Source: Holophagales bacterium
Lineage (GTDB): Bacteria; Acidobacteriota; Thermoanaerobaculia; Multivoradales; Multivoraceae
Direction: 5' to 3'
Assembly: GCA_009845425.1 (NCBI GenBank)
Contig: VXZQ01000014.1
Coordinates: 333,783 to 397,782, forward strand
DNA: 64,000 bases
Shown: piece by piece, positions 1-64,000 of the stretch
Layout: each line of letters starts with the position of its first letter
How positions within the stretch are numbered: the first letter of the stretch is position 1
Translations under genes and position numbers: made by a program
The notes under the pieces: model-generated
Databases searched by the model: none
What the model was told of the DNA's origin: nothing
The model's input: the letters and a program-made list of their open reading frames with translations, nothing else

Positions 1-655
1 AAACGGAACGAACATCGACGGCCGCGCCGGCCTTCTCGCCCCGGACCCGAACCGCGACGAAGTCGACGAAGTGGAACCACGGGGTCGCGTCGGCGAACTC
101 GATCTCGCCGCTTTCGTCGTCGCCTCGGATCAGATCCCAGCCCATGTCTTCGGCCGTGTGCCGGACGCGCCAGAGCGCTTCCTGCCGTGAGATGTCCAGG
201 TGCAGCGTTCCGAGGTCGGGATAGCCCTCCCGCTGAAGATCGGGGACCTGCGCGCCTCCGCTCGGGTAGGCGAAGCCTCGGCCGCGACTGTCCTCCGAGG
301 CGGCCGCGACGAAGGCCGGCGGATCGTCGATGTTCGTCGTGATGTCGTGAATCGGCGGCGCCTGGGTCGTGTCGTAGCCGAGCACGAAGACCCAGCCGAT
401 GATCACCGTCGAGAGGAGGATGCCGCCCCAGGCCTGCGAAGCGCCCCCGCGGCGCTGCCGGGGCCTCGTCCGTAGTGCGCCGATCAAGCCGAGGAACAGG
501 CCGATCGCGGCGCCCAGGGGCATCAGGAAGGCGAACAGGAGGAAGCCCGCAAGGGGATCGATCAGGTCGAAGCGGGCACCGAGCACGCCGACCAGGCCGG
601 TCACGAGCGCGAGGCCGGCCGCCAGAGGGGAAGCGAGCGCCGTGGTTGAGTTCAT
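1..655 (-). CDS. DUF1499 family membrane protein (3' end cut off by window edge)
   Basis: Reading down from the ATG at 655, 218 codons stay open to the window edge, so the C-terminus is missing. Residues 1-100 hold about three hydrophobic segments (near 9-25, 36-60 and 77-95). The soluble part then has PPIHDITTNIDDPPAF followed by a YPDL element and ends in FVDFVAVRVRG and VDVRSV. This is the pattern of the DUF1499 family, whose members are small envelope proteins of unknown biochemical role. It is divergent from the sulfatase-like gene starting at 722, so the 66-bp gap should carry both promoters. Family assignment is from recalled motifs only; no function can be given. Confidence 0.8.
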   Translation of the reverse strand, partial: MNSTTALASPLAAGLALVTGLVGVLGARFDLIDPLAGFLLFAFLMPLGAAIGLFLGLIGALRTRPRQRRGGASQAWGGILLSTVIIGWVFVLGYDTTQAPPIHDITTNIDDPPAFVAAASEDSRGRGFAYPSGGAQVPDLQREGYPDLGTLHLDISRQEALWRVRHTAEDMGWDLIRGDDESGEIEFADATPWFHFVDFVAVRVRGEKAGAAVDVRSV

Positions 656-721
656 CGGAGGCGGAGGGTAGCAGGCCGGGACTTGTTACGGTTCGGCTGC
701 CTCGTGCGCGACGCTCGTTCC

Positions 722-2059
722 ATGTTCCGCCTCCTGTGTGGACCGGTGCTGGCGGCGGCGCTGGCCGCCTGCGGCGGTGGGGTGCCGGACGGGACGGCCG
801 AGCCGCGGCGACCGAACATCGTGCTGTACGTCGTGGACACGGTCCGCGCGGACCGTCTGGGTGCCTACGGTTACGAGAAGCCGACGTCGCCGCGGCTCGA
901 CGCGTTCGCGGCTGGCGCCGTTCTGTTCGAGAACGCCTACGCCCAGTCGTCGTGGACGCGGCCGGCCGTGGCCTCCCTGTTCACGGGACTGCTGCCGCCG
1001 GCGCATCGCACCGTCGGTCGCCGTTCCGTGCTGCCCGAGGAGGCAGAAACCCTGGCCGAGATCCTGGCCGCCAACGGCTACGAGGGCATGGGTCTGGTCC
1101 GCAACCCGAACGTCAGTCGCGCGTTCGGCTTCGCGCAGGGCTTCTCCCGCTTCCGAAGCGAGGACCGCGAGCGCGACGAGACGATGCTGGACCGTGTTCG
1201 CTTGTGGCTCGATGAGAGGCAGAGCGCGGACGGGCCGTTCTTCCTCTTCCTGCATGCGATCGATCCTCACGGGCCCTACGATCCCGCGCCGGAGTTCGAG
1301 GAGATGTTCGAGGCCGGCGGTGCGCCCGCGCAGTACCGGACGGTCCGCTACCTGTTGCGGTTGAACCGTGGCGAGGTGGAGCCCGAACCGGGGACCGCCG
1401 AGGCGCTCTCGCGGCTGTACGACGCCGAGGTGGCTCAGAACGACCGCGCCTTCGGCGACTTGCTCGACGAACTGGAGGACCGTGGCCTGGCTGAGGATAC
1501 GGCCGTGATTTACGTCTCCGACCACGGCGAGGAGTTCGCGGAGCACGGCCGTTGGGAGCACGGGCTTTCGCTCTACGAGGAGGTGCTGCGCGTCCCGCTC
1601 GTCATGCGGCTGCCCGGAGTGCCGCCGCGGCGCGTGGAAGCGCCGGCCCAGCACGTCGACTTGGTACCGACGCTGCTCGGTTACCTCGGCATCGAGGCGC
1701 CGCCCACCGACGGACGCGACTTGCTGGCCCCCCGCCGCCGCGGCGACGCTCCTCTGGATGTCTACACCCACCTCGACGTCGACGGCCACCGCGCCGCCTC
1801 CGTGATGCGCGGTCGCTACAAGCTCGTGCTGCCGCAGTCGCCGTCCCAGGGAACGGAGCCGATGCTCTTCGACCTGGAAGCGGATCCGGCCGAGCAGGAA
1901 GACCTTGCCGCCGACCGGCCGGAGGTCGTGGAGCGGATGCTTGGCCTGCTGGCGGACCAGAACCTGGCCGGCGAGATCGTCTCCGCCCAAGAGATCGAGG
2001 ACGACCAGCTCGACGAGGACGTGCGCCGGCGGCTCAGGGCGTTGGGCTACGTCGACTGA
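722..2059 (+). CDS. Sulfatase/alkaline-phosphatase superfamily lipoprotein with Thr at the nucleophile position
   Basis: The ATG at 722 gives a lipoprotein signal (LAALAAC-type lipobox, Cys17); an upstream in-frame start at 683 would only bury this signal. The superfamily fold is shown by PNIVLYVVDTVRADRLGAYG (metal Asp39) near residues 31-50 and SDHGEEFAEHGRWEHG further on. Where class I sulfatases have C/S-x-P-S-R, this protein has T79-R80-P81-A82-V83, so it cannot form formylglycine and lacks the motif Arg. A Thr nucleophile is known in related phosphotransferases and phosphodiesterases, so a phosphate or phosphonate ester substrate is as likely as a sulfate ester. The tail LRALGYVD is typical of this subgroup. 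Its last 13 bases overlap the 3' end of the convergent aminotransferase gene. Confidence 0.85.
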   Translation: MFRLLCGPVLAAALAACGGGVPDGTAEPRRPNIVLYVVDTVRADRLGAYGYEKPTSPRLDAFAAGAVLFENAYAQSSWTRPAVASLFTGLLPPAHRTVGRRSVLPEEAETLAEILAANGYEGMGLVRNPNVSRAFGFAQGFSRFRSEDRERDETMLDRVRLWLDERQSADGPFFLFLHAIDPHGPYDPAPEFEEMFEAGGAPAQYRTVRYLLRLNRGEVEPEPGTAEALSRLYDAEVAQNDRAFGDLLDELEDRGLAEDTAVIYVSDHGEEFAEHGRWEHGLSLYEEVLRVPLVMRLPGVPPRRVEAPAQHVDLVPTLLGYLGIEAPPTDGRDLLAPRRRGDAPLDVYTHLDVDGHRAASVMRGRYKLVLPQSPSQGTEPMLFDLEADPAEQEDLAADRPEVVERMLGLLADQNLAGEIVSAQEIEDDQLDEDVRRRLRALGYVD

Positions 2060-3216
2060 GGAAAACGCCCTGGCACGAGCTTCCGCAGGCAGCCGGCCAG
2101 CAACTCGACTCCCTCCCGGATCCTGCCGACGGAGGGACAGGCGTACGCCAGACGCAGGAACGGCACGTCTTCGTCGCCTGCGTGGTAGGCGGCGCCGTAG
2201 CCGTACTCGAGGCCGCGCTGCTCGCTCAGCGCGAACAGCGCTTCGCGGTCCACCTCTTCGGGCAGGCCGACCCAGAGGAACATTGCGCCAGCCGGCTTGC
2301 GCCAGGTGCAGATCCCGCCCAGCTGCTCCGCGAGCGCGGCCAGCAATGCGTCACGCTTCGGTAGCAGGGCGGCGTTGTTGCGCTCGATCTGCGCGGGCAG
2401 GCGGCCGCGCAGCAGTTCCGCCACGATGCTCGAGGAGAGCGTGCTCTGACCGGCGTCGAAACGCTGGTCGAGAAACCGCTGCTGCAGGGGCTGCCGGGCC
2501 AGGAGATAGCCGATACGGACGCCGGCGCCGAGGATCTTGGATAGCGAGCCGATGTAGACGACGCCCTCGCCGTTCGCCAGCGCGTAGAGGCTCTGGGGCG
2601 GCCGAGGCGCGTCGTCGTAGTGGACGTCGCCGTAGCAGTTGTCCTCGACCAGGAGGACGTCGAACTCGCGCGCCGCCTCGATCATCTCGAGTCGCCGCTC
2701 GCGGGGCATCACGGTGCCGGTCGGGTTGTGGTAGGTCGGCAGCGTGTAGATGAAGCGCGGCTTCTCACCGGCGGCGGTCAGGCTCTCCAGGGTTCGGCGG
2801 AGTTCGCCGATGTCCATTCCGTGCTCGTCGAGCGGCACGCCGACCAGGCGGTAGCCGAGACCCCGGTAGGCGCCGAGGGTGCCCGAGTAGGTCGTCTCCT
2901 CCGTGATCACGACGTCGCCCGGCCCTTCCATCAGCACCCTGCCAACCAGCGTCACCGCCTGCATGGAACCGTTGGTCAGCGCGATCTCGTCCGGGTCGAA
3001 GTCCACGCCTTCGCGGTCCGCCTCGCGCCGGGCAAGCACCTCGCGCAGGCCGGGATGGCCCAGATCGCCGGGGTAGAAGGCGAAGTCCTTCCCGATGTCG
3101 AGGATCGCGCGACCGGCCGCCTCGGCCATCTCGGCGGCCGGGAACGCTTCGGGCGCGGTCATGCCGACCCGCATCGGGATCGCAGGCGTGCCGCTCAGTG
3201 GCGGGGCGTCGGTCAT
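2047..3216 (-). CDS. PLP-dependent aminotransferase, class I/II (2-aminoadipate/MocR-type domain)
   Basis: Fold-type I aminotransferase of 389 residues. Visible motifs are LPTYHNPTG (Asn164, binds the PLP ring oxygen), EDNCYGD at about 191-197 (Asp192, near the pyridine nitrogen), and YIGSLSKILGAGVRIGY with the Schiff-base Lys227. The NPTG plus SLSK pattern is that of LysN/2-aminoadipate-type enzymes and of the aminotransferase half of MocR regulators, but there is no helix-turn-helix domain. The substrate cannot be read from the sequence. I chose the ATG at 3216; a GTG at 3228 would add four residues. The gene is divergent from the SDR gene at 3294 and overlaps the upstream sulfatase-like gene tail to tail. 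Confidence 0.88.
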   Translation of the reverse strand: MTDAPPLSGTPAIPMRVGMTAPEAFPAAEMAEAAGRAILDIGKDFAFYPGDLGHPGLREVLARREADREGVDFDPDEIALTNGSMQAVTLVGRVLMEGPGDVVITEETTYSGTLGAYRGLGYRLVGVPLDEHGMDIGELRRTLESLTAAGEKPRFIYTLPTYHNPTGTVMPRERRLEMIEAAREFDVLLVEDNCYGDVHYDDAPRPPQSLYALANGEGVVYIGSLSKILGAGVRIGYLLARQPLQQRFLDQRFDAGQSTLSSSIVAELLRGRLPAQIERNNAALLPKRDALLAALAEQLGGICTWRKPAGAMFLWVGLPEEVDREALFALSEQRGLEYGYGAAYHAGDEDVPFLRLAYACPSVGRIREGVELLAGCLRKLVPGRFPQST

Positions 3217-3293
3217 CGCGGCGGGCACTGTAGCAGCGGCCGCGGGCTGTTACCCTCTGCGGCCCTCAACCCTCGACCAAGGAGAAGCGCGCG

Positions 3294-4061
3294 ATGAAGG
3301 ACCTCTTCGACCTCACCGGCAGGGTGAGCGTCATCACCGGATCGACCAAGGGCATCGGCAAGGCGATGGCCGAAGCGCTCGCGGCCTTCGGCTCGAAGGT
3401 CGTCATCTCCAGCCGCAAGGCGGACGCCTGCGAGGCGGTAGCGGCCGCGATCAACGAGAGCGGCGGCGAGGCGATCGCACACCCCTGCCACGTCGGCCAC
3501 AAGGACCAGTTGGAACGGTTGGTCGCGGCGACCCGCGAGCGCTGGGGGAAGATCGACAATCTCGTCGTCAACGCCGCGGTCAATCCGTACTACGGATCGA
3601 GTCTGGGCATTCCGGATTCGGCGTTCGACAAGGTGATGGAGGTCAACATCCGTAGCGTCCACTGGCTGTGCCAGATGGTGATTCCCGAGATGCAGGAGCG
3701 CAAGGACGGGTCGATCGTCATCGTGTCCTCGGTCGGCGGCTTTCGGGGTAACGCGGTGCTCGGCGCCTACGCGATCTCCAAGGCGGCGGACATGCAGCTC
3801 GCGCGCAATCTGGCGGCAGAGTTCGGGCCCGACAACATCCGCGTCAACGCCGTCTGCCCGGGGCTGGTGAAGACGGACTTCGCCCGCGCACTTTGGGAAG
3901 ACCCGGAACGCGAGCAGGCGGTCGCCGGAAGAACACCGCTCCGGCGCCTCGGCGAGCCGGTCGACTGCGCGGGCATCGCGGTCTACCTCGCCTCGCGTGC
4001 GGGTTCGTGGACCACGGGCCAGACCTTCACCGTCGACGGGGGAGTGTTGGGCTGCGGCTGA
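3294..4061 (+). CDS. Short-chain dehydrogenase/reductase (SDR), classical type
   Basis: A 255-residue classical SDR, the normal family length. The cofactor site TGSTKGIG is at residues 15-22, the NAAVN motif is at 93-97, and the catalytic pair is Tyr159 and Lys163 in YAISK with Ser145/146 upstream. SRK after the second strand (about 40-42) suggests NADP(H) rather than NAD(H), which is an inference. The end, TTGQTFTVDGG, is the usual C-terminal SDR element. A good ribosome-binding site (aaggag) lies just upstream of the ATG. The following PhoD-type gene begins inside this gene, so the two are probably co-transcribed. The substrate is unknown. Confidence 0.92.
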   Translation: MKDLFDLTGRVSVITGSTKGIGKAMAEALAAFGSKVVISSRKADACEAVAAAINESGGEAIAHPCHVGHKDQLERLVAATRERWGKIDNLVVNAAVNPYYGSSLGIPDSAFDKVMEVNIRSVHWLCQMVIPEMQERKDGSIVIVSSVGGFRGNAVLGAYAISKAADMQLARNLAAEFGPDNIRVNAVCPGLVKTDFARALWEDPEREQAVAGRTPLRRLGEPVDCAGIAVYLASRAGSWTTGQTFTVDGGVLGCG

Positions 4062-5506
4062 TTCGGTCATTCGTCGCGCTCGTCCTGTTGGCCGGCGCGG
4101 CGGCCGCGCAGCCGACCGGCGACGCCGCGGACGCGGTGTTCCTCGCCAGCGGCGTTCGCGTGGGGGAGGTCGGGGCGACCTCGGCGGTGGTCTGGACGCG
4201 GACGACGGCCGAGGCGCAGCGGCGTTCAGGAGCCGAGATCTCGGGTCGGCCGGTAGTGGCGCTGGCGCCTGGCGTCGACGTGTCGTCCCTCGAAGGCGCC
4301 GTGCCGGGCGCACCGGGCGAACTGCGGGTCGTGCTGCGGTCGGCGGTGCCGGCGGACGAGGCGGGCGACATCGCGACGACGGGGATCTCCGGCTGGCACC
4401 CGACCGGGGCCGAACGCGACTTCACGCACCAGGTGACGTTCGACGGCCTGACTCCGAACACTCGCTACCTGGTCACGGTCCAGGCGCGGCCTGCGGGCGG
4501 CGATGGGGAGGCGCCCGCGACGGCGATCGAAACCGCGACCTTCCGCACCGCGCCCGCCTCCGACCAGCGGTTACCCGTGCGCTTCGCCGCGATGACCTGC
4601 CAGTACTACGGCCGCCGCGACCGCCCGGACGGCTTCCGCATCTACCCCTCGATGGCCGCCGGCCGGCCGGACTTCTACCTGTCGATCGGCGACAACGTCT
4701 ACTACGACAACGAGTCTCCGCGCACGACCTCGCTCGAGCTCGCCCGCTACCACTGGCAACGGATGTTCACCCTGCCGGCGATCGCGTCGTTCCTGCGCTC
4801 GGTGCCCGGCTACTGGCTCAAGGACGACCACGATCTCCTGCGCAACGACTCGTGGCCCGGGATCGAACCGGGCATCTCCGCGCCGATGACGTTCGAGGAG
4901 GGCCAGGCGGTCTTCGTCGAGCAGATGCCAGCGCCGGAACGTCCCTACCGGACCGTCCGCTGGGGCAAGGGACTGCAGCTTTGGCTCGTCGAAGGCCGCG
5001 ACTTCCGCTCACCCAACGACATGCCGGACGGTCCCGGCAAGACGATCTGGGGAACCGAACAGTGGCGCTGGCTACGGGACTCGTTGCTCGCGAGCGACGC
5101 GGACTGGAAGGTCCTCGTCTCGCCGACGCCGATCGTCGGTCCGGACCGGAGCAACAAGGCCGACAACCACGCCAACGCGGCCTTCAGCCACGAAGGCGAC
5201 GCAATCCGCGAGTGGTTCCGCGCCAACCTGGACGACAGCTTCCTGGTCATCGTCGGCGACCGCCACTGGCAGTACCACTCGGTTCATCCGGAGACGGGGC
5301 TCGACGAGTTCTCGGTGGGCCCGGCCAGCGACGCCCACGCCGGCGGCACGCCGGGCGAAGACCCCGAGTACCACCGCTTCCACCGGGTCGGCGGCGGGTT
5401 CCTCAGCGTCGACATCGACTGGGTCGACGATCGGCCGCGGATCGTCCTGCGGCACCGCGACGTGTCCGGCCGGGTGGTCTACGAGATCGAGCGGCTGGGC
5501 TCGTAG
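4007..5506 (+). CDS. phoD: PhoD-like alkaline phosphatase D / metallophosphodiesterase, secreted
   Basis: The mature part shows the PhoD signatures: an N-terminal Fn3-like part (ASGVRVGEVGATSAVVWTRT), then YLSIGDNVYYDN, LKDDHDLLRND and the late VIVGDRHWQYHS, which together bind the Ca/Fe centre in this family. A hydrophobic segment, RSFVALVLLAGAAAAQP, looks like a Sec signal. The start is uncertain: no ATG precedes the signal in frame. The GTG at 4007, inside the SDR gene, gives a basic n-region and is used here; a CTG at 4052 or 4058, overlapping the SDR stop, is an alternative. The expected role is release of phosphate from extracellular phosphodiesters or monoesters. No Pho-box-like site was recognised. 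Confidence 0.85.
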   Translation: MDHGPDLHRRRGSVGLRLIRSFVALVLLAGAAAAQPTGDAADAVFLASGVRVGEVGATSAVVWTRTTAEAQRRSGAEISGRPVVALAPGVDVSSLEGAVPGAPGELRVVLRSAVPADEAGDIATTGISGWHPTGAERDFTHQVTFDGLTPNTRYLVTVQARPAGGDGEAPATAIETATFRTAPASDQRLPVRFAAMTCQYYGRRDRPDGFRIYPSMAAGRPDFYLSIGDNVYYDNESPRTTSLELARYHWQRMFTLPAIASFLRSVPGYWLKDDHDLLRNDSWPGIEPGISAPMTFEEGQAVFVEQMPAPERPYRTVRWGKGLQLWLVEGRDFRSPNDMPDGPGKTIWGTEQWRWLRDSLLASDADWKVLVSPTPIVGPDRSNKADNHANAAFSHEGDAIREWFRANLDDSFLVIVGDRHWQYHSVHPETGLDEFSVGPASDAHAGGTPGEDPEYHRFHRVGGGFLSVDIDWVDDRPRIVLRHRDVSGRVVYEIERLGS

Positions 5507-5537
5507 CTGAAGGGCGAGTTCGCTCCCAGGCCCGGCG

Positions 5538-5966
5538 TCAGCCCTCGAGCCAGCGCTCGATGTGCTGAGCGAAAACCTCGAAGTCGTTCAGATCGTCACC
5601 CAGGAACCGGGCCACGCGGTTCAGATCGAGGTCGAGATAGCCGTGGACGATGATGTTCCGGAAGCCGGCCACGGCGCGGAACTTCTCGCCGAACTCCGCA
5701 GGTAGCACCCCTGACGCGACGAGGGAGTCGATGGAGTCTCCGTAGGTCGGCGGGTCGTGACCTTCGGTCGACGCGACGTGGCTGGCTATGTCGAGTGCGT
5801 TCTGGATGCAGAGCAGCAGGCCCCGTTCTACCGCCCAGCGCAGGCTCGTGTCAGTGCGCAGTGACCGCACCGAGGCGTCTGCGTGCCGCTCGAGCTCTCC
5901 GAGTGCCCCGCGCAGCGCGGTGAGATGCCGCTCGATGATCTCCGGCTGGACCTGGCCCGGGCTCAC
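5538..5966 (-). CDS. hepT: HepT-like toxin (HEPN ribonuclease) of a MntA-HepT module
   Basis: A 142-residue all-alpha HEPN-family protein with the diagnostic R-x4-H-x-Y motif at R103-H108-Y110 (RNIIVHGY). In characterised modules this motif cleaves RNA and its Tyr is AMPylated by the MntA partner, which silences the toxin. The GTG start at 5966 overlaps the stop of the upstream nucleotidyltransferase gene by 4 bp (GTGA), so the pair is translationally coupled in the order antitoxin then toxin. Role inferred from family and context: stress or phage-response toxin. Confidence 0.88.
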   Translation of the reverse strand: MSPGQVQPEIIERHLTALRGALGELERHADASVRSLRTDTSLRWAVERGLLLCIQNALDIASHVASTEGHDPPTYGDSIDSLVASGVLPAEFGEKFRAVAGFRNIIVHGYLDLDLNRVARFLGDDLNDFEVFAQHIERWLEG

Positions 5967-6415
5967 TCCTGACGGCTCCTGTTCGCGTAGCGGCGTGCGT
6001 CCGCCTGCTTCTTCAGTTGCGGCAAGAAGTCGAAGTAGCGCGAGAGGGCGTAGCCGGCGCGGGTGGTGGTGGCCTTCAGGTCGCGGGTTACCAGTAACTT
6101 CCCGTCGCGCAGGACACGGTGGTAGAGCAGGGGCGGCGCCCGGTTCAGCAGGACGACGTCGATAGCGTTCGTTCCCAGCTCCGTCATCAGATCGGTGATG
6201 AGTTCCGCGTCGTAGCCGTACGGTCCCGGCTCGACCAAATCCTCGTCGATGTACACGGCGACGTCGATGTCGCTCAGGGTGCCCGCGTCTCCTCGTGCCT
6301 GCGAACCGAAGAGGTAGGCGTCGAGAATCTCGGGCCGAGGCTCCAGGGCGCGGGTCAGGCGGACCTGGAGGTCGGTGCCGCGAGTGGTCCTGCTACCAGA
6401 TTGCTCCTTGCCCAT
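5963..6415 (-). CDS. mntA: MntA-like nucleotidyltransferase antitoxin
   Basis: A minimal nucleotidyltransferase of 150 residues with the G-S-x10-D-x-D signature intact (G37-S38 to D49 and D51, in GSQARGDAGTLSDIDV). Family members transfer AMP to the Tyr of HepT. The ATG at 6415 is preceded by a ggag; a TTG start ten codons upstream is possible. It overlaps the hepT start by 4 bp. The AbrB-PIN toxin module lies immediately upstream on the same strand, 67 bp away, so four toxin-antitoxin genes run head to tail. Confidence 0.88.
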   Translation of the reverse strand: MGKEQSGSRTTRGTDLQVRLTRALEPRPEILDAYLFGSQARGDAGTLSDIDVAVYIDEDLVEPGPYGYDAELITDLMTELGTNAIDVVLLNRAPPLLYHRVLRDGKLLVTRDLKATTTRAGYALSRYFDFLPQLKKQADARRYANRSRQE

Positions 6416-6482
6416 CTTCGAGATCTCCAAGAGCGGAGGGCACAAACTGCAGGGGCCTATCGTACAAGCGATGCGGTGTGCC

Positions 6483-6956
6483 TTAGCTGGGCGGCGGATC
6501 TCGGACCGTAGGGTCTTTCTCGGTCAGGTCGTTGCTCGTTCTGAGCCGGTCTCTGAACTCGGCAGGCGTCACGATGGGGACGGCGGACTCGTTTACGAGA
6601 GCGAGAAGGTCAGCATCGCCCGTGACTAAGGCGTCCGCGCGACCGGCGGTCGCGAGTAGCAGCAAGGGGCGGTCAAACGGGTCACGGCACGCGGGAATCG
6701 CCGGCGGCGGGGAAGGTATGACGACCGCTTCGCAGAAAGGGAGATAGTCGTCCAGAAGGTCTTGTCGCTCGGCCTCATCCAGCCGGAACTTGGGGTAGGC
6801 GAGGACGCGGATGAGTTCAGCCGTCGTGTCCTTGCTGACCAGGGGGCGGACTCTGCCCGCGCGCCAGGCGCTGCGAAGCCACGACACGCGGCCGGCAGGG
6901 AACACGAGGACCGAAAGCAGGACGTTCGTGTCGAGAACGGCGCGGACAGGCGTCAT
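6483..6956 (-). CDS. PIN-domain toxin, COG1569 type
   Basis: A 157-residue PIN-domain ribonuclease-like protein. AVLDTNVLLSVLVFP gives the first acidic residue, Asp9; Glu47 and the acidic cluster around RDPFD (92-95) and VTGDADLL (Asp114, Asp116) supply the rest of the metal site. It belongs to the group annotated as putative toxin component, PIN family. It overlaps the upstream AbrB-type antitoxin gene by 4 bp. The C-terminus after residue 140 is polar and looks disordered. The RNA target is unknown. Confidence 0.85.
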   Translation of the reverse strand: MTPVRAVLDTNVLLSVLVFPAGRVSWLRSAWRAGRVRPLVSKDTTAELIRVLAYPKFRLDEAERQDLLDDYLPFCEAVVIPSPPPAIPACRDPFDRPLLLLATAGRADALVTGDADLLALVNESAVPIVTPAEFRDRLRTSNDLTEKDPTVRDPPPS

Positions 6957-7177
6957 TCGCCGGAGCGGGCCCAGCGGACGGCATCGGCTACGTCGACTTC
7001 CGAGATCCCGAGCTCGGCGAGTTTCGCCCTTACCGCATCGGCGCGGTTGATGCGCACGGGCGTCAGCACGATGCGGCCGTTCTCTGTGGTGACGTCAAAG
7101 TACTCCGTGGTTTCCACCGCGGCAGTGGCGGCCTTTGGGAGCGTCAACTGGTTCTTGGACGTCAGCTTGGCAAGCAT
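6953..7177 (-). CDS. AbrB/SpoVT-type antitoxin of the PIN toxin
   Basis: A 74-residue protein whose first 45 residues form a swapped-hairpin AbrB-like DNA-binding domain (MLAKLTSKNQLTLPKA, then YFDVTTENGRIVLTPV). The C-terminal part (ADAVRAKLAELGISEVDV) would wrap the toxin. The ATG at 7177 has an aggag ribosome site; an in-frame start 18 codons upstream lacks one and is rejected. Its stop overlaps the PIN start. Antitoxins of this type usually repress their own promoter, and an inverted repeat lies 32 bp upstream of the start. Confidence 0.85.
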   Translation of the reverse strand: MLAKLTSKNQLTLPKAATAAVETTEYFDVTTENGRIVLTPVRINRADAVRAKLAELGISEVDVADAVRWARSGE

Positions 7178-7208
7178 GAGGGATCTCCTGGAGCTCCTTG
7201 AAGGAGAC

Positions 7209-7227
7209 AAGGATACCTTACATCCTT
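7209..7227. promoter_or_regulatory. Inverted repeat AAGGAT-N7-ATCCTT, candidate antitoxin operator
   Basis: A perfect 6-bp inverted repeat with a 7-bp spacer lies 32 bp upstream of the AbrB-type antitoxin start. It is in one of the few AT-richer stretches here, where a promoter for the AbrB-PIN-MntA-HepT run would be expected. Autoregulation through such palindromes is common for AbrB-type antitoxins; binding at this site is an inference. Confidence 0.4.
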
Positions 7228-7258
7228 GCATTGCCGGCGACGGAAGCCGGCGTGACGC

Positions 7259-8086
7259 TCAGACCGTCGCCATCGGCACCGCCAGCCCGGCCACGGGCGA
7301 CCGCGTCCGGAAGATCGAGCCGCTGCTTCCAGGCTCGTCCGGGTCGCCGGTGGTGACGACGTAGAGGTCGCGCCGGTCGCTGCCGCCGAAGCAGACGCTG
7401 GTGATGTTCCTGGCGGGGACTTCCAGGTGGCTGAGGATTCGCCCAGTGGGATCGAAGCGGGTAACGCAGCCCCCGGCGACGCAGGCGACCCAGAGGCAGC
7501 CTTCCTCGTCGACGGCGAGGCCGTCGGGGCGGCCGCGGTCGGGCTCGGCGATCGCCCGGCGGTTGACGCAGCGGCCGTCGTCCGTGACGTCGTGGGCGAC
7601 CACATGCTTGCGCGCGGTGTCGGCGTGGTACAGGGTGCGGCCGTCCGGCGAAAAGCCGATGCCGTTGGTCAGGCTGATGTCGCCGTAGAGCTCCGTCGCT
7701 TCACCTTCCGCCTCGATCCGCCAGCACTCTCCTGGTGTCCGTTCCGTCTCGCCGGTGAACGGGCTCGTGCGCATCGTTCCGCAGATGACGCGGCCTTGCG
7801 AGTCGACGAACAGGTCGTTGAAGCCGGGAGTCTCAGGCGGGTCGAACAGGATCCGCGTCACGCCGTCCCGGACGTGGCAGATGTTGCGGCCGGAGCACAC
7901 GATGCCGCCGTCGGTGTGAAGCGCGATGCCGCCGACGCCGCGACGCTTCGGCACGACGGTTTCGATCTCGCCGTCCGGGCTGCGCCGGTAGACCCCGCCG
8001 TTGTGGACGTCGCTGAAGTAGAGGCGGTCTTCCGCGTCGACGCGCGGTCCTTCGACCAGGGTGTAGCCGGATGCCAGGAGTTCCAT
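7259..8086 (-). CDS. SMP-30/gluconolactonase/LRE-family beta-propeller protein
   Basis: A 275-residue six-bladed propeller of the SMP-30 family. It opens with LVEGPRVDAEDRLYFSDVHNGGVYR, whose Glu is the usual metal ligand. It continues with SGRNICHV, then NDLFVDSQGRVICGTM, LTNGIGFSPDGRTLYHAD and PDGLAVDEEGCLWVA, which supply the Asn and Asp ligands. Relatives hydrolyse sugar or aliphatic lactones with a divalent metal. No signal peptide is seen, so it is probably cytoplasmic. It sits 24 bp downstream of trkH on the same strand and may share its transcript, but no functional link to potassium uptake is evident. Confidence 0.88.
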   Translation of the reverse strand: MELLASGYTLVEGPRVDAEDRLYFSDVHNGGVYRRSPDGEIETVVPKRRGVGGIALHTDGGIVCSGRNICHVRDGVTRILFDPPETPGFNDLFVDSQGRVICGTMRTSPFTGETERTPGECWRIEAEGEATELYGDISLTNGIGFSPDGRTLYHADTARKHVVAHDVTDDGRCVNRRAIAEPDRGRPDGLAVDEEGCLWVACVAGGCVTRFDPTGRILSHLEVPARNITSVCFGGSDRRDLYVVTTGDPDEPGSSGSIFRTRSPVAGLAVPMATV

Positions 8087-8110
8087 GGGGCGCGGACTGT
8101 AGCAGCGGCT

Positions 8111-9589
8111 TCAGCGCCAGCGGAGGCCGAGCCAGGCCGCGGGATGCAGGAAGATCAGGACCGTGACGATCTCGAGCCGCCCGATCCACATGTTGAGCGA
8201 GAGATACACCTTGATCGGCGCCGGGAAGTGGGCGTAGTTGTCGAACGGGCCGACCTCCCCAAGCCCGGGGCCGATGTTGCCGAGCGTGGCGATGCTGGCG
8301 GTTACGGCGGTCTCCATCCCCACGCCGGTCAGCCCGACCACTCCGACGCTCAGGGCGAACAGGACGAGGTAGAGCAGAAGGAAGGAGACGATGGCGTGGA
8401 TAACGTCCTCCGGGACCCGGCGACTATCGAGTCGCAGCGGCCGTACCGCGCGCGGGTAGACGGTGTGGAACAGCTCGAGCAGGGATGACTTGGCGATCAG
8501 CCAGATGCGCACGAGTTTCGGTCCGCCGGCAGCGGAACCGCCGCAGCCGCCGCAGAACATGAGCAGCAGGAGAATGGTCTGGCTCGCTCCCGACCAGAGC
8601 GCAAAGTCCTCCGTCGCGAAGCCTGTCGTCGTGATGAGGGTGAGCGCCTGGAAGCCTGCTCGCCTCAGAGTCTCCTCGGACAGCGCCCCGGCCCTGATCC
8701 AGTCCCACAGGGATACCTCGTCGCTCTTCAGCGTGCACGCCAGGAGCAGGGTGGCAGCGAGGACGATCAGGAGGTAGAGGCGGAACTCCTCGCTGCGCAG
8801 CAGGGTCAGCGGTCGCCCCCGGATGGCCTGGAACTGGAACGCGTAGTTGGCTCCGGCGAGGAGCATGAACGCCATGATCGTCCACTCGATGGCGGGGCTG
8901 CTGTACCCCGCGATGCTGCTCGGATGAGGTGAGAAGCCCCCCGCCGAGACCGTCGAGAGGGAGTTGCAGATGGCGTCGAATAGCGGCATGCCGAGACGGA
9001 CGAGGAGTCCGGTCTCCAGGACGGTCAAGCCGACGTAGAGGGTGTACAGCGCCACCGCCGTGTTGCGAATGCGGGGTGTTAGCCGTTCCTCCGTGGGTCC
9101 GGGAGCCTCGGCGAAGAACATCTGACGGCCGGCGATGCGGAGGGCGGGCAGGACGGCGATGAAGAGGGCGATGATGCCCATGCTCCCCACCCACTCGCTC
9201 AGGCTGCGCCACAACAGAACGCCCTCGCTGGCCGCATCGAAGTCCGTGAGGATCGTGGCGCCGGTGCCGGTCAGCCCGGACATCGACTCGAACAGCGCAT
9301 CGGCGGGTGCGAAGCCGTTCACGGCGTAGGGAGCGGCGCCGATGAAAACCAGCAGCAGCCAGGACATGCCGACGGTGGCGAGCCCTTCCATGCGCCGCAT
9401 CTCCAGGCCCCGCCCGGGCAGCAACCGGGACACGAGACCGAGCAGGATGGCCACGCCCGCGGCGCCGAGAAAACCCATCGCGCTGCGGCCGTTGCCGTAG
9501 GCGGCTTCGACCGCGGAGGGCGCCAGCAGGACGACGCCGAAGCAGCCGACCAGGGCCAGGGTCGTGCGAAGTACCAGTGAGCCGCGCAC
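8111..9589 (-). CDS. trkH: Trk-type potassium channel subunit TrkH
   Basis: A 492-residue multi-helix protein with the four K+-channel-like selectivity segments of the Trk/Ktr/HKT superfamily: SGLTGTGATIL, SLSTVSAGGFSP, ITTTGFATEDF and TLGNIGPGLG, each with the filter Gly. The length matches TrkH. Translation starts at a GTG at 9589, 18 bp after the trkA stop, so the two subunits are co-transcribed in the order trkA-trkH. Expected role: K+ uptake across the inner membrane, gated by TrkA. Confidence 0.94.
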   Translation of the reverse strand: MRGSLVLRTTLALVGCFGVVLLAPSAVEAAYGNGRSAMGFLGAAGVAILLGLVSRLLPGRGLEMRRMEGLATVGMSWLLLVFIGAAPYAVNGFAPADALFESMSGLTGTGATILTDFDAASEGVLLWRSLSEWVGSMGIIALFIAVLPALRIAGRQMFFAEAPGPTEERLTPRIRNTAVALYTLYVGLTVLETGLLVRLGMPLFDAICNSLSTVSAGGFSPHPSSIAGYSSPAIEWTIMAFMLLAGANYAFQFQAIRGRPLTLLRSEEFRLYLLIVLAATLLLACTLKSDEVSLWDWIRAGALSEETLRRAGFQALTLITTTGFATEDFALWSGASQTILLLLMFCGGCGGSAAGGPKLVRIWLIAKSSLLELFHTVYPRAVRPLRLDSRRVPEDVIHAIVSFLLLYLVLFALSVGVVGLTGVGMETAVTASIATLGNIGPGLGEVGPFDNYAHFPAPIKVYLSLNMWIGRLEIVTVLIFLHPAAWLGLRWR

Positions 9590-9607
9590 GCTCGCTCGCG
9601 CCGTCCG

Positions 9608-10969
9608 TCAGGCCGCTCCGGGCGTCAGGCCGAAGGTCGGACCGACGAGTCCCGAACTTTCCGCCGTGGTCACGATCAGGAGGCGGTCGCCCGGCCGCAC
9701 CTCGTCTTCGCCGCCAGGCACGATCGTGTTGAACTGGCGCAGCACCCCGCCCACGATCACGCCGTTCGGCATGTCCATCTCCTTCAGCCGGCGCGCGTTG
9801 AAGTCCTCGGGAACGACGACCTCGACGACTTCCGCGAGGCCGTCTTCCAGGGTCGCGCGGTACTCCAGCCGGGGCGCCTGGATCTGGTGGAGGACTTCGG
9901 CGATCGCCGCGGATCGAGCGTTCAGGGTCACGTCGATGCCGACCCGCTCGAAGAGGGCGCTGCTGGTGTCGTTGCTGACGCCCGTGACAACCTTCGGGAT
10001 CCCGAGCTGCTTGGCGATCAGGGAGCAGAGCAGGTTGGTCTGATCGTCGCCGGCCATGGCAACCAGCGCATCGCTGCGCGCGACGCCGATCTCCTCCAGC
10101 AGCCTCAGGTCCGTTCCGTCGCCGTGGAAGACGATCGCCCGGCCTACCTGGTCGGCGATGTCCTCGCAGCGCCGTCGCGAGGCCTCGATGATCTTCACCT
10201 CCGGCCACAGGCCGCTCGTGAGTTCGCGTGCGAGGAGCCTGCCGGTACGGCCCGCGCCGACGATCGTCACGCTGCGGACCACGGTTTCGGGGGCGGCGAA
10301 GAAGCGTTTCGCTACCTGGCGAAGCGGTGTCCGCCGGCCCATGAAGAGCACCTTGTCGCCGGCTTCCAGGCGGTCCAGTCCGCGGGGCACGATCAGCTTG
10401 CCGTCGCGCACCCGGCTCACGACGAGGGCGTTGCTCGGCAGGGGCGCCTCGGCGAGGGTGGGGCCGCAGAGAGGAGAGTCGGCCTCCAGCCTGTACTCCA
10501 CGAGCCAGATGCGGCCGCGGTGGAAGCTCTCGACATCGAGGGCCCGAGGCTCGAGCACGATGCGGCCGATCTCCCGGGCCAGCGACCACTGCGGCCAGAT
10601 CAGGTGGTCGATGACCTCCTCGAGAGTGGTCTGCTCGGGGTCATTGAAGCTCTCGTGGTGCTCGTCCTGGGTGATGAAGCAGTACGTCGCGCATTGCGCC
10701 CGGCCGCGCGCCGCCAGGCAGGCGATGATGTTGCGCTCGTCGGAATCGGCGCAGGCGACGAAGGTGTCGCCATCGGAGAGCCCTACGTGCTGAAGAACGG
10801 ACCGGCTGGCCGCCGGCCCCACCGTGATCTGCAGGTCGAGGTTCTCGAACCGGTCGCGGGCGGCCTCCGTCGGCAGGATGACGAAGACGTCCTCCTCCCG
10901 CGCAAGGGAGGACGCAAGCAGGTACGCGATGTCGCCGCCACCGGCGATGACGACAGCCACGCGGTCCAC
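9608..10969 (-). CDS. trkA: Trk system potassium uptake regulator TrkA (two RCK units)
   Basis: A 453-residue cytoplasmic protein with two tandem RCK-N/RCK-C units, close to the length of E. coli TrkA. The first nucleotide-binding fold begins VAVVIAGGGDIAYLLASSL. The second begins VTIVGAGRTGRLLAREL and contains FHGDGTDLRLLEEIG, typical for NAD(H)/ATP sensing. C-terminal TrkA-C elements occur in each half (around SPLCGPTLAEA and RRLKEMDMPNG). I chose the GTG at 10969; the reading frame runs on far upstream through the neighbouring gene without plausible TrkA sequence. It controls TrkH in trans. Confidence 0.92.
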   Translation of the reverse strand: MDRVAVVIAGGGDIAYLLASSLAREEDVFVILPTEAARDRFENLDLQITVGPAASRSVLQHVGLSDGDTFVACADSDERNIIACLAARGRAQCATYCFITQDEHHESFNDPEQTTLEEVIDHLIWPQWSLAREIGRIVLEPRALDVESFHRGRIWLVEYRLEADSPLCGPTLAEAPLPSNALVVSRVRDGKLIVPRGLDRLEAGDKVLFMGRRTPLRQVAKRFFAAPETVVRSVTIVGAGRTGRLLARELTSGLWPEVKIIEASRRRCEDIADQVGRAIVFHGDGTDLRLLEEIGVARSDALVAMAGDDQTNLLCSLIAKQLGIPKVVTGVSNDTSSALFERVGIDVTLNARSAAIAEVLHQIQAPRLEYRATLEDGLAEVVEVVVPEDFNARRLKEMDMPNGVIVGGVLRQFNTIVPGGEDEVRPGDRLLIVTTAESSGLVGPTFGLTPGAA

Positions 10970-10992
10970 GATACCGGAGCGGCGCCCGCGAG

Positions 10993-12411
10993 CTAGAAGA
11001 TCCTCGAGAAGCCGCCGCTCTCGCTGCTCAGCCTCGAGTTGACGACGTTGTTGTAGATCGAGCCGAAGGTGTAGCGGAGCTGGATGCCGCCGCGGAAGGA
11101 GAGGTCCGTCTCCAACTGCCGTCTTGCGACCAGGACCTCGGCGTCCGTCGCGCCGCCCTTCGGCAGGTAGATCTGATCCCGGATCCGCGACACGCCGGCG
11201 TAGACGTCGAAGCTCAACCCGCGCACGATGTGGTACTCGATATCGGTACTGAACTCGATCCGGCTGCGATCGAAATCGTCGATGAAGTGGCTGTACTGGA
11301 GGTCGAGGTGGGCCTCGCCCCACGGCCTCTCCATGCCGAAGGCGATGTACGCGCCCTGGTCCGTGTAGGTCTCCTCGAGCTTGTCGAAGACGGTGGTTTC
11401 TTCATAGTCGAGACGGGTACCGCCGATGAAGTAGGCGAACGTGAACTCGCGCTCGGACGACTCGCTGTAGGGGAAGTAGTTGTACTCGATAGCCGCTGCC
11501 GCGCGGTAGGAGCTGTCCAGGTTCAGGAAGGTCGACCGGCGGCTGCTGGCGCCGACGCCCACGCCCCAGTGCGGGGCCAGGGTACGGATCACCTGGCCGA
11601 AGTAGCTCGTGCTCCGCGAGACGTTCTTGAAGGTGCTGCCGTCCTCGAACTCGAAGTTGCTCTCCCGGTATGAGTAGAAGACGCCCATTCCCATGCGCCA
11701 CAAGTCAGTGGTGCGGCCCGCCGAAGCGCTCGTCTGGTAGGACTGCGAGTCTCTGCGATCCTCGCTTCGGAAGTCGGTATTCAGGCGAAGGCGGTAAACC
11801 CAGTGGTTCCAGGGGTCGTCGACCACCAGCGTGTTCGCTTCGGGATGGAAGTGACCCCGGTGTGCCTCGCCTTGCTCTTCCCCGTTCTCGAACTCCACGA
11901 CGAGTCCTTCGGCCTGGGGCGTCTCCAGCACGTAGCGGACGAGACCCAACTCCAGGATGCGCTGCACGCCGCGGCGGCGCTCGTCGTCCGTGTCCGTGAA
12001 TGACGACGTATGGATCAACCTCTGGTCGACGCCTTCGAAGCGTTCCAGGCCAATGAAGTTGAACGTGTACTCGCGGGAGTTGCCGCCGGACTGGATGGTG
12101 ACGAGGACATGCACCTCGGCATCCTGCCGATCGCGCACCCAGTTGACGTAGGTGATCTGGCTGCGCTGGAAGGTGAAGTCACAGCCCCAGTCGCAGTCGA
12201 GGAATAGGCGCAGCGCTTCGGTCCCGTCAGTCGTCTCGAGTGCCGGCGCCGGCGCAGCGAGGCCCGCAGAGACGAAGAGCGCGAGAACCGGGAAGATCAG
12301 GTGTCGCGCGCGACGTTGCCTCTGGCGGGCCGGCGCTGTGTTCGTTCCGCTTCCGGGCCTGACAGGGCCGCTATGATGCCGGGCCGACTCGAGTGAGTCT
12401 CGCGGTGTCAT
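10993..12411 (-). CDS. Predicted outer-membrane beta-barrel protein of unknown function
   Basis: A 472-residue protein. A basic stretch followed by LIFPVLALFVSAGLAAPAPAL (residues about 36-56) looks like an export signal. After a short domain containing CDWGC (a possible disulfide) come many alternating strands rich in Tyr, Phe, Arg and Asp, such as RMGMGVFYSYRESNFEFEDG and AHLDLQYSHFIDDFDRSRI. The chain ends in Phe (GGFSRIF), as expected for a BAM substrate. I recognise no named family. It lies 23 bp upstream of trkA on the same strand and probably heads this transcript. The ATG at 12411 is preferred over a start at 12654, which would overlap the divergent gene. Confidence 0.65.
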   Translation of the reverse strand: MTPRDSLESARHHSGPVRPGSGTNTAPARQRQRRARHLIFPVLALFVSAGLAAPAPALETTDGTEALRLFLDCDWGCDFTFQRSQITYVNWVRDRQDAEVHVLVTIQSGGNSREYTFNFIGLERFEGVDQRLIHTSSFTDTDDERRRGVQRILELGLVRYVLETPQAEGLVVEFENGEEQGEAHRGHFHPEANTLVVDDPWNHWVYRLRLNTDFRSEDRRDSQSYQTSASAGRTTDLWRMGMGVFYSYRESNFEFEDGSTFKNVSRSTSYFGQVIRTLAPHWGVGVGASSRRSTFLNLDSSYRAAAAIEYNYFPYSESSEREFTFAYFIGGTRLDYEETTVFDKLEETYTDQGAYIAFGMERPWGEAHLDLQYSHFIDDFDRSRIEFSTDIEYHIVRGLSFDVYAGVSRIRDQIYLPKGGATDAEVLVARRQLETDLSFRGGIQLRYTFGSIYNNVVNSRLSSESGGFSRIF

Positions 12412-12559
12412 GAGTAGGCTGGCCTCGAGCGGCTTGGGGTGAGATGCCTGAAAGGCTGCGGACCGTGCGACGTGGAAAAATAGCACAGCGAAACCGGAGA
12501 GCTTCGAGCGTGAACAGCCTTCTGCGAGCGGTGTCCACCGGCCGGTCGAGGAGCCGCCG

Positions 12560-13423
12560 TTGAGCGTCTTCGATTCCGCCCCGTCAGGCGCCGTTCCTGT
12601 GCGCGAAACACGGCCCGCGAGCGAACTCTGGCGCCGTGTCAAGGCCCTGATCAAGTGGCCGTTCTACCTCGTCTACCAGCGTCGGCTCGAATCCAAGGTG
12701 CGGACCTGGCGCCTGCCCCAGCACATCGGCCTGATCATGGACGGCAACCGGCGCTTTGCGCGCCAGCAGGGGCTGGGCAACGTCAGCGCGGGCCATTTCA
12801 GGGGCGCCGAGAAGCTGTGGGAAGTACTCAACTGGTGCTACGAGGCGGACGTCTCGACCGTCACGGTGTGGAGCATGTCGCTCGACAACTTCAATCGCTC
12901 CGCGAAGGAAGTGCAGGCGCTGTTCGATCTGTTCGAGGAGAAGACCCGGGAACTCACGAACCACGACGACGTCCATCAGAAGGGCATCCGGGTGCGGTTC
13001 CTGGGACAGGTCGAACTTCTGCCGGAGAGCCTCCAGACCGCGATCCGGGAGGCGGAAGCGGCCACCAGCGGCTACGACCGATACCGGCTGAACATCGCGA
13101 TGGCCTACGGCGGCCGTGAGGAGATCGCGAGCGCCTTCCGCAACTACCTGCTGGACAACTCGGCGGTCGGCAGATCCCTCGACGAGGTTGCGGACGAGTT
13201 CAGCGCCTCGTCGATCGAGCGCTACCTCTACACCTCCGGCCAGCCCGAGCCCGATCTGATCCTCCGCACCAGCGGCGAGGTTCGTCTGAGCGGCTTCCTG
13301 CTGTGGCAGAGCACCTACTCGGAGTACTACTTCTGCGATACGCACTGGCCCGCTCTGCGTAAGATCGACCTCCTGCGCGCGCTGAGGTCGTACAGCAGCC
13401 GCCAGCGCCGCAGAGGACGTTGA
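12560..13423 (+). CDS. Cis-prenyltransferase (undecaprenyl diphosphate synthase family)
   Basis: A 287-residue protein with a roughly 50-residue N-terminal extension before the catalytic block HIGLIMDGNRRFARQQG, where Asp61 binds Mg-pyrophosphate. Further family motifs are GHF (His79), VTVWSMSLDNFNRS, LNIAMAYGGREEI and LILRTSGEVRLSGFLLWQS. MDGNRRFA, with Arg instead of Gly after Asn, and SLDNFNRS instead of SSENWNRP are closer to the archaeal and eukaryotic type than to bacterial UppS. It may therefore make a different chain length or be a second prenyltransferase of the genome. Translation starts at a TTG with a gaggag site 7-8 bp upstream. It is divergent from the beta-barrel gene. Confidence 0.88.
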   Translation: MSVFDSAPSGAVPVRETRPASELWRRVKALIKWPFYLVYQRRLESKVRTWRLPQHIGLIMDGNRRFARQQGLGNVSAGHFRGAEKLWEVLNWCYEADVSTVTVWSMSLDNFNRSAKEVQALFDLFEEKTRELTNHDDVHQKGIRVRFLGQVELLPESLQTAIREAEAATSGYDRYRLNIAMAYGGREEIASAFRNYLLDNSAVGRSLDEVADEFSASSIERYLYTSGQPEPDLILRTSGEVRLSGFLLWQSTYSEYYFCDTHWPALRKIDLLRALRSYSSRQRRRGR

Positions 13424-13462
13424 ACTCAAGGATCCGAAACGAACAGGACAGGCGCCGTGGCT

Positions 13463-13487
13463 GCCCGACCGTGAGCTGCGGTCGGGC
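13463..13487. repeat. 9-bp stem hairpin between genes
   Basis: GCCCGACCG and CGGTCGGGC pair perfectly around a 7-base loop, 40 bp after the prenyltransferase stop and 24 bp before the M42 start. No T-run follows, so it is not a typical intrinsic terminator. It is followed by aaacagcggc, as is the hairpin near 20265, and may be a member of the same dispersed family. Confidence 0.5.
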
Positions 13488-13510
13488 GAAACAGCGGCTG
13501 GGAGCAGCAA

Positions 13511-14584
13511 GTGAACAAGACAGCACGCAAGTTCTTCACTGATCTGTTGGCCGCACCGAGCCCCTCGGGGCACGAGGAGCCGGTGCAGGAAGTGGTTCGC
13601 GCCTACGCGGGCAGGTTCGCCGACGACGTGTCGACCGACGTTCACGGCAACGTGATCGCGGCGGTGAACGTCGAAGCCGGCGAGAAGCCGGCGGGTCGCC
13701 GTGTGCTGTTCGCGGGCCACTGCGACCAGATCGGCCTCATCGTGAGCTACATCGACGACAAGGGCTTCCTGTGGGTGCAGCCGATCGGCGGCTGGGATCC
13801 GCAGCAGCTCATCGGCCAGCGGATGACCGTGTGGGCGAAGGACGGACCCGTCCCCGCGGTCATCGCTCGCAAGCCGATCCATCTGCTCGACATGGAGGAG
13901 CGCAAGCGGGTGGTCAAGATGGAGAACCTCTGGCTCGACATCGGCGCGACGGATGGCGACGACGCGAGGAGCGCGGTGCGGGTCGGCGATCCGGTGACGC
14001 TCGATCTGGGTTTTCAGGAGATGCGCAACGGCCTGGCGAACGCCCCGAAGATGGACAACACGACCGGACTGTGGGTGGTCATCGAGGCATTGCGGCGCGT
14101 CGCCAGGAAGAAACCGAAGGTGGCGGTGTACGCGGTGTCGACGGTGTGCGAGGAGATCGGTCTGCGTGGCGCACGTACCAGCACCCACGGCGTCGACCCC
14201 GACGTGGGCATCGCGGTGGACGTCACCCACGCGACGGATTGCCCGACGATCAGCAAGCGCCAGGAAGGCGATCTGAGCCTGGGAGGCGGGCCGGTCATCG
14301 TTCGCGGTCCGAACATGAACCCGAAGGTCAGCGACCGCCTCGAGGCAGTCGCGGAAGCCGAGAAGATCCCGTTCCAGTTGGCGGCGCTCGGCCGGGCGGC
14401 GCCGAACGACGCGAACTCGATTCAGATCACCCGCGCGGGCGTCGCGACCGGGCTGATCAGCGTCCCGAACCGCTACATGCACAGCGCCGTCGAGACGATC
14501 TCGCTGGACGACATCGATCATTCGGCCGATCTGCTCGCGGGCTTCGCGGCGTCTCTCGAACCGGACGAATCGCTTATCCCCTGA
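13511..14584 (+). CDS. M42-family metallopeptidase (glutamyl/tetrahedral aminopeptidase-like)
   Basis: A 357-residue enzyme with all expected M42 metal and catalytic residues: His70 (FAGHCDQIG), bridging Asp182 (MDNTTG), Glu214 base and Glu215 (STVCEEIG), Asp237 (IAVDVTH) and His324 (RYMHSAVE). Family members are dodecameric cytoplasmic aminopeptidases that trim short peptides after proteasome- or Lon-type degradation. It starts at a GTG at 13511 with a ggag-like site. The plus-strand run 12560-17533 has short gaps but no 4-bp overlaps, so operon membership is uncertain. Confidence 0.92.
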   Translation: MNKTARKFFTDLLAAPSPSGHEEPVQEVVRAYAGRFADDVSTDVHGNVIAAVNVEAGEKPAGRRVLFAGHCDQIGLIVSYIDDKGFLWVQPIGGWDPQQLIGQRMTVWAKDGPVPAVIARKPIHLLDMEERKRVVKMENLWLDIGATDGDDARSAVRVGDPVTLDLGFQEMRNGLANAPKMDNTTGLWVVIEALRRVARKKPKVAVYAVSTVCEEIGLRGARTSTHGVDPDVGIAVDVTHATDCPTISKRQEGDLSLGGGPVIVRGPNMNPKVSDRLEAVAEAEKIPFQLAALGRAAPNDANSIQITRAGVATGLISVPNRYMHSAVETISLDDIDHSADLLAGFAASLEPDESLIP

Positions 14585-14666
14585 GCCGGTCTCGTGCGCT
14601 CGGCGACGCAAGTTCGTAGTATTCGCCGCCACACCAACGCAAACTCGAAGGAAGGGGTCGTAGGCC

Positions 14667-15440
14667 ATGCCGATGAAGAACCGTCTGCGCGACAAGATCG
14701 ACAACGGAGAGCCGGTGCTCGGCGCCTGGCTGGCCTTTCCCGACACCCACAGCGCCGAGTTGATGTCGCGGCTTGGCTTCGACTGGGCGACGATCGACAT
14801 GCAGCATGGCCTCGTCGACTACCAGCGCGCCACCGAGATGCTGCAGGCGATGACGGCGTCGGACACGACGCCGATCGTCCGGGTGCCCTGGAACGAACCG
14901 GGGATCATCGGCAAGATGCTGGACGCCGGCGCTCACGGGATCATCATCCCGATGGTCAACAGCCGCGCCGAGGCGGAGGCCGCGGCGGCCGCCTGCCGGT
15001 ACCCCCCGCGGGGCAAGCGCAGCTTCGGGCCGTTCCGCGCGGGCCTGCTCTACGGCGGGAACTACCTTGAGGAAGCGAACGAGCAGATCTACTGCATCCC
15101 GATGATCGAGACCCAGCAGGCGCTCGACAACCTGGACGACATCCTCTCGGTGCCGGGCCTCGATGGCGTCTACGTCGGCCCGAGCGACCTCAGCGTGTCG
15201 CTGGGACTTCGGCCGGCGGCCGACCAGGAAGACGAGAAGTTCACGGCGGCGATCGACAAGATCCTGGACGGCTGCAGGCGGCACGGGCTGTTTGCCGGAG
15301 TCGCCGGCACGGTCAAGGAGGCCCCCAAACGGATCCGGCAGGGATTCCGCTTCGTCGAGGTGGCGCGTGACGGCGGTTCAATGGCCAAGGCGGCGCTCCA
15401 GGACCTGCGGACCGTGCGGGCGTCGATGGAGGACTCCTGA
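14667..15440 (+). CDS. HpcH/HpaI-family aldolase (2-keto-3-deoxy acid aldolase-like)
   Basis: A 257-residue class II aldolase of the HpcH/HpaI family. Diagnostic pieces are FDWATIDMQHG (catalytic His region), PIVRVPWNEP (Arg that binds pyruvate), AHGIIIPMVNS, MIETQQALDN (metal Glu) and GVYVGPSDLSVSLG (metal Asp). Relatives cleave 4-hydroxy-2-oxo acids or 2-keto-3-deoxy-L-rhamnonate to pyruvate or related products. The exact substrate cannot be told. An agg-type ribosome site precedes the ATG. A zinc alcohol dehydrogenase and an SMP-30-like lactonase elsewhere in the window would suit a sugar-acid pathway, but the genes are not clustered. Confidence 0.88.
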   Translation: MPMKNRLRDKIDNGEPVLGAWLAFPDTHSAELMSRLGFDWATIDMQHGLVDYQRATEMLQAMTASDTTPIVRVPWNEPGIIGKMLDAGAHGIIIPMVNSRAEAEAAAAACRYPPRGKRSFGPFRAGLLYGGNYLEEANEQIYCIPMIETQQALDNLDDILSVPGLDGVYVGPSDLSVSLGLRPAADQEDEKFTAAIDKILDGCRRHGLFAGVAGTVKEAPKRIRQGFRFVEVARDGGSMAKAALQDLRTVRASMEDS

Positions 15441-15559
15441 GCGAGCGCCCGCTCCGGGGGAACGAATCCGGCCGGGGAGCGTTCTCACTACAAGGCGGCG
15501 CGTCGATGCGGCGCCCTACGTAGAATGTGAAGAAACGCAGACGGGAGAAGGAACTCGAC

Positions 15560-16483
15560 ATGTCACGAATGAAGGTGTGGTTGGTGGTCGGTCTGGCGCT
15601 GGCGCTTGTGGCGCCGGTCGCCGCGGTGGACGACGAGGAGAAGAAGGTCCGCCGGATCGAGGTCAGGAAGATGATGGACTGCGCGGAGGGCGAGGACTGC
15701 GAGGAGCAGGTGAGCCGCCGGGTGGTCTTCGTCGGTGACGACGGCGATGTCCGTGTTCTGCACGACGGGGACCACGAGTGGGTCTCCGAGGAGAACGCCA
15801 TGATCCTCAAGGCCGGCGACCACGACGTGCTTTTCATCGCGGATGAGCACGCCGACGGCGAAACCGGCGAGTCGGCGCGGCGGCACTTGCACCGGGTGAT
15901 GCAGCGACTCGGCGAGCGCGGTTCGCGGCTGCACCTGCGGCACGGTGGCGGCGCGTTTCTCGGCGTGGAGCTCTCCGATCTCACTCCGGAACTGCGCACC
16001 CACTTCGGCGTGCCCCAGGACGCGGGCGTCATGGTCGGCAAGCTCGTGGACGAAAGCCCGGCTTTCCGGGCCGGTCTGGAGGTCGGCGACATCGTCACAG
16101 CGGTCGACGGTGAACCGGTTGCCTCTTCGTCGGCGCTCGCGCGGGCGATCCGCGGCCACGAAGACGGCGAGACCGTCGTGCTCGAGGTCTGGCGCGATGG
16201 TCAGATGCAGAAGATCAGCGCCACCCTGGAAGAGCGGGAGCGGCGGGTCGAGATGTCCAGCGCGGCGGAGGGTGGACATGAAGCCCGGGTCATCGAGGTC
16301 AAGGTCGCCTGCGAGGACGGCGAAGACTGCACGGTCGACGTGGCCAACGCGAACTCCTTCGAGTTCGCGGCCTCGGCCTGCGGCGACTCCGGCGAATGCG
16401 AAGTGAACGTCGACTGCACGGACGGCGACTGCGCCTGTACCGTGAACGGCGAGGCGGCCAACTGTTCCGAACTCGGTTTCTGA
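15560..16483 (+). CDS. Secreted PDZ-domain protein with acidic Cys-rich tail
   Basis: A 307-residue protein starting at ATG 15560 with a gagaagga site. Residues 1-22 are a Sec signal (VWLVVGLALALVAPVAAV). A PDZ domain spans about 132-225 (GAFLGVELSD, then DAGVMVGKLVDESPAFRAGL and GDIVTAVDGEPV), like the PDZ units of DegP-type proteases, but no protease domain is present. Short acidic Cys motifs recur: CAEGEDC at 41-47, CEDGEDC at 251-257, CGDSGEC at 274-280, then CTDGDCAC at 286-293. The last 57 residues hold eight cysteines. These could form disulfides or bind metal. The combination is not a family I recognise. Confidence 0.8.
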   Translation: MSRMKVWLVVGLALALVAPVAAVDDEEKKVRRIEVRKMMDCAEGEDCEEQVSRRVVFVGDDGDVRVLHDGDHEWVSEENAMILKAGDHDVLFIADEHADGETGESARRHLHRVMQRLGERGSRLHLRHGGGAFLGVELSDLTPELRTHFGVPQDAGVMVGKLVDESPAFRAGLEVGDIVTAVDGEPVASSSALARAIRGHEDGETVVLEVWRDGQMQKISATLEERERRVEMSSAAEGGHEARVIEVKVACEDGEDCTVDVANANSFEFAASACGDSGECEVNVDCTDGDCACTVNGEAANCSELGF

Positions 16484-16510
16484 TCACAGGCCGTTGTTAC
16501 GATCCGCGCG

Positions 16511-17533
16511 ATGCGCGCGGGCGTTTATCGCGGCCCTGGTGAAGTAGCGCTCGCCGAGCGGGCGCTACCGGAACCCGGCCCGGGCGAGGTTCGGCTTCGG
16601 ATCACCGCCTGCGGCTTGTGTGGGACCGACCTGCATCTGGTTCACAGTCCGAAGCCGATCATCGAGCCGGGCTCAATCATGGGCCACGAGATGGCCGGTG
16701 TTGTCGACGACCTGGGAGCAGGTGTCTCAGGCTTCGAGGGGGGAGAACCGGTCGTCGTGGAGCCGCTCGCATCCTGCGGTGACTGCGACCCGTGCCGCGA
16801 GGGCCGGGACTCGATCTGCCGGGAACTCGAGCTCTACGGCCTGCGGCGGCCGGGCGGCTTCGCGGACGCCGTCGTCGTGCCGGCCCATCGCTTGTATCGC
16901 GTTCCCGGTTCCCTGTCGCCGTCCCTTGCCGCCCTCGCCGAACCGTTCGCGGTTGCGGTCCATGGCCTGCGGCTCGTGGGCACGGACCGGGAGAAGCCGC
17001 CGGGGAAGCTGCTGATCCTGGGCGCCGGTTCCATCGGTCTCGCGGCGGTCGCGGTGGCCGGGGCCTGGGGCTTCGGCCATGTGGCGATCACGGCACGGCA
17101 TCCGCACCAGGCCGCGGCGGCGAAGCAGCTCGGCGCGCACGAGGTGCTTGACGCCGGCTCTCCGGAAGACCTGGCCGGCTACGACGCCGATCTCGTGGTC
17201 GAGACGGTGGGCGGTCTGGCGGACACCATGACGGCGGCCGGGATCGCCCTCGCACCAGGCGGGACGATTTGCGTACTGGGCGTGTTCATGGGCCTCTTGA
17301 CCCTCGACCCTCTCGTGCTGCTCGGCAAGGAAGCGCGCCTGCAGTGGTCGAACTGCTACTCGCGACGCTCGGGCGAACCGGACTTCGCCGAAGCGGTGGG
17401 CATTCTGGTTGCGGGCGGGGACGGCTTCGACAGCCTGCTCACTCACCAGGTGCCGCTGGACGAGTTCGAGCGCGCCTTCGAGATCGCGGGCGACAAGCGG
17501 TCGGGCGCGGTCAAGGTCACTGTGGTTCCCTGA
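16511..17533 (+). CDS. Zinc-dependent medium-chain alcohol/polyol dehydrogenase
   Basis: A 340-residue MDR-family enzyme. The catalytic zinc site is CGLCGTDLH with GHEMAGVV, and the structural zinc site C-x2-C-x2-C-x7-C is intact in CGDCDPCREGRDSIC. The Rossmann motif is LILGAGSIGLAAV. Length and motifs match threonine/sorbitol/butanediol dehydrogenase-like enzymes. The substrate is unknown. It starts 27 bp after the PDZ gene stop and ends 7 bp before the convergent amidase gene. Confidence 0.9.
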   Translation: MRAGVYRGPGEVALAERALPEPGPGEVRLRITACGLCGTDLHLVHSPKPIIEPGSIMGHEMAGVVDDLGAGVSGFEGGEPVVVEPLASCGDCDPCREGRDSICRELELYGLRRPGGFADAVVVPAHRLYRVPGSLSPSLAALAEPFAVAVHGLRLVGTDREKPPGKLLILGAGSIGLAAVAVAGAWGFGHVAITARHPHQAAAAKQLGAHEVLDAGSPEDLAGYDADLVVETVGGLADTMTAAGIALAPGGTICVLGVFMGLLTLDPLVLLGKEARLQWSNCYSRRSGEPDFAEAVGILVAGGDGFDSLLTHQVPLDEFERAFEIAGDKRSGAVKVTVVP

Positions 17534-17540
17534 ACCGAGT

Positions 17541-18959
17541 TCAGACCTCGGGCCAGTTCGGGTGCCAGGGACGGGCGCGCTCGAACAGGCGGGCAGCCCG
17601 AAGCACGAGATCGTCCCGATGTCGCGGCCCCACGATCTGCAGGCCGACGGGTAGACCGGCGTCGGAGAGGCCGGCGCGCACCGTCGCCGCCGGATGGCCG
17701 GACATGTTGAACGGAATCGTGAACGCCGCGACCCCGGCCGGCACCTGCTCTCTGCCCTCGGTGTGGGTAGGGAAGGGACCGCGCGCGGGCGGCGGGTCGT
17801 AGGGCACCGTCGGCGTCAGCAGCAGATCGAAGCGATTGAAGACGTCGCTGCACCAGAGATTCAGCTGAGCCCGCTCACGCGCCGCGGCGCCGAACGTCTC
17901 GGGCGTCATCTCCCAGGAGCGCTCCAGTGCCTCCGCGAAGGAGTGGGTCATGTCCTGGCGGTGGTTCCGAAGCGGTTCGTGGATCTGGCCGGCGATCAGG
18001 AAGTTGCCCAGCGTGCCCCAGGCCGCGGTGAGCATCGGCGGACCGCCCGGTACGTGCTCCTCGAGCGGTTCGACCGAGAGACCGGATTGGTCGAACACGG
18101 CCGCCGCTTCCGCGGCCACACGTGCGACGTCCGATTGCACTCTCGCGTATCCAAGGTCCGGCGACCAGGCGATACGAAGGGAGGAGGGGAGCCCGGATTC
18201 GAGCACTTCGCGGTAGCTCAGACCCGGATGGGGCAGTGAACCGGGATCGCAAGGCGACGGACCGGCGACCAGGTCGAGGAACAGGGCTCCGTCCTCCACT
18301 GTGCGGGTGAGGGGACCGTAGACCGCGGTGCTGCCGTAGTCCCAGGCCTTCATCGGCCCGCGCGGTATCCGGCCCTGGCTGGGCTTCAGGCCGAATGCGC
18401 CGGTGAAACTGGCCGGGATACGGATCGAGCCGCCGCCGTCGGAGGAGGTGACGAGGGGCAGCACGCCACCCGCCAGCACCGCGGAGGAACCCCCGCTCGA
18501 GCCGCCGGGGGTGCGCTCCGGGTTCCAGGGCGAGCGCGTGACGCCGAACAACGGGTTCTTGGTGATCGCCGTGAACCCGAACTCGGGGGTGTTCGTCTTG
18601 CCGACGACGATCGCTCCGGCGTTCCGCAGCCGGGCCACCTGGGTCGAGTCCGCCTCCGCGACCGAGTCGCGAAACACCCGCGAGCCCATCGACGTCACCA
18701 TGCCGGCCACGTCCTCGAGGTCCTTGACGCCGAGGGGCACGCCCTCGAGTGGCCCGGCGTTGCCGGCGGCGCGGCGCGCGTCGGCCGCTTCGGCGTCGGC
18801 CAGCAACTCTCCGCGTGGCCGCTGGCTGACGACGGCGTTGAGCTTCGGGTGTGTGGCTTCGATGCGCTCCAGGGTCGCGTCCATCAACTCGACGCACGAG
18901 AGTTCTCCGGCCGACAGAAGGTCGAGGAGCTGAATCAGGCTGAGGCGGTCGAGGTGCAT
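17541..18959 (-). CDS. Amidase signature family enzyme
   Basis: A 472-residue amidase with the Ser-cisSer-Lys triad: Lys79 (PLGVKDLEDVAG), cis-Ser154/155 in TPGGSSGGSSA and nucleophile Ser178 in SSDGGGSIRIPASFTG. The spacing matches GatA and related amidases, but there is no gatB or gatC beside it and the C-terminal part resembles general amidases acting on small amides. It overlaps the 3' end of the upstream O-antigen ligase gene by 25 bp, so the two are transcribed together. The physiological substrate is unknown. Confidence 0.9.
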   Translation of the reverse strand: MHLDRLSLIQLLDLLSAGELSCVELMDATLERIEATHPKLNAVVSQRPRGELLADAEAADARRAAGNAGPLEGVPLGVKDLEDVAGMVTSMGSRVFRDSVAEADSTQVARLRNAGAIVVGKTNTPEFGFTAITKNPLFGVTRSPWNPERTPGGSSGGSSAVLAGGVLPLVTSSDGGGSIRIPASFTGAFGLKPSQGRIPRGPMKAWDYGSTAVYGPLTRTVEDGALFLDLVAGPSPCDPGSLPHPGLSYREVLESGLPSSLRIAWSPDLGYARVQSDVARVAAEAAAVFDQSGLSVEPLEEHVPGGPPMLTAAWGTLGNFLIAGQIHEPLRNHRQDMTHSFAEALERSWEMTPETFGAAARERAQLNLWCSDVFNRFDLLLTPTVPYDPPPARGPFPTHTEGREQVPAGVAAFTIPFNMSGHPAATVRAGLSDAGLPVGLQIVGPRHRDDLVLRAARLFERARPWHPNWPEV

Positions 18960-20221
18960 GCCGAATCTCCGGGCCGGTCGTCTGGAGCGCGGAGGATAAC
19001 CGGCAGGGCCAGCAGGAACAGCGTCCAGCGCTGGATCTCCGTGTCACGCCAGTTCGCTTCGAACAGGCCGGCCACGTTCAGTGCCAGGAGGGCGAACAGG
19101 ACGCCTAGGTAGAGGTCGGCGCGCGGCCCGGCCCGGCCGCCTTCGCGGCGGTAGCCCTCGAACGCCATCGCTGCCGCCGCACCCATCAGCCAAAGATAGG
19201 CGAGCAGAGACGGTATGCCGCGGCTCGCGGCCATGTGGACGAACGTGTTGTGCAGGTGTTTCACCCGCGCCCGGACGGACGTCGGATGGCGGTAGGCCGG
19301 GTACCACTCGCGCACCATGGCGGGGCCGATGCCCGTCAAGGGGCGGTCGGCGATCATCTGGCCGCCGGCCCACAGCATGCACAGGCGGTCGTAGTTCGAG
19401 GGATAGCGGAGTTCGATCATCGAGGTCGCTCGCTGCCAGTAGGTCGGCCACAGCGTCGGAGCCACCGCAGCGAGCGAGGCGGAGGCCAGGACCAGCGCGG
19501 CGGCGAAACCCAGGAAGACGCGGCGGTGCTGAAGGGCCAGCGCCGCGACCGCGAGGGCGAAGGCGCCCACCCAGGCACTGCGGGTCAGAGTCAGGGCCAG
19601 CGCTCCGCCGACGAGTGCCAGACCGATCCAGTTGACGCCGGAGCGCCAGCCTCCCGCGCTGCTGAGGCGGCCGGCGATCAGGGCGAGGCCGAGCAGGAGG
19701 ACGCCGGAGAACGTCATGTAGTGCGAGAATGGTCCGGGGATCCGCTGGTGGAGGGGCCCGTAGTCGGTGAAGGCGAACTGGGCCAGGCCGTGGCCGGCGA
19801 GTACGACCGAGATCCCGATCACGGACACGATCGCGACTCGCACCTGGCGCTCGCCACGGACGAGCAGGAGCGCCAGCGGCAGGGTCAGGACGGCGTAGAG
19901 CGTCGAGAGCTCCTGGAGGCTGGTCGCTGGATCGTAGGAGAAGACGGCTGAGAGCACGAAGCAGCCGGCATAGGCGGCCAGGGGGAGCAGGATCCGCCGT
20001 CGCCGTCGCCGGTCCTCGTCGCCGCTCGCGAAATGGAGCCGCGTTCGCCGGACGGCGGCCCAGATCAGGGTGAAGAAGAGGAGAAAGTTCGACAGCGCGA
20101 TGCCGAACGTGGTGACGAGGTGGCTGACGAAGAGCCAGAACCCCGCGCCGCCTTCCGCCTCGCGGCACGGCCGGATCAGGGCGCGCTCGATCGCCCTTAT
20201 TGCCACGCGCGCCCCGCTCAT
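18935..20221 (-). CDS. O-antigen ligase/polymerase family membrane protein
   Basis: A 428-residue protein with about 11-12 membrane segments. It has the large periplasmic loop of the Wzy/WaaL-type family containing RPLTGIGPAMVREWYP and the signature KHLHNTFVHMAASRGIPSLLAYLWL (the HN pair and the following Gly). Such proteins ligate or polymerise lipid-linked polysaccharides on the periplasmic side; WaaL and Wzy cannot be separated by motif alone. No glycosyltransferase cluster surrounds it. Its end overlaps the amidase start by 25 bp. A hairpin lies just upstream. Confidence 0.85.
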   Translation of the reverse strand: MSGARVAIRAIERALIRPCREAEGGAGFWLFVSHLVTTFGIALSNFLLFFTLIWAAVRRTRLHFASGDEDRRRRRRILLPLAAYAGCFVLSAVFSYDPATSLQELSTLYAVLTLPLALLLVRGERQVRVAIVSVIGISVVLAGHGLAQFAFTDYGPLHQRIPGPFSHYMTFSGVLLLGLALIAGRLSSAGGWRSGVNWIGLALVGGALALTLTRSAWVGAFALAVAALALQHRRVFLGFAAALVLASASLAAVAPTLWPTYWQRATSMIELRYPSNYDRLCMLWAGGQMIADRPLTGIGPAMVREWYPAYRHPTSVRARVKHLHNTFVHMAASRGIPSLLAYLWLMGAAAAMAFEGYRREGGRAGPRADLYLGVLFALLALNVAGLFEANWRDTEIQRWTLFLLALPVILRAPDDRPGDSACTSTASA

Positions 20222-20254
20222 GCCGGCAGTCTACGTCGGTGCGCCGGCCTGTAT

Positions 20255-20276
20255 CCGCGGGTCTTCTGACCCGCGG
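20255..20276. repeat. 9-bp stem, 4-base loop hairpin (CCGCGGGTC-TTCT-GACCCGCGG)
   Basis: A perfect inverted repeat in the 85-bp gap between the VWA gene (ending 20307) and the O-antigen ligase gene (starting 20221), both read on the minus strand. There is no T-run. The loop TTCT and the stem core GCGGGTC recur at 50535-50552, and the flank gtcggtgcgccggcc recurs at 27628-27642. It could attenuate transcription between the two genes or be a dispersed REP-like element. Confidence 0.55.
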
Positions 20277-20306
20277 GGAACAGCGGCGAGGCGTCAGCCT
20301 TGCTCC

Positions 20307-22931
20307 TTATCTGCCCCGGCTGCGCACTCCCGTCACCGTCAGCCCGGCCCGCGAAACCTCGACCTGTATGTCCCGGAGCCCGTCGGCCCGCGCCTCGACA
20401 CCGGGCGGCGGTTCGAAAGCGATCAGGTACTGGGAACGGAGAGCGCGCTCGATCTCCCGGTAGATGCGGTCCAGGTCTTCTACCGAAGCGGCCGCGTGGT
20501 AGCGGCCGCCCGAGCGTTCGGCGAGATGCCTGAGCGCATCCGTCGTTGCCTCGTCGGAGACTCTCAGGGCGATCGGATAGACGACGACGCCGGCCAGCTC
20601 GGCCTGCGTGAGCACGCGCTCGAAGTCGAGATTGCTGTCCGTATCGGCGCCGTCGCTTAGCACGACCAGGGCGCGCCGATCCGGACGGCCCGCGAACGAC
20701 GAGACGGCATAGGCGATCCCGTCGTAGAGCCGGGTGGAGCCCCATGCGCGCAGGCCCTCGGCGGCGTAGCGGAGCAGGCGCGTGTCGCCTGAGAACGGCG
20801 CCAGACGATCCAGGTCGTGGTTGAAGACGATGAGACTGGCGGTGTCGCGATCGGTGAGGATGCCCTCGAAGAAGCGCTGCGCGCTGGTCGCGGCGACGCG
20901 GACACCACGACCCATCGAACTCGAGATGTCCATCAGCAGGGCAACGGTGAGCGGTCGGTCGGCGAGGTTCCGGAAGTCCCGGATCCGTGCCTCGACGCCT
21001 CGGTGCAGAACACGGAAGTCGGCGGCGGCCAGTCCCGTTGCCGGTCCCGCCTGCCGGCCTCCGACGGAAACCAGCAGGTCGACGAGTCGCACCTCGATCT
21101 CTTCCGGTGCTCCTGAGCCGAGGAAGACGAGGTCTTCGACCGTTTCGCCCGTGCGAAGCGTGGCGGCGGCGCGAACGAAGCTCAGCGGCAGCCGCAGTCC
21201 CGCCGGCACCCGGCAGCGGAACGGCGGTGCGGTCATGCTTGTGAGGAGTTCGGCGTCCAGATGGCAGTCGACGCGGTCGAGCTCCCGGCCGGACGGGACG
21301 TCGACGCGCAGGGGCAGCTCGAGTGCCTCCTCGATGAACGCCGGGTCCGGGCGCTCGAGCGCGATCGAGAACGGATGTTCCTCCCGCTCGATCTCCAGTG
21401 CGTGACGAGCCAGGAGTGATCCCGCGGCGTTGTGTCCCTGGACCTCGATCAGGTGGCGGCGGCCCGGCAGATCGAGGTCCTGCACGAAGGGAGGAGCGTC
21501 GATGGTCGCGATCGCCTCGCCGTCGCGCAGGAAGACGACCCGAGACACGGCCGGGCTGGCGACGACACGGGCGATGAAGGTCGAACCGAGGACGCGGCCC
21601 TCGGGCGCCAGCAACTCGACGCTCGGCAACTGGTTGAGGGCGATCGTCTCGCGCCGGCTCAGGAGGCCGAGGCCGGGGACATCGGGCTGCACGTCGAGCG
21701 CCGGCACCTCAAGCGTGCTGCTCGTCCGGAGGAGGCCGCGACCCAGGCGGTCCTCGGCGCGGATCTCCAGCCGGTAGGCGCCGGCCGGCAGCCGCCGGTA
21801 GAAGTCGAGGGCGATGTCAGCGTTTCCGCCGCTCACGTGATGAGTGACGACGAAGGCGTCGGCCAGCCGGTCGCGCAGGAAGACGTCGCCGGTGATCGTC
21901 ACGCGATCGAGGATCTGGCCGGCGCCGATGGCGGCGAGGTGCTCGGGCGGCAGCCGCAGCCGGCCGCGCATCGCGGTGCGCCGGTTCTCGGTGCCAAGTG
22001 GTTCGAAGTCGAGCGAGACGCCCGGCAGGGTCATGGCGTCCACGTCCAGTACCGCTTCGACGCGGAGGAAGCGGTCGATCCAGTCGGCTTCCGAGGCCGC
22101 GGCGGCCCAGTCCAGCCGGTCGATGAACTGCCGCCAACCGACGGCGCGGCCCAGTCGCCGTTCCAGGCGGCGCCGCTCGGTCGGGGTCATGCATCGGCGT
22201 CGCTCGGCCTGGTCGAGTACACGGAACGCGCCGGCCATCGGCGTCTCGGCGTCGTCGGAGCGGCCGCCGTCGTGCTGTTCCCGATCGAAGGTCAGATCGA
22301 CGCCGGAGGACGGCGACCACAGCCGCAGCGACCGCGGGTCGAAGTTCACCTGCTGGACGAAGGCCAGAACGATCTCGTCTTCGTCCGGGAGAGGCGGACG
22401 GCCGAGCTGGTGTTCGAGTCGCCAGCCGTCGTAGGTCCAGATCTCGATCCGCCGGAGTTCCGACTCGCAGGGCTCGACGGTCTGGCGGTCAGCCGGCTTG
22501 CCGGCCAGGAGCACGGCGCGCTCCATCGCCGGCGAGCGTTCCCTCAGCTGGTCGCGGGCCTCGCGGTTCTCCTGCCAGCGCTCGAGCAGACGCTCCGGCC
22601 GGGCCGCCCAGAAGGCGCGCAGGAAGCGCTCGCGCGCGCCCGGACCTTCCAGACGCTCGAAGGCGCTACGCTCCGCTTCGGCAAGCAGCGGCTCCACTTC
22701 CGCGAGCCACTGCTCGTAGAAAGCCGTCAGCCGCGCCTGCGGCCGGCGGCTTCCCTGGGCATCGGCTGGCGTCGCGGCAGCGGCGAGCAGCGTCGCCGCG
22801 ACGAAGATCACCGGTGCGGCCGCGCCGCCGCGGCCCCCACGGGGTATGTGGGGTTTAGGGCGGCAAGAGCCGCGACGCCGGGGGGGGCGCCGTGATAGCG
22901 TCGGAAGGCTCGAAGACGCGTGGGTCGACAT
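20307..22931 (-). CDS. GWxTD-like / VWFA (acidobacterial type) secreted protein
   Basis: An 874-residue protein. A hydrophobic stretch PVIFVAATLLAAAATPADA at about 39-58 looks like an export signal behind a long basic N-terminus. Residues about 60-220 resemble the GWxTD region of acidobacterial proteins (FLRAFWAARP, RIEIWTYDG). Beta-rich segments follow. The C-terminal VWA domain has a complete MIDAS (D668-x-S670-x-S672, the Thr in GSTRLYDG, and LSDGAD) and an acidobacterial-type preface (AADFRVLHRGVEARIRDF). It probably binds a protein partner at the envelope; the role is unknown. The ATG at 22931 overlaps the upstream lipoprotein gene by 77 bp; a GTG at 22811 is an alternative. Confidence 0.8.
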   Translation of the reverse strand: MSTHASSSLPTLSRRPPRRRGSCRPKPHIPRGGRGGAAAPVIFVAATLLAAAATPADAQGSRRPQARLTAFYEQWLAEVEPLLAEAERSAFERLEGPGARERFLRAFWAARPERLLERWQENREARDQLRERSPAMERAVLLAGKPADRQTVEPCESELRRIEIWTYDGWRLEHQLGRPPLPDEDEIVLAFVQQVNFDPRSLRLWSPSSGVDLTFDREQHDGGRSDDAETPMAGAFRVLDQAERRRCMTPTERRRLERRLGRAVGWRQFIDRLDWAAAASEADWIDRFLRVEAVLDVDAMTLPGVSLDFEPLGTENRRTAMRGRLRLPPEHLAAIGAGQILDRVTITGDVFLRDRLADAFVVTHHVSGGNADIALDFYRRLPAGAYRLEIRAEDRLGRGLLRTSSTLEVPALDVQPDVPGLGLLSRRETIALNQLPSVELLAPEGRVLGSTFIARVVASPAVSRVVFLRDGEAIATIDAPPFVQDLDLPGRRHLIEVQGHNAAGSLLARHALEIEREEHPFSIALERPDPAFIEEALELPLRVDVPSGRELDRVDCHLDAELLTSMTAPPFRCRVPAGLRLPLSFVRAAATLRTGETVEDLVFLGSGAPEEIEVRLVDLLVSVGGRQAGPATGLAAADFRVLHRGVEARIRDFRNLADRPLTVALLMDISSSMGRGVRVAATSAQRFFEGILTDRDTASLIVFNHDLDRLAPFSGDTRLLRYAAEGLRAWGSTRLYDGIAYAVSSFAGRPDRRALVVLSDGADTDSNLDFERVLTQAELAGVVVYPIALRVSDEATTDALRHLAERSGGRYHAAASVEDLDRIYREIERALRSQYLIAFEPPPGVEARADGLRDIQVEVSRAGLTVTGVRSRGR

Positions 22932-23688
22932 CGTCGAAGGTCACGGAGTCGATGGTCTGGGTGATCTCCATGCCGAAGGACGGGATGCTCGTGGTCGTGG
23001 ACGTTGCGAACAGGACGCCGCCGAACTCCTTGTACTCACCCAGGGTAGTGCTCGTTTCCATGGTGCCCATCTCGCTCGTGGTGGTCGCTTCCTCGCCGAT
23101 CAGCAGGCCTGTCTCCACGGCGAAGTAGCGCGACGACTCGTTGCCGTCAACGTCGACGAGATCGATCTGGTAGGCGGCCTGATCGTTCCATTCGGTCTCG
23201 CCGACCGCGGTCTGCTCGGAGTAGAGCTCGTCGTACTCGAGGTCTCCGTGGATGCGGGTCTGGTTCTTCAAGGTGCTCAACTCTCCGCCCTCGAGCAGGC
23301 GCGCGCCCTGCATCGGGTCTTCGGACCATCCGAACTCGCCGTTGAACCCCTGAATGTTGCTGCCGAAGCCCGGGATCTCGATGTTCAGGAGGCCCTTGTC
23401 GGGTGCGGCAAGGTAAATCGTCGCCTCGCCTGACAGGCCCATCGCCGGCATCTCGAAGGCGCCCTTGATCGTCATCGAGGTGTGCGCGCGGAGGGCATCC
23501 TCGCCGCCGATCGCTTCGACGTGACGGGCGATGATCTTCTGCTCCTCCGTCAGCTCTGGCGGTGGAGGAGGCTCTGGTGCGGCCGCGGTCGGGGCTTCTC
23601 CGGCTTCGTAGGCGGCGCAGCCGCCGAGAATGAGGCCGCAGCAGACGAGTACGAGCAGAGCGTTGCGGCTGGTGGTGTTGATGGTCAT
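22855..23688 (-). CDS. Lipoprotein, LolA/LppX-like fold candidate (paralogue A)
   Basis: A 277-residue lipoprotein with lipobox LGGC (Cys24), then a Pro-rich linker. The domain opens with IIARHVEAIGGEDALRAH, as in many bacterial proteins annotated outer membrane lipoprotein-sorting or DUF4292-like, and ends with TQTIDSVTFDDVDPRVFEPSDA. It is clearly paralogous to the next gene upstream (23733-24518): GGE(D/E)A(L/I)RAH, GW.E(D/N)PM.GA, DVDGNE and VTFDDVDP.VFEPS match at equal spacing. The ATG at 23688 has an aggaga site like the one before its paralogue. It probably binds a lipid or hydrophobic ligand in the periplasm, an inference from the fold family only. Confidence 0.7.
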   Translation of the reverse strand: MTINTTSRNALLVLVCCGLILGGCAAYEAGEAPTAAAPEPPPPPELTEEQKIIARHVEAIGGEDALRAHTSMTIKGAFEMPAMGLSGEATIYLAAPDKGLLNIEIPGFGSNIQGFNGEFGWSEDPMQGARLLEGGELSTLKNQTRIHGDLEYDELYSEQTAVGETEWNDQAAYQIDLVDVDGNESSRYFAVETGLLIGEEATTTSEMGTMETSTTLGEYKEFGGVLFATSTTTSIPSFGMEITQTIDSVTFDDVDPRVFEPSDAITAPPPASRLLPP

Positions 23689-23732
23689 GGATGGTCTCCT
23701 GAGTTCGGGTGTGTGCGGGTTGGTGGCGCCGT

Positions 23733-24518
23733 CTATTCGGGCAACAACGCCTTGATCGCTTCGGAGGGCTCGAAGACGCTCGGGTCGACGTCGTCGAAGG
23801 TGACCGACTCGATTGTCGCGATGATCTCCATTGCCATCGAAACGAGGTTGGTGGAGGTCGACGTGGCGATCAACACTCCGCCGAACTCTTCGTAATCACC
23901 GATGGTGATCGCCACCTCCATTGCTCCCATCTCGGTCGTCTGTGTTCCCTCCGCGCCGATCAGGAGCCCGGTCTCCTTGGCGAAGTACTGGGACATTTCG
24001 TTGCCGTCGACATCGACCACGTCGAGTTGGTAGGCGGCTTGACCGTCCCATTCGGCTTCTCCGGCCGTCGTCTGTTGCGGGAAGAGGTCGGCCCGCTCCA
24101 GGTCCGCGTAGAAGCGAGCCTGGCGCTTCATTTGGTCCAGCATGTCGCCTTCCAGTACCTGTGCGCCCGCCATTGGGTTCTCGACCCAGCCGATCTCTCC
24201 GTTGTAGGCCTGGACGTTCTCGCCCATGCCTGGCATCTCGCCCTTGACGATCATCTTGTCGGGCGCGATGAAGTAGGCCGTCGTCTGGCCGGACATGCCC
24301 ATTGCCGGAATCTCGACCCCGCCCTTGACAGTCCTCGAGCTGTGTGCGCGGATCGCTTCCTCGCCGCCCAGGGCCTCGATGTAGCGGGCGACGATCTCCT
24401 CGGGCGACGGCAGTTCCTGGTCGTCGGCGAGGAGCGGCGCGGCGGAGAGGGCAGCTCCCAGGAGCAGGGCGCAGCCGGCTAGCGAGAGAGCCCTGCGGCG
24501 CTGGAGGAAAAGGAACAT
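23733..24518 (-). CDS. Periplasmic protein, LolA/LppX-like fold candidate (paralogue B)
   Basis: A 261-residue tandem paralogue of the downstream lipoprotein. It has a Sec signal (FLFLQRRRALSLAGCALLLGAALSAAPLLADD). Its AGC is not followed by a usual lipoprotein start, and AAPLLADD looks like a signal peptidase I site, so this copy may be soluble while the other is anchored. The core reads YIEALGGEEAIRAH, PAMGMSGQT, GWVENPMAGAQVLEGD and TFDDVDPSVFEPSEAIKALLPE. The aggaga ribosome site 8 bp before the ATG repeats the leader of its neighbour. The 44-bp gap suggests one transcript. Confidence 0.7.
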   Translation of the reverse strand: MFLFLQRRRALSLAGCALLLGAALSAAPLLADDQELPSPEEIVARYIEALGGEEAIRAHSSRTVKGGVEIPAMGMSGQTTAYFIAPDKMIVKGEMPGMGENVQAYNGEIGWVENPMAGAQVLEGDMLDQMKRQARFYADLERADLFPQQTTAGEAEWDGQAAYQLDVVDVDGNEMSQYFAKETGLLIGAEGTQTTEMGAMEVAITIGDYEEFGGVLIATSTSTNLVSMAMEIIATIESVTFDDVDPSVFEPSEAIKALLPE

Positions 24519-24601
24519 GAAGAGTCTCCTGTGATGGGTCGCGAGCTGTCGTACCTGACTACGCAGAAGCGGTGATTCGGTTGCGGTCGCTGGTGGGTGA
24601 G

Positions 24602-25813
24602 TCAGCTCGCCCATTTGCGGGCCGCGGCCAGAGCTTCCTCGGACGGCGGAATGGTAGGCCGTAGCCGTGACGTCGTGTTGAACGGTTCCGTGTCGATCTC
24701 GTCGAGGCGTACGTCGCCGGCGAGGACCGCCCGCTTCCACGCCTGCTGCTCGTCTTCGCGGGCCTGAAACTCGGGCATCACCTCGCGGGCGAACAGCTCC
24801 AGGCTGGTCATGATGTCCTCGTGCGTGTTCTTGCCGGCCTGGTTGAGCAGGATGACCTGGTCGACGTGGGCCCGTTCCAGTTCCCGCAGGCGCTCGCGGA
24901 TCGTCTCCGGCGAGCCGATCAGTTCGCTGTCCGAGCGCTTCCGGCCCTCGGGGGTCTGCTTCCACTCCTGGTAGCGCTCCCAGAAGTTGTTCGTACCGGG
25001 TTCGAAGGGGCCTTCCTTGTTGTAGAGCTGGAGGGCGAACTGGAAGAAAGTCCAGCCGTCGGCCTTCCGCTGCGCTTCCTCGTCGGTCGGCGCGCACATG
25101 AAGCCGCTGACCGTGGCCAGGTTCGGGTTCGTCCGGTAGTCGCAGAGCTTGCGCTGGTCGCTTACGAACGTGTTGTAGTAGGCGTTGACCCAGGCCCGGG
25201 CGGAGTCGAGATCGGCGAACTTGAAGCACAGCGCGCCCATGCCGCGGTGCGCGGCGTAACGAATCGTGTCGAGCTGCGAACAGGCGACCCAGAGCGGCGG
25301 GTGAGGCCGCTGCAGCGGCTTCGGGATCACGTTGCGGAGCGGGAAGTCGAAGTAGTGGCCGTGGTACTCCCAGCCCTCGTTCCAGAACATCGGCAGGCAG
25401 GCCTGGACGGCCTCTTCCCAGACGATCCGCTTGTCGCGGAAGCTGCGCCCGAAGGGATGTAGCTCGGTGACGCTCGAACCCTCGCCCAGGCCGAGTTCGA
25501 CCCGGCCGTTCGAGACCAGGTCGAGGGTCGAGACCCGTTCGGCGACCCTGGCCGGGTGGTTCGTCGTCAACTGGACGATGCCGTGGCCAAGGCGGATGTT
25601 CTTCGTCCGCTGCGACGCCGCGGCCAGGAACACTTCGGGCGCCGAGCTGTGGGAGTACTCCTCCAGGAAGTGGTGCTCCACTTCCCAGGCGTAGTCGTAC
25701 CCAAGCCGGTCCGCGAGTTCGATCTGGTCCAGAGAGTTCTGAAGCAGCCGGTGCTCCGAGTCCGGTACCCAGGGCTTCGGTAGCTGATGCTCGTAGAAGA
25801 TGCCGAATTTCAT
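24602..25813 (-). CDS. LLM-class flavin-dependent oxidoreductase
   Basis: A 403-residue luciferase-like TIM barrel. MKFGIFYEHQLPKPW is the N-terminal strand. WEVEHHFLEEYSHSSAPEVFLAAASQRT and RLGHGIVQLTTNHPARVAERVSTLDLVSNGRVELGLGEG are highly characteristic of bacterial LLM monooxygenases that use FMNH2 or F420. The ATG at 25813 is chosen because the sequence before it does not resemble the family. The substrate is unknown. It is divergent from the pterin dehydratase gene, with 66 bp between. Confidence 0.9.
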   Translation of the reverse strand: MKFGIFYEHQLPKPWVPDSEHRLLQNSLDQIELADRLGYDYAWEVEHHFLEEYSHSSAPEVFLAAASQRTKNIRLGHGIVQLTTNHPARVAERVSTLDLVSNGRVELGLGEGSSVTELHPFGRSFRDKRIVWEEAVQACLPMFWNEGWEYHGHYFDFPLRNVIPKPLQRPHPPLWVACSQLDTIRYAAHRGMGALCFKFADLDSARAWVNAYYNTFVSDQRKLCDYRTNPNLATVSGFMCAPTDEEAQRKADGWTFFQFALQLYNKEGPFEPGTNNFWERYQEWKQTPEGRKRSDSELIGSPETIRERLRELERAHVDQVILLNQAGKNTHEDIMTSLELFAREVMPEFQAREDEQQAWKRAVLAGDVRLDEIDTEPFNTTSRLRPTIPPSEEALAAARKWAS

Positions 25814-25879
25814 AGGCCGCCGACAGTACCACTGCGGGTGCGGCGGGCTGCTAGGGTCGCGCGGCGGAGGTAACAGGTA

Positions 25880-26161
25880 ATGGCGGCGATGACGGCGGAC
25901 GAGATTCGGAGCGCGTGCGGCGAGTTGAACGGCTGGGAGGCGGATCTGGAAGCACCTGCGATATCGAGGGATTACCAGTTCCCGACCTTTCCGGCGGCGG
26001 TGCGTTTCGTCGACTTCGTGGCTGAGCTGGCGGAAGCGGCGGATCATCACCCGGACATCGACATCCGCTACAACCGGGTTCGGCTGACCCTCAGCACGCA
26101 TTCGGCCGGCGGCGTGACGGAGAAGGACTTCGCGCTCGCCCGTGCGATCGACCATTGCTGA
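25880..26161 (+). CDS. Pterin-4a-carbinolamine dehydratase
   Basis: A 93-residue protein, the usual PCD length. It has the family core in order: the Trp of NGWEAD, the [19 protein letters not shown] helix, then [21 protein letters not shown] with the catalytic His pair, and [15 protein letters not shown]. It dehydrates 4a-hydroxytetrahydropterin formed by aromatic amino acid hydroxylases; such a hydroxylase is not in the window, and some bacterial members have other roles in molybdopterin metabolism. A second ATG three codons on is also possible. The next gene begins 19 bp later. Confidence 0.92.
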
Positions 26162-26180
26162 TTCGCTAGCGCGCCAGCCC

Positions 26181-27032
26181 ATGACTCAGCCTTTGCAAGC
26201 GGCGACGCCGCGGCCTGCTCCAGAGGCGCCCTACTACCTGCCGGTCAGCAACGAGGTCGACCTGTTTCTCGCTGCCTATCGGGCGCGCATGCCGGTGCTG
26301 CTCAAGGGACCGACGGGGTGCGGCAAGACGCGGTTTCTCGAGCACATGACGCATCGCCTCTATCGGGGAGGCGATGCGGGCGCACGTACGGGGATCGAGA
26401 CGCCTCTCGTCACGGTCGCCTGCCACGAGGACCTGACGGCGACCGATCTGGTCGGCCGCTACCTGCTCGAAGGCGACGATACGGTGTGGATGGACGGTCC
26501 GCTGACCCGGGCGGTGCGCGACGGGTCGATCTGCTACCTGGATGAGATCGTCGAGGCGCGCAAGGACACGACGGTGCTGATCCACGCGCTGACCGACCAC
26601 CGCCGCATCCTTCCGATCGAGAAGCGGGGCGAAATCCTGCCGGCGCACCCGGACTTCCTGCTCGTGCTGTCGTACAACCCGGGCTACCAGAGCGTCGCCA
26701 AGGACCTGAAGCCGAGCACGCGCCAGCGTTTCGTGGCGCTCGAGTTCGACTACCCGCCGCCCGAGGTTGAAGCGGAGATCATCGCGCACGAAGCGGGGAT
26801 CGACCTGACCCTGGCGCGGGACCTCGCCGAACTCGGCAAGCGCATCCGCAACCTTCACCACCGCGGCTTCGACGAAGGGGTCAGCACCCGCCTGCTCATC
26901 TACACGGCGCAGTTGATCGCCGGCGGCATCGGCGTACGCGAGGCCTGCGTCGCCGCGATCTGCCGGGCGATCACCGACGACGACGAGGTCCAGCGCGCGG
27001 TGACCGAGGTCGCAACGACGCTGTTGCCTTGA
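26181..27032 (+). CDS. CbbQ/NirQ/NorQ-type AAA+ ATPase (MoxR group)
   Basis: A 283-residue ATPase. Walker A is GPTGCGKT at 43-50, Walker B is SICYLDEI with Asp121 and Glu122, and sensor 1 lies in [10 protein letters not shown]. The MoxR-family features DLVGRYLL and [12 protein letters not shown] are present, and the C-terminal CbbQ_C-like lid follows. CbbQ with CbbO remodels inhibited Rubisco, and NorQ with NorD matures nitric oxide reductase by metal insertion. Here it is paired with the CbbO/NorD-like gene by a 4-bp overlap. No rbcLS or norBC is seen in the window, so the client protein is unknown. Confidence 0.9.
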
Positions 27033-29275
27033 CCGCGGTTGCCCTCGACGACGTCGCCCGCGTCCTCGAGATCTACGTCGAGGCGATGCTGGCGCGCCCG
27101 GCCGAGGTCCGGCCGCTCGCGGATCTACAAGCCGGGGACAGATCGGGTGCTGGGCATCTCGACCTGGAAGGCGCCGCGGCCGCCGGCCGGCCCACGACCG
27201 ACGGTGCGGCCTTCTACCTGCCGGAGCGAATCGACCGGTTGCCGGACAGCTACGGCAACTTCATGGTCTACCGGATGGCCGTGCTGCACCAGTTGGGCGG
27301 CGTGCTGTTCGGCACCTACAGGCGCGGTCCGCTCCGGTTCGCCGACTTCTTTGCGGGATTCGATGAGCCCGCTCTCGCCCGGGCGCTGTTTGCGCGCCTC
27401 GAAGGGGCGCGAATCGACGCCGCTCTGGCGCGCGTCTTCCGAGGCGTGGGCCGCGATTTGCTGCGGCTGATCGACGATGCGCTCGATTCGTCGCTGAGCC
27501 CGGCATCGAGGCCGCCCGCGCGCCGGCAGCCGCGCGAAGGGGCCCTGTTCGACCTGGCGCGGGCGCTGCTCGTCGAACAGCGCTCCCGATTGGAAGACCC
27601 AGCAGACACGGATGCGGCGAGCCGGATGTCGGTGCGCCGGCCTTCTGGCCGGCCTTCCGGGAACGCGGACCGAGGCTCGCGATTCGCAGAAGCCGCGACG
27701 CTCCTGGAGCCCGGCGCCACCGTCGATCACACCCTCCGCGCTGTGCGCGCGCTCTATCCCGAGTTCGCCGCCCTGCGCGCGGCTTCCTCCCTGTCCGGGC
27801 CGGCCCCGGCCGCCGCCGACGGCGCACCTCGGGATCGCGGCACCGACCTGGATCCCGAAGCCGAAGCCCAATCCCTCGACGTGCCGGCGCCCGCGCACCA
27901 CGGGGACCCCGCACCGGAGCGAGTCGAGCTGCGCCGCGAGTGGCAGGAGCTCGCATCCGAAGTCGAAGTGCGGGACGACGTGGAACCGGGACCGATTGCC
28001 GCTGGCCTGATGGAACAACTACAGGTGGACGAGTTGGGCGTACTCAGCCTGCAGGACGGCGACCTCTCGGGCACCGCCGGCCTGCCGCTGACCGACCTCG
28101 ACATCACGGGGGCGATCGAGGCCGAAGGGGGCGACGAGGAGGGGACGCCGATCGAAGTCGATCCCGAGGAACTGGCGGCCCGCCTCGAGGAACTCTCGAA
28201 GCGGCTGGAGCGCGAACTGGCGGAGGCCGGGCTCGACCGCGAGCAGGTCTTCTACTACGACGAGTGGGACCATGAGCTGGCCGGCTACCGCCGCCGTTGG
28301 TGCCATCTGCGGGAGAAGGCGATCGAACCGCTGGACCCGCCCTCGAACGGCTCCGCGGCTCCACCGGAACGGTTTGTCGACGAGACGCGTCGCCACCACG
28401 CCGACCTGCTGCGGCGCGTCAGGAAGCAGTTCGAGCTGCTCAAGCCGGAGGAGTTCCGGCGCATGCGGCGCCTGATCGAGGGCGAGGAGCTCGATCTCGA
28501 CCGGGTGGTCGAAGCTCATGTCGACCGCCGTGCCGGCCGGCCGCCGGACGGCGCGGTCTACATGAGCCGCCGGCGCCAGCACCGGGATGTGGCGGCTGCC
28601 TTCCTGCTCGACATGAGCGCCTCGACCGACGCGGAGGCGCCGGTGGAAGAGCCTGAACCGGCGTCAGGCCGGGAGCCGGAGCCGGAGTACGTCGGCGTCT
28701 TCGACGACTTCGACTGGCCCGACAACCCGCAGCCGATTCCCCCGGGGCGCCGGGTGATCGACATCGAGAAGGAGTCCCTGGTCCTGATGGCCGACGCGCT
28801 CGAGACCCTGGGCGACGACTACGCGATCTACGGGTTCTCCGGCTTCGGCCGCAAGGAGGTCGAGTTCTTCGTCGCCAAGGAGTTCGACGATGACTTCGAC
28901 CGCGAGGCCGAGGACCGGATCGCCGCGATGGAGCCGAAGCGCAGCACCCGGATGGGACCTGCCATTCGCCACGCCGCCGCCAAGCTCGCCGAGCGCGAAG
29001 CGAAGGTCAAGGTTCTGCTCATCCTCTCCGACGGCTACCCCCAGGACTTCGACTACGGCAGCGACCGGGCATCCCGCGTCTACGGCATCCGCGACACGAT
29101 GGTCGCGCTCCGCGAGACCGAACGCCAGGGCATCTCCACCTTCTGCATCACCGTCGACCCCGCCGGCCACGACTACCTGCGCGAGATGTGCCCCGAGCGT
29201 CGCTACCTCGTCATCGACGAGATCGCCGCCCTGCCGAGCCAGTTGCCGAAGGTGTACCGCGGGCTGACGGCGTAG
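27029..29275 (+). CDS. CbbO/NorD-like VWA-domain partner of the AAA+ ATPase
   Basis: A 748-residue protein. The N-terminal helical half includes [24 protein letters not shown], as in NorD/CbbO proteins, which use it to grip the client. A variable acidic linker spans about 180-350. The C-terminal VWA domain has MIDAS D528-x-S530-x-S532 (LLDMSAST), the Thr in KRSTRMG and [12 protein letters not shown]. The end, [24 protein letters not shown], is conserved in the family. Translation starts at a TTG overlapping the cbbQ-like stop (TTGA), so expression is coupled. A GCCGGCC hairpin sits inside the linker at 27636-27653. It ends one base before a convergent gene. Confidence 0.88.
27636..27653. repeat. 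7-bp stem, TTCT-loop hairpin inside a coding region (GCCGGCC-TTCT-GGCCGGC)
   Basis: A perfect inverted repeat with the same TTCT loop as the intergenic hairpin at 20255-20276 and the same left flank gtcggtgcgccggcc. It encodes part of a low-complexity stretch ([10 protein letters not shown]) in the linker of the VWA protein and keeps the frame. It may be a dispersed element tolerated in a non-conserved linker. Confidence 0.45.
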
Positions 29276-29276
29276 A

Positions 29277-30683
29277 TCAGCGGGTCAGCACACCCAACGG
29301 CGGCGACCCGTCCGGACTCTCGAAGTCCACGTCGAGCAGCATCGCGATGAGGTCGGCGATGTCCGTCAGCCCCATGCGGTGAACGGTGCGGCCGACTTCG
29401 AAGCCGGCTCCCCAGCCGACGAAGCCAGTCAGAATCTCTGGGAAGTCGGTAGGGAAGTGGCCGTGGGCGCCGCCGTCGGTGGGGCGCACGGCGTCGCCGG
29501 AGGCGTCGGCGCCGAAACTGGTGCCGAGGGCGCCGGCCAGGGCGAAGGGGGCGCTCGGGCTGGCGCCTATCTCGTCGAGTTCGTCGCGTTCGACGATGCG
29601 GAACAGCCGGCCGATGGGCTGAGGCAGGTCGGCGAGGATGGCGCGGACCGCCTTCAGCGCCTCTTCGTCCGCTGCGTCTCGCAGGTGAAGGAAGGTAGAG
29701 CCGCCGCTCGGGTGGAAGGTGGCGCGCCACTCACCGCGGTCGGGCTCGGTGCCGTGGAGGCCGGCTTCTGCCAGCCAGACGTTGGGCATCACCTGGGTGT
29801 GGAGGTCGACGAAGCCGTGGTCGCCGGTGATGACGAAGGCGGTGCGGTCCAGGATGCCGGCGCGTTCCGCGGCGTCGCGGACCGCGCCGATGGCCCGGTC
29901 GGCGGCGCCGACGGCGCGCCGGATGCGATCCGACTCCCGGCCGTGCGCGTGCTGGGCGGAATCGGTCGTGATCAGGTGCAGAGCCAGCAGGGCCGGTCGG
30001 TGGGTTTCCAGGACGTAGGCAGCCATCACTCCGGTCGTGTCGTCACGCGTGATGTAGGCGGCGGAGTAGTTGCGCAGGTTGAGGCGGCCGGTTGCCTCCC
30101 GCTCCAGTTCCTGCCACAGGCCAGGCGAAGTGCCCTCGCGCATCGGCAGCAGGCGGTCGACGTTGGGGTCGAGGGAGTAGACCTCCGGCACGAGCCAGTC
30201 GACCGGCGCGCCGACCGTCACCGGCCAGGAGATCGCCGCGGTCCGCCGGCCGGCCCCGCGCACGGCATCCCAGAGCGTGGGGACCTGGATCGCCGATTCG
30301 TGCCAGTACCACTCTCCGCTCTGACCCTCGGGTTCGAAGGGCCGGTTGTAGTAGATCCCGTGCCGGGCGGGCAACGCGCCGGTGACGATCGTCGTGTGCG
30401 ACGGGTAGGTGACCGTGGGAAACACCCCGCGCACGCCCTCGGCGTGGGCGCCGTCTCGCGCCATCTGCTGCATGTTCGCCGCGGGCCAGGAGGAGCCGGG
30501 GAGGTAGAAGTCCGGCCGGAGGCCGTCGACCGAGACGAGGACGACGTGGTCGGCACGCGGCTCCGTCTGTGCCGCCAGCGGACTGGTGGCCAGCAAGAGG
30601 GAGCAGAGGACGGTGCCGGCGACGGCGGGGAGACCCGGCAGCCCGCGCCGCAGACTGCCGCCCGCGGATGCCGGTCCCACCAC
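29277..30683 (-). CDS. ENPP-type nucleotide pyrophosphatase/phosphodiesterase, secreted
   Basis: A 468-residue alkaline-phosphatase-superfamily enzyme with a signal peptide (VAGTVLCSLLLATSPLAAQ). The NPP signatures are LVSVDGLRPDFY (metal Asp53), VFPTVTYPSHTTIVTG (nucleophile Thr, residue 90 or 92), ARHGIYYN, then ITTDSAQHAHG and VITGDHGFVD for the second zinc site, and a late His. Family members cleave nucleotide or lipid phosphodiesters outside the cytoplasm. It starts with GTG-GTG at 30683. It is 6 bp downstream of the R2lox gene on the same strand, so both may share a transcript. Its stop is one base from the convergent VWA gene. Confidence 0.87.
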   Translation of the reverse strand: MVGPASAGGSLRRGLPGLPAVAGTVLCSLLLATSPLAAQTEPRADHVVLVSVDGLRPDFYLPGSSWPAANMQQMARDGAHAEGVRGVFPTVTYPSHTTIVTGALPARHGIYYNRPFEPEGQSGEWYWHESAIQVPTLWDAVRGAGRRTAAISWPVTVGAPVDWLVPEVYSLDPNVDRLLPMREGTSPGLWQELEREATGRLNLRNYSAAYITRDDTTGVMAAYVLETHRPALLALHLITTDSAQHAHGRESDRIRRAVGAADRAIGAVRDAAERAGILDRTAFVITGDHGFVDLHTQVMPNVWLAEAGLHGTEPDRGEWRATFHPSGGSTFLHLRDAADEEALKAVRAILADLPQPIGRLFRIVERDELDEIGASPSAPFALAGALGTSFGADASGDAVRPTDGGAHGHFPTDFPEILTGFVGWGAGFEVGRTVHRMGLTDIADLIAMLLDVDFESPDGSPPLGVLTR

Positions 30684-30689
30684 GCGCTC

Positions 30690-31517
30690 CTAGACGGCAG
30701 CCGCGAGCCGGCCGTCGTAGATGCTCTGCCTCATCTCTTCCAGCTTGTCGAGGTAGAGCTGCCTGTACTCGTCGTAGTCGAGGTCGAACGGCGCCTGACC
30801 GCGTTCGAAGCCGGCGAAGGTCTGGTTCGGGCCGTCCTCCGCGAACGGGCGCATCGCCTCGACCTGCGCCTCGAACTGGTCGACCAGGTGCGGATGCTCG
30901 GCGAGCAGGCGCTGCAGGATGTACACGCCGAAACCGATGTGGCGGGCCTCGTCGCGCTGGATCAGGCGAATCCCGCGGTTGAGCGCGGGCAACTTGCCCG
31001 TGCGCTCGAAGATCTTGTAGTAGATCGGGTAGCTGGCTTCAGCGCCGACGCCCTCGACGTAGAAGTGGTACAGCATGATGGCGTTCAGCAGCGCCTCGGG
31101 GCTGTCGTCCTCGAACAGCGCGCGCATCGTCGCCGGCAGCCGCGTCGAGAACATGTCGCCATGGAGGTTGGGGTAGGGGATGTCGACTCCGAACCGGCCC
31201 GGCAGCGCCTCGATCAACCAGGTCTCGAAGAACTGGACGTGGCGGGCCTCCTCGTACATCTGCGCGGTGACGTACATCTCGTCTTCCAGACGGCCGTCCT
31301 GGCGGAAGCGGAACTGGAGCGGCGCGAGTTCGTGGGTCACGCCGCGCTCGCCGACCCGGAAGCCGGAAATCAGGCGGATCAGCAGATTCCGCTCGTCGTC
31401 CGAGAAGGACATCCAGTCAGAGCGCTCCTGAGAGAAGTCGATGTCGGCCGGGTTCCACGAACGCTCGTGGGAAGCCGTGAAGAGTCGTATTGGCAGCGAC
31501 GAACTGTCGAACGGCAT
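30690..31517 (-). CDS. R2-like ligand-binding oxidase (R2lox, Mn/Fe)
   Basis: A 275-residue ferritin-like four-helix protein. Compared with the numbering I recall for Geobacillus R2loxI, a constant offset of 12 puts every key residue in place: metal ligands Glu57, Glu90, His93, Glu155, Glu190 and His193 (in GERGV, YEEARHV, YHFYVEG and RDEARHI), and the two residues that form the unusual ether crosslink, Val60 and Tyr150. R2lox binds a long-chain fatty acid at a Mn/Fe cofactor and performs two-electron oxidations; its true substrate is unknown. An aggaggt site lies just before the ATG. The absence of an nrdE/nrdA partner also argues against a ribonucleotide reductase role. Confidence 0.9.
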   Translation of the reverse strand: MPFDSSSLPIRLFTASHERSWNPADIDFSQERSDWMSFSDDERNLLIRLISGFRVGERGVTHELAPLQFRFRQDGRLEDEMYVTAQMYEEARHVQFFETWLIEALPGRFGVDIPYPNLHGDMFSTRLPATMRALFEDDSPEALLNAIMLYHFYVEGVGAEASYPIYYKIFERTGKLPALNRGIRLIQRDEARHIGFGVYILQRLLAEHPHLVDQFEAQVEAMRPFAEDGPNQTFAGFERGQAPFDLDYDEYRQLYLDKLEEMRQSIYDGRLAAAV

Positions 31518-31579
31518 GGCGAACCTCCTTGACGAGTCGATTGTAGCCCGCCCTGACTGGTTGGCGGGCGCCGGAGCCG

Positions 31580-32806
31580 TCAGTGTCGGCGGAAGGCTCG
31601 GACCAGCAGCAGCATGGCGACGGCCATGAGCAGCGATCCGGCCAGGAGTGGGGCGCCTGGCAACTCGAACGGAGCGGCGTCGGATGTGAAGTAGCTGAAC
31701 ACGCCGCTGGTGAAGGCGAGCGGCGCCGCGATCGCGGACAGGCTCATCAGCGACGTGAGCGCCCCCTGGATCTTCCCCTGCTCGGTGGGCGCCACCGTGC
31801 CGGCGATGATCGCCTGGACCGCCGGTCCGGCGATGCCCCCCAGCGATCCCGCGAAGATCACGGTGACGAGGATCGGGCCGTTCGGCGCGAGGCCGTAGCC
31901 GGCGAAGGCCAGCGTTCCGATGCCGAAGCCGACGAGTACCGCCCGTCGCTCGCCCAGCCAGGTGACCGCGGGTCGCACCAGGAAGCCCTGGACCAGGGCC
32001 GCCGCAACACCGACGGCTGCCAGCGCGAGGCCGTTCTGGAACTCGTTCCAGCCATAGCGGTAGCTCGTGTAGAGCACCCAGGACGTCTCCAGGCCGCGTT
32101 GTGCGAGCGCCAGCAGCAGGAAGGCGACCGCCAGGCTGGCGACCAGGGGGTACGTGCGGAGGTGCACGATGCTCGAGACCGGATTCGCCTTGCCGAGTGA
32201 AAAGGCGCTCCGGTTCTCCGGCGCCAGGGACTCGGGCAGCACGAGGAAGCCGTAGAGCGAGTTCAGGAGGCAGAGACCGGCCGCGGCGAAGAAGGGCAGC
32301 CGCAGGTCGATGCCGCCGAGCAGACCTCCGAAGATCGGTCCCAGGATGAACCCGACGCCGAAGGCCACGTTGACAAGGCCGTAGTTGCGGGCGCGGGTTT
32401 CCGGCGTCGAGATGTCGGCGATGTAGGCGTTCGCCGTCGTGATGCTGGCGCCCATCACGCCGGCGACGATCCTGCCGGCGAACAGCCAGCCGAGCGATGG
32501 CGAGAAGCCCATGATCAGGTAGTCCACGCCCAGACCGAACATGGAGAGCAGGAGGATGCGCCGGCGGCCGAAGCGATCGGACAGCGCACCGAGGATCGGG
32601 GCGCAGACGAACTGCGCCACGGCGTAGCAGGCCGCGATCGCGCCCACAGCAACGGCGGCCGACGAGGTGTCGCCGCCTCTGAACTGTTCGACGAGCTCGG
32701 GGAAGACCGGGATGATGAGCCCGACCCCCAGCATGTCGAGCAGGATCACGGCGAAGATGAAGCCGACGCCGGCCTGGCGGCGGGGAGGTGCGTCTGGTTG
32801 AGGCAT
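31580..32806 (-). CDS. MFS exporter, TetA/TCR-like group
   Basis: A 408-residue, 12-helix major facilitator. Motif A is GALSDRFGRRRILLLSMFG between helices 2 and 3. Helix 4-5 has RIVAGVMGASITTANAYIADIS, and GPIFGGLLGGIDLRLPFFAAAGLCLLN marks the antiporter motif C (helix 5). These are typical of TetA/multidrug H+ antiporters. The ATG at 32806 follows the family pattern; in-frame sequence further upstream has no membrane segment. The substrate cannot be told. It lies 62 bp upstream of R2lox on the same strand. Confidence 0.88.
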   Translation of the reverse strand: MPQPDAPPRRQAGVGFIFAVILLDMLGVGLIIPVFPELVEQFRGGDTSSAAVAVGAIAACYAVAQFVCAPILGALSDRFGRRRILLLSMFGLGVDYLIMGFSPSLGWLFAGRIVAGVMGASITTANAYIADISTPETRARNYGLVNVAFGVGFILGPIFGGLLGGIDLRLPFFAAAGLCLLNSLYGFLVLPESLAPENRSAFSLGKANPVSSIVHLRTYPLVASLAVAFLLLALAQRGLETSWVLYTSYRYGWNEFQNGLALAAVGVAAALVQGFLVRPAVTWLGERRAVLVGFGIGTLAFAGYGLAPNGPILVTVIFAGSLGGIAGPAVQAIIAGTVAPTEQGKIQGALTSLMSLSAIAAPLAFTSGVFSYFTSDAAPFELPGAPLLAGSLLMAVAMLLLVRAFRRH

Positions 32807-32857
32807 GGTCAGGGCGTCGGGAGAGTAGTACGGCTGGCAGGCGTTAGAGTTGACGCC

Positions 32858-33334
32858 ATGAGTCACATGGTCGGAGTATCCCGGTCGAGTCGGCGGCACG
32901 CCTTGATGGCAATGGCCCTGGTCGGAGCGCTCGCGGCCTGTGGTCCGTCGGACGGACCGCCGCCGGAGCCTCAACCGGACGTGGACACATTGCGCGCGTC
33001 TTTCATCGAGCAGATCGAATCGATCGACCTCGTGGCGGGCCTCGAAACCGACGGCGACGAGGTTCGCTTCGTTCGTCCCGACGGCTCGGGCGAGGACGTC
33101 GAGTGGCGCGTGCGGATCGACTCGCTCGAAGTGGAGTCCGGGGAAAGCGAGGGGGCGCAGGTGCTAGGTCGCGTGCGGTCGGCCTGGAGTGCCAACGGCC
33201 GCCCGATCACGGTCCAGCAGGGCCCTGCGGGGCTGGTGACCGACATGCCTCAATGGCTCCTTGACGCCGGTCTGGCGCCCGCTGAATGCTGGGCGTTGTG
33301 GGACGAAGAAGCGAAGGCGTGGGGCTGGACGTGA
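32858..33334 (+). CDS. Small lipoprotein of unknown function
   Basis: A 158-residue protein with a signal peptide ending in lipobox LAAC (Cys28), then an acidic, Pro-rich start and a soluble domain (VAGLETDGDEVRFVRPDGSGEDVEWRV). I recognise no family. The mature part alternates short strands and turns and has two late tryptophans (AECWALWDEEAKAWGW). The ATG at 32858 is chosen; another lies three codons on. It is divergent from the MFS gene and 84 bp upstream of another secreted-protein gene on the same strand. Confidence 0.65.
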   Translation: MSHMVGVSRSSRRHALMAMALVGALAACGPSDGPPPEPQPDVDTLRASFIEQIESIDLVAGLETDGDEVRFVRPDGSGEDVEWRVRIDSLEVESGESEGAQVLGRVRSAWSANGRPITVQQGPAGLVTDMPQWLLDAGLAPAECWALWDEEAKAWGWT

Positions 33335-33418
33335 CGCGGACCGCTGTTGATCCGCAGCTATGATCGAAGGACGCTGTTTTGCATTCCTGGGTTCACCCGC
33401 TCTTGGGAGGGTAGTTGG

Positions 33419-34498
33419 ATGAGGAAGAACGAACAGTCGAGAGCCTTGGCGACGATTGGCGCGATGGCCCTGTTGCTCGCGCTCGCCGCTGCCGGCGCGG
33501 TCCTGGCGGCCAACAACAACGCCAAGGACGCGGACTGGGCAATCCCGCGCACCGCTTACGGCCACCCGGACCTCCAGGGCGTGTGGGAGAACAACAACGG
33601 CACTCCCCTGCAGCGCCCCGCCGCCTGGGCGGGCAAGGAGCGGTTGACGGACGAGGAGTTCCAGGAGCTGATGGCGGCGGTCTCCGAAGCGACGGACCCC
33701 GGCGCGGACGCCCTGTTCGGCGACCAGCTCGTCCTGGCGGCGATCGAGCGGACGAAGGCGACGTCCTACGACCCGACGACTGGCAACTACAACCAGTTCT
33801 GGATCGCGGACCGGTACTTCACCAAGCGCACTTCGCTCGTCGTCGATCCGCCCGACGGTCTGATCCCGCCCTTTACCGAATCGGCGAAGAAGCGCCTCTG
33901 CAAGCGGGTGAAGCACCTGATGGAGCATCCGGCCGATTCCTGGCTCGACCGGCCGATCGCCGAGCGCTGCATCAGCTACGGCGCCCCCTTCATCTTCCCG
34001 GGTTACAACGGCTACCACCAGATCTTCCAGAGCGAGGACCACGTCGTCATTCACCAGGAGATGATCCACGACGCGCGCGTCATTCGGCTGGACGACGAGT
34101 CCGCTCTCGATGACGACGTCCGGCTTTGGAACGGCGACTCGCGTGGCCACTGGGACGGCGACACCCTGGTCATCGAGACGACGAACTACTCGAAGAAGAA
34201 CGACTTCATGGGCTCCTCGGAGCAGCTGAAAATCACCGAGCGGTTCACGCTGACGGACCCGGAAACCCTGGAGTGGGAGATCACGGTGAACGACCCGGGG
34301 ACGTGGACACAGCCCTGGACGGCGTCGATTCCCCTCAAGCGGACAGAGGACGCGATCTACGAGTACGCCTGTCACGAGGGCAACTACGGGATGGAGGGCA
34401 TGCTCGCCGGCGCCCGCGCCGAAGAGGCGGCCAACAAGCCGAAGCAGCTCGATCCGGGCGTCGTGTTCCGCTACCCGGGACTGATCTGCGACTTCTGA
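33419..34498 (+). CDS. Secreted protein with GHPDLQGVW motif, unknown function
   Basis: A 359-residue protein. A signal peptide (LATIGAMALLLALAAAGAVLAA) is followed by WAIPRTAYGHPDLQGVWENNNGTPLQRP, a signature found in a large group of uncharacterised secreted proteins in acidobacteria and relatives. Further conserved-looking blocks are WLDRPIAERCISYGAP, YNGYHQIFQSEDHVVIHQEMIHDARVI and GHWDGDTLVIETTNY. Three cysteines (in KRLCKRV, ERCISYG and EYACHEG) remain in the mature part. A gggagg ribosome site precedes the ATG at 33419. It ends 16 bp before the convergent ABC permease gene. No function is known to me. Confidence 0.75.
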   Translation: MRKNEQSRALATIGAMALLLALAAAGAVLAANNNAKDADWAIPRTAYGHPDLQGVWENNNGTPLQRPAAWAGKERLTDEEFQELMAAVSEATDPGADALFGDQLVLAAIERTKATSYDPTTGNYNQFWIADRYFTKRTSLVVDPPDGLIPPFTESAKKRLCKRVKHLMEHPADSWLDRPIAERCISYGAPFIFPGYNGYHQIFQSEDHVVIHQEMIHDARVIRLDDESALDDDVRLWNGDSRGHWDGDTLVIETTNYSKKNDFMGSSEQLKITERFTLTDPETLEWEITVNDPGTWTQPWTASIPLKRTEDAIYEYACHEGNYGMEGMLAGARAEEAANKPKQLDPGVVFRYPGLICDF

Positions 34499-34514
34499 TC
34501 ACTCCGGAGAGGGC

Positions 34515-35192
34515 CTAGCCGCTGAGCATCCTCTCCCGTCGCTCGGCGCGGGTGAACGTGAGGGCGACGATCGCCGCGATCGCGAGGGCGGTGCCGATGC
34601 GGTTCTGAACGTTCAGCGCGAGCATTTGCGCCGCGTCCGCCTCTTCCACGGCGAGCGGGTTCCAGAACGGTGAGACGCGGAACGAACCGAACAGCCGGTT
34701 GAGGCCGAGGACGCCGATCGTGGCCAGGGAGCCGGCCACATCGCTGCGGAACAGGGTCGCGAAGCCCATGGCGGCAACGAGGTAGAACACGACTCCCTGC
34801 GTTGCTCCGTACAGGCCCTGAAGAACCGGGAAGGCCGTGAAGAAGGCATAGGTCACGCTGGCGAGGAGGACCAGGCTGACCAGGAGCATCAAGACCGCGG
34901 CGGCGAGCTTGCCGAGCCAGACCCGATGGGCGCCTCCGGGCACGGTGTAGGCGATCTCGAGGCTGTGCTGGTCGAGCTCCCCGGTGATGATTCGGCCGCC
35001 CAGGAAGATGGCGAGCACGGCTACCGGCACACCGATCAGGCTGTTCTGCGCCGCCACCGGTTCCAGGGCAGGCCGCATGCCGGCTACCAGCATGAGCGCC
35101 TGTACTGCGAGCCACACCAGGGGCAGCAACGGCAGCATCCAGTAGCGGCGTCCGCCAAGCAACACCGCCGAAGTGCGAAGCAGCGTAATCAT
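34515..35192 (-). CDS. ABC-2-type permease subunit, last gene of the hybrid operon
   Basis: A 225-residue protein with about six membrane helices (LLPLVWLAVQALMLVAGM, IGVPVAVLAIFLGGRIITGELDQ, KLAAAVLMLLVSLVLLASVTY and others). GRIITGELDQHSLEIAYTVPGGAHRVWLGKL is the amphipathic coupling region of ABC-2-type exporters. The ATG at 35192 overlaps the stop of the RND-ABC fusion gene by 4 bp (ATGA), so it is translationally coupled and is the natural membrane partner of the fused ATPase. The substrate is unknown. Confidence 0.82.
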   Translation of the reverse strand: MITLLRTSAVLLGGRRYWMLPLLPLVWLAVQALMLVAGMRPALEPVAAQNSLIGVPVAVLAIFLGGRIITGELDQHSLEIAYTVPGGAHRVWLGKLAAAVLMLLVSLVLLASVTYAFFTAFPVLQGLYGATQGVVFYLVAAMGFATLFRSDVAGSLATIGVLGLNRLFGSFRVSPFWNPLAVEEADAAQMLALNVQNRIGTALAIAAIVALTFTRAERRERMLSG

Positions 35193-38100
35193 GCCGGCGC
35201 CTCGGTGCGCGCCGCCCGCGCGAGCCACAGATAGCCGTCCTCCAGCGTCGGCTCGGCGGGGGCGGCCCGCTCGTCCGGGCGGCCGCTGGCGAGCACACGA
35301 AGGCTGCTCGTGCCGTCCGGTTCGGGCTTCTGGTCGGCCAGCACCGCGCCTTCGGGCAGCTCAGGCACTTCTTCTTCATCGGCCGTTCGCCACGACCACA
35401 CCCGGCCCTCGGCTTCGCGCGACAGCGCGGCCGGATGGCCGTCGAACACCATTCGACCGCGGCTCAACACCAGGACGCGGTCGCACGCCACCGCCACATC
35501 TTCGACGACATGGGTCGAGAAGAGCACGATCCGGTCCTTCGCGAGCCGTGAGAGCAGGTTGCGAAAGCGGACCCGCTCGCGGGGGTCGAGGCCGACGGTC
35601 GGTTCGTCGACGACGATGATCGGAGGCAACCGGAGCAGCGTGCGCGCCACCGCCACGCGCTGTCGCATGCCACCCGAGTAGCCGCCGATCTGCTCGTCGG
35701 CCCGCTCGTCGAGCCCGACCTCACGCAGCAGCGTCGAGATGCGATCGGTCCGTTCCGACCTGTCGATCTGGTAGAGGGCGGCGTAGTACTCGAGGTACTG
35801 GCGGGCGGTCAGCCGGGGCGGCAGGCCGGCGTCCTGAGGCAGGTAGCCGACGTAGCGCGCGAGGCGCGTTCGGACACTGAGCAACGGTACGCCGCCGAGC
35901 GTGATCCGGCCCCGCGTCGAGTCGAGAATGCCGGTCAATTGCCGGAGCAGCGTCGTCTTGCCGGCGCCGTTCGGGCCGAGGACTCCGACCATGCCGCGTT
36001 CGACCTCGAAGCTCACTGCAGCCAGGGCCCTGACGGTGTCGATCGGCAGGTCCAGGCCGAACACCTTCGTGGCCGCGGCGCGCCAGAGGCGGAGGATCTG
36101 ACCTCGCCAGCCGCGCGCGCGCCGGCGGCGGGAAGTCCGCCGTTCCCGGCGCATCGTCTCCAGCCGCGCCGTACGGCGTCCGAGCTGAACCAACAGGATG
36201 ATCGTGGAAACGATGCCGAGCGCGATGAACCCTCCCACTTCAGGATCGGCGACCATCTCCGGGACGACCAGCCAGGCGAGAAGCGCCCAGGGCAGCAGGG
36301 CCGTCAGCACGCCCTCGATGCCGCCCGGTGCGACGCGACCGAGATCGTCGGCGCGGCCGCGGGCGCGCCGGATCTCGCGCAGCAACCGGGAGCCGATCAA
36401 CAGGATGGCGATCAGGACGCCGAGGATGATCAGGCCGCCGCGCATCCGCGCTGCCAGGGCGATGGCGCCGGCGAACAGGAGGAGAAGAGGCAGCAGCCGG
36501 TCGCGTGCGTCGGCCGGTTCGAAAGCCTGGCCTCCCTGAGCGGCGACCCGTCTGGCGAAGTCGGCCGTAGCCCGCAGCGCCCGGCGCACCGGTCCGGGAA
36601 GGCCGTACGTCTTGCGCAGGTGGCGGACCACGAGTCTGGGCGGGCCGGCGGCCGTCTCCGGTTCTGGCGACGGCGGTTTCGGTAGCAGCCATACAGTGAG
36701 GCCGAGCAACGCCCCGGCGATCAGCACCGTGGTCGTGACCTGCCAGAACATCGACTCGATCACGCCGAACGCGAACAGAGGCGCCGTAGTGGCGATGACC
36801 GCGCCGAGCCAGGTCAGTACGACCCAGGGGCCGACGCGGCTGAACAGTTCGTCGAGGCGTCGCAGGAAGACGAAGCCGACCGGGATGACGAGCAACGTCA
36901 GCAGGGTCGCGGTCAGCAGGCCACCGATCACGAGCGTCGCAAAGGGCGGCCAGATCTCGTTCTCGCGACCCGTGGCGATGGACAGGGGCGCCAGAGCCGC
37001 GACCGTCGTTGCGGAAGTCATCAGCACCGGGCGCGCCCGCTCGCGCACCGCGGCGAGGGCGGCCGCGCCGGCGCTCCAGCCGGCGCCCAGCGTGTGCTGC
37101 TGCATTCGGTCGACGAGCAGGACGGCCGGGTTGATCGCCAATCCCAGCAGGACGAGCGCACCGAGCAGAGCCATCGCCTCGAAGCCGATGCCGGTCAGCA
37201 CAAGAGCCCACACCGAACCGAGCAGCGCGAGGGGAAGGGCGATCAGGACAAGGATCGGCAGCGTCATCGACTCGAACGTCACCGCCAGGACGAGGAAGAC
37301 CAGCAGAACGACCGGCACAACGATCCGCCGGAACCAGTTCGTGCTCTCCCCGGAGCGGTCGAGCGCGATCGTCGTGCCCGCGGGCCGGTGGATGCTCGCG
37401 ATCGCTTCGTCCAGGCTGCGGTCGAAGGCGTCGCGCGCGGGTCCCCGTCGCGGCACGTCCGGTGACAGGGTGTAGAAGACCTCCCGTTCGCGGACGCCGT
37501 TGTGGTGGGTGATGACCGGGGAGGGCGGGGCTTGCCGCACTTGCGCCAGGGCGGCGACCGGCAGGACACCGGCCCCGGTCGAGACGCGGAGCCGTTGCAG
37601 CCCGCTGAGCGACACGTCGCGGTCGACGCCGCTGCCGTTTGATGACTCGGCCCCGTCGCGCCGGTCCTCCAGCCGTTGCACGACGATAGGCAGCTCTCTC
37701 CCGCTGGCGAGCGGATAACCGGTGTTGATCCTGGTCCCCTCGCGGCCGGCCAGATTCAGCATCGGCAGTACTTCGTCCAGGAGCACGCCGAACGTGTCGA
37801 AGGCGCGCCGATTCGGACTCACGTGGAGTTCGTCGGGCCCCGGGCGTACTGCCGGATAGGCGCTCGCGATGCCCTCGATCTCCCGCAGCCGCTCGGTGAC
37901 CTGGGCCGCGAGGTCGGTCAACTGCTCGTTGTCGTTGCCGGAAAGGACGACCCGGGATGGGCCGCCGCCGAGCAGTTCCTGGGCGCCGCCGCCTCTGCCG
38001 CCGCCGCCTCCTCCACGTCCTCCCGGGCCTTCACCCTCGCCCGGATTGAGGAGTTCGGCTCCGGCGCGCCGGGCCGGCGGACGCAGCAGTTGCCGTACGC

Positions 38101-40006
38101 GTCTGGCCGTCAGCCCCTCGGGTCGCTCGTCTTCATCCACCAGGTGGACGGTCAGCGACCCTCCCTCTTCCCGGATCATGCTCTCGACGCGGTCGACGCC
38201 CTCGACTTCCTGAATCGTCTCGAGACGTTCGAAGACGCGGACAGCCGAGTCGAGGCTCCCGCGGCCCTCGGGCAGGCGGACGGAGAGTTGGACCTGGTCG
38301 GCGATCGGCGCCTGGCCGGGGCCGCTCGAAGCGACGAGGAACAGGGCGGCGATGACGCTCAGGACGACGGCGGTGACGACGCCCGTGATCCAGCTCGCCG
38401 GCCGGCGCAGGGCGGAGGCGAGCACGCCCGCGAACAGAATCCGGGTGGGGTCGGGCGGCACCAGTCCGCCGAAGCGTTCGCGGCGTCGACGCAGCTTGGT
38501 CAACCGCCGAATCGCGGCCGGTGCGGCGAGGTGCCGCGCCAGCAGGGGCACCAGTCCGATCGCCACCAGGAGCGAGCCGAACAGCGGCAGCAGGATGGCC
38601 AGCGACAGGAGCGCGATCAGGTTCTGGATCAGGGACGACTCCAGGTCGACGATGACGGCGGGCAGGAAGACGATCGCCGTCGTGACGGAAGCGGCGACGA
38701 TGGCGCGGCCCGTGCGGCGGATGCCCCCGGCCGCGGCGTCGTCGGGACTCCTGCCGCGTTCCAGGCGGCGCTGGACGGACTCGAACACGACGACGCTGTT
38801 GTCCACGATGAGTCCGACGCCAATGGCCAGCCCGAAGAGCGTGAACAGGTTGAGCGACAGACCGGCCACGTAGAGGAAGGAGAGAGCTACTGCCAGACTG
38901 ACCGGCACGGCGACCGCGACCACGGCCACCGCACGCCACTGACGGAGGAAGAGGAACAGGACCAGGAGCGCGATCCCGAAACCCGAGAGACCGAGGTTCC
39001 GCAGTCGGTCGATCTGCGTCTCGACCAGGTCGGCGGCGTCGAAGCTGGGAAACAGGCGGATGCCGAGCGGAGTGAACTCCTCGTTGATCTCATCGATCCG
39101 GCGACGCAGATCGCGACCGAGTCGCACCAGATTGGCGCCTTCCTCCTGGAACACCATGACGCCGACCGACGGCTCACCGTTGACCCGGTACAGCATCTGG
39201 CGGCGGCCGGAGCCGATCTCGACGTCGGCTACGTGGCGGACCAGGACAGGAAGGTCGGGGACCACCCGTACGTCGCCCATGGACACCGGGCCGGCTGGCC
39301 GGCCGTCGAGCATCACCGCCGTCCGCCCTGCCTCGTCCTCCAGGCTGCCGAGGTAGCGGAGGCGTCCCGCCGCACCGCGCACCGCCGCGGTTACCTGCTC
39401 CGTCGTCACGCCGAGCGCGGCGCAGCGGTTCGGGTCGACCCACACGGTCAACTGGCGCGAGGCGCCGCCGCCCAGCATCGCCTGGCTGACTCCCGGCACC
39501 GCGGCCAGCCGGGGCGTGATCATTTCGTCAACCAGGTCGTACAGTGCGTCCTCGTCGTCGGAACCGGTCACCTGCAGGATCATGGCGAAGCTCGAGAAGA
39601 CACTGGTGTCGTCGGCCTGCACGTTGAGGAAGGCGTCGCGCGGCTGGGTTCGGGCGAGATCGGCGGCGATGCGGCGCATCTCGAGTTCGCGCACCTTGAG
39701 GTCGACGCCGCGTTCGAAGCGGACGGTGAAGCTGCCGGCGGCGCCGCTGACCTCGCCCCAGGTCTCGGCCACCCGGGGCAGCGTGCGGACCCGGGCTTCG
39801 AGCGGCATGAGGATCTCCCGCTCGATCGTCTCCGGCTCGCTGCCCGGGCGGAAGAAGCTGACGTAGAGCGAGTCGCCCGTGAGAGCAGGGAACAGTTCGA
39901 CCGGCAGTCTCTGCCACGCGAACCCGCCGAGCATGACGAGTGCGACGAAGAACATCGTCACCGCCAGGGGGCGGCGGATGGCGAGCGTGTCGAGACCGGC
40001 TCTCAC
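35189..40006 (-). CDS. RND efflux pump fused to an ABC ATPase that is split by a four-helix membrane insert
   Basis: One uninterrupted 1605-residue frame. Residues 1-1050 are an AcrB/HAE1-like RND pump: TM1 12-30, PVELFPALTGDSLYV, TM4 GLAIGVGLIVDNSVVVFESV (Asp402-Asn403), TM10 GLAINPAVLLVD. Two further helices (about 1060-1107) lead to RLVVRHLRKTYG (1124-1135), the first strand and A-loop Tyr of an ABC ATPase. Helices at about 1171-1187, 1190-1206, 1232-1251 and 1258-1275 follow, then a basic linker. The ATPase resumes at VRALAAVSFEVERG: Walker A 1344-1352, Q-loop Gln1391, SGGM signature 1444-1447, Walker B Asp1467-Glu1468, His1499. All ATP motifs are intact. The TM10 Lys of AcrB is absent. 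A poly-Gly tract lies at 662-674. GTG start; 13 bp after the RND1 stop. Confidence 0.92.
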   Translation of the reverse strand: MRAGLDTLAIRRPLAVTMFFVALVMLGGFAWQRLPVELFPALTGDSLYVSFFRPGSEPETIEREILMPLEARVRTLPRVAETWGEVSGAAGSFTVRFERGVDLKVRELEMRRIAADLARTQPRDAFLNVQADDTSVFSSFAMILQVTGSDDEDALYDLVDEMITPRLAAVPGVSQAMLGGGASRQLTVWVDPNRCAALGVTTEQVTAAVRGAAGRLRYLGSLEDEAGRTAVMLDGRPAGPVSMGDVRVVPDLPVLVRHVADVEIGSGRRQMLYRVNGEPSVGVMVFQEEGANLVRLGRDLRRRIDEINEEFTPLGIRLFPSFDAADLVETQIDRLRNLGLSGFGIALLVLFLFLRQWRAVAVVAVAVPVSLAVALSFLYVAGLSLNLFTLFGLAIGVGLIVDNSVVVFESVQRRLERGRSPDDAAAGGIRRTGRAIVAASVTTAIVFLPAVIVDLESSLIQNLIALLSLAILLPLFGSLLVAIGLVPLLARHLAAPAAIRRLTKLRRRRERFGGLVPPDPTRILFAGVLASALRRPASWITGVVTAVVLSVIAALFLVASSGPGQAPIADQVQLSVRLPEGRGSLDSAVRVFERLETIQEVEGVDRVESMIREEGGSLTVHLVDEDERPEGLTARRVRQLLRPPARRAGAELLNPGEGEGPGGRGGGGGGRGGGAQELLGGGPSRVVLSGNDNEQLTDLAAQVTERLREIEGIASAYPAVRPGPDELHVSPNRRAFDTFGVLLDEVLPMLNLAGREGTRINTGYPLASGRELPIVVQRLEDRRDGAESSNGSGVDRDVSLSGLQRLRVSTGAGVLPVAALAQVRQAPPSPVITHHNGVREREVFYTLSPDVPRRGPARDAFDRSLDEAIASIHRPAGTTIALDRSGESTNWFRRIVVPVVLLVFLVLAVTFESMTLPILVLIALPLALLGSVWALVLTGIGFEAMALLGALVLLGLAINPAVLLVDRMQQHTLGAGWSAGAAALAAVRERARPVLMTSATTVAALAPLSIATGRENEIWPPFATLVIGGLLTATLLTLLVIPVGFVFLRRLDELFSRVGPWVVLTWLGAVIATTAPLFAFGVIESMFWQVTTTVLIAGALLGLTVWLLPKPPSPEPETAAGPPRLVVRHLRKTYGLPGPVRRALRATADFARRVAAQGGQAFEPADARDRLLPLLLLFAGAIALAARMRGGLIILGVLIAILLIGSRLLREIRRARGRADDLGRVAPGGIEGVLTALLPWALLAWLVVPEMVADPEVGGFIALGIVSTIILLVQLGRRTARLETMRRERRTSRRRRARGWRGQILRLWRAAATKVFGLDLPIDTVRALAAVSFEVERGMVGVLGPNGAGKTTLLRQLTGILDSTRGRITLGGVPLLSVRTRLARYVGYLPQDAGLPPRLTARQYLEYYAALYQIDRSERTDRISTLLREVGLDERADEQIGGYSGGMRQRVAVARTLLRLPPIIVVDEPTVGLDPRERVRFRNLLSRLAKDRIVLFSTHVVEDVAVACDRVLVLSRGRMVFDGHPAALSREAEGRVWSWRTADEEEVPELPEGAVLADQKPEPDGTSSLRVLASGRPDERAAPAEPTLEDGYLWLARAARTEAPA

Positions 40007-40019
40007 GGCGCGTTCCGGT

Positions 40020-43000
40020 TCAGGCGTCCGCGGTCGGCCGGCGGCGCCGAGTCAGCCTCAGCGAGTCGAGAATCAGGTACAGGCAGGGCAGCACCAGCAA
40101 CGAGCCCACCGTCGAGGTCACGATGCCGCCGATGATCGTGTAGGCCATCGGGCTGCGCAGTTCGGCCGCCTCGCCGGCGCCGACGGCGAGCGGCAGAAGC
40201 ACGAGCACCGTGGTGAGCGTCGTCATCAGGATCGGCCGTAACCGGATCGCGGCGGCCCGGGCCAGGGCGGCTCGCCGCTCGATGCCCGCGGCCATCAGCC
40301 GCCGTGCCGTAGCGATCAGGAGGACGGCGTCGTTCACCGCCACACCAGCGAGCACGATCAGCCCGAGCAAGGCCATCACGCCGACCGGCCTGCCCATCGG
40401 CCCCAGCGTGCAGGCGACGCCGAGCAGGGCGAGGGGGATCGAGAACAGCACGGTGAGCGGTTGCAGGAGGGACTCGAACGTTCCGGCGAGCACCATCAGG
40501 ACGAGAACGATGGCCAGGATGCCCGCGAGCCGCAGTTCGGAGGTGGCGCGCAGACGTTCCTCCTCCTCGCCGGCCAGGCGCACGATCAGGCCGGGGGGAA
40601 GCTCGGTCGCCGAGATCGCGTCGCTCGCCGCGGCGATGGCACGTGGATAGTCGCTGCCTTCGGCGATCCGTGCCGTCACTTGCGCCACGCGCCGCTGGTC
40701 GCGGCGAAAGACCTCGCGCGCTCCCTCCGTCGGCACGAAGCGCGCGACCTGGCCGAGCACGAGATCGGCTCCGGCGCTGCTGGTGAAGCGCAACCCGGCG
40801 AGTTCCTCGGGCCGGGGCTGGGGCAGGGACAGAACGACGTGGCGCTCCTCGTCGCCGACCGAGAGCAGCGTGACCCTGCGGCCGTCGAGCGCGGACTGGA
40901 GTACACGGGCGATCGTCTCGAGATCGACGCCCAGGCCGTCGGCCATCGCCCGATCGAGTTCGATCCGCAGTTCGGGCGGACCGCCCTCGAAGGACGAACG
41001 CACGTTCCAGAGTTCCCCTCGTGTGGCCAGAGCGTCGCGGAGGCTGGTCGCCGCGGCCCGCAGGTCGACCAGCGACTGACCGGCGATCTCGACCACGATC
41101 GGCGGACCGGATGAGCCCAGGGCTTCGGCCAGCGCCGAGGTTCCGACCTCCCATTCGATCTGGGTGTCGGGCAGGTCCGTGAAGTTCGGCGACAGCGCGC
41201 CCACGAGCTGGCTGCCGGTGGGACCCTCGGCCGACAGGCGTACCAGGAGCCGGGCAGTGTTCTCCTCGGTCAGTTCGGTCGTGACCAGCCGGTCGTCCTC
41301 CGGCAGCCGTCCGACCTCGGCCTGAACCGCTTCGAGGTGCTCACCGGCGGCCTGACGCACCGCCTCTTCGAGCGTGGACACCGCGGCCGCGGTCGCTTCG
41401 ACGCGTTGGCCCGGCGGCCCGACCATGCGCACCGAGAACTGCCGGGGGTCGGCCGGCGGAAGGAGTTCGCTGCCCAGGCCGACAAGGACGTTCACGGCGG
41501 CCGCGGCGGCAAGCACGGCGGCGGCGACGACGAGCCAGCGCAGGCGGAGGAGGAACAGCACGAATCGTTCCAGGGCGCCGAAGGCCCAGCCGAGGGGACG
41601 CGCCTCGCCGTCGTCCGGATCCGTCGCAAGTGTGGCGTCGGCAGCGGGTGCTGCTTCCGCGACCCCAGCCGCCGGTTTGGCCCGAGGCAGGAACCAGCGC
41701 GACAGGGCCGGAATCAGCATCATCGCGACGGCGAGGGACGCGACCAGCGAGGCGGTGACGGTGAAGGCGATGCCCTCGATCAGCCGTGCGGCCAGCCCCT
41801 GCACGAAGAGGACGGGCAGGAAGACGACGCACGTGGTCAGCGTCGACGCGGCGATCGCTCCGGCGACCTCGCCGGTGCCGCGGGCGGCGCTGTCGGCAGC
41901 CGAAGCTCCGGGGCGGTGGCGCCGGTGGATGCTCTCGACGACGACGATCGCGTTGTCCACCAGCATGCCGGCGCCGAGCGCCAGACCGGCCAGGGTGATG
42001 ATGTTGAGCGAATGGTCCCAGAGCCGCATCGCGAACAGGGCGACGAAGAGGGAGACGGGCACGGCGGAAGCAACGACCACGGTCGGACCGAGCGAGCGCA
42101 GGAACAGGGCCAGGACGACGACGGCCAGCGCGATGCCGACCAGGGCGGCGCTCTGCAGGTCGGCCATCGCGTCCTCGACCAGGGCGGCGTCGTCGTTGAC
42201 CATCGACACCTGCACGCGGGGCAGGTCGAGTTCCAGGTTCTCGAGTGCCGCCCGCACGGTGCGCGAGACCTCGACGGTGTTCGCGCCGGCCTCCTTGAAC
42301 ACCTGCAGACCGACGCCTTCCTGGCCGTTGACGCGCACCAGATGGTCTATCTCCCCGTGGACGACCTCGACCTCGGCGACATCGGAGACGCGGATCGGTT
42401 GCCGGACCTGCTCGCCGCCGGTCCCCGCCTGGGTGCGATAGCGGATGACGACCCGCTCCACGTCCCGTGGGTTGCGGAAGCGGGAGATGCCGCGGACCAG
42501 GAAGACCTGGCCGCGATCCTCCAGGGTGCCGGCGTCGATGTCGACGTTCTCGGCCACGAGGCGCTGCTCGAGTTGGCTCAGGGTCACGCCGAATGCCTGC
42601 AGGCGGTAACGGTCGACCCGCACCCGCACCTCCAGTTCGCGCCCACCGAGCACGCGCACCTCGGCGACGTCGGCGAGCTGCTCCATGGCCGGCGCCACCT
42701 GGCGTCGCGCCAGACGTCGGAGTTCGGCGAGATCGGGACCGCCCGGCTCCGAGGCCAGCCCCAGGGTCATGACCGGCGACTGCCTCGGGTCGAGCTGGCG
42801 GACCAGGACCTCGTCGACTTCGGGGTCGGCCGCGACCGGGTTGATCGCCTTCTGGACCTCGATCAGCGCCAGGTCCATGTCGGCTTCCCAGTCGAAACGC
42901 ACCGTGGCGATCAGCCGGCCGGTGCGGGCAACCTGCTGGACCTCGCGGATGCCGCGTACCGTGAACAGGCGCTGCTCGACCTGTTCGCCGTAAAGCCGCT

Positions 43001-43202
43001 CCATCTCGGTCGGTGGCCGGTCGCCGGAGCGCACCGCGACCACGATCGTCGGCGAGCGCAGGTCGGGGAGGAGGTCGATCGGCAGTTCGCGCCACGACAT
43101 CCAGCCCACGAGGGCGAACGCCAGGGCGGTGACCGTGACCGCTACCGGCCGACGGGCGGCGAGGCGGGCCGGGCCGGAGCCTTCACCGGGAGCAGCGATC
43201 AC
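40020..43202 (-). CDS. RND efflux permease (AcrB/HAE1-like), RND1 of the hybrid operon
   Basis: A 1060-residue RND pump of normal length. TM1 is AVTVTALAFALVGWMSWREL, followed by PIDLLPDLRSPTIVV. TM4 has GLALGAGMLVDNAIVVVESI (Asp416-Asn417) and TM10 has GVAVNDAVLLI (Asn957-Asp958), so the AcrB Asp-Asp/Lys relay is replaced by Asp-Asn in TM4 and an added Asp in TM10. The two porter loops are about 40-340 and 575-880. A GTG start is preceded by aggaggt. It follows the fusion-protein gene for a lipoprotein adaptor by 27 bp and precedes the RND-ABC fusion by 13 bp. The two RND proteins probably form a heteromeric pump, an inference from the arrangement of MdtBC-like systems. Confidence 0.93.
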   Translation of the reverse strand: MIAAPGEGSGPARLAARRPVAVTVTALAFALVGWMSWRELPIDLLPDLRSPTIVVAVRSGDRPPTEMERLYGEQVEQRLFTVRGIREVQQVARTGRLIATVRFDWEADMDLALIEVQKAINPVAADPEVDEVLVRQLDPRQSPVMTLGLASEPGGPDLAELRRLARRQVAPAMEQLADVAEVRVLGGRELEVRVRVDRYRLQAFGVTLSQLEQRLVAENVDIDAGTLEDRGQVFLVRGISRFRNPRDVERVVIRYRTQAGTGGEQVRQPIRVSDVAEVEVVHGEIDHLVRVNGQEGVGLQVFKEAGANTVEVSRTVRAALENLELDLPRVQVSMVNDDAALVEDAMADLQSAALVGIALAVVVLALFLRSLGPTVVVASAVPVSLFVALFAMRLWDHSLNIITLAGLALGAGMLVDNAIVVVESIHRRHRPGASAADSAARGTGEVAGAIAASTLTTCVVFLPVLFVQGLAARLIEGIAFTVTASLVASLAVAMMLIPALSRWFLPRAKPAAGVAEAAPAADATLATDPDDGEARPLGWAFGALERFVLFLLRLRWLVVAAAVLAAAAAVNVLVGLGSELLPPADPRQFSVRMVGPPGQRVEATAAAVSTLEEAVRQAAGEHLEAVQAEVGRLPEDDRLVTTELTEENTARLLVRLSAEGPTGSQLVGALSPNFTDLPDTQIEWEVGTSALAEALGSSGPPIVVEIAGQSLVDLRAAATSLRDALATRGELWNVRSSFEGGPPELRIELDRAMADGLGVDLETIARVLQSALDGRRVTLLSVGDEERHVVLSLPQPRPEELAGLRFTSSAGADLVLGQVARFVPTEGAREVFRRDQRRVAQVTARIAEGSDYPRAIAAASDAISATELPPGLIVRLAGEEEERLRATSELRLAGILAIVLVLMVLAGTFESLLQPLTVLFSIPLALLGVACTLGPMGRPVGVMALLGLIVLAGVAVNDAVLLIATARRLMAAGIERRAALARAAAIRLRPILMTTLTTVLVLLPLAVGAGEAAELRSPMAYTIIGGIVTSTVGSLLVLPCLYLILDSLRLTRRRRPTADA

Positions 43203-43229
43203 GGTTGCCCGACCTCCTGGTGGTCGGCG

Positions 43230-44303
43230 CTAGCCGGACACCCGAACGCGCGTGCCGTCGGTCAGGGTCTCGAGTCCGCGCACGACGATCCGCTCGCCGA
43301 TCTCCAGCCCCTGGCGGACTTCCGCGATCTCGTCGTCGCCGAGACCGAGCAGCACCTCGCGCCGCACCGCGCGTTGGCCGTCGAGCACGAACACGACCCG
43401 TCGGCCGCCGCGCTCGGTGACCGCTTCGCGGGGGATGACGGGCACGGCGTTCCGCTGTTCGACGACTAGGGTCACCTCGACGAACATGCCGGGCCGCAGC
43501 AGACCGCCGGGGTTGTTGATCGCCACTTCGGCGCGGAAGGTATGAGTCGTCGGATCGACCTCGGGCGAGAGACGGACGACCGCGCCTTCGAAGGCGATGT
43601 CTTCCCAGGCGAAGTGGCGAAGCCGCCCTTTCTGACCCGGGTGGACGCGCGCCAGCTCGGGGCCCACCAGGTCGATGTCGGCGACCAGGGAGTCGACGGG
43701 AGCGATCCGCGCGACCTGGAAGCCCTGGTACACGAGCTGGCCGTCCGCGATCGGCATCCCGCTCGTGTCGCGGGCCAGTTCCATCAACACGCCGCCAATG
43801 GGCGTGAGCATTCTGGCGCGATCTTCCGTCAGCAGGCTCTGCTCCCAGGTTGCCTTGGCGTCTTCGAGGGCGGTCTCGGCCCGTCGCAGTTCCTCCGCGG
43901 CGATCAACTCCTGCTCGAAGAGCCGGGCGCGGGCGTCCCGCTCGGCGAGAGCGCCCTGGTAGGCCTGGTGCGTCGCCTCGACCCGGGCCGCGAGTCGTGC
44001 ATCCTCGCCCGTGACTTCCGCGATCATTTGGTCGGGGACCACGCGATCGCCCTCGGCGAGCCGGCTGCCGTCCTCGTTCCGCCCGATCTGGAGCCGACCG
44101 GGTGTCTCGACCTGGAGCACGATGCTCTCCGCGGCGCGCAGGGTGCCGGTGGCGACGATCAGGTCTTCGACGTTGCCGGTTCGGACTTCGGAGGCGCTCA
44201 CCGGCACCAGGAAGTCGACGGTGTCCGTGGTGCCTGCCGCGTCGCAACCCAGAGCCAGGAGGCAAGAGGCGGCCGCGGCGCCCAGCCATTGCCGCGCGCT
44301 CAC
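43230..44303 (-). CDS. RND membrane-fusion (periplasmic adaptor) lipoprotein
   Basis: A 357-residue HlyD/AcrA-type adaptor. The signal ends in lipobox LALGC (Cys20). The lipoyl half-motif is LQVETPGRLQIG with GDRVVPDQMIAEV. A helical hairpin follows (AYQGALAERDARARLFEQELIAAEELRRAETALEDAKATWEQ is its core), then beta-barrel and membrane-proximal parts (VHPGQKGRLRHFAWED, VIPREAVTERGGRRVVFVLDG). The hairpin is short, so the adaptor may reach only part way across the periplasm. A GTG start overlaps the stop of the ABC permease-M1 gene (GTGA). Confidence 0.92.
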   Translation of the reverse strand: MSARQWLGAAAASCLLALGCDAAGTTDTVDFLVPVSASEVRTGNVEDLIVATGTLRAAESIVLQVETPGRLQIGRNEDGSRLAEGDRVVPDQMIAEVTGEDARLAARVEATHQAYQGALAERDARARLFEQELIAAEELRRAETALEDAKATWEQSLLTEDRARMLTPIGGVLMELARDTSGMPIADGQLVYQGFQVARIAPVDSLVADIDLVGPELARVHPGQKGRLRHFAWEDIAFEGAVVRLSPEVDPTTHTFRAEVAINNPGGLLRPGMFVEVTLVVEQRNAVPVIPREAVTERGGRRVVFVLDGQRAVRREVLLGLGDDEIAEVRQGLEIGERIVVRGLETLTDGTRVRVSG

Positions 44304-47300
44304 GGCGTCCCACCCCCGCCGGTCGCGTCGGCGCCGGCGCCGTTGTCCAGGCGCACGAAGCGCACGGCGTCGGCGGCCACGACGTTGCCGGTCGTGTCGT
44401 TGCTCAGTTCGAGTTCCACCGTTCCCGGGGCCAGATCGAAGTCGCCCAGCACGGCCCAGCCGATGCCCGCTCCCTGGGCGTCGAAGTCGATGGGACGCGA
44501 GCTGCCGGCGTTGTGCAGTTCAAGATCGTAGCTGCCCAGGTTCAGGCCGAAGCTCACGTTGACCTGGGCGCCTCGGGCGTCGTCGCGGGGTGGACCGTCG
44601 CCGCCGCCGATCCGCACCTCGCGGCGGATCTCGCCGCCGCCCGGCACAGGCGAAAGCGAGGGCACATGCAGCTCCACTCGCCAGCGGCCGGCTTCGGGCA
44701 GTTCCGTTGTGTAGGTGACGCGGCGGCTTCCGTCGCCCTTCGCGATGAGCGCGGTGGTCCGCCGGTAGCGTCCCCAACTCGAAGGCTGTTCGTAGCGGGA
44801 CCAGTCGGCCGGAGTGCCGCTGAAGATCGAGTAGACGGGCAGACCCTGGTCGGTTTCGAGCGCGGGTGCGAAGATGCCGGCGAGACCGCCCTGGAGCCGC
44901 ATGCCGTCCGCCTCGGCTTCGTCCGTTTCGACCGAGAAGCCGGGATCCAGGTCATCGACCACGATCGTGCCGGCGCCGCCGTCGAGGAACGCCGGCGTCC
45001 AGTCGGCCGGCCGGACGCCACGAAGCGGCTCCCTGTCCGAGATCGTCTCGTCGTCGAGCCGCGGCAACTCGATGGCGAACTCGCGCCGGTTCAGGGACAG
45101 GTACGGGGATGCGAGCATCGTCCCCGGCGGCCGGGACGTGACGAGTCCGAACTCGACCGTCGTGTGCCCGGGGATGAGGACCGGCTCACTGGAATCCCAG
45201 CGCGCGCCACCGGGGGCGCGCACGGCGTAGCGGAGCCGGAACAGGCCGGGCGCCGCCTCGCCGTTGCGGACGAACAGCCGGGTCTGGTACTGCGGCCCAC
45301 CCTGGTCGTCGTCCGGCAGGCGCTCCAGTTGCGCCGGGGAAACCAGGAAACCCGGCAGGTCCGTCTGGTGCAGGAAGTCGCCGACGAGACCCGCCAGATC
45401 GACGCCCGCCTCCTCGGCTGCGCTGTGCAGATCGGCGGCGGTGAAGGTCGAACCGCGGTGATCGCGCAGCAGGTTGGCGATCATGGCTGCGGTGCGCTCC
45501 CGCCCGGCGCCGTCGAGTACCGCCGTGGCAAGGGCGGCAGTCTTGAGATAGAGCGCGTTCACGGCTTGCTTCGGGTTTTCCTCGACGTCCAGGTCGGTAA
45601 GGGAGCTGCTCAGCACAGCGTCCCAGACGCCGGGCCGGTCCGTGAGGGCCTTGACGATGCCGCTGGCGGCCGAGCCGCCGCCGGCTGCGAACTGGCCCGT
45701 GAAGCCCCCCTGCATCACGTTCGCCATCGTCCAGCCGAACTCGCGGTCGAACAGGTGAGCGGAGAAGTAGGACTCGCCCCCGTTCACCAACTGGTTCACG
45801 AGGTTGTGGCAGAGCGCTTCCAGCGCCAGGGCCTCGGGCCCTCGGGCGCCTGTCTGGTACAGGAAGACGTTGCGGATGCTCCCGGCCTCCAGATTGCCGC
45901 CGGAGTAGTCGAGGCGGAAGAACTGCTGCAGTCCGTTCGCCTTCGCCCTGGGCAACCCGCCCTCCTCGTCCTCGAACCGCTCCGGATTCCGGAACCGGAA
46001 CTCGAAGCGGGCGGTAGGCAGGCTGCTCTCGCTGACCAGCATCATGCCAGGCGGCGCTCGCTCGGTGTCCATGCGCCATCCGCCGCCATAGGAACGGAGA
46101 GTCCAGGGCACCTCGACGAGGCTGAACTGCCTGTAGGGGTAGGGCATTCCCAGTTCGCGGGCGGTGGCGAAGCGGTCGGCGGCGATCTTCTCGATTTCGG
46201 CCTGGGCGTCGGCGAAGAAGTCCAGGTTGCGCAGGTGGTTCGGGTGGAACAGGACCTCGACTTCGACTCCTTCGACGTGTGTCGTCCGGCGGTCGAATCT
46301 GCCGGCGACCAGCATGACCTCTGGCACCGGGCCGGTGGGCGCGAATCGCTGACCTTCCCCGGTGGATTCGGCCATGCCTGGCCCCGCGACCGTCCAGCCG
46401 GAGGGGGCTGTGACGTCGAGGTCCAGCTCGAAGAAATCCCGCGAACGCTGGCGCACGTCATCGGCGCCTACGGACGCGCCCGGACGGGGAAGCCACGCGA
46501 GAGACGCGGGGAGTGCGACGTGGTTGCGTTCGACGGAGCCGTTCAGGTTGCCGAGCATGACGATCTGCGCGTCCTGCCACTCGCCGGTGTTGTAGTCGAT
46601 CGCCGAGTCCAGATAGGCGAAGCGGAGGTCGGGCCGCCCGCGGGCGCGCACCCGGACCCCGGTGACCTGGTCTGCCGCTGGCGTCGAGCCGAGGTGGACG
46701 TCGAGCAGGCCGTTGTCATGGCTGAAGTCGAGCGCGTCACCGCCAGCGTTCCAGACTCCCTCCACCCGGAGGCCTGGATTCAGGCTGAACGTGACTCCGG
46801 AACCGGTAGCGGGCAGGAAGTGGACTTCGAGGTCGAGGGCAAGCCGTCCGCCGCGTTCGATGTCGATCGAGCCGCGGATCGTCTGAAGGTCAACGACCGC
46901 TGCGTCCCGGCGTTCCTCGTGTGCGGCGCGCCAGGCGTCCCTTTCGGCGATCTGGTTGCCGCTCCAGGTAATCGCCGAGAAGATGAGGACGGCACCGGCT
47001 GCGAGACCCGCACCGCCGGCGATCCCCCACAGGCGGCGCTTCGCGTCGTCGAGACGGGGATGGACGGCGACCGCGGTGGCCAGCAGGCCCACGGCGAGCA
47101 GGGCGAAGCTGCCCCGGTTCACGAAGTTGACGCCGGTCCAGATCTGGGGCGCGACCTCCGAGATGTTGCTGATGAAGCCGCCGTTCAGGGCAAGCGGCGG
47201 CAGGAGGTAGACCGGGACCCGGAACGTCAGGTACGTGCTGCCAGCGGCGAGCACGATGCCGGCCAGGGCAGCGACCAGCCGGTTGTTGCTGACCAGGGAA

Positions 47301-47833
47301 ACCACTTGCACGAAGGCGACGTAGAGGGCCAGCGCCGGCAGTGCCTCGAGCAGGAGGTAGGCCCAGACCGAACTCCAGAGGGCAGGTTCGCCGACGTACC
47401 AGCCGAAGGCGGATCCCGCATGGCCGACGGTCTGGATGAGGATCATCGCGGCAAACGCCACGCCCCAGACCATGAGCACGGTGCCCAGGAAGCGGCCGAG
47501 CACGAGTTCGACGTTCGAGTAGGGCCGGGTGTCGAGCACCTCGATCACGCGGTCACGACGGTCGCGGGCGCGCAGGTCGAAGGCGAGGAAGACGACGCCG
47601 AGACCCAGAATCGTGGTCTGGAACTGGGCGGTCTGACTGAGCAGGAATTTGGGGCTGATCGAACCGATCGTTGCCGAGAAGGACGAGAAGAGTCCGTGGA
47701 TCACCCAGTAGTAGCCGTAACTCACCAGGCAGGTGAGAATCGCGAGGCCCGAGAACAGCCAGAAGCGGAACAGGCGGCGAGTGGTCCGCATCTCGGTTCG
47801 GGCGAGCGACCAGACGTGGGCAAACGAGATCAC
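44300..47833 (-). CDS. ABC-2-type permease fused to a degenerate M1-peptidase-like domain and a golvesin-like domain
   Basis: An 1177-residue protein in three parts. Residues 1-300: about seven membrane helices of an ABC-2-type permease (starting ISFAHVWSLARTEMRTTRRLF, coupling region LDTRPYSNVELVLGRFLGT). Residues about 310-870: a gluzincin/M1-like domain. The place of HExxH reads H676-N-L-V-N680 (ALCHNLVNQLVNG), so catalytic Glu and second His are lost, and the GAMEN site reads WRMDTER; it cannot be a normal zinc peptidase. Residues about 950-1170: a golvesin C-terminal-like beta domain (TIVVDDLDPGFSVE, then GWAVLGDFDLAPG, AADAVRFVRLDNG). The GTG start overlaps the ATPase stop. Active ABC permease/M1 fusions are known; this triple form with a dead site is unusual. 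Confidence 0.85.
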   Translation of the reverse strand: MISFAHVWSLARTEMRTTRRLFRFWLFSGLAILTCLVSYGYYWVIHGLFSSFSATIGSISPKFLLSQTAQFQTTILGLGVVFLAFDLRARDRRDRVIEVLDTRPYSNVELVLGRFLGTVLMVWGVAFAAMILIQTVGHAGSAFGWYVGEPALWSSVWAYLLLEALPALALYVAFVQVVSLVSNNRLVAALAGIVLAAGSTYLTFRVPVYLLPPLALNGGFISNISEVAPQIWTGVNFVNRGSFALLAVGLLATAVAVHPRLDDAKRRLWGIAGGAGLAAGAVLIFSAITWSGNQIAERDAWRAAHEERRDAAVVDLQTIRGSIDIERGGRLALDLEVHFLPATGSGVTFSLNPGLRVEGVWNAGGDALDFSHDNGLLDVHLGSTPAADQVTGVRVRARGRPDLRFAYLDSAIDYNTGEWQDAQIVMLGNLNGSVERNHVALPASLAWLPRPGASVGADDVRQRSRDFFELDLDVTAPSGWTVAGPGMAESTGEGQRFAPTGPVPEVMLVAGRFDRRTTHVEGVEVEVLFHPNHLRNLDFFADAQAEIEKIAADRFATARELGMPYPYRQFSLVEVPWTLRSYGGGWRMDTERAPPGMMLVSESSLPTARFEFRFRNPERFEDEEGGLPRAKANGLQQFFRLDYSGGNLEAGSIRNVFLYQTGARGPEALALEALCHNLVNQLVNGGESYFSAHLFDREFGWTMANVMQGGFTGQFAAGGGSAASGIVKALTDRPGVWDAVLSSSLTDLDVEENPKQAVNALYLKTAALATAVLDGAGRERTAAMIANLLRDHRGSTFTAADLHSAAEEAGVDLAGLVGDFLHQTDLPGFLVSPAQLERLPDDDQGGPQYQTRLFVRNGEAAPGLFRLRYAVRAPGGARWDSSEPVLIPGHTTVEFGLVTSRPPGTMLASPYLSLNRREFAIELPRLDDETISDREPLRGVRPADWTPAFLDGGAGTIVVDDLDPGFSVETDEAEADGMRLQGGLAGIFAPALETDQGLPVYSIFSGTPADWSRYEQPSSWGRYRRTTALIAKGDGSRRVTYTTELPEAGRWRVELHVPSLSPVPGGGEIRREVRIGGGDGPPRDDARGAQVNVSFGLNLGSYDLELHNAGSSRPIDFDAQGAGIGWAVLGDFDLAPGTVELELSNDTTGNVVAADAVRFVRLDNGAGADATGGGGTP

Positions 47834-48816
47834 GGATGCGCCTCCTTCCCGGCGCCGTCGTCGACAGGTGGCGGCTCGGCGAACTCGAGTTCGTCGTGCT
47901 CGCCGAAGTGCTCGTCGCTGACCAGCGCCTCCGCGCGGCCGCGGGCGACCATGAAGGCGAGATAGCCCTCCTCGAGAGTGGGCGAGGCCGCGATCCGGGC
48001 GTCTCCCGGGACGCCGCCCGGCGCGGCGACCGCGCGGTAGGTCGCCTCGTTCTGGCTGGCGGTGCGCGAGACGATCTCGAAGTCGCCTTCGGGCTGCGGC
48101 GCGGACATCGGCAGCGTGAGCTCGAAGACCTGGCCCGCGGCCCGTTCGAGCAACTGCGTCGGCGAGCCCCGGAAGACGACTCGCCCGGCGTCGAGCAGGG
48201 CCAGGTCGTTGCAACCGGTGCCGAGGTCGGCCACGATGTGGGTGGAGAGGATGATCGTCCGTTCCCGCCCCAGGGTGGCCATCAGCTGGCGGAACCGGAT
48301 GCGCTCTTCAGGGTCCAGGCCGACGGTCGGTTCGTCGACCACGAGCAGGCGGGGTTGGTGGATCAGGGCCTGCGCGATGCCGAGACGGCGGGTCATGCCG
48401 CCCGAGAGCTTCTTCACCTTGCGATGGGCGACATCGCCCAGCCCCACGTTGTCGAGGACCGCGTCGACGCGTTCGCGCCGTGCGGCGCGGTCATCGAGGC
48501 CTGAGAGATCGGCCAGAGTGTCGAGGACCTCCTCGACGCGGTGCAAGCGCCAGGCGCCGAACTCCTGCGGCAGGTAGCCCAGGTGGGCGCGGACGGCACG
48601 GCGCTCCTTGACCGCGTCGTGGCCGAAGACGGTCACCGTGCCGGCGGACGGCTTGAGCAGGGTGCAGACGATCCGCATCAGCGTGCTCTTGCCCGCCCCG
48701 TTCGGTCCGAGCAGACCGAACAGTCCCGCCCCGATCGACAGGTCGACCCCGTCGAGGGCGACCGTGCCGCCCTTGTAGACATGCCGAAGACCCTGCACGT
48801 CGACGGTCGTGCTCAC
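47830..48816 (-). CDS. ABC transporter ATPase, first gene of the hybrid operon
   Basis: A 328-residue ATPase of the drug/antibiotic exporter (DRA/ABC-2) type: LRHVYKGGTVALDGV with A-loop Tyr14, Walker A GPNGAGKST at 37-45, Q-loop LPQE near 82-85, signature LSGGM at 137-141, Walker B VVDEP with Asp161-Glu162, His193. About 100 extra residues follow, ending in ASPTLEEGYLAFMVARG and an acidic tail. The same PTLE(D/E)GYL element ends the ATPase part of the RND-ABC fusion, so the two are paralogues. A strong gaggaggag site lies before the GTG start. It serves the fused permease encoded by the overlapping next gene. Confidence 0.93.
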   Translation of the reverse strand: MSTTVDVQGLRHVYKGGTVALDGVDLSIGAGLFGLLGPNGAGKSTLMRIVCTLLKPSAGTVTVFGHDAVKERRAVRAHLGYLPQEFGAWRLHRVEEVLDTLADLSGLDDRAARRERVDAVLDNVGLGDVAHRKVKKLSGGMTRRLGIAQALIHQPRLLVVDEPTVGLDPEERIRFRQLMATLGRERTIILSTHIVADLGTGCNDLALLDAGRVVFRGSPTQLLERAAGQVFELTLPMSAPQPEGDFEIVSRTASQNEATYRAVAAPGGVPGDARIAASPTLEEGYLAFMVARGRAEALVSDEHFGEHDELEFAEPPPVDDGAGKEAHP

Positions 48817-49032
48817 GATAGCTCTCCTCCTCGGTGTCTATACGGTCGTCGGCGGGGCTTGGTTTACTCGTGCGTGTCGGTTGTGTGGCAGGGCTTACGG
48901 TAACGCCTTTTGGTTCTGTGAAACCGGATCGGGTTCGCCCGCGTAAACTGAGTAGTCGTATAGTATGTCGCGCAAGGCGGGAGCACCGCGCCCGTCAGTA
49001 CCGCTGGACACCAGACCTCACGGAGACCTCGA
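48817..49032. promoter_or_regulatory. Divergent promoter region of the hybrid transporter operon and the cytochrome-monooxygenase gene
   Basis: This 216-bp gap is noticeably more AT-rich than its surroundings and lies between two divergently read units. TATAGT at 48959-48964 is a fair -10 for the rightward gene, and on the minus strand TATAGA (48842-48837) is a fair -10 for the transporter operon. No convincing -35 hexamer was found for either, and no clear operator palindrome. The assignment is by position and composition. Confidence 0.4.
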
Positions 49033-50547
49033 ATGAACCGTCCCCAGCTCTCGTCCGTGACCCGGCTGCTCGCCCTCGGCGCCCTTGCTTCGCTGGCCCT
49101 TGCCGGCGCTGCCACGGCGGCCGCGGTCGACCCCGAGCCGATCACCTTCTACGCCGACGTGGCGCCCGTGCTTCAGCAGGAGTGCCAGGTCTGCCACCGC
49201 CCGAATGGCGCCAACCTTGGCGGCATGGTGGCACCGATGGCCCTCACGACATATGAAGAAACCCGTCCCTGGGCCCGGTCCATCGCGCGCCAGGTCGCTT
49301 CGCGGGCCATGCCTCCGTGGGATGCGGCCCCCGAACACAACGGCGTCTTCGCGAACGAGCGCACGCTGACCCAGGAACAGATCGACGTGCTGGTGAAGTG
49401 GGCCGAGTCCGGCGCTCCGGCCGGCAATCCGGCGGATGCCCCGGAACCGGTGGAGTGGCCGAGCAGCGACGGATGGCTGATCGGCGAGCCCGACCTGGTC
49501 CTCCAGTTCGATGAGCCCTACTTCGTCGAGGACGACGTCGAGGATCTCTACATCTACTTCCAGACGACGGTCACCGAGGAGATGATCCCCGAGGATCGTT
49601 ACGTCAAGGCGATCGAGTTCCGGCCTGGCAGCCCGGCGGTTCACCACATCATCGTTCCCGGCCTGGGCGGCATCGCCCCGGGGAACGATCCGGTGATCCA
49701 CGAGGACGGCATGGCCGATGTGCTGAAGGCGGGTCGGAACCTGAGTTGGCAGATGCACTACCACAAGGAGCCGGGCCCTGGCACCGGCTCCTGGGACCAG
49801 TCCTCGGTCGCGCTCAAGTTCTACGACAAGGACGAGGAAGTGAAGTACGAGGTCTTCAACGCGGACATGGGCAAGTACGACTTCGCCGTTCCGCCCGGCG
49901 ACTCGGACTACACGATCCAGACCGAGTGGACGTTCCCCTCGGACTCGGAGATCGTCGGCTACCTGCCGCACATGCACCTGCGCGGCAAGGCGGCGAAGTA
50001 CGAGGCCTACTACCCGGACGGCAGCCACGAGGTTCTGCTCGACGTGCCGAACTACGACTTCAACTGGCAGACCACCTACAAGTACAAGGACCGCAAGAAG
50101 GTGCCTGCCGGCACCCGCGTGCTTCTGACCACGGTGTTCGACAACTCCGAGGACAACCCGGCGAACCCGGACCCGACCGCGACCGTGCGTTGGGGCGAGC
50201 CGACGACGGACGAGATGAGCTTCGGCTTCATGTCCTACATCAACGAGGAGAACAGGGGCCGCGGCGCCTTCCAGGGTGGCGGCCAGGGTATCGACGTGAC
50301 CGCGATCGTCGCCTTCTCCGACGAGAGCCGCGACGGCAAGATGCAGCTCGAAGAGGCTCCCGGCGGGATCAAGCAGTACTTCGAGATGATGGACCAGAAC
50401 AAGGACGGCGGCGTCGACATGGAGGAGGCGAAGGCCGCCAACGCCTTCCTCGAGCAGATGGCCGAGCAGCGGGAGAAGGCCGAAGCGGCGGCTGCGGGAG
50501 CCGCCGGCGGTTCCGCGTCTGAAAGGCTGGGTGCGCGGGTCCTCTGA
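49033..50547 (+). CDS. Secreted cytochrome c / copper type II monooxygenase-like / EF-hand protein
   Basis: A 504-residue protein with a signal peptide (LLALGALASLALAGAATAA). A single heme c site is at C51-x2-C54-H55 (CQVCH), with the distal Met of SRAMPPW. The middle resembles ascorbate-dependent copper monooxygenases (PHM/DBH fold), with His204-His205 (AVHHIIVPG), His242-x-His244 (MHYHKEPG), His313-Met-His315 (PHMHLRGK) and Met400 (FGFMSY). Two EF-hand-like loops follow at 430-441 and 454-465 (DESRDGKMQLEE, DQNKDGGVDMEE). The likely role is a periplasmic hydroxylase or copper electron-transfer protein fed by its own heme. The substrate is unknown. Confidence 0.82.
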   Translation: MNRPQLSSVTRLLALGALASLALAGAATAAAVDPEPITFYADVAPVLQQECQVCHRPNGANLGGMVAPMALTTYEETRPWARSIARQVASRAMPPWDAAPEHNGVFANERTLTQEQIDVLVKWAESGAPAGNPADAPEPVEWPSSDGWLIGEPDLVLQFDEPYFVEDDVEDLYIYFQTTVTEEMIPEDRYVKAIEFRPGSPAVHHIIVPGLGGIAPGNDPVIHEDGMADVLKAGRNLSWQMHYHKEPGPGTGSWDQSSVALKFYDKDEEVKYEVFNADMGKYDFAVPPGDSDYTIQTEWTFPSDSEIVGYLPHMHLRGKAAKYEAYYPDGSHEVLLDVPNYDFNWQTTYKYKDRKKVPAGTRVLLTTVFDNSEDNPANPDPTATVRWGEPTTDEMSFGFMSYINEENRGRGAFQGGGQGIDVTAIVAFSDESRDGKMQLEEAPGGIKQYFEMMDQNKDGGVDMEEAKAANAFLEQMAEQREKAEAAAAGAAGGSASERLGARVL

Positions 50548-50552
50548 CCCGC
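50535..50552. repeat. 7-bp stem hairpin overlapping a stop codon (GCGGGTC-CTCT-GACCCGC)
   Basis: A perfect inverted repeat whose right half begins inside the TGA of the cytochrome-monooxygenase gene. No T-run follows. Stem and loop closely match the hairpin at 20255-20276 (GCGGGTC-TTCT-GACCCGC core), and the next bases, aaagcggcgag, resemble aacagcggcgag there. It may act as a 3' stabiliser or factor-dependent terminator. Confidence 0.5.
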
Positions 50553-50595
50553 ATCAGGCGCGATGCCGCAAAGCGGCGAGCCCGAGCCGGCTCCC

Positions 50596-51363
50596 TCAAA
50601 GCCCGTACGCGTACCGCACCGCCGCCTTAGCCAGCAACGCCGCCGGATCGAGCAACGGCCTGCCCGCAACCTCCGCCCCTCCCAGCGCCAGCGGAATCTC
50701 CGTACACCCCGCAACGAGCACGTCGGCACCCCCGTCCGCGACCAACCGTCCCGCCGCCCCTTCCAGCAGCGCCCGCGCCTCCTCCGACCCGCCATCCGTC
50801 TTGATCCCGCCTCCCTGGTGCCGCCCATCGACCCAGGGACCGTAGATTGGCTCCATCACCGTGCGCCGTTGCAACTCCTCGCCGTCCTCGAGGTCAAACG
50901 GACTCACCGGACGCAGTCCGCGCGCCTCCAGCGGGTCGTGGTACAGCCGCGATCGCAGCGTGCCAGACGTGGCAAGTACTCCCACCGAGCCGCCAGGCGC
51001 GATGCGCGCCGCCTCGTCGGCCGTCACCTCGATCAGGCTGATGATCGGCACCGGGTTCTGCTCGCGAACGCGCTCCAGGAAGAGATGCGCCGTGTTGCAG
51101 GCGACCACGGCAAAGTTCGCCCCGGCACCCTGGACCCGCTCCAGGCTGCGCAGCAGCACAGGCGTCGGGTCCTCCGCCTCCCCGAGGAATGCCTCTGTCC
51201 GGTCCGGAGTCTGCGGAATGCTCGACAGCACCCACTGCGGAAAGTCCTGGTCGCGCCTCGCTCCGATCAGCTCGCTCGCCGCGTCCAGGAGCTTCCGCTC
51301 CAAGTCGATGTGGGCGAACGGCCCCAGGCCGCCGACGATGCCGATCAGCCGCTGTTGACGCAT
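50596..51363 (-). CDS. Aspartate/glutamate racemase-family protein
   Basis: A 255-residue member of the Asp/Glu racemase superfamily with both catalytic cysteines: VVACNTAH for the first and VAGCTEIPLAL for the second. The N-terminus is RLIGIVGGLGPFAH, and GSVGVLATSGTLRSRLYHDPLE is typical of aspartate racemase. A long loop (GPWVDGRHQGGGIKTDGG) between the halves may set specificity. The ATG at 51363 places the family start correctly; one nine codons upstream adds only a basic stretch. It lies 28 bp after the sulfatase gene on the same strand. Confidence 0.88.
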   Translation of the reverse strand: MRQQRLIGIVGGLGPFAHIDLERKLLDAASELIGARRDQDFPQWVLSSIPQTPDRTEAFLGEAEDPTPVLLRSLERVQGAGANFAVVACNTAHLFLERVREQNPVPIISLIEVTADEAARIAPGGSVGVLATSGTLRSRLYHDPLEARGLRPVSPFDLEDGEELQRRTVMEPIYGPWVDGRHQGGGIKTDGGSEEARALLEGAAGRLVADGGADVLVAGCTEIPLALGGAEVAGRPLLDPAALLAKAAVRYAYGL

Positions 51364-51391
51364 TCGTACTACCGCCGCCAGCCTTGCCACT

Positions 51392-52909
51392 TCACGGCTG
51401 GTCAGCAGGCGGGCGGAGCGCTCCCGGCCGTTGACGCGGCAGGCTTGGGTGGCGCGGCGCGCCGCCGAGGTACGGGTACTCGTCGAAGGCGTCGCCGCCG
51501 CCAGTGGCGCGAGGGTCGCCGGTAGCCCGCAGGCGCTCCGTCAGCCGCTCGCCAAGCTCGTCCCGGGTTGCCTCGTAATCCGGGTCGCCGGCGACGTTCA
51601 CCTGCTGCTCCGGGTCGTTGCGCAGGTCGTAGAGCTCGACCGCGGGCCTTTTGCCGAACGCCAGTTCGTAGAGCCGCCGGTGCTCGGCGTCCCGGTCCCG
51701 CTGCTCGATCATGTAGGTCTTCGTCGGCCCGTTGTCCGTGTCGGCGTACCAGGCGCCCGGGTAGGCAGCCTGCTCGTGGTTCGGCGTGCCGTTTGGCCAG
51801 CGGTCGGGCCGGAAGTTGCGGATGTAGAGGAAGTCGCGGGTACGGATCGCACGGCTCGGGTAGCCGCCCACATCGGGCGCCTCCTGCGCCGGTACATGCC
51901 GTTCCTTGCCGGTCAGCACGAAATCGCGTCCGTCGGCCGCGACCGCCGCTTCGACCGCCGCCTCGTCGTTGCCGGCTTCGATCAGCGCGATCAGGCTGCG
52001 TCCGGTCATGGCAGCAGGTCGCGGAAGGCCCGCGGCTTCCAGGAAGGTCGGCGCCAGGTCGGTCAGGCTGACGAGGGCGTGGATCTCGACTCCGGCCTCG
52101 AGTCGTTCGGGCCAGCGGATCGCCAGCGGCACGCGCGACCCGCAGTCGTAGAGGTTGCTCTTGCAGCGCGGGAACGGCATACCGTGGTCGCTGGTCATGA
52201 CGATGATCGTCGTTTCCGCCAAACCCTGTTCGTCGAGCAGTCGCAGCGCGTCGCCGACCAGGGCGTCGAACCGCTGCACTTCCCAGTGGTAGTCCGCCAC
52301 GTCGCCGCGGATGTCCGGGTGATCGGGAAAGGCGGCGGGAAGCTGGATCGCGTCCAGGTCCATGCCGCTCTCCTCGCCCGATCCGGGCCGGAAAGGGCGG
52401 TGTGGATCGGATGTACCCAGCCAGAAGGCGAACGGCTGGGCTTCGCCGAGCCCGGCCAGAAAGCTCTCGAAGCTCTCGAACCGTCTCCCGGCGAGTTCCC
52501 GGCCCTCGGTTTCGGTGCGGCCCGGTCCCCAGGCCTTGCCGGTCGAGCCGGTGCGGTAGCCGGCCGCCTTGAGCAGCTCCTGGTAGGTCTCGAATCGATC
52601 GGGGAAGACGCTCCAGAGATTCGCGGCGCCCTCGAGCCGCCAGTGCCACTGCCCGGTGAGGATCGCCCCGCGCGACGGTGTGCAGGAGGGCGAGGAGACA
52701 TAGGCGTGGTGTGCGAGAGCGCCTTCGCTCGCGATGCGATCGAAGTTTGGCGTCTGGACGACCGGATCGCCGTAGGCCGAGGCGTGCGGGTGCCCCCAGT
52801 CGTCGGCGATCGCGAACAGGACGTTCGGAGCGTCGTGCTGAGCCGTGGCGGCAGGGCCGGTGGCGAGCAGACAGACGGCGAGCAGACTGAGGGGTCGAAT
52901 CACGCTCAT
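51392..52909 (-). CDS. Secreted class I sulfatase (formylglycine type)
   Basis: A 505-residue sulfatase with a signal peptide (LSLLAVCLLATGPAATA). The canonical C76-T-P-S-R80 motif (SSPSCTPSRGAILTG) predicts conversion of Cys76 to formylglycine by FGE. Calcium ligands are Asp36-Asp37 (FAIADDWG) and SDHGMPF. A DWPHRPF-like block is replaced by TSDPHRPF, as in heparan N-sulfatase-like enzymes. The substrate is probably a sulfated polysaccharide or sugar, an inference; no FGE gene is in the window. It is transcribed ahead of the racemase-family gene. Confidence 0.92.
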   Translation of the reverse strand: MSVIRPLSLLAVCLLATGPAATAQHDAPNVLFAIADDWGHPHASAYGDPVVQTPNFDRIASEGALAHHAYVSSPSCTPSRGAILTGQWHWRLEGAANLWSVFPDRFETYQELLKAAGYRTGSTGKAWGPGRTETEGRELAGRRFESFESFLAGLGEAQPFAFWLGTSDPHRPFRPGSGEESGMDLDAIQLPAAFPDHPDIRGDVADYHWEVQRFDALVGDALRLLDEQGLAETTIIVMTSDHGMPFPRCKSNLYDCGSRVPLAIRWPERLEAGVEIHALVSLTDLAPTFLEAAGLPRPAAMTGRSLIALIEAGNDEAAVEAAVAADGRDFVLTGKERHVPAQEAPDVGGYPSRAIRTRDFLYIRNFRPDRWPNGTPNHEQAAYPGAWYADTDNGPTKTYMIEQRDRDAEHRRLYELAFGKRPAVELYDLRNDPEQQVNVAGDPDYEATRDELGERLTERLRATGDPRATGGGDAFDEYPYLGGAPRHPSLPRQRPGALRPPADQP

Positions 52910-52950
52910 CGATCCTAGCCGGCGCTACGGCGGGCTAGAGTCATTCCACG

Positions 52951-53808
52951 ATGCCGCTGGCTGTGCGCCACCTGCTTGGACTGGTTTGTCTTTTCGTTCT
53001 CTGGCCGGCTCAGGCACCCGCCTTGACCGACGAGGAGGCTAAAGAGGCCGTTCACCGCTTCATCGAAGCCTGGAACACCCGCGAGCCGGCCGCCTTCGCC
53101 GCGACTCTTCAGTACCCGCACGTGCGGCCGACCGCGGACTTCGACGGCCGCGTCTTCGCCGACGCCGCGACGTACGCTGCGGGCATCGACTTCGACCAGG
53201 TGCTGGCGACGGGCTGGGATCGGACCCGTCTCGACTCGGCAACCGTCGTCCAGGCTGGAGAAGGGCAGGCTCACGTCGCAGGGCGGTACACGCGGTTGCG
53301 TGCCGACGGCTCGGCCATCTGGAGCAACCAGATCACCTACGTTGTGACGGAGCAGGACGGCTCGACCGGGATCCAGGCGAGGCTCGCGGCGGGCCTGGAC
53401 GATCTGTCGGAGTCGGATCGCGAGGCGAGTGCGGCGGCCGCCGTTGCCGCGGTCGGGAGCTACCTCGCAGCGTTCAACGCCCGTGACGAGGCGGCGATGA
53501 CGGACGCCATGGAGTTTCCCCACGTTCGCGTAGGAAGAGGAGGGGTGAGGATCTGGAGTACCGCCGCGGAGTACAGGGACGGGTTCGACTTCGACGCGTT
53601 CGCCGAGCGCCTCGGTTGGGAGCGCTCCGAAGCGGACTCCATGGAGGCGATCCAAATTGGCGCCAGAGGGGTGAACGTCGCGGTCAGAATCACGCGCTAC
53701 AGTGCAGGCGGAGCGAAGATCCACAGTTTCGACACGGTCTACCTGGTCACGGAATCTGACGGCCGGTGGGGAATCAGGGCCGGCGCCGGCATCGCGCCAT
53801 CGCCCTGA
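52951..53808 (+). CDS. Secreted protein with two tandem NTF2-like domains
   Basis: A 285-residue protein with a signal peptide (LLGLVCLFVLWPAQAPA). Two similar halves follow, each opening with an alpha helix and a YPHVR/FPHVR strand: VHRFIEAWNTREPAAFAATLQYPHVR, then VGSYLAAFNARDEAAMTDAMEFPHVR. Each continues through FADAATYAAGIDFD or WSTAAEYRDGFDFD to a final YVVTEQDGS/YLVTESDGRWGI strand. This is the NTF2/SnoaL-like fold duplicated within one chain. No catalytic residues stand out, so ligand binding is as likely as enzymatic activity. A 45-residue membrane peptide gene follows 12 bp later. Confidence 0.75.
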   Translation: MPLAVRHLLGLVCLFVLWPAQAPALTDEEAKEAVHRFIEAWNTREPAAFAATLQYPHVRPTADFDGRVFADAATYAAGIDFDQVLATGWDRTRLDSATVVQAGEGQAHVAGRYTRLRADGSAIWSNQITYVVTEQDGSTGIQARLAAGLDDLSESDREASAAAAVAAVGSYLAAFNARDEAAMTDAMEFPHVRVGRGGVRIWSTAAEYRDGFDFDAFAERLGWERSEADSMEAIQIGARGVNVAVRITRYSAGGAKIHSFDTVYLVTESDGRWGIRAGAGIAPSP

Positions 53809-53820
53809 GGCAGCTTCGTC

Positions 53821-53958
53821 ATGCTGCTGGTCGCCCTCCTCGTTGCCCTTCTGGTCCTCGGCGTGATCTACGACATCGCCCTGGGGGCCGGCCTGCTGCG
53901 CAAGATGTTCTCGAAGACGCCGGACGGGCCCGAGCGTCCCCGCTACCGCGGACGCTGA
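53821..53958 (+). CDS. Small single-span membrane protein (45 aa)
   Basis: An ATG-TGA frame of 46 codons. The product begins with one strongly hydrophobic helix (LLVALLVALLVLGVIYDIAL) and ends in a basic polar tail (PDGPERPRYRGR). It lies 12 bp after the double-NTF2 gene on the same strand, with a weak gagg before the ATG, and ends 3 bp before a convergent toxin gene. The balanced amphipathic layout and the fit in the gap support a real gene, but no homologue is known to me. Confidence 0.5.
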   Translation: MLLVALLVALLVLGVIYDIALGAGLLRKMFSKTPDGPERPRYRGR

Positions 53959-53961
53959 GGA

Positions 53962-54348
53962 TCAGGGCTCTGCGACCTCTGGTGACTCGTCCCGTGCCGT
54001 GCGAATGAAGTCGCGATCGAATGTGAGCATCGTCTCGCAGTGAGCGGCGACGCCAAGATGCAGGGCATCCGCGAAGTCCATGCCCTTCGCCGCCCGGTCG
54101 AGCGCCTCGACTAGCAGGTTCGGGCTCTCCACCGTGACACCCGGCAGTCCCGAGAAGGCCCGCAAGGCCGAGGCGGCATCCTCGGCGGCAAGGCCGTAAA
54201 CGCTGCGCAGGACCCACTCGCACTCAAGGAGGACGGTCGTGCTCACGAAGACGTTCCCCGTCTCGACTACATTTCTCGCCCTGGCGGCTTGTTCCGGATC
54301 GTCGCCGGTCAGGTAGCGAACGACGACGTTGGTGTCAATCGCCCGCAT
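53962..54348 (-). CDS. vapC: PIN-domain toxin (VapC-like)
   Basis: A 128-residue PIN-domain protein with the expected acidic set: Asp5 (AIDTNVVVRYL), Glu42 (LLECEWVLRSVYG), Asp91/Asp94 (GMDFADALHL) and Asp111/Asp113 (FDRDF). This matches VapC-type ribonucleases, which often cut tRNA or rRNA. It overlaps the upstream AbrB-type antitoxin gene by 14 bp, so translation is coupled. It is not a close relative of the PIN toxin at 6483-6956. Confidence 0.88.
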   Translation of the reverse strand: MRAIDTNVVVRYLTGDDPEQAARARNVVETGNVFVSTTVLLECEWVLRSVYGLAAEDAASALRAFSGLPGVTVESPNLLVEALDRAAKGMDFADALHLGVAAHCETMLTFDRDFIRTARDESPEVAEP

Positions 54349-54610
54349 GCCGTCGCCTGGCCTCGGCCAGGACGCCTTCCCGCATCTCCTGGGGGGACTT
54401 CGGTGGGCCGTCGTAGGCCACGCTGCCGAACACGTCCTCGGGCCGGGTCTCGGGAAGCACGGGCTCGGGCTTGAGCAGGACGCCGTCGGGCGTGTTCTCC
54501 ACGACGAGGCGCGTTCCGGCTGCCCAGCGCAGCTCCCGGCGAATCGCCTTGGGCAGGATCACCTGCCCCTTGGTCGAGAGTTTTGTGGTCAGTGGTTCGG
54601 GCGTGAGCAT
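54335..54610 (-). CDS. vapB: AbrB-type antitoxin (VapB-like)
   Basis: A 91-residue protein. The AbrB swapped-hairpin domain is TKLSTKGQVILPKAIRRELRWAAGTRLVV, a near-consensus version, followed by PDGVLLKPEPV. The C-terminal part (FGSVAYDGPPKSPQEMREGVLAEARRRHAGD) would bind the PIN toxin. The ATG at 54610 has a ggaggg site; longer in-frame extensions overlap the divergent cupin gene and are rejected. The TATCTT in the AT-richer stretch about 40 bp upstream may be the promoter. Confidence 0.87.
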   Translation of the reverse strand: MLTPEPLTTKLSTKGQVILPKAIRRELRWAAGTRLVVENTPDGVLLKPEPVLPETRPEDVFGSVAYDGPPKSPQEMREGVLAEARRRHAGD

Positions 54611-54745
54611 CGGTGGATTCCCTCCTCCATGCGGGTAAGGCGAAAGTAAGATACACCGTTCCGTGCGTGCAGCCAAGTACGGAGGTCCGCGGGCGCCGCG
54701 GCGGGAGCGCGCGGACGAGCGGCCGGCGGCGGTAGAGTCAGGTCC

Positions 54746-55129
54746 ATGAGCCAGACGCCTTCGCTCCGACGTCCCGCCGTCGTACGGCGCGCCGACGACG
54801 CGCCGGCAAACCAGGTTGAGCTGGGCACGGCGACGACGACCCAGGTCCTGCTGGGCGTCGCCGACGATGCGCCGCACTTCGCGATGCGGCGGTTCCGGAT
54901 GGAGGACGGCGGCGGCATGCCGCTGCATACGAACCAGGTGGAGCACGAGCAATACGTGCTTCGGGGCCGCGCCCGGATCGTGCTGGGCGACGAGACGGTC
55001 GAGGTCGGCGCCGACGACGTGCTGCTCATTCCCGCGGGTCTGCCGCACTCCTACGAAGTGATCGAGGCGCCGTTCGAGTTCCTCTGCCTGGTGCCCAACC
55101 GGCCGGACCGGATCGACCTGGTCGGCTGA
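54746..55129 (+). CDS. Single-domain cupin protein
   Basis: A 127-residue cupin. The first motif is MPLHTNQVEHEQYVLRGRARIVLGDE (His61, His67, Glu68 as likely metal ligands) and the second is DDVLLIPAGLPHSYEVIE (His101). The protein is cytoplasmic and of typical length for small cupins, which range from dioxygenases and isomerases to ligand-binding proteins, so no reaction can be assigned. Two bases separate its stop from the next gene's GTG, so the genes 54746-63469 probably form one transcript. Confidence 0.85.
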   Translation: MSQTPSLRRPAVVRRADDAPANQVELGTATTTQVLLGVADDAPHFAMRRFRMEDGGGMPLHTNQVEHEQYVLRGRARIVLGDETVEVGADDVLLIPAGLPHSYEVIEAPFEFLCLVPNRPDRIDLVG

Positions 55130-55131
55130 GA

Positions 55132-56556
55132 GTGAACTCGCCCCACCGTCCGCCGGCCGTGCTCCGCGCGGCGGGACTCTTGCTGGCGGCGGCCCTGGCG
55201 ACGGAGCCTGCAGACCTCGCCGTAGCGGCCGAGGCCGAGGCGCTGCCGCCCGACCTTCGGACCCGCACCGACGGCATCGACTGGCCGGGTTTCCTCGGCC
55301 CGAACCGCGATTCGAAGTCGCCCGAGACCGGCATCCGAACCGACTGGGCGAGCGATCCGCCGCCGCTGCTCTGGCACCTCGAACTGGGCGAGGGGTACGC
55401 CGCGCCGTCGGTTGCCCGTGGGCGTCTCTTCTACTTCACCCGTTTCGGCGACCGGGCGCGTCTGGTCGCCGTCCGGGCCGACAGCGGCGAGGAACTCTGG
55501 CGCTCGGAGTATCGAACCGACTACGAGGACTACTACGGCTACGACGGCGGGCCGCGTACCGCGCCCCTGGTCGACGACGCCCGCGTCTACGCGGTCGGTG
55601 CGGACGGCGTGCTCCGATGTCACCGTGTTCTCGATGGCGCGGTTCTGTGGGAGCTCGATACCCACGCGCGGTACGGCGTCCAGCAGAACTTCTTTGGCGT
55701 CGCCAGTTCGCCGTGGATCGAAGGCGAACTGTTGATCGTCGCGGTCGGCGGCAGTCCGGCCGGCGCGCCGAACATTCACAGCGGCCGGATCGAGCCGAAC
55801 GGTACGGCGCTGGTCGCCTTCGACAAGCGGAGCGGCGAGGAGCGCTACCGCCTGGGTGACGATCTGGCGAGCTACGCGAGCCCGGTGGTGCTCGACTTCG
55901 CCGGCAGGCGCCGGGGCTTCCACTTCGCCCGCTCCGGCCTCATCCTCTTCGACCCGAAAGACGGCCGGGAGATCGACGGCTTCGGCTGGAGGGCGCGCCG
56001 GCTGACCAGCGTGAACGCCGCGAACCCGGTCGTGGTCGGCAACCGGGTGCTGCTCACGGAGTCCTACGAGAAAGGGGCGGTGCTGCTCGAGTACGACGGC
56101 GACGCGAAGGGTGGCGAGAGCGGTTTCCGGCCGGTTTGGCAGGACGGCCCGCGCAACCAGGCAATCGCCGCCCACTGGAACACCCCCGTCCACCACGAGG
56201 GGGTCGTCTACGTCTCGAGCGGTGAGAAGTCGCCGAACGCGGAACTGCGGGCGGTCGACTGGGCGACCGGCGAGGTCCACTGGAGCCAGCCGCGTCTGGC
56301 CCGCACGCAGTTGCTCTATGTCGACGGCCACTTCGTCGTTCACAGCGAGGTCGGCGATCTGCTGCTCGTCCGCGCGACGGCGGACAGCTACCAGCAGGTC
56401 GCGCACATTCGCCTGCGTGCCGACGTAGGCGGCCGCACCGTCGACCTGCTCCGCTATCCGGCCTGGGCGGCTCCGGTGCTCGCTCAAGGCATGCTCTACG
56501 TGCGAGGCCGAAGCCGGCTGGCCGCGCTGGAACTCATCCCGTCGCCGGCCCCGTGA
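55132..56556 (+). CDS. Secreted PQQ-like beta-propeller (outer membrane protein assembly BamB-type repeats)
   Basis: A 474-residue protein with a signal peptide (AAGLLLAAALATEPADLAVAA). The start of the mature domain, DWPGFLGPNRDSKSPE, is the WPxFRGPxRDG-type block that opens many secreted PQQ-repeat proteins. Blades contain GEELWRSEY, GAVLWELDTHARYG and GEVHWSQPRLAR. The residues needed to bind PQQ in alcohol dehydrogenases are not apparent, so a structural or binding role is more likely. It starts at GTG 55132, and its stop overlaps addB by 4 bp (GTGA), an odd operon partner for a DNA repair gene. Confidence 0.85.
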   Translation: MNSPHRPPAVLRAAGLLLAAALATEPADLAVAAEAEALPPDLRTRTDGIDWPGFLGPNRDSKSPETGIRTDWASDPPPLLWHLELGEGYAAPSVARGRLFYFTRFGDRARLVAVRADSGEELWRSEYRTDYEDYYGYDGGPRTAPLVDDARVYAVGADGVLRCHRVLDGAVLWELDTHARYGVQQNFFGVASSPWIEGELLIVAVGGSPAGAPNIHSGRIEPNGTALVAFDKRSGEERYRLGDDLASYASPVVLDFAGRRRGFHFARSGLILFDPKDGREIDGFGWRARRLTSVNAANPVVVGNRVLLTESYEKGAVLLEYDGDAKGGESGFRPVWQDGPRNQAIAAHWNTPVHHEGVVYVSSGEKSPNAELRAVDWATGEVHWSQPRLARTQLLYVDGHFVVHSEVGDLLLVRATADSYQQVAHIRLRADVGGRTVDLLRYPAWAAPVLAQGMLYVRGRSRLAALELIPSPAP

Positions 56557-59500
56557 CGGACCTGCCAACCGCGTCGACCCTGGTTTCGAGCTCCGCCCGG
56601 GCCCGCTTGGCGGAGGCCGGAAGGAGGCTCCGCGAGTGTGTGGAGACCGGCGACGAGGTCCTGCTGCTCGCGCCCTCCCGCGGCGCCGCGGACGACCTGT
56701 TGCGGGGCTTGACAGGGACCGGCTGTGGGCTGCTTGGGGTTCACGCGATGTCCTTCCAGCAATGGGCGCGCGAGGCCGCTGCGCTCGACCTGGCCGCACG
56801 CGGCCTTCAGCCCATCACGCCGCTTGGAACCGAGGCCATCGCGGCGCGGACCGCGCGTCTTGCGGCGGCGGACGGTGAACTGGAGCGCCTGTCTGCGGTC
56901 GCCGCCATGCCGGGATTCGCCCGCTCTCTGGCGGCGACGCTCGGCGAACTGCGGGCGGCGGGCGTTCCCGCCGCCGCGCTTGTGGATGATGACGGGACAC
57001 GGGACCTGGGTCGCCTCCTCGAACGCTTCACGCGTGAGATGGAGCGGTTCGCTCTGGCCGACCGGTCCGCTGTGTTCCGGCTCGCCGCGGAGGCGGTCGC
57101 GGAGGGGCGGGCGATCGTGCCGCCACGCTCGATGTGGCTCGACCTCTCCGTGCGCAGCCGCGCCCAGGCCGACGTGTTGGGCTCTCTTGCCGCGTGCAGC
57201 CGGGAGGTCGTGGCGACCGTCCCCGCAGGCGACGTTGAGTCGCTGGAGTGGTTCACCTCGGTGCTCGGCGCCGAGGCCGTGATCCAGGTCGACCAGGAGG
57301 CGGACACGAAGGCGGGAACCGCGCTCAACCGCGTTCAACGTCTCGTCTTCGAGACGGGCGTGGACGCGGAGCGGATGCCTTCAGCAGAGTCGCCTTCTCC
57401 AGAGGGAGGGCCGCCGTCCGTTGACCTGTTCTCGGCCGCGGGGGAGGGCCAGGAGTGCGTCGAGATCGCTCGCCGCATCCGAGCCGCGGCTGCCGGCGGT
57501 CTGGCGTTTGACCGCATCGCCATCCTCGTGCGCCAGCCGACGGCCTACCTGCCTCTGGTGGAGGACGCGCTCGGACGCGCCGGAATCCCGGCCTACGTGA
57601 CGCGGGGTTCGCTGTGCCCAAACCCGGCCGGACGCGCCTACCTGGCGCTGCTCGCCTGTGCCGGTGAACGGCTCTCGGCGAGCCGGTTCGCGGAGTACCT
57701 GTCGCTTGGTCAGACGCCGAAGCCGGCCGCGGACGGCGCGCCGCCGAAGGTCGAGGAGGTGCTCTGGGTGGAACCGGCCGGGGAACAGCTCGTGCTGAAG
57801 TCGCCGGAGGCGACGAACTCGGATTCAACGGTTGTCGATGCGGACGATGCCAGCGAGCCCGATGAAGGCGCGGCACCCGCCGGTGCGCTCCGCGCCCCCG
57901 CGCAGTGGGAGCGGTTGCTGGTGGACGCGGCCGTGGTCGGCCGCGCCGACCGCTGGCGCCAGCGTCTCGACGGCCTGGACGCCGAGTTCAGGCTGCAACT
58001 GCGCGAAGTCGAGGACGAGAACGAGGGCCGCCGGAGCTACCTCGAGCGCCAGATCGCGCGTCTTGGCACCCTCCGGAGCTTCGCACTCCCCTTGGTGGAG
58101 TTCCTGGAGGGTCTGCCGGAGAGTGCCGACTGGGGGGTATGGCTCGATCGACTCGGCCGGCTGGCGACGATGGCGCTGCGGCGGCCGCAGTCCGTGCTCG
58201 AAGTCCTGGCGGAGCTACGGCCACTCTCGGAGGTCGACGAGGTCGGCCTGGCCGAGGTCGAGCGGGTACTCGCCGAGCGTCTCAGGTTCAGTTGGCGTGA
58301 ACCGCCGAAGCGTCGCTACGGACTCGTCTTCGTGGGCGCGGCGGAGGAGGCTGCCGGACGATCCTTCGATCTCGTGTTCGTGCCGGGCCTGGCCGAGGGA
58401 GTCTTCCCGAGGCGGTCCGGAGAGGACGCCCTGCTGCTCGACGAGCGGCGCCGCGCTCTCGGCGAAGCGGGCTACCGTCTGGCGGTCGACGTCGACCGCA
58501 CGCGCCGCGAGCAACTCCTGCTTCGCCTCGCCGCCGGCGCGGCGGGTCGCTCGCTGGTCGCCTCTTTCCCGCGGGTCGACCTCGTGCAGGGGCGGGCCCG
58601 AGTGCCGTCGCTCTACGCCCTGGACCTCTTGCGGGCCGCCGAGGGTCGGTTGCCGAGTATCGAGGCGCTCAAGGGGCGCGCCGCGGCCGCCGGCGCGGCG
58701 GTCGTCGGCTGGCCGGCTCCCGCCGACCCGGAGGAGGCGATCGACGAGGCGGAGTTCGATCTCGCGATGCTCCAGCCGCTGCTCGGCGGCACGCTGTCGC
58801 CGGAGGAGCGTCGCGGCCGGGCACGGTTCCTGCTCTCCACGAACGAGCACCTGGCGCGGGCGCTCCGGGCCCGGGCCGGCCGCTGGCGGCGGGGGTGGTT
58901 CCCCGTCGACGGCCTGGTCGATGCTGGCGACGAGGCTCGGGAGTACCTGTCGCGGCACCGAATCGGCAAGCGCTCCTACTCGCCGACAGCGCTACAGAAC
59001 TTCGCGGCCTGCCCCTACCGCTTCTACCTTCAGGCGGTGCTCTACCTGCGACCGCGCGACGAACTCGTGCGGCTGGAACAGTTGGATCCGATGACCCGCG
59101 GCGGCATCTTCCACGAGATCCAGTTCCAGCTGTTCGGAGCCCTCCGGGAGGCGGAACTTCTGCCAGTGACGTCCGCCCGGCTCGACGACGCGTTCAGGGT
59201 GCTCGACGTCGTCGTCGAGGAGGCCGAGCGCGAGTACCGGGACGAACTGGTGCCGCCGATCGAGCGCGTCTGGCGGGCCGAGTTCGAGGGCCTGAGAGGG
59301 GATCTTCGGGGTTGGCTTCGCCACGTGGCGGACGAGGGCGGCGGCTGGACGCCGATTCACGCGGAACTCGGGTTCGGCCTCGCACGGTCGCGCGACCGGG
59401 ACCCCCAGAGCGTTCGGGAGGCAGCCCCCGTGCTGGACGTTGCCCGGCTCCGGGGATCGATCGACCTGGTCGAAGCTGATGCCGCGGGTCGGTTGCGGGT

Positions 59501-59891
59501 GACCGATCACAAGACCGGCGGCGCGCGCCACGCCGGCAGCTCTCTCGTGATCGGCGGCGGGAAAGTGCTGCAGCCGGTGCTCTACAGCCTGGCTGCCGAG
59601 GCCGTGCTCGAGCGGGACGTCGTCTCGGGCCGGCTCTTCTACTGCACGCAGCGCGGTGGCTACCGTGACGTCACGGTCCGTCTCGATGAGCGAAGCCGGA
59701 ACGCAGCCGGCAAGATGTTCGCCACCGTCGACGGGGCGCTCGAGGAGGGCTTTCTGCCCGCGGCGCCAGGCAAGGACGAGTGCCGGTACTGTGACTACCG
59801 TCCGGTCTGCGGCCCCTACGAGGACCTGCGCGTCGCCCGCAAGCGGAAGAGTCGCCTCGGGGCGCTCAACGACTTGCGGCTCGAACCATGA
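56553..59891 (+). CDS. addB: AddB-type subunit of the AddAB helicase-nuclease
   Basis: A 1112-residue protein. The C-terminal RecB-like nuclease domain has SIDLVEAD and RVTDHKTGG (the D and D-x-K catalytic residues) and four cysteines, C820 (FAACPYRFYL), C1077, C1080 and C1086 (CRYCDYRPVC). Their 3- and 6-residue spacing equals that of the Fe-S cluster in Bacillus AddB. The N-terminal helicase-like part has no Walker A: the expected place reads EVLLLAPSRGAADDLLRGL. Thus it is an inactive helicase fold plus active nuclease. With AddA it resects double-strand breaks for recombination. It is coupled to addA by a 4-bp overlap. Confidence 0.88.
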   Translation: MTDLPTASTLVSSSARARLAEAGRRLRECVETGDEVLLLAPSRGAADDLLRGLTGTGCGLLGVHAMSFQQWAREAAALDLAARGLQPITPLGTEAIAARTARLAAADGELERLSAVAAMPGFARSLAATLGELRAAGVPAAALVDDDGTRDLGRLLERFTREMERFALADRSAVFRLAAEAVAEGRAIVPPRSMWLDLSVRSRAQADVLGSLAACSREVVATVPAGDVESLEWFTSVLGAEAVIQVDQEADTKAGTALNRVQRLVFETGVDAERMPSAESPSPEGGPPSVDLFSAAGEGQECVEIARRIRAAAAGGLAFDRIAILVRQPTAYLPLVEDALGRAGIPAYVTRGSLCPNPAGRAYLALLACAGERLSASRFAEYLSLGQTPKPAADGAPPKVEEVLWVEPAGEQLVLKSPEATNSDSTVVDADDASEPDEGAAPAGALRAPAQWERLLVDAAVVGRADRWRQRLDGLDAEFRLQLREVEDENEGRRSYLERQIARLGTLRSFALPLVEFLEGLPESADWGVWLDRLGRLATMALRRPQSVLEVLAELRPLSEVDEVGLAEVERVLAERLRFSWREPPKRRYGLVFVGAAEEAAGRSFDLVFVPGLAEGVFPRRSGEDALLLDERRRALGEAGYRLAVDVDRTRREQLLLRLAAGAAGRSLVASFPRVDLVQGRARVPSLYALDLLRAAEGRLPSIEALKGRAAAAGAAVVGWPAPADPEEAIDEAEFDLAMLQPLLGGTLSPEERRGRARFLLSTNEHLARALRARAGRWRRGWFPVDGLVDAGDEAREYLSRHRIGKRSYSPTALQNFAACPYRFYLQAVLYLRPRDELVRLEQLDPMTRGGIFHEIQFQLFGALREAELLPVTSARLDDAFRVLDVVVEEAEREYRDELVPPIERVWRAEFEGLRGDLRGWLRHVADEGGGWTPIHAELGFGLARSRDRDPQSVREAAPVLDVARLRGSIDLVEADAAGRLRVTDHKTGGARHAGSSLVIGGGKVLQPVLYSLAAEAVLERDVVSGRLFYCTQRGGYRDVTVRLDERSRNAAGKMFATVDGALEEGFLPAAPGKDECRYCDYRPVCGPYEDLRVARKRKSRLGALNDLRLEP

Positions 59892-62800
59892 CCGGCCGGG
59901 CCGAGCGGCCACTCGCCGACGAAGCCGCCCGCAAGCGGATTCGGGAGGCCTTGAAGGAGAGCCAACTCGTCGAGGCGGCGGCCGGAACCGGCAAGACGAC
60001 CGTGCTCGTCGAACGCCTGGTGGCGATCCTGGAGCAGGGCCTGGGCAGGGTCGACGGGCTGGCGGCCGTCACCTTTACGCGCAAGGCCGCGGGCGAATTG
60101 AAGCTTCGCTTGCGCGAGGAACTGGACAAGCGGCTGGTTGAACTGCGCGCCGCCGGCGTTGCCGACAGGCGCACGCGAAACCTGGAGGCGGCGATCTCGC
60201 GGCTGGAGGAGGCGTCGATCGGGACGATCCACTCGCTGTGCGCCGAGATCCTCCGGGAACGTCCGGTCGAAGCCGGCGTCGATCCGGGTTTCGGCGAGCT
60301 GGCCGAGGACGAGGCGCCGCGTCTCTTCAACCGCGCCTTCCGGAGCTGGATCGAGGAGCAGCTCGAATCCATGCCGCCCGGTCTGCGGCGGGAGCTGGCA
60401 CGGCTCACGGCGGGGCCGTGGTCATCGCGACAGCCTGCCCTCGACCGGTTGCGCGACACCGCCTGGCGCCTGGTCGAGTGGCGCGACTTCCCGTCGAGCT
60501 GGCAAAGACCGGACTTCGACCGCGGAGAGGAGCTCGTCGACCTGGCGGCGCGGGTGGAGCGTCTTGCCGACCTCCTGCGGCACGGGCGACGCGCCGACAT
60601 CCTGCGCCGGGGCCTCGATCGGGTCGCCGAGCTGGCGGCCTGGATCGCCCGCTCGCGGGAGCTGGGCGCCTCGGGCCCGACCTGCGGCGATGAGGAAACG
60701 GACGGCGGCGAGGCGGTTCAGGATCAGCTGGAGGCGCGGCTCGTCGAGCTGCAGCGTCGCCTGCGCGGCTACGGTGCCCCACGCAAGGGGCGCGGGGGTT
60801 TCGCGGAGGGCGTCGCGCGAGACCAGGTGTGGAAACTCTGGCAGCGGCTGGCGGAGCGGCTGGAGGAGTTCGTGGAGGTGGCCGATGCGGATCTCGCGGC
60901 GCTGCTCCGCGACGAGTTGGCCGGCGCGGTCGAGCGCTACGAGGAGGCGAAGAGCTCTCTCGGCAAGCTGGACTTCCACGACCTCCTGATCAAGGCCCGG
61001 GACCTGCTGCGTTCGGACCGTACGGTTCGCGCCCACCTGCAACAGCGCTACGGCCACCTGTTCATCGATGAGTTTCAGGATACGGATCCGCTTCAGGCCG
61101 AGATTCTGCTCCTCTTGGCCGCCGAGAGCCCCGAACAGGACGACTGGACGGAGGTGCGGCCGGCGGCGGGCAAGCTCTTCGTCGTCGGCGATCCGAAGCA
61201 GTCGATCTACCGCTTCCGCCGCGCCGACGTCGTGCTCTACCACGATGTCAGGGAGATGCTCGCCGACCGCGGCGTCGAAGTCCTCCACCTGACGACCAGT
61301 TTCCGATCGGTCGCGCCGATCCAGCGGGTCGTGAACATGGCCTTCGAGCCGTTGATGACGGGCGACCATGACGCCGGCAGCGCGGACTACATCGTCCTCG
61401 GCGAGCACCGCGAACCCATCCCCGGCCAGCCCGGAGTGATCGCGTTGCCGCCGCCCAGGCCGTACGGTCGCCGCAACCTGAGCAATCGGGAGATCGAGGC
61501 GTGCCAGCCCTATGCCACGGTCGAGTTCGTGCGCTGGCTGATTGAAGACAGCAACTTCGAGGTCGAGGTTCCGGACCCGGATCGTCCCGGACATCGCATG
61601 CGGTCGCGGATCCGGCCGCGGGACGTCTGCCTCCTCTTCCGCCGGTTCCTGAGTTGGAACAGGGACACCTCCCGCGAGTACGTTCGGGGACTGGAGGCCG
61701 TGGGCGTTCCCCACCTCCTGCTCGGTGCCCGCTCCTTCCACGAGCGGGAAGAAGTGGAGGCGCTACGGTCGGCACTGAAGGCGGTGGAGTGGCCGGATGA
61801 CGACCTCTCCGTCTACGCGACGTTGCGGGGAGGGCTGTTCGCCTTCGACGACGAGTTGCTGTTGCTCTTCAAGGCTCGCTACGGCACCTGGCATCCGCTT
61901 CAGGGCCCGCGGCGAGCACGCGAGGACGGCGAGCCGCCCGAGGAGTTCCGGTCCGTGGTCGAGGTGCTGGACTTCCTCGCCGAACTCCACCGCCGGCGGA
62001 ACTACCGGCCGATCGTGCGCACCGTGCAGGAAGTACTGGCCAGGCCCCGGGCACAGGCATCGATGGCGCTCCGGCCCGCCGGCAACCAGGTGCTGGGCAA
62101 CGCGCAGCGGGTGTGCGATCTCGCCCGCCGCTACGAGCTCGCGGGGGGCCGCTCCTTCCGCGGTTTCGTCGAGCAGTTGGACGAGGAGGCCGAACGCCCG
62201 GCGAGCACCCAGGCGCCGGTGGTCGAGGAGGACGCGGAGGGTGTGCGGATCATGACGGTCCACACGGCGAAGGGGCTGGAGTTCCCGGTCGTCATCCTCG
62301 CCGATATGACGGCCGGCCTGTCCCGCGGCGCCGAACGGACCGTGCGCCCGGAGGACGGCTTGTGCGCGATGAGGCTCCTCGGCCTGTCGCCTCAGGAGTT
62401 GCTGGACGCGAAGGAGATCGAGGACCGGCGAGAGGAGGCGGAGGGCGTACGGGTTGCCTACGTGGCGGCGACTCGTGCCCGCGACCTGCTGGTCGTCCCG
62501 GCGGTGGGCGATGCGCAGCGGAAGGGCTGGGTCCAGTGCCTGAACGAGGCGGTCTACCCGCCGGCGGGGCAGTGGCGGCAGTCCGAGCCGGCGGAGGGCT
62601 GCCCGGCGTTCGGCGAGCGCACTGTCGCCAGGCGTCCACACGACTACGAGAATCAGCCCGAGACGTCGGTCCGGCCGGGCCGCCACAGTTTCCCGGGCGT
62701 CGCGGGCGAGGGCGGTGACACGGGCTACGACGTCGTCTGGTGGGACGCTGAACTGCTCGACGAAGAGCCGCCGGCGAGCTACGGCCTGCTCGGCGAGGAC

Positions 62801-63469
62801 CTGCTGGTCGAGGCTGGCGACGACGCGAACCGCGAACGGTTCGAGCGTTGGCGGCGCCATGGCGAGGAGCTGGTCGCCCGGAGCTCGGAGCCGAGCGTGT
62901 CGCCCGTAGCAGTCACCGAGCTTGAGTGCGAGCCGCCGGGAGAGCCCGTCGACGTTGCAATCGAAGAACTGGCTCGGTCAGGCCGTCGGCCCGGCGGGAA
63001 ACGCTTCGGCAGCCTCGTCCACACGGTGCTGCGCGACGCCTCGCTGTCCGGGGAAGCGAGCCGGATCAGTGAGCTGGCGCGGCTTCACGGTGCTCTGATC
63101 GGCTCGACGGCCGCCGAGGTGACGGCGGCGGAGGCCGCGGTGACGGCGGCGCTTGCCAGCCCGGCTGCTGAAGCGGCCCGGACGTCGCAACGAGTGCTGC
63201 GCGAGACACCTTTTCTCCTGCTCCTGGACGGCGAGGAGGAGCACCGGATCGTCGAGGGTGCGATCGACCTCGCCTACCTCGACGACGATGGTCGGTGGAT
63301 CGTCGTCGACTGGAAGACGGATCTCGGCGATCTCGACGCCCCCGCCGGCGTTTCCGGCGACGACGGCGTCACCCGCGGCGAGCGCTACCGCCGGCAGGTC
63401 CGCTGGTACTGCCATGCGCTGGAGCAGTTGACCGGCACGCCGGCTTCGGGCCGCCTGGTGTTGCTCTAG
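59888..63469 (+). CDS. addA: AddA-type UvrD-family helicase-nuclease
   Basis: A 1193-residue superfamily 1A helicase with a C-terminal RecB-like nuclease. Motif I is AAGTGKTTVL (Lys36). Motif Ia is VTFTRKAAGELKLRL, motif II FIDEFQDTDPLQ, motif III VGDPKQSIYRFRRA, motif IV LTTSFRS, motif V IMTVHTAKGLEFPVVIL and motif VI VAYVAATRARDLLVV. The nuclease motif is VEGAIDLAYL followed by IVVDWKTDLG. All catalytic residues are present. It is the ATP-driven motor of AddAB, overlapping addB by 4 bp. It ends 7 bp before the convergent AI-2E-family gene. Confidence 0.95.
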   Translation: MTGRAERPLADEAARKRIREALKESQLVEAAAGTGKTTVLVERLVAILEQGLGRVDGLAAVTFTRKAAGELKLRLREELDKRLVELRAAGVADRRTRNLEAAISRLEEASIGTIHSLCAEILRERPVEAGVDPGFGELAEDEAPRLFNRAFRSWIEEQLESMPPGLRRELARLTAGPWSSRQPALDRLRDTAWRLVEWRDFPSSWQRPDFDRGEELVDLAARVERLADLLRHGRRADILRRGLDRVAELAAWIARSRELGASGPTCGDEETDGGEAVQDQLEARLVELQRRLRGYGAPRKGRGGFAEGVARDQVWKLWQRLAERLEEFVEVADADLAALLRDELAGAVERYEEAKSSLGKLDFHDLLIKARDLLRSDRTVRAHLQQRYGHLFIDEFQDTDPLQAEILLLLAAESPEQDDWTEVRPAAGKLFVVGDPKQSIYRFRRADVVLYHDVREMLADRGVEVLHLTTSFRSVAPIQRVVNMAFEPLMTGDHDAGSADYIVLGEHREPIPGQPGVIALPPPRPYGRRNLSNREIEACQPYATVEFVRWLIEDSNFEVEVPDPDRPGHRMRSRIRPRDVCLLFRRFLSWNRDTSREYVRGLEAVGVPHLLLGARSFHEREEVEALRSALKAVEWPDDDLSVYATLRGGLFAFDDELLLLFKARYGTWHPLQGPRRAREDGEPPEEFRSVVEVLDFLAELHRRRNYRPIVRTVQEVLARPRAQASMALRPAGNQVLGNAQRVCDLARRYELAGGRSFRGFVEQLDEEAERPASTQAPVVEEDAEGVRIMTVHTAKGLEFPVVILADMTAGLSRGAERTVRPEDGLCAMRLLGLSPQELLDAKEIEDRREEAEGVRVAYVAATRARDLLVVPAVGDAQRKGWVQCLNEAVYPPAGQWRQSEPAEGCPAFGERTVARRPHDYENQPETSVRPGRHSFPGVAGEGGDTGYDVVWWDAELLDEEPPASYGLLGEDLLVEAGDDANRERFERWRRHGEELVARSSEPSVSPVAVTELECEPPGEPVDVAIEELARSGRRPGGKRFGSLVHTVLRDASLSGEASRISELARLHGALIGSTAAEVTAAEAAVTAALASPAAEAARTSQRVLRETPFLLLLDGEEEHRIVEGAIDLAYLDDDGRWIVVDWKTDLGDLDAPAGVSGDDGVTRGERYRRQVRWYCHALEQLTGTPASGRLVLL

Positions 63470-63476
63470 CTGAGGA

Positions 63477-64000
63477 CTACACCACCTCGCCGATGTAGCG
63501 CTCCCGAGCCAGTCGCCAGAACACCACCAGGAAAGCCGTCAGTGGAATCGCCAGGATCATGCCGGCGATGCCGTTGAGCGCCGAGCCCCAGAAGAAGACG
63601 GCGACGATGATCGCCATCGGGTGGAGCCCGGTGCGGTCGCCCATGATCCGCGGCGTCAGCACGTAGGCCTCGATCAACTGGACGAGCGCGAAAACGACGA
63701 GCACCCAGATGACGAGGTTGAGCCCGCCGCCCTCCTGCCAGTAGCCGATCGGCAGCGCCACAGCGAGGCCGACGATGCTCCCGAGGTAGGGGATGATGTT
63801 CAGGAAGCCCAGCGCCAGACCGAGGACCAGTCCATAGCGCAGCCCGGCGATGGAGAAGCCGACGGCGAAGAGCGCGCCCTGGAGGAAGGCGACGACGAGC
63901 TGGCCGCGGAAGAAGGCGACCAGGATGTCGATGAACTCCTGAATCAGGTAGACGACGTCCTCGCGCGTTCTCGGCTTGAGGAAGGGGAAGAGGTGGTCGA
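63477..64000 (-). CDS. AI-2E family transporter (5' end beyond window)
   Basis: The last 173 residues of a TerC/YdiK-type AI-2E-family permease; the frame is open to the right edge. Hallmarks are VVAFLQGALFAVGFSIAGLRYGLVLGLALGFLNIIPYLGS, then GDRTGLHPMAIIVAVFFWGSALNGIAGMILAIPLTAF, split over the last four membrane helices. Family members have been linked to export of the AI-2 signal, Na+/H+ exchange and other small solutes, so the substrate is open. The start at 63761 seen inside this stretch is an internal Met and not the true start. Confidence 0.9.
   Translation of the reverse strand, partial: DHLFPFLKPRTREDVVYLIQEFIDILVAFFRGQLVVAFLQGALFAVGFSIAGLRYGLVLGLALGFLNIIPYLGSIVGLAVALPIGYWQEGGGLNLVIWVLVVFALVQLIEAYVLTPRIMGDRTGLHPMAIIVAVFFWGSALNGIAGMILAIPLTAFLVVFWRLARERYIGEVV

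Follow-up and report, generated by a model that had tools for sequence, protein, structure and literature searches.

An R2lox protein from an apparently carrier-free branch in two classes of Acidobacteriota

Structures of R2lox proteins have been available since 2009 (3EE4), and the physiological reaction of the family is still disputed. The reaction documented in structural papers is self-processing (PMC6399176, PMC6060897), and in PMC4118035 the fatty acid that co-purifies with R2lox is described as not being turned over. GkR2loxI of Geobacillus kaustophilus (4HR0), associated with the GK2771 gene cluster, has been reported as an alkane hydroxylase from experiments with crude lysates, and an E202A/H205A mutant retained much of the activity (PMC10867098). 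Because the work relied on crude lysates and the double ligand mutant was still quite active, we regard the alkane hydroxylase claim as suggestive.

Here we describe an R2lox gene from a Holophagales bacterium, carried on a 64,000-nucleotide stretch of contig VXZQ01000014.1 that was analysed as a whole and is referred to below as the window.

Comparison with characterised R2lox proteins

The window protein has in common with GkR2loxI the metal ligands, the residues V72 and Y162, A171, Y175 and G68 (GkR2loxI numbering) and the fold, at 37% identity over 193 residues and 31% in a structural alignment. At 275 residues it is shorter than GkR2loxI (~302) at both the N- and C-terminal ends, and the two proteins differ at R58/E70, A65/L77, Q86/F98, H151/N163 and G158/L170 (window/GkR2loxI). 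An alkane-type gene cluster was not recognised around the window gene. The M. tuberculosis protein (3EE4/4AC8) has a similar fold (VIA-align Z 26.0, rmsd 2.5-2.6 Å) and is 34% identical to the window protein; lipid-enzyme clusters lie beside its close plasmid relatives, but the window is without them. S. acidocaldarius R2loxII (7QBK) also resembles the window protein in fold (Z 25.5) at 28% identity. The halobacterial proteins and GKP26, a distant R2lox from plasmid pHTA426, which were compared alongside it, are on a branch separate from the window's clade. Within the halobacterial/GKP26 tree group, Q86 is common to all five rows and A65 to four of the five (7QBK lies outside the residue alignment).

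The earlier note, made from the letters of the DNA, identified the gene as R2lox and placed all six metal ligands plus V60 and Y150 in register with GkR2loxI at a constant offset of 12. Both claims were borne out; the gene, for which the note names no strand, is on the minus strand. In a phmmer search against PDB sequences, residues 15-225 of the window protein aligned without a gap to residues 41-251 of the 4hr0 chain (E 8.8e-44), and the offset holds for the published GkR2loxI residues E69, V72, E102, H105, Y162, E167, E202 and H205 (PMC10867098). The window residues A159 and Y163 likewise lie 12 below A171, a position that is Ala in R2lox and Phe across the RNR R2 groups (PMC6399176), and Y175, whose role is described in PMC6060897 (Table 1).

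Table 1. Coordinates of the R2lox gene, its key codons and its immediate neighbours in the window
Feature	Coordinates	Strand	Basis or remark
Type I phosphodiesterase / nucleotide pyrophosphatase-like protein (PDE), downstream gene	29277..30683	-	export signal by eye
R2lox gene, 275 aa	30690..31517	-	ATG start
Metal ligand H193 codon (Gk H205, site 2)	30939..30941	-	alignment
Metal ligand E190 codon (Gk E202, bridging/site 2)	30948..30950	-	alignment
Y163 codon (Gk Y175, hydrogen bond to Mn1 water)	31029..31031	-	alignment
A159 codon (Gk A171, lining of fatty-acid tunnel; Phe in RNR R2)	31041..31043	-	alignment
Metal ligand E155 codon (Gk E167, site 2)	31053..31055	-	alignment
Cross-link residue Y150 codon (Gk Y162)	31068..31070	-	alignment
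Metal ligand H93 codon (Gk H105, site 1)	31239..31241	-	alignment
Metal ligand E90 codon (Gk E102, bridging)	31248..31250	-	alignment
Cross-link residue V60 codon (Gk V72)	31338..31340	-	alignment
Metal ligand E57 codon (Gk E69, site 1)	31347..31349	-	alignment
Probable ribosome-binding site AGGAGG	31524..31529	-	6 nt ahead of R2lox ATG
MFS transporter (Tet-like, below curated cut-offs), upstream gene	31580..32806	-	profile matches

The ranking among PDB sequences and the predicted fold agree with the residues. The NCBIfam R2lox model matched the window protein with an E-value of 7.2e-57; for NF006200 it scored 193 bits against a curated cut-off of 194, which was exceeded in 8 of the 20 genomes of its genus that have R2lox. 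The phmmer ranking began with GkR2loxI, followed by the M. tuberculosis, S. erythraea and both S. acidocaldarius R2lox chains, all above RNR R2. An AF2 model, built on an alignment (A2) of 20 window-clade sequences from which the frameshifted L057 was left out, reached a mean pLDDT of 72.3 and a pTM of 0.73, with residues 55-73, E57 and V60 among them, below 50. Searched with this model, Foldseek returned R2lox at ranks 1-34 and VIA-align at ranks 1-27 (Z 26.0-23.3), RNR R2 rows following from Z 22.0.

Among 41 aligned rows, Y150 is present in 40 (Phe in L093) and A159 and Y163 in 39 each, and these three together with V60 are kept across the ten aligned rows of the window's clade. The RNR-type rows L093, L209 and L210 have Asp at 57, Tyr at 97 and Phe at both 150 and 159. 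Because these three also have Val at position 60, V60 alone is not diagnostic; in the rows aligned here it is Y150 together with A159 that separates R2lox from RNR-type proteins. Membership of the window protein in R2lox is firm, and by analogy with characterised homologs it is likely to form a one-time cross-link between Val60 and Tyr150.

An SCP2-like partner in relatives

R2lox proteins of the same order outside the window's genus are mostly 33-40% identical to the window protein. Acidobacterial proteins coupled to SCP2, also at 33-40% identity, have the metal and cross-link residues of the window protein, but their R2lox is adjacent or fused to an SCP2-like (lipid-carrier) domain, whereas none was seen in the window's genus. 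At 18 of 21 non-genus Acidobacteriota loci this domain is encoded directly upstream on the same strand, the exceptions being G140, G092 and G023 (first contig, 3.7 kb); the count leaves out G070, where R2lox is cut by a contig end, a second G023 gene, and the divergent L108 and L109, which have no SCP2 by profile (L109 has Phe at 159). SCP2 and R2lox share one ORF in L095, L096, L101, L103, L104 and L111, from five genera and three families, with linkers of 21-49 residues. Where the two are separate, the R2lox start nearest to the SCP2 stop ranges from overlapping (4 bp, ATGA, in L097; 46 bp, with TTG, in L098) to ~100 bp after it (L110). The Pfam SCP2 cut-off was passed by 12 of 15 acidobacterial proteins scanned (L100, L121 and L131 were left out), the fused L095, L101 and L111 scoring below it; the ORFs L098:7208-8563 and L100:6557-7501, which proved to be other genes, are outside this count. 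When 21 loci were compared, without L101 and L106, no other neighbour family occurred in more than three, although the neighbour lists are approximate, having been made with a crude ORF picker that missed the SCP2 ORF in 8 of 20 SCP2-context stretches.

The SCP2 profile behind these locus counts was made from five acidobacterial and two actinobacterial copies, and these seven match it by construction. Across the class, this SCP2 type was detected in 20 of 21 non-genus R2lox genomes (weakly in G023) versus 34 of 106 R2lox-less ones, a count for which the profile came from R2lox-linked copies and at most 28 candidates were scored per genome. It was found in none of the 21 genomes of the window's genus, where 28 of the 41-69 first-look candidates were scored in the g1 genomes listed, and the profile had no match in the window or in the fetched flanks of L032-L057. 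SCP2 of this type is therefore likely to be absent from the genus. Two further SCP2 genes, which lie elsewhere in the window's own genome on different contigs, resemble the profile only weakly (E 0.013 and 0.016).

In G031 and G039, an SCP2 gene without R2lox lies between a DsbA-like and an epimerase gene, which are 65-89% identical to their orthologs on either side of the SCP2-R2lox pair in G058 and G045. Because SCP2 occurs in 34 of 106 R2lox-less genomes and alone at the G031/G039 site, the pair is not obligatory. The loci L151 and L155, set against L094 and L098, display the same DsbA-like/SCP2/epimerase order without and with R2lox inserted after SCP2 and ahead of the epimerase gene, a natural case of presence and absence. 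At three R2lox-less loci of one family (L149, L153 and L165; f12), the same SCP2 type is near a phasin-like gene, named by eye. A second, divergent R2lox-like gene of G023 (L211, contig C1226) is 31% identical and is followed immediately by a stretch with weak similarity to SCP2. A literature search, with most subscription papers outside its coverage, found nothing joining R2lox with SCP2 or sterol carrier proteins; such a link may still have been published.

Outside Acidobacteriota, eight actinobacterial plasmid records contain close relatives of a Rhodococcus opacus protein, and five were read. Their clusters encode an NDMA-dependent alcohol dehydrogenase (5/5), a fatty acid-CoA ligase (4/5), ferredoxin with an FAD reductase (3/5) and an aldehyde dehydrogenase (2/5), and resemble the GK2771 cluster as described in PMC10867098. 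SCP2 is annotated in two of the five, and in two an SCP2-like gene falls below the Pfam cut-off (18.8 versus 21.3 bits), with one protein accession in both. The acidobacterial SCP2 profile did not match three actinobacterial SCP2 proteins. Because the actinobacterial R2lox rows stand beside the fused acidobacterial rows in a 41-row tree, the pairing may also have arisen once, with SCP2 being replaced later. The haloarchaeal R2lox-like gene L171 has beta-oxidation (fatty-acid oxidation) genes around it, and no fatty-acid oxidation gene set was seen at the plasmid loci L092, L093 and GKP26. Directly upstream of GKP26 is an MFS gene, whose product is 25% identical to the window MFS protein over 170 residues, and downstream of it lies a gene for an adenylate-forming enzyme. 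None of the loci read for haloarchaea, Bdellovibrio and GKP26 has an annotated SCP2 gene.

Neighbours, distribution and history of the window's branch

The earlier note set the window gene between an MFS exporter and a secreted phosphodiesterase 6 bp downstream, suggested that this setting could point to lipid-related chemistry, and raised the question whether these neighbours travel with R2lox. The 6-bp gap holds in the window with a GTG start at 30683, but at seven of the 17 genus loci the aligned portion of the phosphodiesterase starts at least about 50 bp beyond R2lox. PDE is next to R2lox at all 17 fetched genus loci and MFS at 15 of them (missing at L043 and L057); because a wider block of neighbours is kept in the genus too, where contigs allow, we regard this as a conserved region and not a travelling module. 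At nine Bryobacterales loci, with fetched flanks of up to 10 kb, none of 13 other window genes was found; five of the nine have one common context (GlmS, aminotransferase and GH32-like genes, named by eye) and the other four differ. PDE orthologs 55-62% identical to the window protein occur in other genera (G021, G022, G025, G052 and G046), on stretches of 4.7-18 kb that contain neither R2lox nor MFS. MFS and PDE were therefore rejected as travelling partners, PDE occurring without R2lox in sister genera and linkage being lacking in all nine Bryobacterales loci; with linkage limited to the genus, lipid chemistry is not supported by these neighbours. A scan of positions 29100-33400 returned one promoter-like and no terminator-like site and was uninformative. 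The genes next to R2lox in the window include none that was recognised as encoding a reductase, another electron donor or an alcohol/aldehyde dehydrogenase.

Other parts of the window also drew attention. An ORF of 1605 residues (35189-40006, minus strand) combines an AcrB-type RND permease (ACR_tran) with an ABC ATPase domain, an unusual join that has full-length matches (1605-1608 aligned residues) in L033, L036, L041, L044, L055 and L057. A MoxR-like pair conserved in the genus, at 26142-29275, consists of a CbbQ/NorQ-type AAA ATPase and, after it, a VWA-like protein (23.7 bits for VWA, cut-off 23.8). A luciferase-like flavin monooxygenase (Bac_luciferase; 24602-25813, minus strand) is 93-100% identical in the genus loci that reach it.

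Among 147 genomes searched, 21 belong to the window's own genus (g1) and 20 of these have R2lox; in 19 it is 91-100% identical, and in G015 the gene is broken into different frames. A true absence in the remaining genome, G020, was rejected, its contig C206 starting inside the neighbouring PDE gene. A pseudogene in G015 was also rejected: R2lox, PDE and the VWA gene are all frame-broken there, so that sequencing indels are likelier. Six short peptide patterns, able to detect close relatives only, were scanned against an 84,980-species collection and gave 26 loci with Acidobacteriota titles throughout, 17 of the genus type and nine from Bryobacterales/Terriglobia (66-73% identical). The nine are missing from the class-wide search and so belong to another class; among 120 genomes around and including one of them, matches at E <= 1e-15 occurred in nine, the same nine.

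Our reading of the isolate prefixes RHO, COS and Plut in the record names, as opposed to any recorded habitat, suggests sponge and coral hosts. Rhopaloeides and Coscinoderma are among the sponge species in PMC8163846, and a search of the literature on sponges and Acidobacteriota found no paper naming this genus together with R2lox.

A branch supported at 100/100 separates the window's clade from the other rows both in the 41-row tree, with 10 of its sequences, and in a 28-row tree with 17. The 41-row tree puts it outside the R2loxI group of GkR2loxI, Acidobacteriota and Actinomycetota at 99/92; because the program flags long branches, this deep placement is unsure. The same tree nests the genus inside Bryobacterales at 98/92, but with more clade rows Bryobacterales form one side of a branch (69/81 in the 28-row tree), and the nesting was dropped as not reproduced. 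Given the patchy spread over two classes of Acidobacteriota, horizontal transfer is the simplest reading, and the branch has probably been transferred between them.

Thirty alignment columns set the clade apart, R58, A65, Q86, H151 and A161 among them. A clustering of these residues near the metal site was rejected: 14 of the 30 are at most 8 residues away from a key position, which is not significant in a hypergeometric test (p 0.067). Ratios of dN/dS between the window R2lox and 11 genus loci are 0.013-0.119, with 0.09-0.275 for PDE (11 loci) and 0.047-0.126 for MFS (10 loci); judged by these ratios, the window R2lox is under purifying selection.

Proposed function and alternative readings

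By sequence, the window protein shows a complete dimetal-carboxylate site, the V60/Y150 pair and a small alanine that opens the tunnel. On balance we favour a reading in which the gene encodes an R2lox with an Mn/Fe or Fe/Fe site that forms the cross-link and oxidises a hydrophobic substrate, and which belongs to a carrier-free, probably transferred branch. Following the characterised homologs, Mn/Fe (or Fe/Fe) would load into the helical bundle, and the loaded site would react with O2, the Val-Tyr ether link forming once during maturation. A hydrophobic, lipid-like compound bound in the tunnel would then undergo a two-electron oxidation, probably a hydroxylation, at the matured site, and a general ferredoxin or flavoprotein would supply the electrons. 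Many relatives probably rely on an SCP2-type carrier, either fused to R2lox or encoded by the gene just before it, to deliver the substrate; in the window's carrier-free branch the substrate may differ.

That the protein works instead as the R2 subunit of a class I ribonucleotide reductase is extremely unlikely. It does match Pfam PF00268 (59.8 bits) and has the W21 and D189 positions in common with the RNR-like row L093, but its A159 and F97 stand against Phe and Tyr in L093, L209 and L210, and R2lox entries outrank RNR R2 in both sequence and fold searches. Furthermore, the sole large-subunit match in its own genome (98% complete) is a B12-dependent class II NrdJ (960 bits versus a cut-off of 859) with the class II N-terminal domain PF08471. 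Class II NrdJ works without an R2 subunit, and the R2 role was rejected because only this class was found. A search of the own genome with the window R2lox gave no second relative at E <= 0.001; many order relatives have a second, weaker match (about 1e-5 to 1e-8) that is presumably their own R2, and the weak matches in G111 and G129 are RNR-type by residues. A reading that we consider unlikely, though less so, takes the cross-linked protein as the end product, a one-shot lipid-binding or oxygen/metal-sensing protein without turnover. The documented self-processing (PMC6399176, PMC6060897) and the fatty acid described as not turned over (PMC4118035) agree with it, and the window gene has no recognised electron donor next to it; yet the actinobacterial clusters supply an alcohol dehydrogenase (5/5) and ferredoxin with a reductase (3/5), which a one-shot protein would not need.

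The pairing of SCP2 with R2lox in relatives might also be an inherited linkage without functional meaning. Most cases fall within one order and therefore are not independent, and in G031 and G039 the corresponding site retains SCP2 without R2lox. However, the outer neighbours of the pairs vary between groups, the pair also occurs in another class (G154, L105), the two genes overlap by 4 bp (ATGA) in L097 and form one ORF in six genomes of five genera and three families, and SCP2 genes recur in the actinobacterial clusters, with a weak SCP2-like stretch downstream of the second G023 R2lox; we find a meaningless linkage doubtful. More improbable still is a single functional operon in which MFS, R2lox and PDE make and export a modified lipid or phosphodiester. 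The three genes lie on the same strand with gaps of 62 bp and 6 bp, the genus keeps PDE at 17/17 loci and MFS at 15/17, and the distant GKP26 also has an MFS gene upstream; but the wider block is equally kept, neither MFS nor PDE is linked to R2lox in the nine Bryobacterales loci or in the sister-genus stretches, and the GKP26-side MFS is only 25% identical to that of the window (170 residues).

Oxidation of a hydrophobic substrate is accordingly the best-supported function by analogy, and its support comes from the SCP2 fusions and lipid-enzyme clusters of relatives, not from the window's own neighbours. Because this SCP2 type was not seen among the candidates scored in the genus and the adjacent genes include no recognised reductase or dehydrogenase, the substrate argument leans on relatives that are 33-40% identical. 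Those carriers and clusters still make lipid-related chemistry the better guess. The window lineage is a well-supported and apparently partnerless branch common to two Acidobacteriota classes.

A broader proposal, which we offer tentatively, is that R2lox and an SCP2 carrier compose a two-part lipid oxygenase, in which R2lox would do the oxidising and the carrier would bring a water-insoluble substrate to its tunnel. The pairing recurs in Acidobacteriota and Actinomycetota, whose SCP2 types show no profile match to one another, and it would have come about through separate recruitment or replacement. The window protein would then represent a third lineage, free of the carrier and altered in residues close to the metal site, which may have passed between invertebrate symbionts of two classes and act on a habitat-specific substrate. 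Because fused SCP2-R2lox proteins occur naturally, the question of the R2lox substrate is testable, and the window's carrier-free branch provides a matched contrast to them.

Follow-up and report, generated by a model that had tools for sequence, protein, structure and literature searches.

The window, a stretch of 64,000 nucleotides, contains on its minus strand an open frame of 1605 codons, which runs from a GTG start at position 40006 to position 35189. The encoded protein of 1605 amino acids joins an RND permease and an ABC ATPase in one chain, as indicated by the open frame, by matches to Pfam ACR_tran in the N-terminal part and ABC_tran at residues 1330-1470, and by conservation. The RND permease domain comprises residues 1-1050 (36857..40006, minus strand, as for all features below). 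It was identified by Pfam and NCBIfam models, with the NCBIfam RND model spanning residues 8-1049, and carries D402-N403 in TM4 and N959-P960 in TM10, motif residues that are invariant in 41/41 non-redundant members. Two extra membrane helices follow (TM13-14, approximately residues 1060-1109; 36680..36829), which were recognized by family hydropathy and are helices in the AlphaFold model. Residues 1124-1135 (RLVVRHLRKTYG; 36602..36637) were assigned as strand 1 of the nucleotide-binding domain (NBD) and its A-loop tyrosine, Y1134. Between NBD strands 1 and 2 lies an insert of some 180 residues that contains four membrane helices (TM15-18; 36059..36601), as delimited by hydropathy, the AlphaFold model, and the K-x-Y spacing. 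The rest of the ATPase (35192..36058) includes strand 2, Walker A, Q-loop, signature, Walker B, D-loop, H-switch, and a C-terminal tail, supported by Pfam and NCBIfam matches, motifs, and structure matches. Hydropathy thus places six hydrophobic segments C-terminal of the RND domain, two before strand 1 and four after it. GC and GC3 are uniform along the whole gene.

A preliminary description, made from the sequence alone, had claimed this 1605-codon frame with an RND pump, two helices, strand 1, a four-helix insert, and the remaining ABC ATPase in that order. The frame, the Pfam and NCBIfam matches, and hydropathy bear this out, and its coordinates, residue numbers, and motifs held. Its text had left out that the gene is on the minus strand.

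The RND part meets the criterion for the HAE family, an ACR_tran domain with twelve helices and two porter loops (Pfam, NCBIfam, hydropathy). Like HAE-type pumps (AcrB, SwrC-like; TC 2.A.6), it has twelve helices, a porter domain, and the conserved TM4 aspartate; with D402 invariant in 41/41 non-redundant members, the requirement for an acidic residue in TM4 is also fulfilled. The D407-D408-K940 triad of AcrB is not present, as the fusion has D-N in TM4 and N-P (N959) in TM10 instead of D-D and K. Other RND groups also lack this triad, which defines AcrB-like pumps and not all RND proteins. HAE-type pumps lack the 555 additional residues of the fusion, which make up the six helices and the NBD.

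The fused NBD fulfils the criteria for an ABC ATPase: Walker A (1344-1351), Q-loop (Q1391), an LSGGQ-type signature (SGG, 1444-1446), Walker B (D1467 and the glutamate E1468), D-loop (D1474), and H-switch (H1499). The A-loop tyrosine (Y1134), the Walker A lysine, the Q-loop glutamine, SGG, the Walker B aspartate and glutamate, the D-loop aspartate, and the H-switch histidine are invariant in 41/41 non-redundant members. The usual continuity of the chain is the one feature not met, since strand 1 and the A-loop aromatic residue are conserved but lie some 180 residues away and are predicted to join the core. The domain matches solved ABC ATPases, the best profile and structure matches being of the DrrA, GldA, and ABCA type. 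All NBD motifs are held in common with the DrrA/GldA/NosF/ABCA-type (ABC-2, type V) ATPases, from which the fused ATPase differs in that four membrane helices split off strand 1 and the A-loop and that an RND permease is attached. A complete, conserved RND permease and a complete, conserved NBD are therefore present in one chain, with four helices between NBD strands 1 and 2. The invariance of the catalytic residues also bears on another possibility: rather than powering transport, the fused ATPase might serve as a regulator or assembly clamp, sensing ATP and opening or locking the pump. In its favour, RND pumps need no ATP, and the ATPase is tethered by membrane helices on both sides. A pure sensor, however, need not retain all catalytic residues, including the Walker B glutamate and the H-switch, and we consider this reading very unlikely.

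The assignment of the detached strand was examined with a 12-column matrix for strand 1 and the A-loop, built from standalone ABC ATPases. Approximately 300 residues upstream of Walker A were scanned in 41 non-redundant relatives (the window protein and 40 others). The best matrix position was the segment preceding the insert in 41/41 proteins (4.7-23.4 bits), and the second-best position reached at most 6.4 bits in all of them; the tightest case (L185) scored 7.7 versus 6.4 bits. In the window protein, RLVVRHLRKTYG was the top match at 16.4 bits and the second-best position scored below 0. Chance resemblance to strand 1 was ruled out by this result. A full HMM test of strand 1 gained little (259.3 bits versus ≤258.0 bits in 400 controls), and the position matrix is therefore taken as the stronger evidence. 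The distance from the K-x-Y motif to Walker A was 189-221 residues in 64 fusions, compared to 25 in the standalone ATPase.

An AlphaFold model of residues 1040-1605, calculated from a 41-sequence input, had a mean pLDDT of 86 and a pTM of 0.74. With the NBD present, residues 1125-1134 formed a ten-residue strand with a pLDDT of approximately 90. When the NBD was omitted (residues 1044-1314), the helices were unchanged and the same residues turned into coil (pLDDT 55-71). As a strand requires a partner and only the NBD has strands long enough, pairing of residues 1125-1134 with the NBD strands is inferred; it remains a prediction of the model. Lysine and arginine are frequent in the loops between TM14 and TM15 (which contains strand 1), between TM16 and TM17, and after TM18, and are scarce in the other loops. 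On the basis of this distribution, both ATPase pieces are predicted to lie on the cytoplasmic side, where they would fold together. The preliminary description had inferred just this, and had named structure and topology prediction as checks. Its reading is supported by the charge pattern and by AlphaFold: the segment becomes a strand only in the presence of the rest of the ATPase, and the two pieces are predicted on the same membrane face, not on opposite ones. It had missed the operon context, a sister lineage without the insert, and the separate gene for the likely ABC partner permease, all of which are described below.

The fusion is the final gene of a tightly packed minus-strand operon, in which starts and stops overlap. 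The first gene (47830..48816) encodes a standalone DrrA/GldA-like ABC ATPase, recognized by profile matches and 37% identical to the fused ATPase. Its stop overlaps the start of an ABC-2 permease gene (44300..47833), whose product matches ABC2_membrane and GldF weakly and has a large periplasmic domain that resembles M1 peptidases but lacks HExxH, together with Golvesin_C. A periplasmic adaptor (membrane fusion protein; 43230..44303; NCBIfam RND_mfp, HlyD_D23) and a second RND permease of 1060 amino acids follow. The latter (RND1; 40020..43202; Pfam ACR_tran) has the conserved motif D-N in TM4 and N-D in TM10. The HExxH motif was absent from the M1-peptidase-like domain in 10/10 permeases checked. 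This ectodomain, in the window (44300-47833) and in others (L204-L212), is a probable pseudo-peptidase with Golvesin_C at its end.

A tripartite efflux system requires an adaptor and a TolC-type factor. The adaptor is encoded in the operon, and OEP proteins are encoded elsewhere in the genome of the window; in one related operon (L103, family f73), a TolC-type protein (OEP, 4.6e-38) lies between permease and adaptor. The presence of two distinct RND genes and an adaptor in one operon likewise satisfies the gene criterion for an MdtBC-like system. As in MdtABC/MuxABC-type systems, the two RND genes are adjacent and accompanied by an adaptor gene, and one RND protein lacks ion-coupling residues (here in the sister lineage) whereas the other keeps them. 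In contrast to the fusion operon, neither RND protein of MdtABC carries an ATPase or helices past TM12, and no ABC genes are present in its operon. Like the fusion system, MacAB-TolC is a tripartite envelope pump that includes an ABC ATPase, but MacB has its own ABC membrane domain and there is no RND subunit.

Of the 21 species in the window's genus, 20 had an intact fusion, with 65-98% identity over the junction, and a single-contig genome was among them. The neighbouring genes did not differ among the genus regions read. Candidatus Multivorans thiocomprendens (L119; Acidobacteriota, Thermoanaerobaculia) is a member of this genus. Across 396 genomes from the phylum, several families had full-length fusions with 51-55% identity, and more distant families had them with 34-36%. 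With the junction region as query, a GTDB-wide scan detected 103 relatives; the 80 loci returned came mostly from Acidobacteriota and Gammaproteobacteria/Pseudomonadales. The complete RND-insert-NBD protein was encoded in one frame at 66 of these loci, including closed or near-closed chromosomes. Many carriers are sponge-associated or environmental bacteria. No insert-bearing NBD was seen as a standalone ABC protein without RND among the matches listed in the genus and phylum searches, which were not exhaustive. The dN/dS ratios indicated purifying selection in every segment, being lowest in the NBD (~0.03-0.11), intermediate in the RND part (0.08-0.26), and highest in the insert (~0.2-0.4). 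The database search suggested in the preliminary description thus finds the RND-ABC order to be widespread, conserved, and under purifying selection.

These data address the objection that the fusion is an assembly artefact, a frameshift read-through, or a pseudogene. Nothing in the window speaks for it; two single relatives (L117 and L171) are broken and the Moorena record mentioned below is contaminated. Against it, the layout recurs in 20/21 species of the genus and, at full length, at 66 loci in independent assemblies, closed chromosomes included, and the fusion is under purifying selection. Misassembly or frameshift is ruled out by the same layout in independent and closed genomes, and the artefact reading as a whole is all but excluded. 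Misassembly and absence from relatives, which would have refuted the preliminary description, are contradicted by the same genomes.

Several records were set apart. Shorter frames in three genomes (G046, G047, and G063) stop at contig ends. Frame breaks in the fusion gene were seen in L117/L047 (G051) and in L171, each in a single metagenome assembly, where sequencing error and recent decay could not be distinguished. Moorena bouillonii PNG (L183, NZ_MKZS01000001.1) was rejected as a cyanobacterial member, as its fragment is nearly identical to Acidobacteria bacterium Mor1 and adjoins N runs; this stretch is likely contamination or a chimeric scaffold. A doubtful fragment from Neomarinimicrobiota (L145), flanked by N runs, was left uncounted.

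The operon is conserved across phyla. At 58 loci with enough upstream sequence, RND1 was found upstream of the fusion in 49, the adaptor in 48, and the permease in 45. The association of the fusion with a second RND protein, an adaptor, an ABC-2 permease bearing a periplasmic ectodomain, and an ABC ATPase is conserved. At seven gammaproteobacterial loci, the fusion lies apart from the operon and is followed directly by a lone small ABC-2 permease gene (PF12679). In the four of these seven genomes that were searched, the ATPase-permease-adaptor-RND1 operon was located elsewhere, and each genome had a single close RND1 and a single fusion. The possibility that the fusion acts alone in such genomes (L146 type) was thereby ruled out. 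That the parts are retained even where they are no longer linked is an argument for their functioning together, and the retention of one close RND1 with one fusion gives indirect, inferential support for a mixed trimer. The same four genomes contain 5-23 matches to the permease-peptidase protein but only one close RND1 and one fusion, so the RND1-fusion pair may be a core shared by several permeases.

In twelve genomes of the same class, the NBD of the RND-ABC fusion is uninterrupted and every one of the six extra helices is absent. In 9/9 aligned proteins, the TM4 'LVDN' motif was lost by a five-residue deletion, the TM10 motif was also lost, and all NBD motifs were retained. RND1 partners of these fusions kept the TM4 aspartate in those checked. 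That only one of the two RND proteins has lost its ion-coupling motif fits a mixed trimer. In the insert-free operons, an additional small gene, ABC-2-like and with six helices, lies between the permease and adaptor genes; it was absent from the insert-bearing operons examined. Six loci (L198, L199, L200, L201, L202, and L203) show the combination of an RND half without ion-coupling motifs, an intact ATPase, and the small six-helix gene. In a tree of NBDs, the insert-bearing fused domains (two groups), the insert-free fused domains, and the standalone ATPases formed separate groups; a single origin of the fusion is unsettled.

The sister lineage lends weight to an ATP-driven RND pump, in which the fused NBD would drive or gate the RND cycle of its own chain without involvement of an ABC permease. 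The covalent link between NBD and RND supports this, as does the loss of the TM4 aspartate motif and the TM10 asparagine with retention of the full NBD, as would be expected had ATP replaced the ion gradient for that subunit. However, the ion-coupling residues are invariant in the lineage of the window, the NBD is of the ABC-2 exporter type, and ABC-2-type permease genes accompany the fusion, some recognized by weak Pfam matches only. This explanation remains possible but rather unlikely.

Alternatively, TM13-18 may themselves form one membrane half of an asymmetric ABC exporter, wrapped around and threaded through their own NBD, with the ATPase and the permease-peptidase as the other half. 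Six helices are the general count for an ABC-2 half, and operons with a helix-free fusion carry the extra six-helix ABC-2-like gene that the insert-bearing operons examined do not. Against this, the ABC-2 assignment of the small gene is itself weak, and at one locus (L155) an insert-bearing fusion occurs along with a separate small ABC-2 permease. Furthermore, a PDB fold search and profile comparison detected no relation of the six helices to ABC-2 permeases, neither among solved structures nor by similarity to the small or the large permease, so that the criterion for an ABC-2 fold is not met. We regard this arrangement as unlikely; together with the ATP-driven RND pump, it stays open as a rival to the model of a tethered exporter.

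This model, which we favour while considering it as likely to be wrong as right, takes the fusion to be the second RND subunit of an MdtBC-like tripartite envelope pump that carries one of the ATPases of an ABC-2-type exporter and uses both ATP and ion gradients; the function is inferred. That the fused ATPase serves an ABC-2 exporter is suggested by the type of its NBD (DrrA, GldA, ABCA), as ATPases of these types serve ABC-2/type V exporters, and by the ABC-2-type permeases that constantly accompany it. A precedent for a mixed RND trimer is MdtABC, whose active form is MdtB2C1 (PMC7015380). By analogy, the fusion and RND1 would form a mixed, MdtB2C1-like trimer, and the NBD pair would consist of two fusion copies or of one fusion and the standalone ATPase. 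The two extra and four inserted helices, which have no known fold, may clamp the NBD at the membrane beside the permease. With ATP, the ABC-2 permease would move substrate across, or lift it out of, the inner membrane, and the docked RND heterotrimer would pass it through the adaptor and the TolC channel, driven by the ion gradient. The fusion would thereby tether the ABC-2 exporter to the RND heterotrimer, so that substrate released by the former is captured and expelled by the latter, and the RND1-fusion pair may be a common core served by several cargo-specific permeases. The make-up of the trimer, pairing of the NBDs, ATP hydrolysis as a dimer, the substrate, and its hand-over are all inferred. 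Against the model, contact between NBD and permease is only inferred, and the permease with the standalone ATPase could be a complete exporter alone. The symmetries of an RND trimer and an NBD dimer also do not match, and a 2:1 solution is an assumption. The absence of any detectable relation between the six extra helices and ABC-2 permeases counts against this model as well.

In a bolder reading, which we consider less likely than not, the system would be a new transporter class: one machine with a single central protein powered by ATP and an ion gradient, in which the RND pump receives substrate directly from the ABC exporter. The passage of the ATPase chain through the membrane between strands 1 and 2 would couple the state of the ATPase to the membrane part, and several paralogous permease-peptidases would attach to the common core as cargo adaptors. 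The fusion would rank as such a class if dual energy use were shown.

To our knowledge, no transporter has an RND permease and an ABC ATPase in one chain. Neither an RND-ABC fusion nor an NBD interrupted by membrane helices was found in the open-access PMC literature searched (preprints were outside its scope), and a review of tripartite pumps (PMC8277102) mentions no such fusion in the sections bearing on it. Within this literature, the earlier statement that no transporter of this layout had been described therefore held. While the parts belong to known families, the architecture is very unusual and apparently undescribed. RND and ABC pumps are regarded as distinct classes, each with its own energy source, and a conserved chain with both engines allows the coupling of primary and secondary transport to be asked about directly. 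An ABC ATPase that is intact despite four membrane helices inside it widens the known tolerance of the fold. Automatic annotation likely hides such genes as 'efflux RND transporter permease subunit'.

Sponge-associated gammaproteobacterial genomes of approximately 2.6 Mb are those with 5-23 matches to the permease-pseudo-peptidase. It may be speculated that up to 23 such matches in sponge-symbiont genomes reflect a role against diverse chemicals of the host or community. The genome of the window encodes another permease/pseudo-peptidase beyond the window itself (G000:C11:287944-291477); this copy is 79% identical and stands alone, with no ATPase or RND gene within 12 kb.

Follow-up and report, generated by a model that had tools for sequence, protein, structure and literature searches.

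We describe a six-gene operon, located on the minus strand at positions 34515-48816 of a 64,000-nucleotide stretch of Holophagales bacterium DNA (the window; GenBank assembly GCA_009845425.1, contig VXZQ01000014.1), in which one polypeptide joins a full-length RND pump module to an ABC-type ATPase domain. The gene content and domain order of this operon recur in other genomes, its characteristic motifs are intact, and its genes are conserved and inherited together. We lean toward a model in which the six products constitute one envelope-spanning machine that couples a heterodimeric ABC-2 exporter firmly to a heteromeric RND pump with its adaptor, and thus has two energy inputs.

Organization and distribution of the operon

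The six ORFs carry no internal stops and lie at the coordinates first given for them. From g1 to g6 they code for an ABC ATPase, a putative ABC-2 permease with a periplasmic tail, an RND adaptor, an RND pump, an RND–ABC fusion, and a second putative ABC-2 permease. Overlaps of 4 bp (GTGA and ATGA type) join g1 to g2, g2 to g3 and g5 to g6, and the gaps are 27 bp between g3 and g4 and 13 bp between g4 and g5, precisely as the first-pass annotation had described. The intergenic region upstream of the operon (48817-49032) also precedes a gene at 49033 that runs in the opposite direction. A promoter scan found no sigma-70-type consensus in this region, and the promoter and terminator scans together yielded nothing informative. 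Genes flanking the cassette vary by lineage and give no hint of a substrate.

Another 15 genomes of the genus carry all six genes in this order, and the complete cassette is found in further classes of the phylum, at five loci (L082, L083, L084, L085 and L087). The order of g2 to g6 is kept in a Pseudomonadales locus (L126). Representatives from Bacteroidota and from two genomes of the same phylum have seven genes, in the order ABC, permease-M1, TolC/OEP, adaptor, RND, RND–ABC and permease, such that an outer-membrane factor resides inside the cassette (L091, L092 and L219-L222). Our contig scan returned L126, but amid a flood of unrelated ATPases because its patterns (GPNGAGKT and I[IV]VDEPTV) are generic, so the count of three phyla carries no claim of absence elsewhere. 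The first-pass annotation had suggested comparing gene neighborhoods for conserved order of all six genes, and had named their confinement to this genome as grounds for abandoning the proposal. Instead, order and strand are conserved across classes and phyla, and thus the operon is not a chance arrangement. Moreover, the supported groups of the g4 tree match those of the g5 tree, which indicates that the gene set has been inherited together, and the pairwise identities of the two proteins are strongly correlated (Spearman 0.95). With the halves also co-occurring where the operon is split, the earlier view of the six genes as one unit is upheld.

These splits are of two kinds. In L090 and L093, g1-g2 are divergent from g3-g6, whereas in two Pseudomonadales genomes (G538 and G590) g1-g4 and g5-g6 are on different contigs with both halves present. 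Such separations, as well as the orphan g2 copies that exist outside the cassette, are consistent with two machines encoded by one operon, wherein g1-g2 form a Gld/Nos-like ABC extruder engaged in periplasmic work and g3-g6 form a separate RND system whose fused ATPase serves only g6. The two would act sequentially on one substrate and remain unbound. We regard this arrangement as unlikely, but worth serious attention. Co-occurrence holds even when the halves are unlinked, the split points vary and favor no fixed pair, and each ABC-2 half is present only once per cassette, such that two homodimers would be required.

The RND–ABC fusion protein

The g5 gene (35189-40006) codes for 1605 amino acids in one open frame that matches both ACR_tran (2.7e-144, best stretch residues 8-616) and ABC_tran (6.6e-28, residues 1330-1470). 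The RND module spans residues 1-1050 (36857-40006), is full-length, and has both periplasmic loops as well as the TM4 Asp. An extra TM hairpin is predicted after RND TM12, at residues ~1055-1120 (36647-36844), from hydropathy peaks at 1062-1080 and 1087-1105. Residues ~1123-1136 (PPRLVVRHLRKTYG; 36599-36640) appear to be the first beta-strand of the ATPase domain, detached from the rest of it, as the first strand of each of 42 stand-alone ATPases aligns at this position and the AlphaFold2 model places a strand at 1125-1134 (pLDDT 79-88), with the alignment that we supplied guiding this placement. An insert with four predicted TM helices follows at residues ~1137-1325 (36032-36598; hydropathy peaks at 1170-1188, 1191-1209, 1230-1248 and 1257-1275), and is modeled with low confidence (pLDDT 50-65). 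The remainder of the ATPase domain, with all catalytic motifs intact, occupies residues 1326-1605 (35192-36031). Superposition of the model on LptB by VIA-align matches 222/230 positions with an rmsd of 1.5 (model 184-593 on chain 2-228).

Alignment and modeling thus indicate that, in all lineages, the ATPase domain is split after its first β-strand by ~190 residues carrying four predicted TM helices. The first-pass annotation had missed this membrane insert.

The insert is kept in 34 of 396 genomes of the phylum and also in other phyla. The fusion linker constitutes a single family whose profile (HMM A2) scores E < 1e-80 in complete loci and otherwise hits nothing. On plasmids, the linker is absent at E 1e-3. 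Most of the genomes are likely metagenome assemblies, and in one relative (G008) the g5 frame is broken, which raises the concern that the fusion results from faulty assembly or a frameshift, or that the neighborhood is coincidental. We give this explanation almost no weight, as conservation already refutes it: single open frames of ~1560-1614 amino acids with a homologous linker are found in many species of three phyla, within a conserved gene order.

RND and ABC components

The g4 gene (40020-43202) codes for a conventional HAE-type RND pump subunit of 1060 amino acids (ACR_tran 4.5e-199). Its product and the RND module of g5 are encoded adjacently but differ, with 33% identity. By alignment, both retain the proton-relay Asp of TM4 (within VDN), and both have Asn in place of the TM10 Lys, as do ordinary RND pumps from this genome. 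The g3 gene (43230-44303) codes for a 357-residue periplasmic adaptor of the MFP/HlyD-CusB type (TIGR01730 6e-46, above cut-off; HlyD_D23 2e-16) with a lipobox-like Cys at its N-terminus and, in the alignment, a hairpin tip resembling (I/V)(S/A/T)xxEL. The operon therefore has the full-length pump, adaptor and TM4 Asp of an HAE/AcrB-type tripartite system. However, such a system relies on RND energy with no ATPase, whereas here an intact ATPase domain is fused to g5 and another is supplied by g1.

An adaptor gene followed by two adjacent RND paralogues is also characteristic of MdtABC and MuxABC, and g4 and g5 both score best against the RND_permease_2 model. The RND subunits of these known systems have no ATPase domain, and their operons include no ABC permeases. 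An MdtB2C1 heterotrimer has been described in E. coli (PMC7015380). By analogy, g4 and g5 would form a heteromeric RND pump, perhaps with the same 2:1 composition.

As the first-pass annotation had noted, no TolC-type gene is nearby, and we found none among the ORFs flanking the operon. There are 13 OEP-domain matches elsewhere in the same genome, representing about seven proteins. Because the cassettes of Bacteroidota and of some relatives in the same phylum include TolC/OEP, its absence from the window reflects a lineage difference.

The covalent fusion in g5, with its membrane insert retained in three phyla, also invites the idea that the ATPase acts on the RND module itself by gating it, assisting its assembly, or replacing the proton drive, with g6 serving as an accessory anchor. 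The g5-g6 pair is the tightest in the operon, given its 4-bp overlap and its persistence when the operon splits. Nevertheless, we find this possibility quite improbable. The TM4 Asp is retained and TM10 is of a type that other RND pumps commonly have, so the proton drive has not visibly been lost, and g6 looks like an ABC-2 permease, with which an ATPase domain of this sort usually pairs.

The stand-alone ATPase g1 (47830-48816; 328 amino acids) is DrrA/GldA-like (ABC_tran 2e-31), although it scores below cut-off for both the drrA and GldA models. In the alignment its Walker A, Q-loop, signature, Walker B with catalytic Glu, and H-loop are intact, and both the g1 and g5 ATPase domains have the Walker A, signature, Walker B and H-loop that mark ABC-2 exporters. 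The first-pass annotation had taken a shared C-terminal PTLE(D/E)GYL element as proof that the two are paralogues. The element is indeed present in both, but LE(D/E)x(F/Y/V/L) is carried by 28 of 42 unrelated stand-alone ATPases. Thus, this tail is no evidence of special kinship, and we rejected it as proof of paralogy. In a tree with 42 comparison ATPases picked by their similarity to g5, the g1 and g5 domains fall in one subfamily with only four of the others.

The g2 gene (44300-47833; 1177 amino acids) codes for a putative ABC-2-type permease in its N-terminal ~290 residues and for a large tail that hydropathy places in the periplasm. Of 12 family members, 10 match ABC2_membrane_2, with a best E value of 3e-8. 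Part of the tail, at approximately 45194-46906, matches an M1 metalloprotease (3e-9) and aminopeptidase N (2.7e-7) in profile searches of the PDB, and Pfam Peptidase_M1 is detected in five of the 12 members (best 5e-6). The likeness involves the N-terminal and post-catalytic helical parts of M1 aminopeptidases. A motif scan finds neither the HExxH zinc motif nor GxMEN in any of the 12 homologues, and g2 further differs from M1 aminopeptidases in that its M1-like region is part of a fusion that also includes a permease of the ABC-2 type and a golvesin domain. The sequences therefore point to M1-aminopeptidase ancestry for a tail that lacks the zinc motif, rather than to an active M1 enzyme. A C-terminal golvesin-like beta domain (approximately 44339-44836) is found in all 12 members (PF25275; PDB 6f2p 2e-14). 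AlphaFold2 modeling of the periplasmic part, with two sequences, reached a pLDDT of 34 and was set aside.

The g6 gene (34515-35192) codes for a short, putative ABC-2-type permease of 225 amino acids, if translation starts at the ATG within the 4-bp overlap with the g5 stop. An alternative GTG start at 35228 would yield 237 amino acids. The g6 gene adjoins g5 in relatives, and the window protein has 13-15% identity with those of Bacteroidota. Many genus members have a second g6-like gene. The ABC2_membrane_2 match of g6 is weak (1.4e-3), and the window versions of g2 and g6 are recognized as ABC-2 proteins only weakly, with best E values of 5e-5 and 1e-3 that do not reach Pfam cut-offs.

A proposed exporter with two energy inputs

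An ABC-2 exporter requires two ATPase domains and two permeases. Each of these four ABC parts is present once in the cassette, and so a single heterodimer is more economical than two units. The first-pass annotation had envisioned two ABC units cooperating with a heteromeric RND pump. The idea of one six-gene unit survives, but its two ABC units are more economically read as one heterodimeric ABC-2 exporter.

In the single-machine model, the ATPase domain of g5, anchored to the membrane by its inserted helices, would pair with the g1 ATPase, and this pair would drive the exporter formed by g2 and g6. The ABC part might flip or extract an amphiphilic substrate out of the inner membrane, after which the M1/golvesin tail of g2, itself catalytically dead, could take over this amphiphile in the periplasm. 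The lipoprotein adaptor g3 would link the RND pump to a TolC-type channel, encoded elsewhere in this genome, and the RND–adaptor–TolC part would carry the amphiphile outward. The physical assembly, stoichiometry, direction and substrate class given here for the g1-g6 machine are ones that we infer. Several observations somewhat temper our enthusiasm, including the weak permease profiles, the low identity of g6 between the window and Bacteroidota, the low-confidence modeling of the g5 insert, the guidance of the split-strand placement by the supplied alignment, the occurrence of orphan g2 copies and second g6-like genes as parts outside the unit, and the symmetry mismatch between an ABC dimer and an RND trimer, which would apply unless the RND pump is 2:1.

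Among known ABC-2 systems whose periplasmic parts are large, GldAFG and NosDFY are the most similar. The ATPases of g1 and g5 resemble GldA/DrrA, g2 weakly resembles GldF, and the solved structures nearest to the g5 ATPase domain include NosDFY. However, equivalog cut-offs are missed for both GldA (188 versus 402.6 bits) and GldF (22.7 versus 288.5 bits), and we know of no RND partner for either system.

Reviews classify the inner-membrane motors of tripartite systems as RND (proton), ABC (ATP) or MFS, and in the ABC-type MacAB-TolC system an ABC motor, an adaptor and TolC use ATP to move substrate outward from the periplasm or inner membrane (PMC8277102). The same kinds of parts are present here, but MacB carries its ATPase N-terminal to its own permease (four TM helices and a periplasmic core), whereas the g5 ATPase is C-terminal to an RND module, is split by an insert, and is accompanied by separate ABC-2 permeases. 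More tentatively, and with the balance of our judgment against it, the operon might represent a further tripartite kind, in which RND transport is coupled directly to ATP hydrolysis through the attached ATPase domain, split by its own membrane anchor, and both proton and ATP energy serve one path across both membranes. We found no report of an RND–ABC fusion or of the six-gene set in the open-access literature, in keeping with the initial suggestion that the system is undescribed.

If the model is correct, both energy sources would serve one export route by way of a polypeptide that has RND and ABC parts and keeps the same partners across three phyla. The fusion makes it testable whether ATP can power or gate an RND pump, and an ATPase domain with a membrane module inside it is also a puzzle that is new to the study of ABC structure. 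The linker profile and gene order together provide a search rule for cultured hosts and for the substrate of the cassette.

The six-gene putative export cassette

The first-pass annotation proposed six minus-strand genes at 34515-48816 (g1 to g6, with g1 at the 48816 end), and both the genes and their junctions are borne out. This cassette codes for an ABC ATPase (g1), an ABC-2-like permease that carries a long periplasmic tail (g2), an RND-type adaptor (g3), an RND pump (g4), an RND pump with a C-terminal ABC ATPase domain (g5), and a short ABC-2-like permease (g6). Alignments show that the catalytic motifs are intact in the g1 and g5 ATPase domains, and that the TM4 Asp is kept in the RND modules of both g4 and g5. 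The N-terminus of g3 is lipobox-like, and its hairpin tip presumably resembles that of TolC-binding adaptors, which is a lead.

The g2 tail matches PDB profiles of M1 aminopeptidases (3e-9 and 2.7e-7), and 5 of 12 g2 family members carry a Pfam M1 match. Judged by sequence, the tail is of M1-aminopeptidase ancestry. Since a motif scan finds HExxH in none of 12 g2 homologues, all of which end in a golvesin-like domain, the earlier label of pseudopeptidase is right.

The divergent neighbour at 49033-50547 (+), which shows a weak match to a copper-type monooxygenase C-terminal domain and has a cytochrome-c-like region, adjoins the operon across the whole genus. The convergent downstream gene at 33347-34498 (+) is without any Pfam match and retains 91-97% identity across the genus.

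The RND–ABC fusion protein

A full RND module occupies g5 residues 1-1050 and is followed by a further TM hairpin, and then by PPRLVVRHLRKTYG at about residues 1123-1136. Hydropathy predicts four TM helices in the roughly 190 residues directly after this segment, and the remainder of the ATPase domain begins at about residue 1326. The first beta-strand of all 42 stand-alone ATPases aligns under PPRLVVRHLRKTYG, with the alignment resuming after the insert. An AlphaFold2 model of the region, which depends on the alignment and is not independent of this strand placement, predicts the segment as a strand (pLDDT 79-88), the remaining domain with confidence (above 90 for most of it), and the insert with low confidence. 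VIA-align matches the model to LptB over 222 of 230 residues at 1.5 Å (model residues 184-593, detached strand included). The linker motif is found in all clades, and thus the fusion probably arose once.

Distribution and inheritance

A profile built on the g5 linker alone (A2), run on 396 genomes of the phylum, detects the fusion in 34, which belong to 17 of 210 genera. Complete loci have E < 1e-80, with no grey zone save two contig fragments. The distribution is patchy. In the sampled order and class, the fusion is confined to the window's genus, save a possible truncated copy in another genus of the same family (G023), and it recurs in several families of other classes. A gene-neighbourhood comparison, proposed earlier as a check, finds the full set, with order and strand unchanged, in 15 other genomes of the genus, at identities down to 66-84%, and complete cassettes in other classes (L082, L083, L084, L085, L087). 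The g1-g2 pair adjoins the rest of the cassette in divergent orientation at L090 and L093, and a TolC-type outer-membrane gene (OEP) lies between g2 and g3 at L091 and L092.

Many genus members carry a second g6-like permease gene (L037 1371-2102, L039 1347-2033, L043 17915-18607, L047 17905-18636, and others). It has the orientation of g6, lies approximately 0.2-0.9 kb further downstream and shares about 59-70% identity with the window's g6. No such gene is present in the stretches retrieved for the window genome and its close relatives L034-L036. In one member of the genus, G008 (L049 3403-8150), the g5 frame is broken between residues 1366 and 1373, by sequencing error or decay.

Beyond the phylum, the fusion occurs in 4 of 244 genomes of the sampled Pseudomonadales order and in 4 of 247 sampled Bacteroidota genomes. 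Mis-binning is an unlikely source of these occurrences because each phylum contributes several independent genomes. Among Pseudomonadales, a genome scan found g2-g6 in order at L126. Of the four sampled genomes with the fusion, two have the set divided between contigs, with g5-g6 on one and g1-g2-g3-g4 on another; both parts are kept, so the set stays together without linkage. A third holds the complete set across two contig ends (L246 and L214). Bacteroidota with the fusion always have the seven-gene order ABC, permease-M1, OEP, adaptor, RND, RND–ABC, permease. Supported groups are concordant between the g4 and g5 trees, and the window's genus is sister to a Pseudomonadales sequence in both (100/100 and 98/93, respectively), which suggests that the whole cassette moved by horizontal transfer.

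Pseudomonadales with the system also carry one or two extra g2 paralogues per genome (L247 3019-6528, L248 3122-6475, L249 3860-7348, L244 1131-4619), beside or away from the cassette and mostly without their own ATPase. These are possibly exchangeable substrate modules.

Proposed mechanism and relation to known systems

An ABC-2 exporter requires a pair of permeases and a pair of ATPase domains, and the cassette encodes exactly one pair of each. A single heterodimeric exporter, in which the g2 and g6 permeases would work with the g1 and g5 ATPase domains, is therefore more economical than two exporters. By analogy with the 2:1 RND heterotrimer MdtB2C (PMC7015380), g4 and g5 might form a pump that brings one tethered ATPase domain, an arrangement that would reconcile the symmetry of an ABC dimer with that of an RND trimer. 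The habits of ABC-2 and RND systems lead us to guess that the substrate is a lipid, glycolipid or lipopeptide.

The closest known systems are MdtABC, MacAB-TolC and Gld/Nos-type ABC systems, each of which misses at least one defining feature. Solved structures related to the RND part of g5 are ordinary RND pumps, and none of the solved chains listed spans both its RND and ATPase parts. No description of an RND–ABC fusion was found in the open-access literature searched. As far as that literature extends, the cassette can be classed as a previously undescribed variant of the tripartite export system, with a fair probability that a separate class is warranted.
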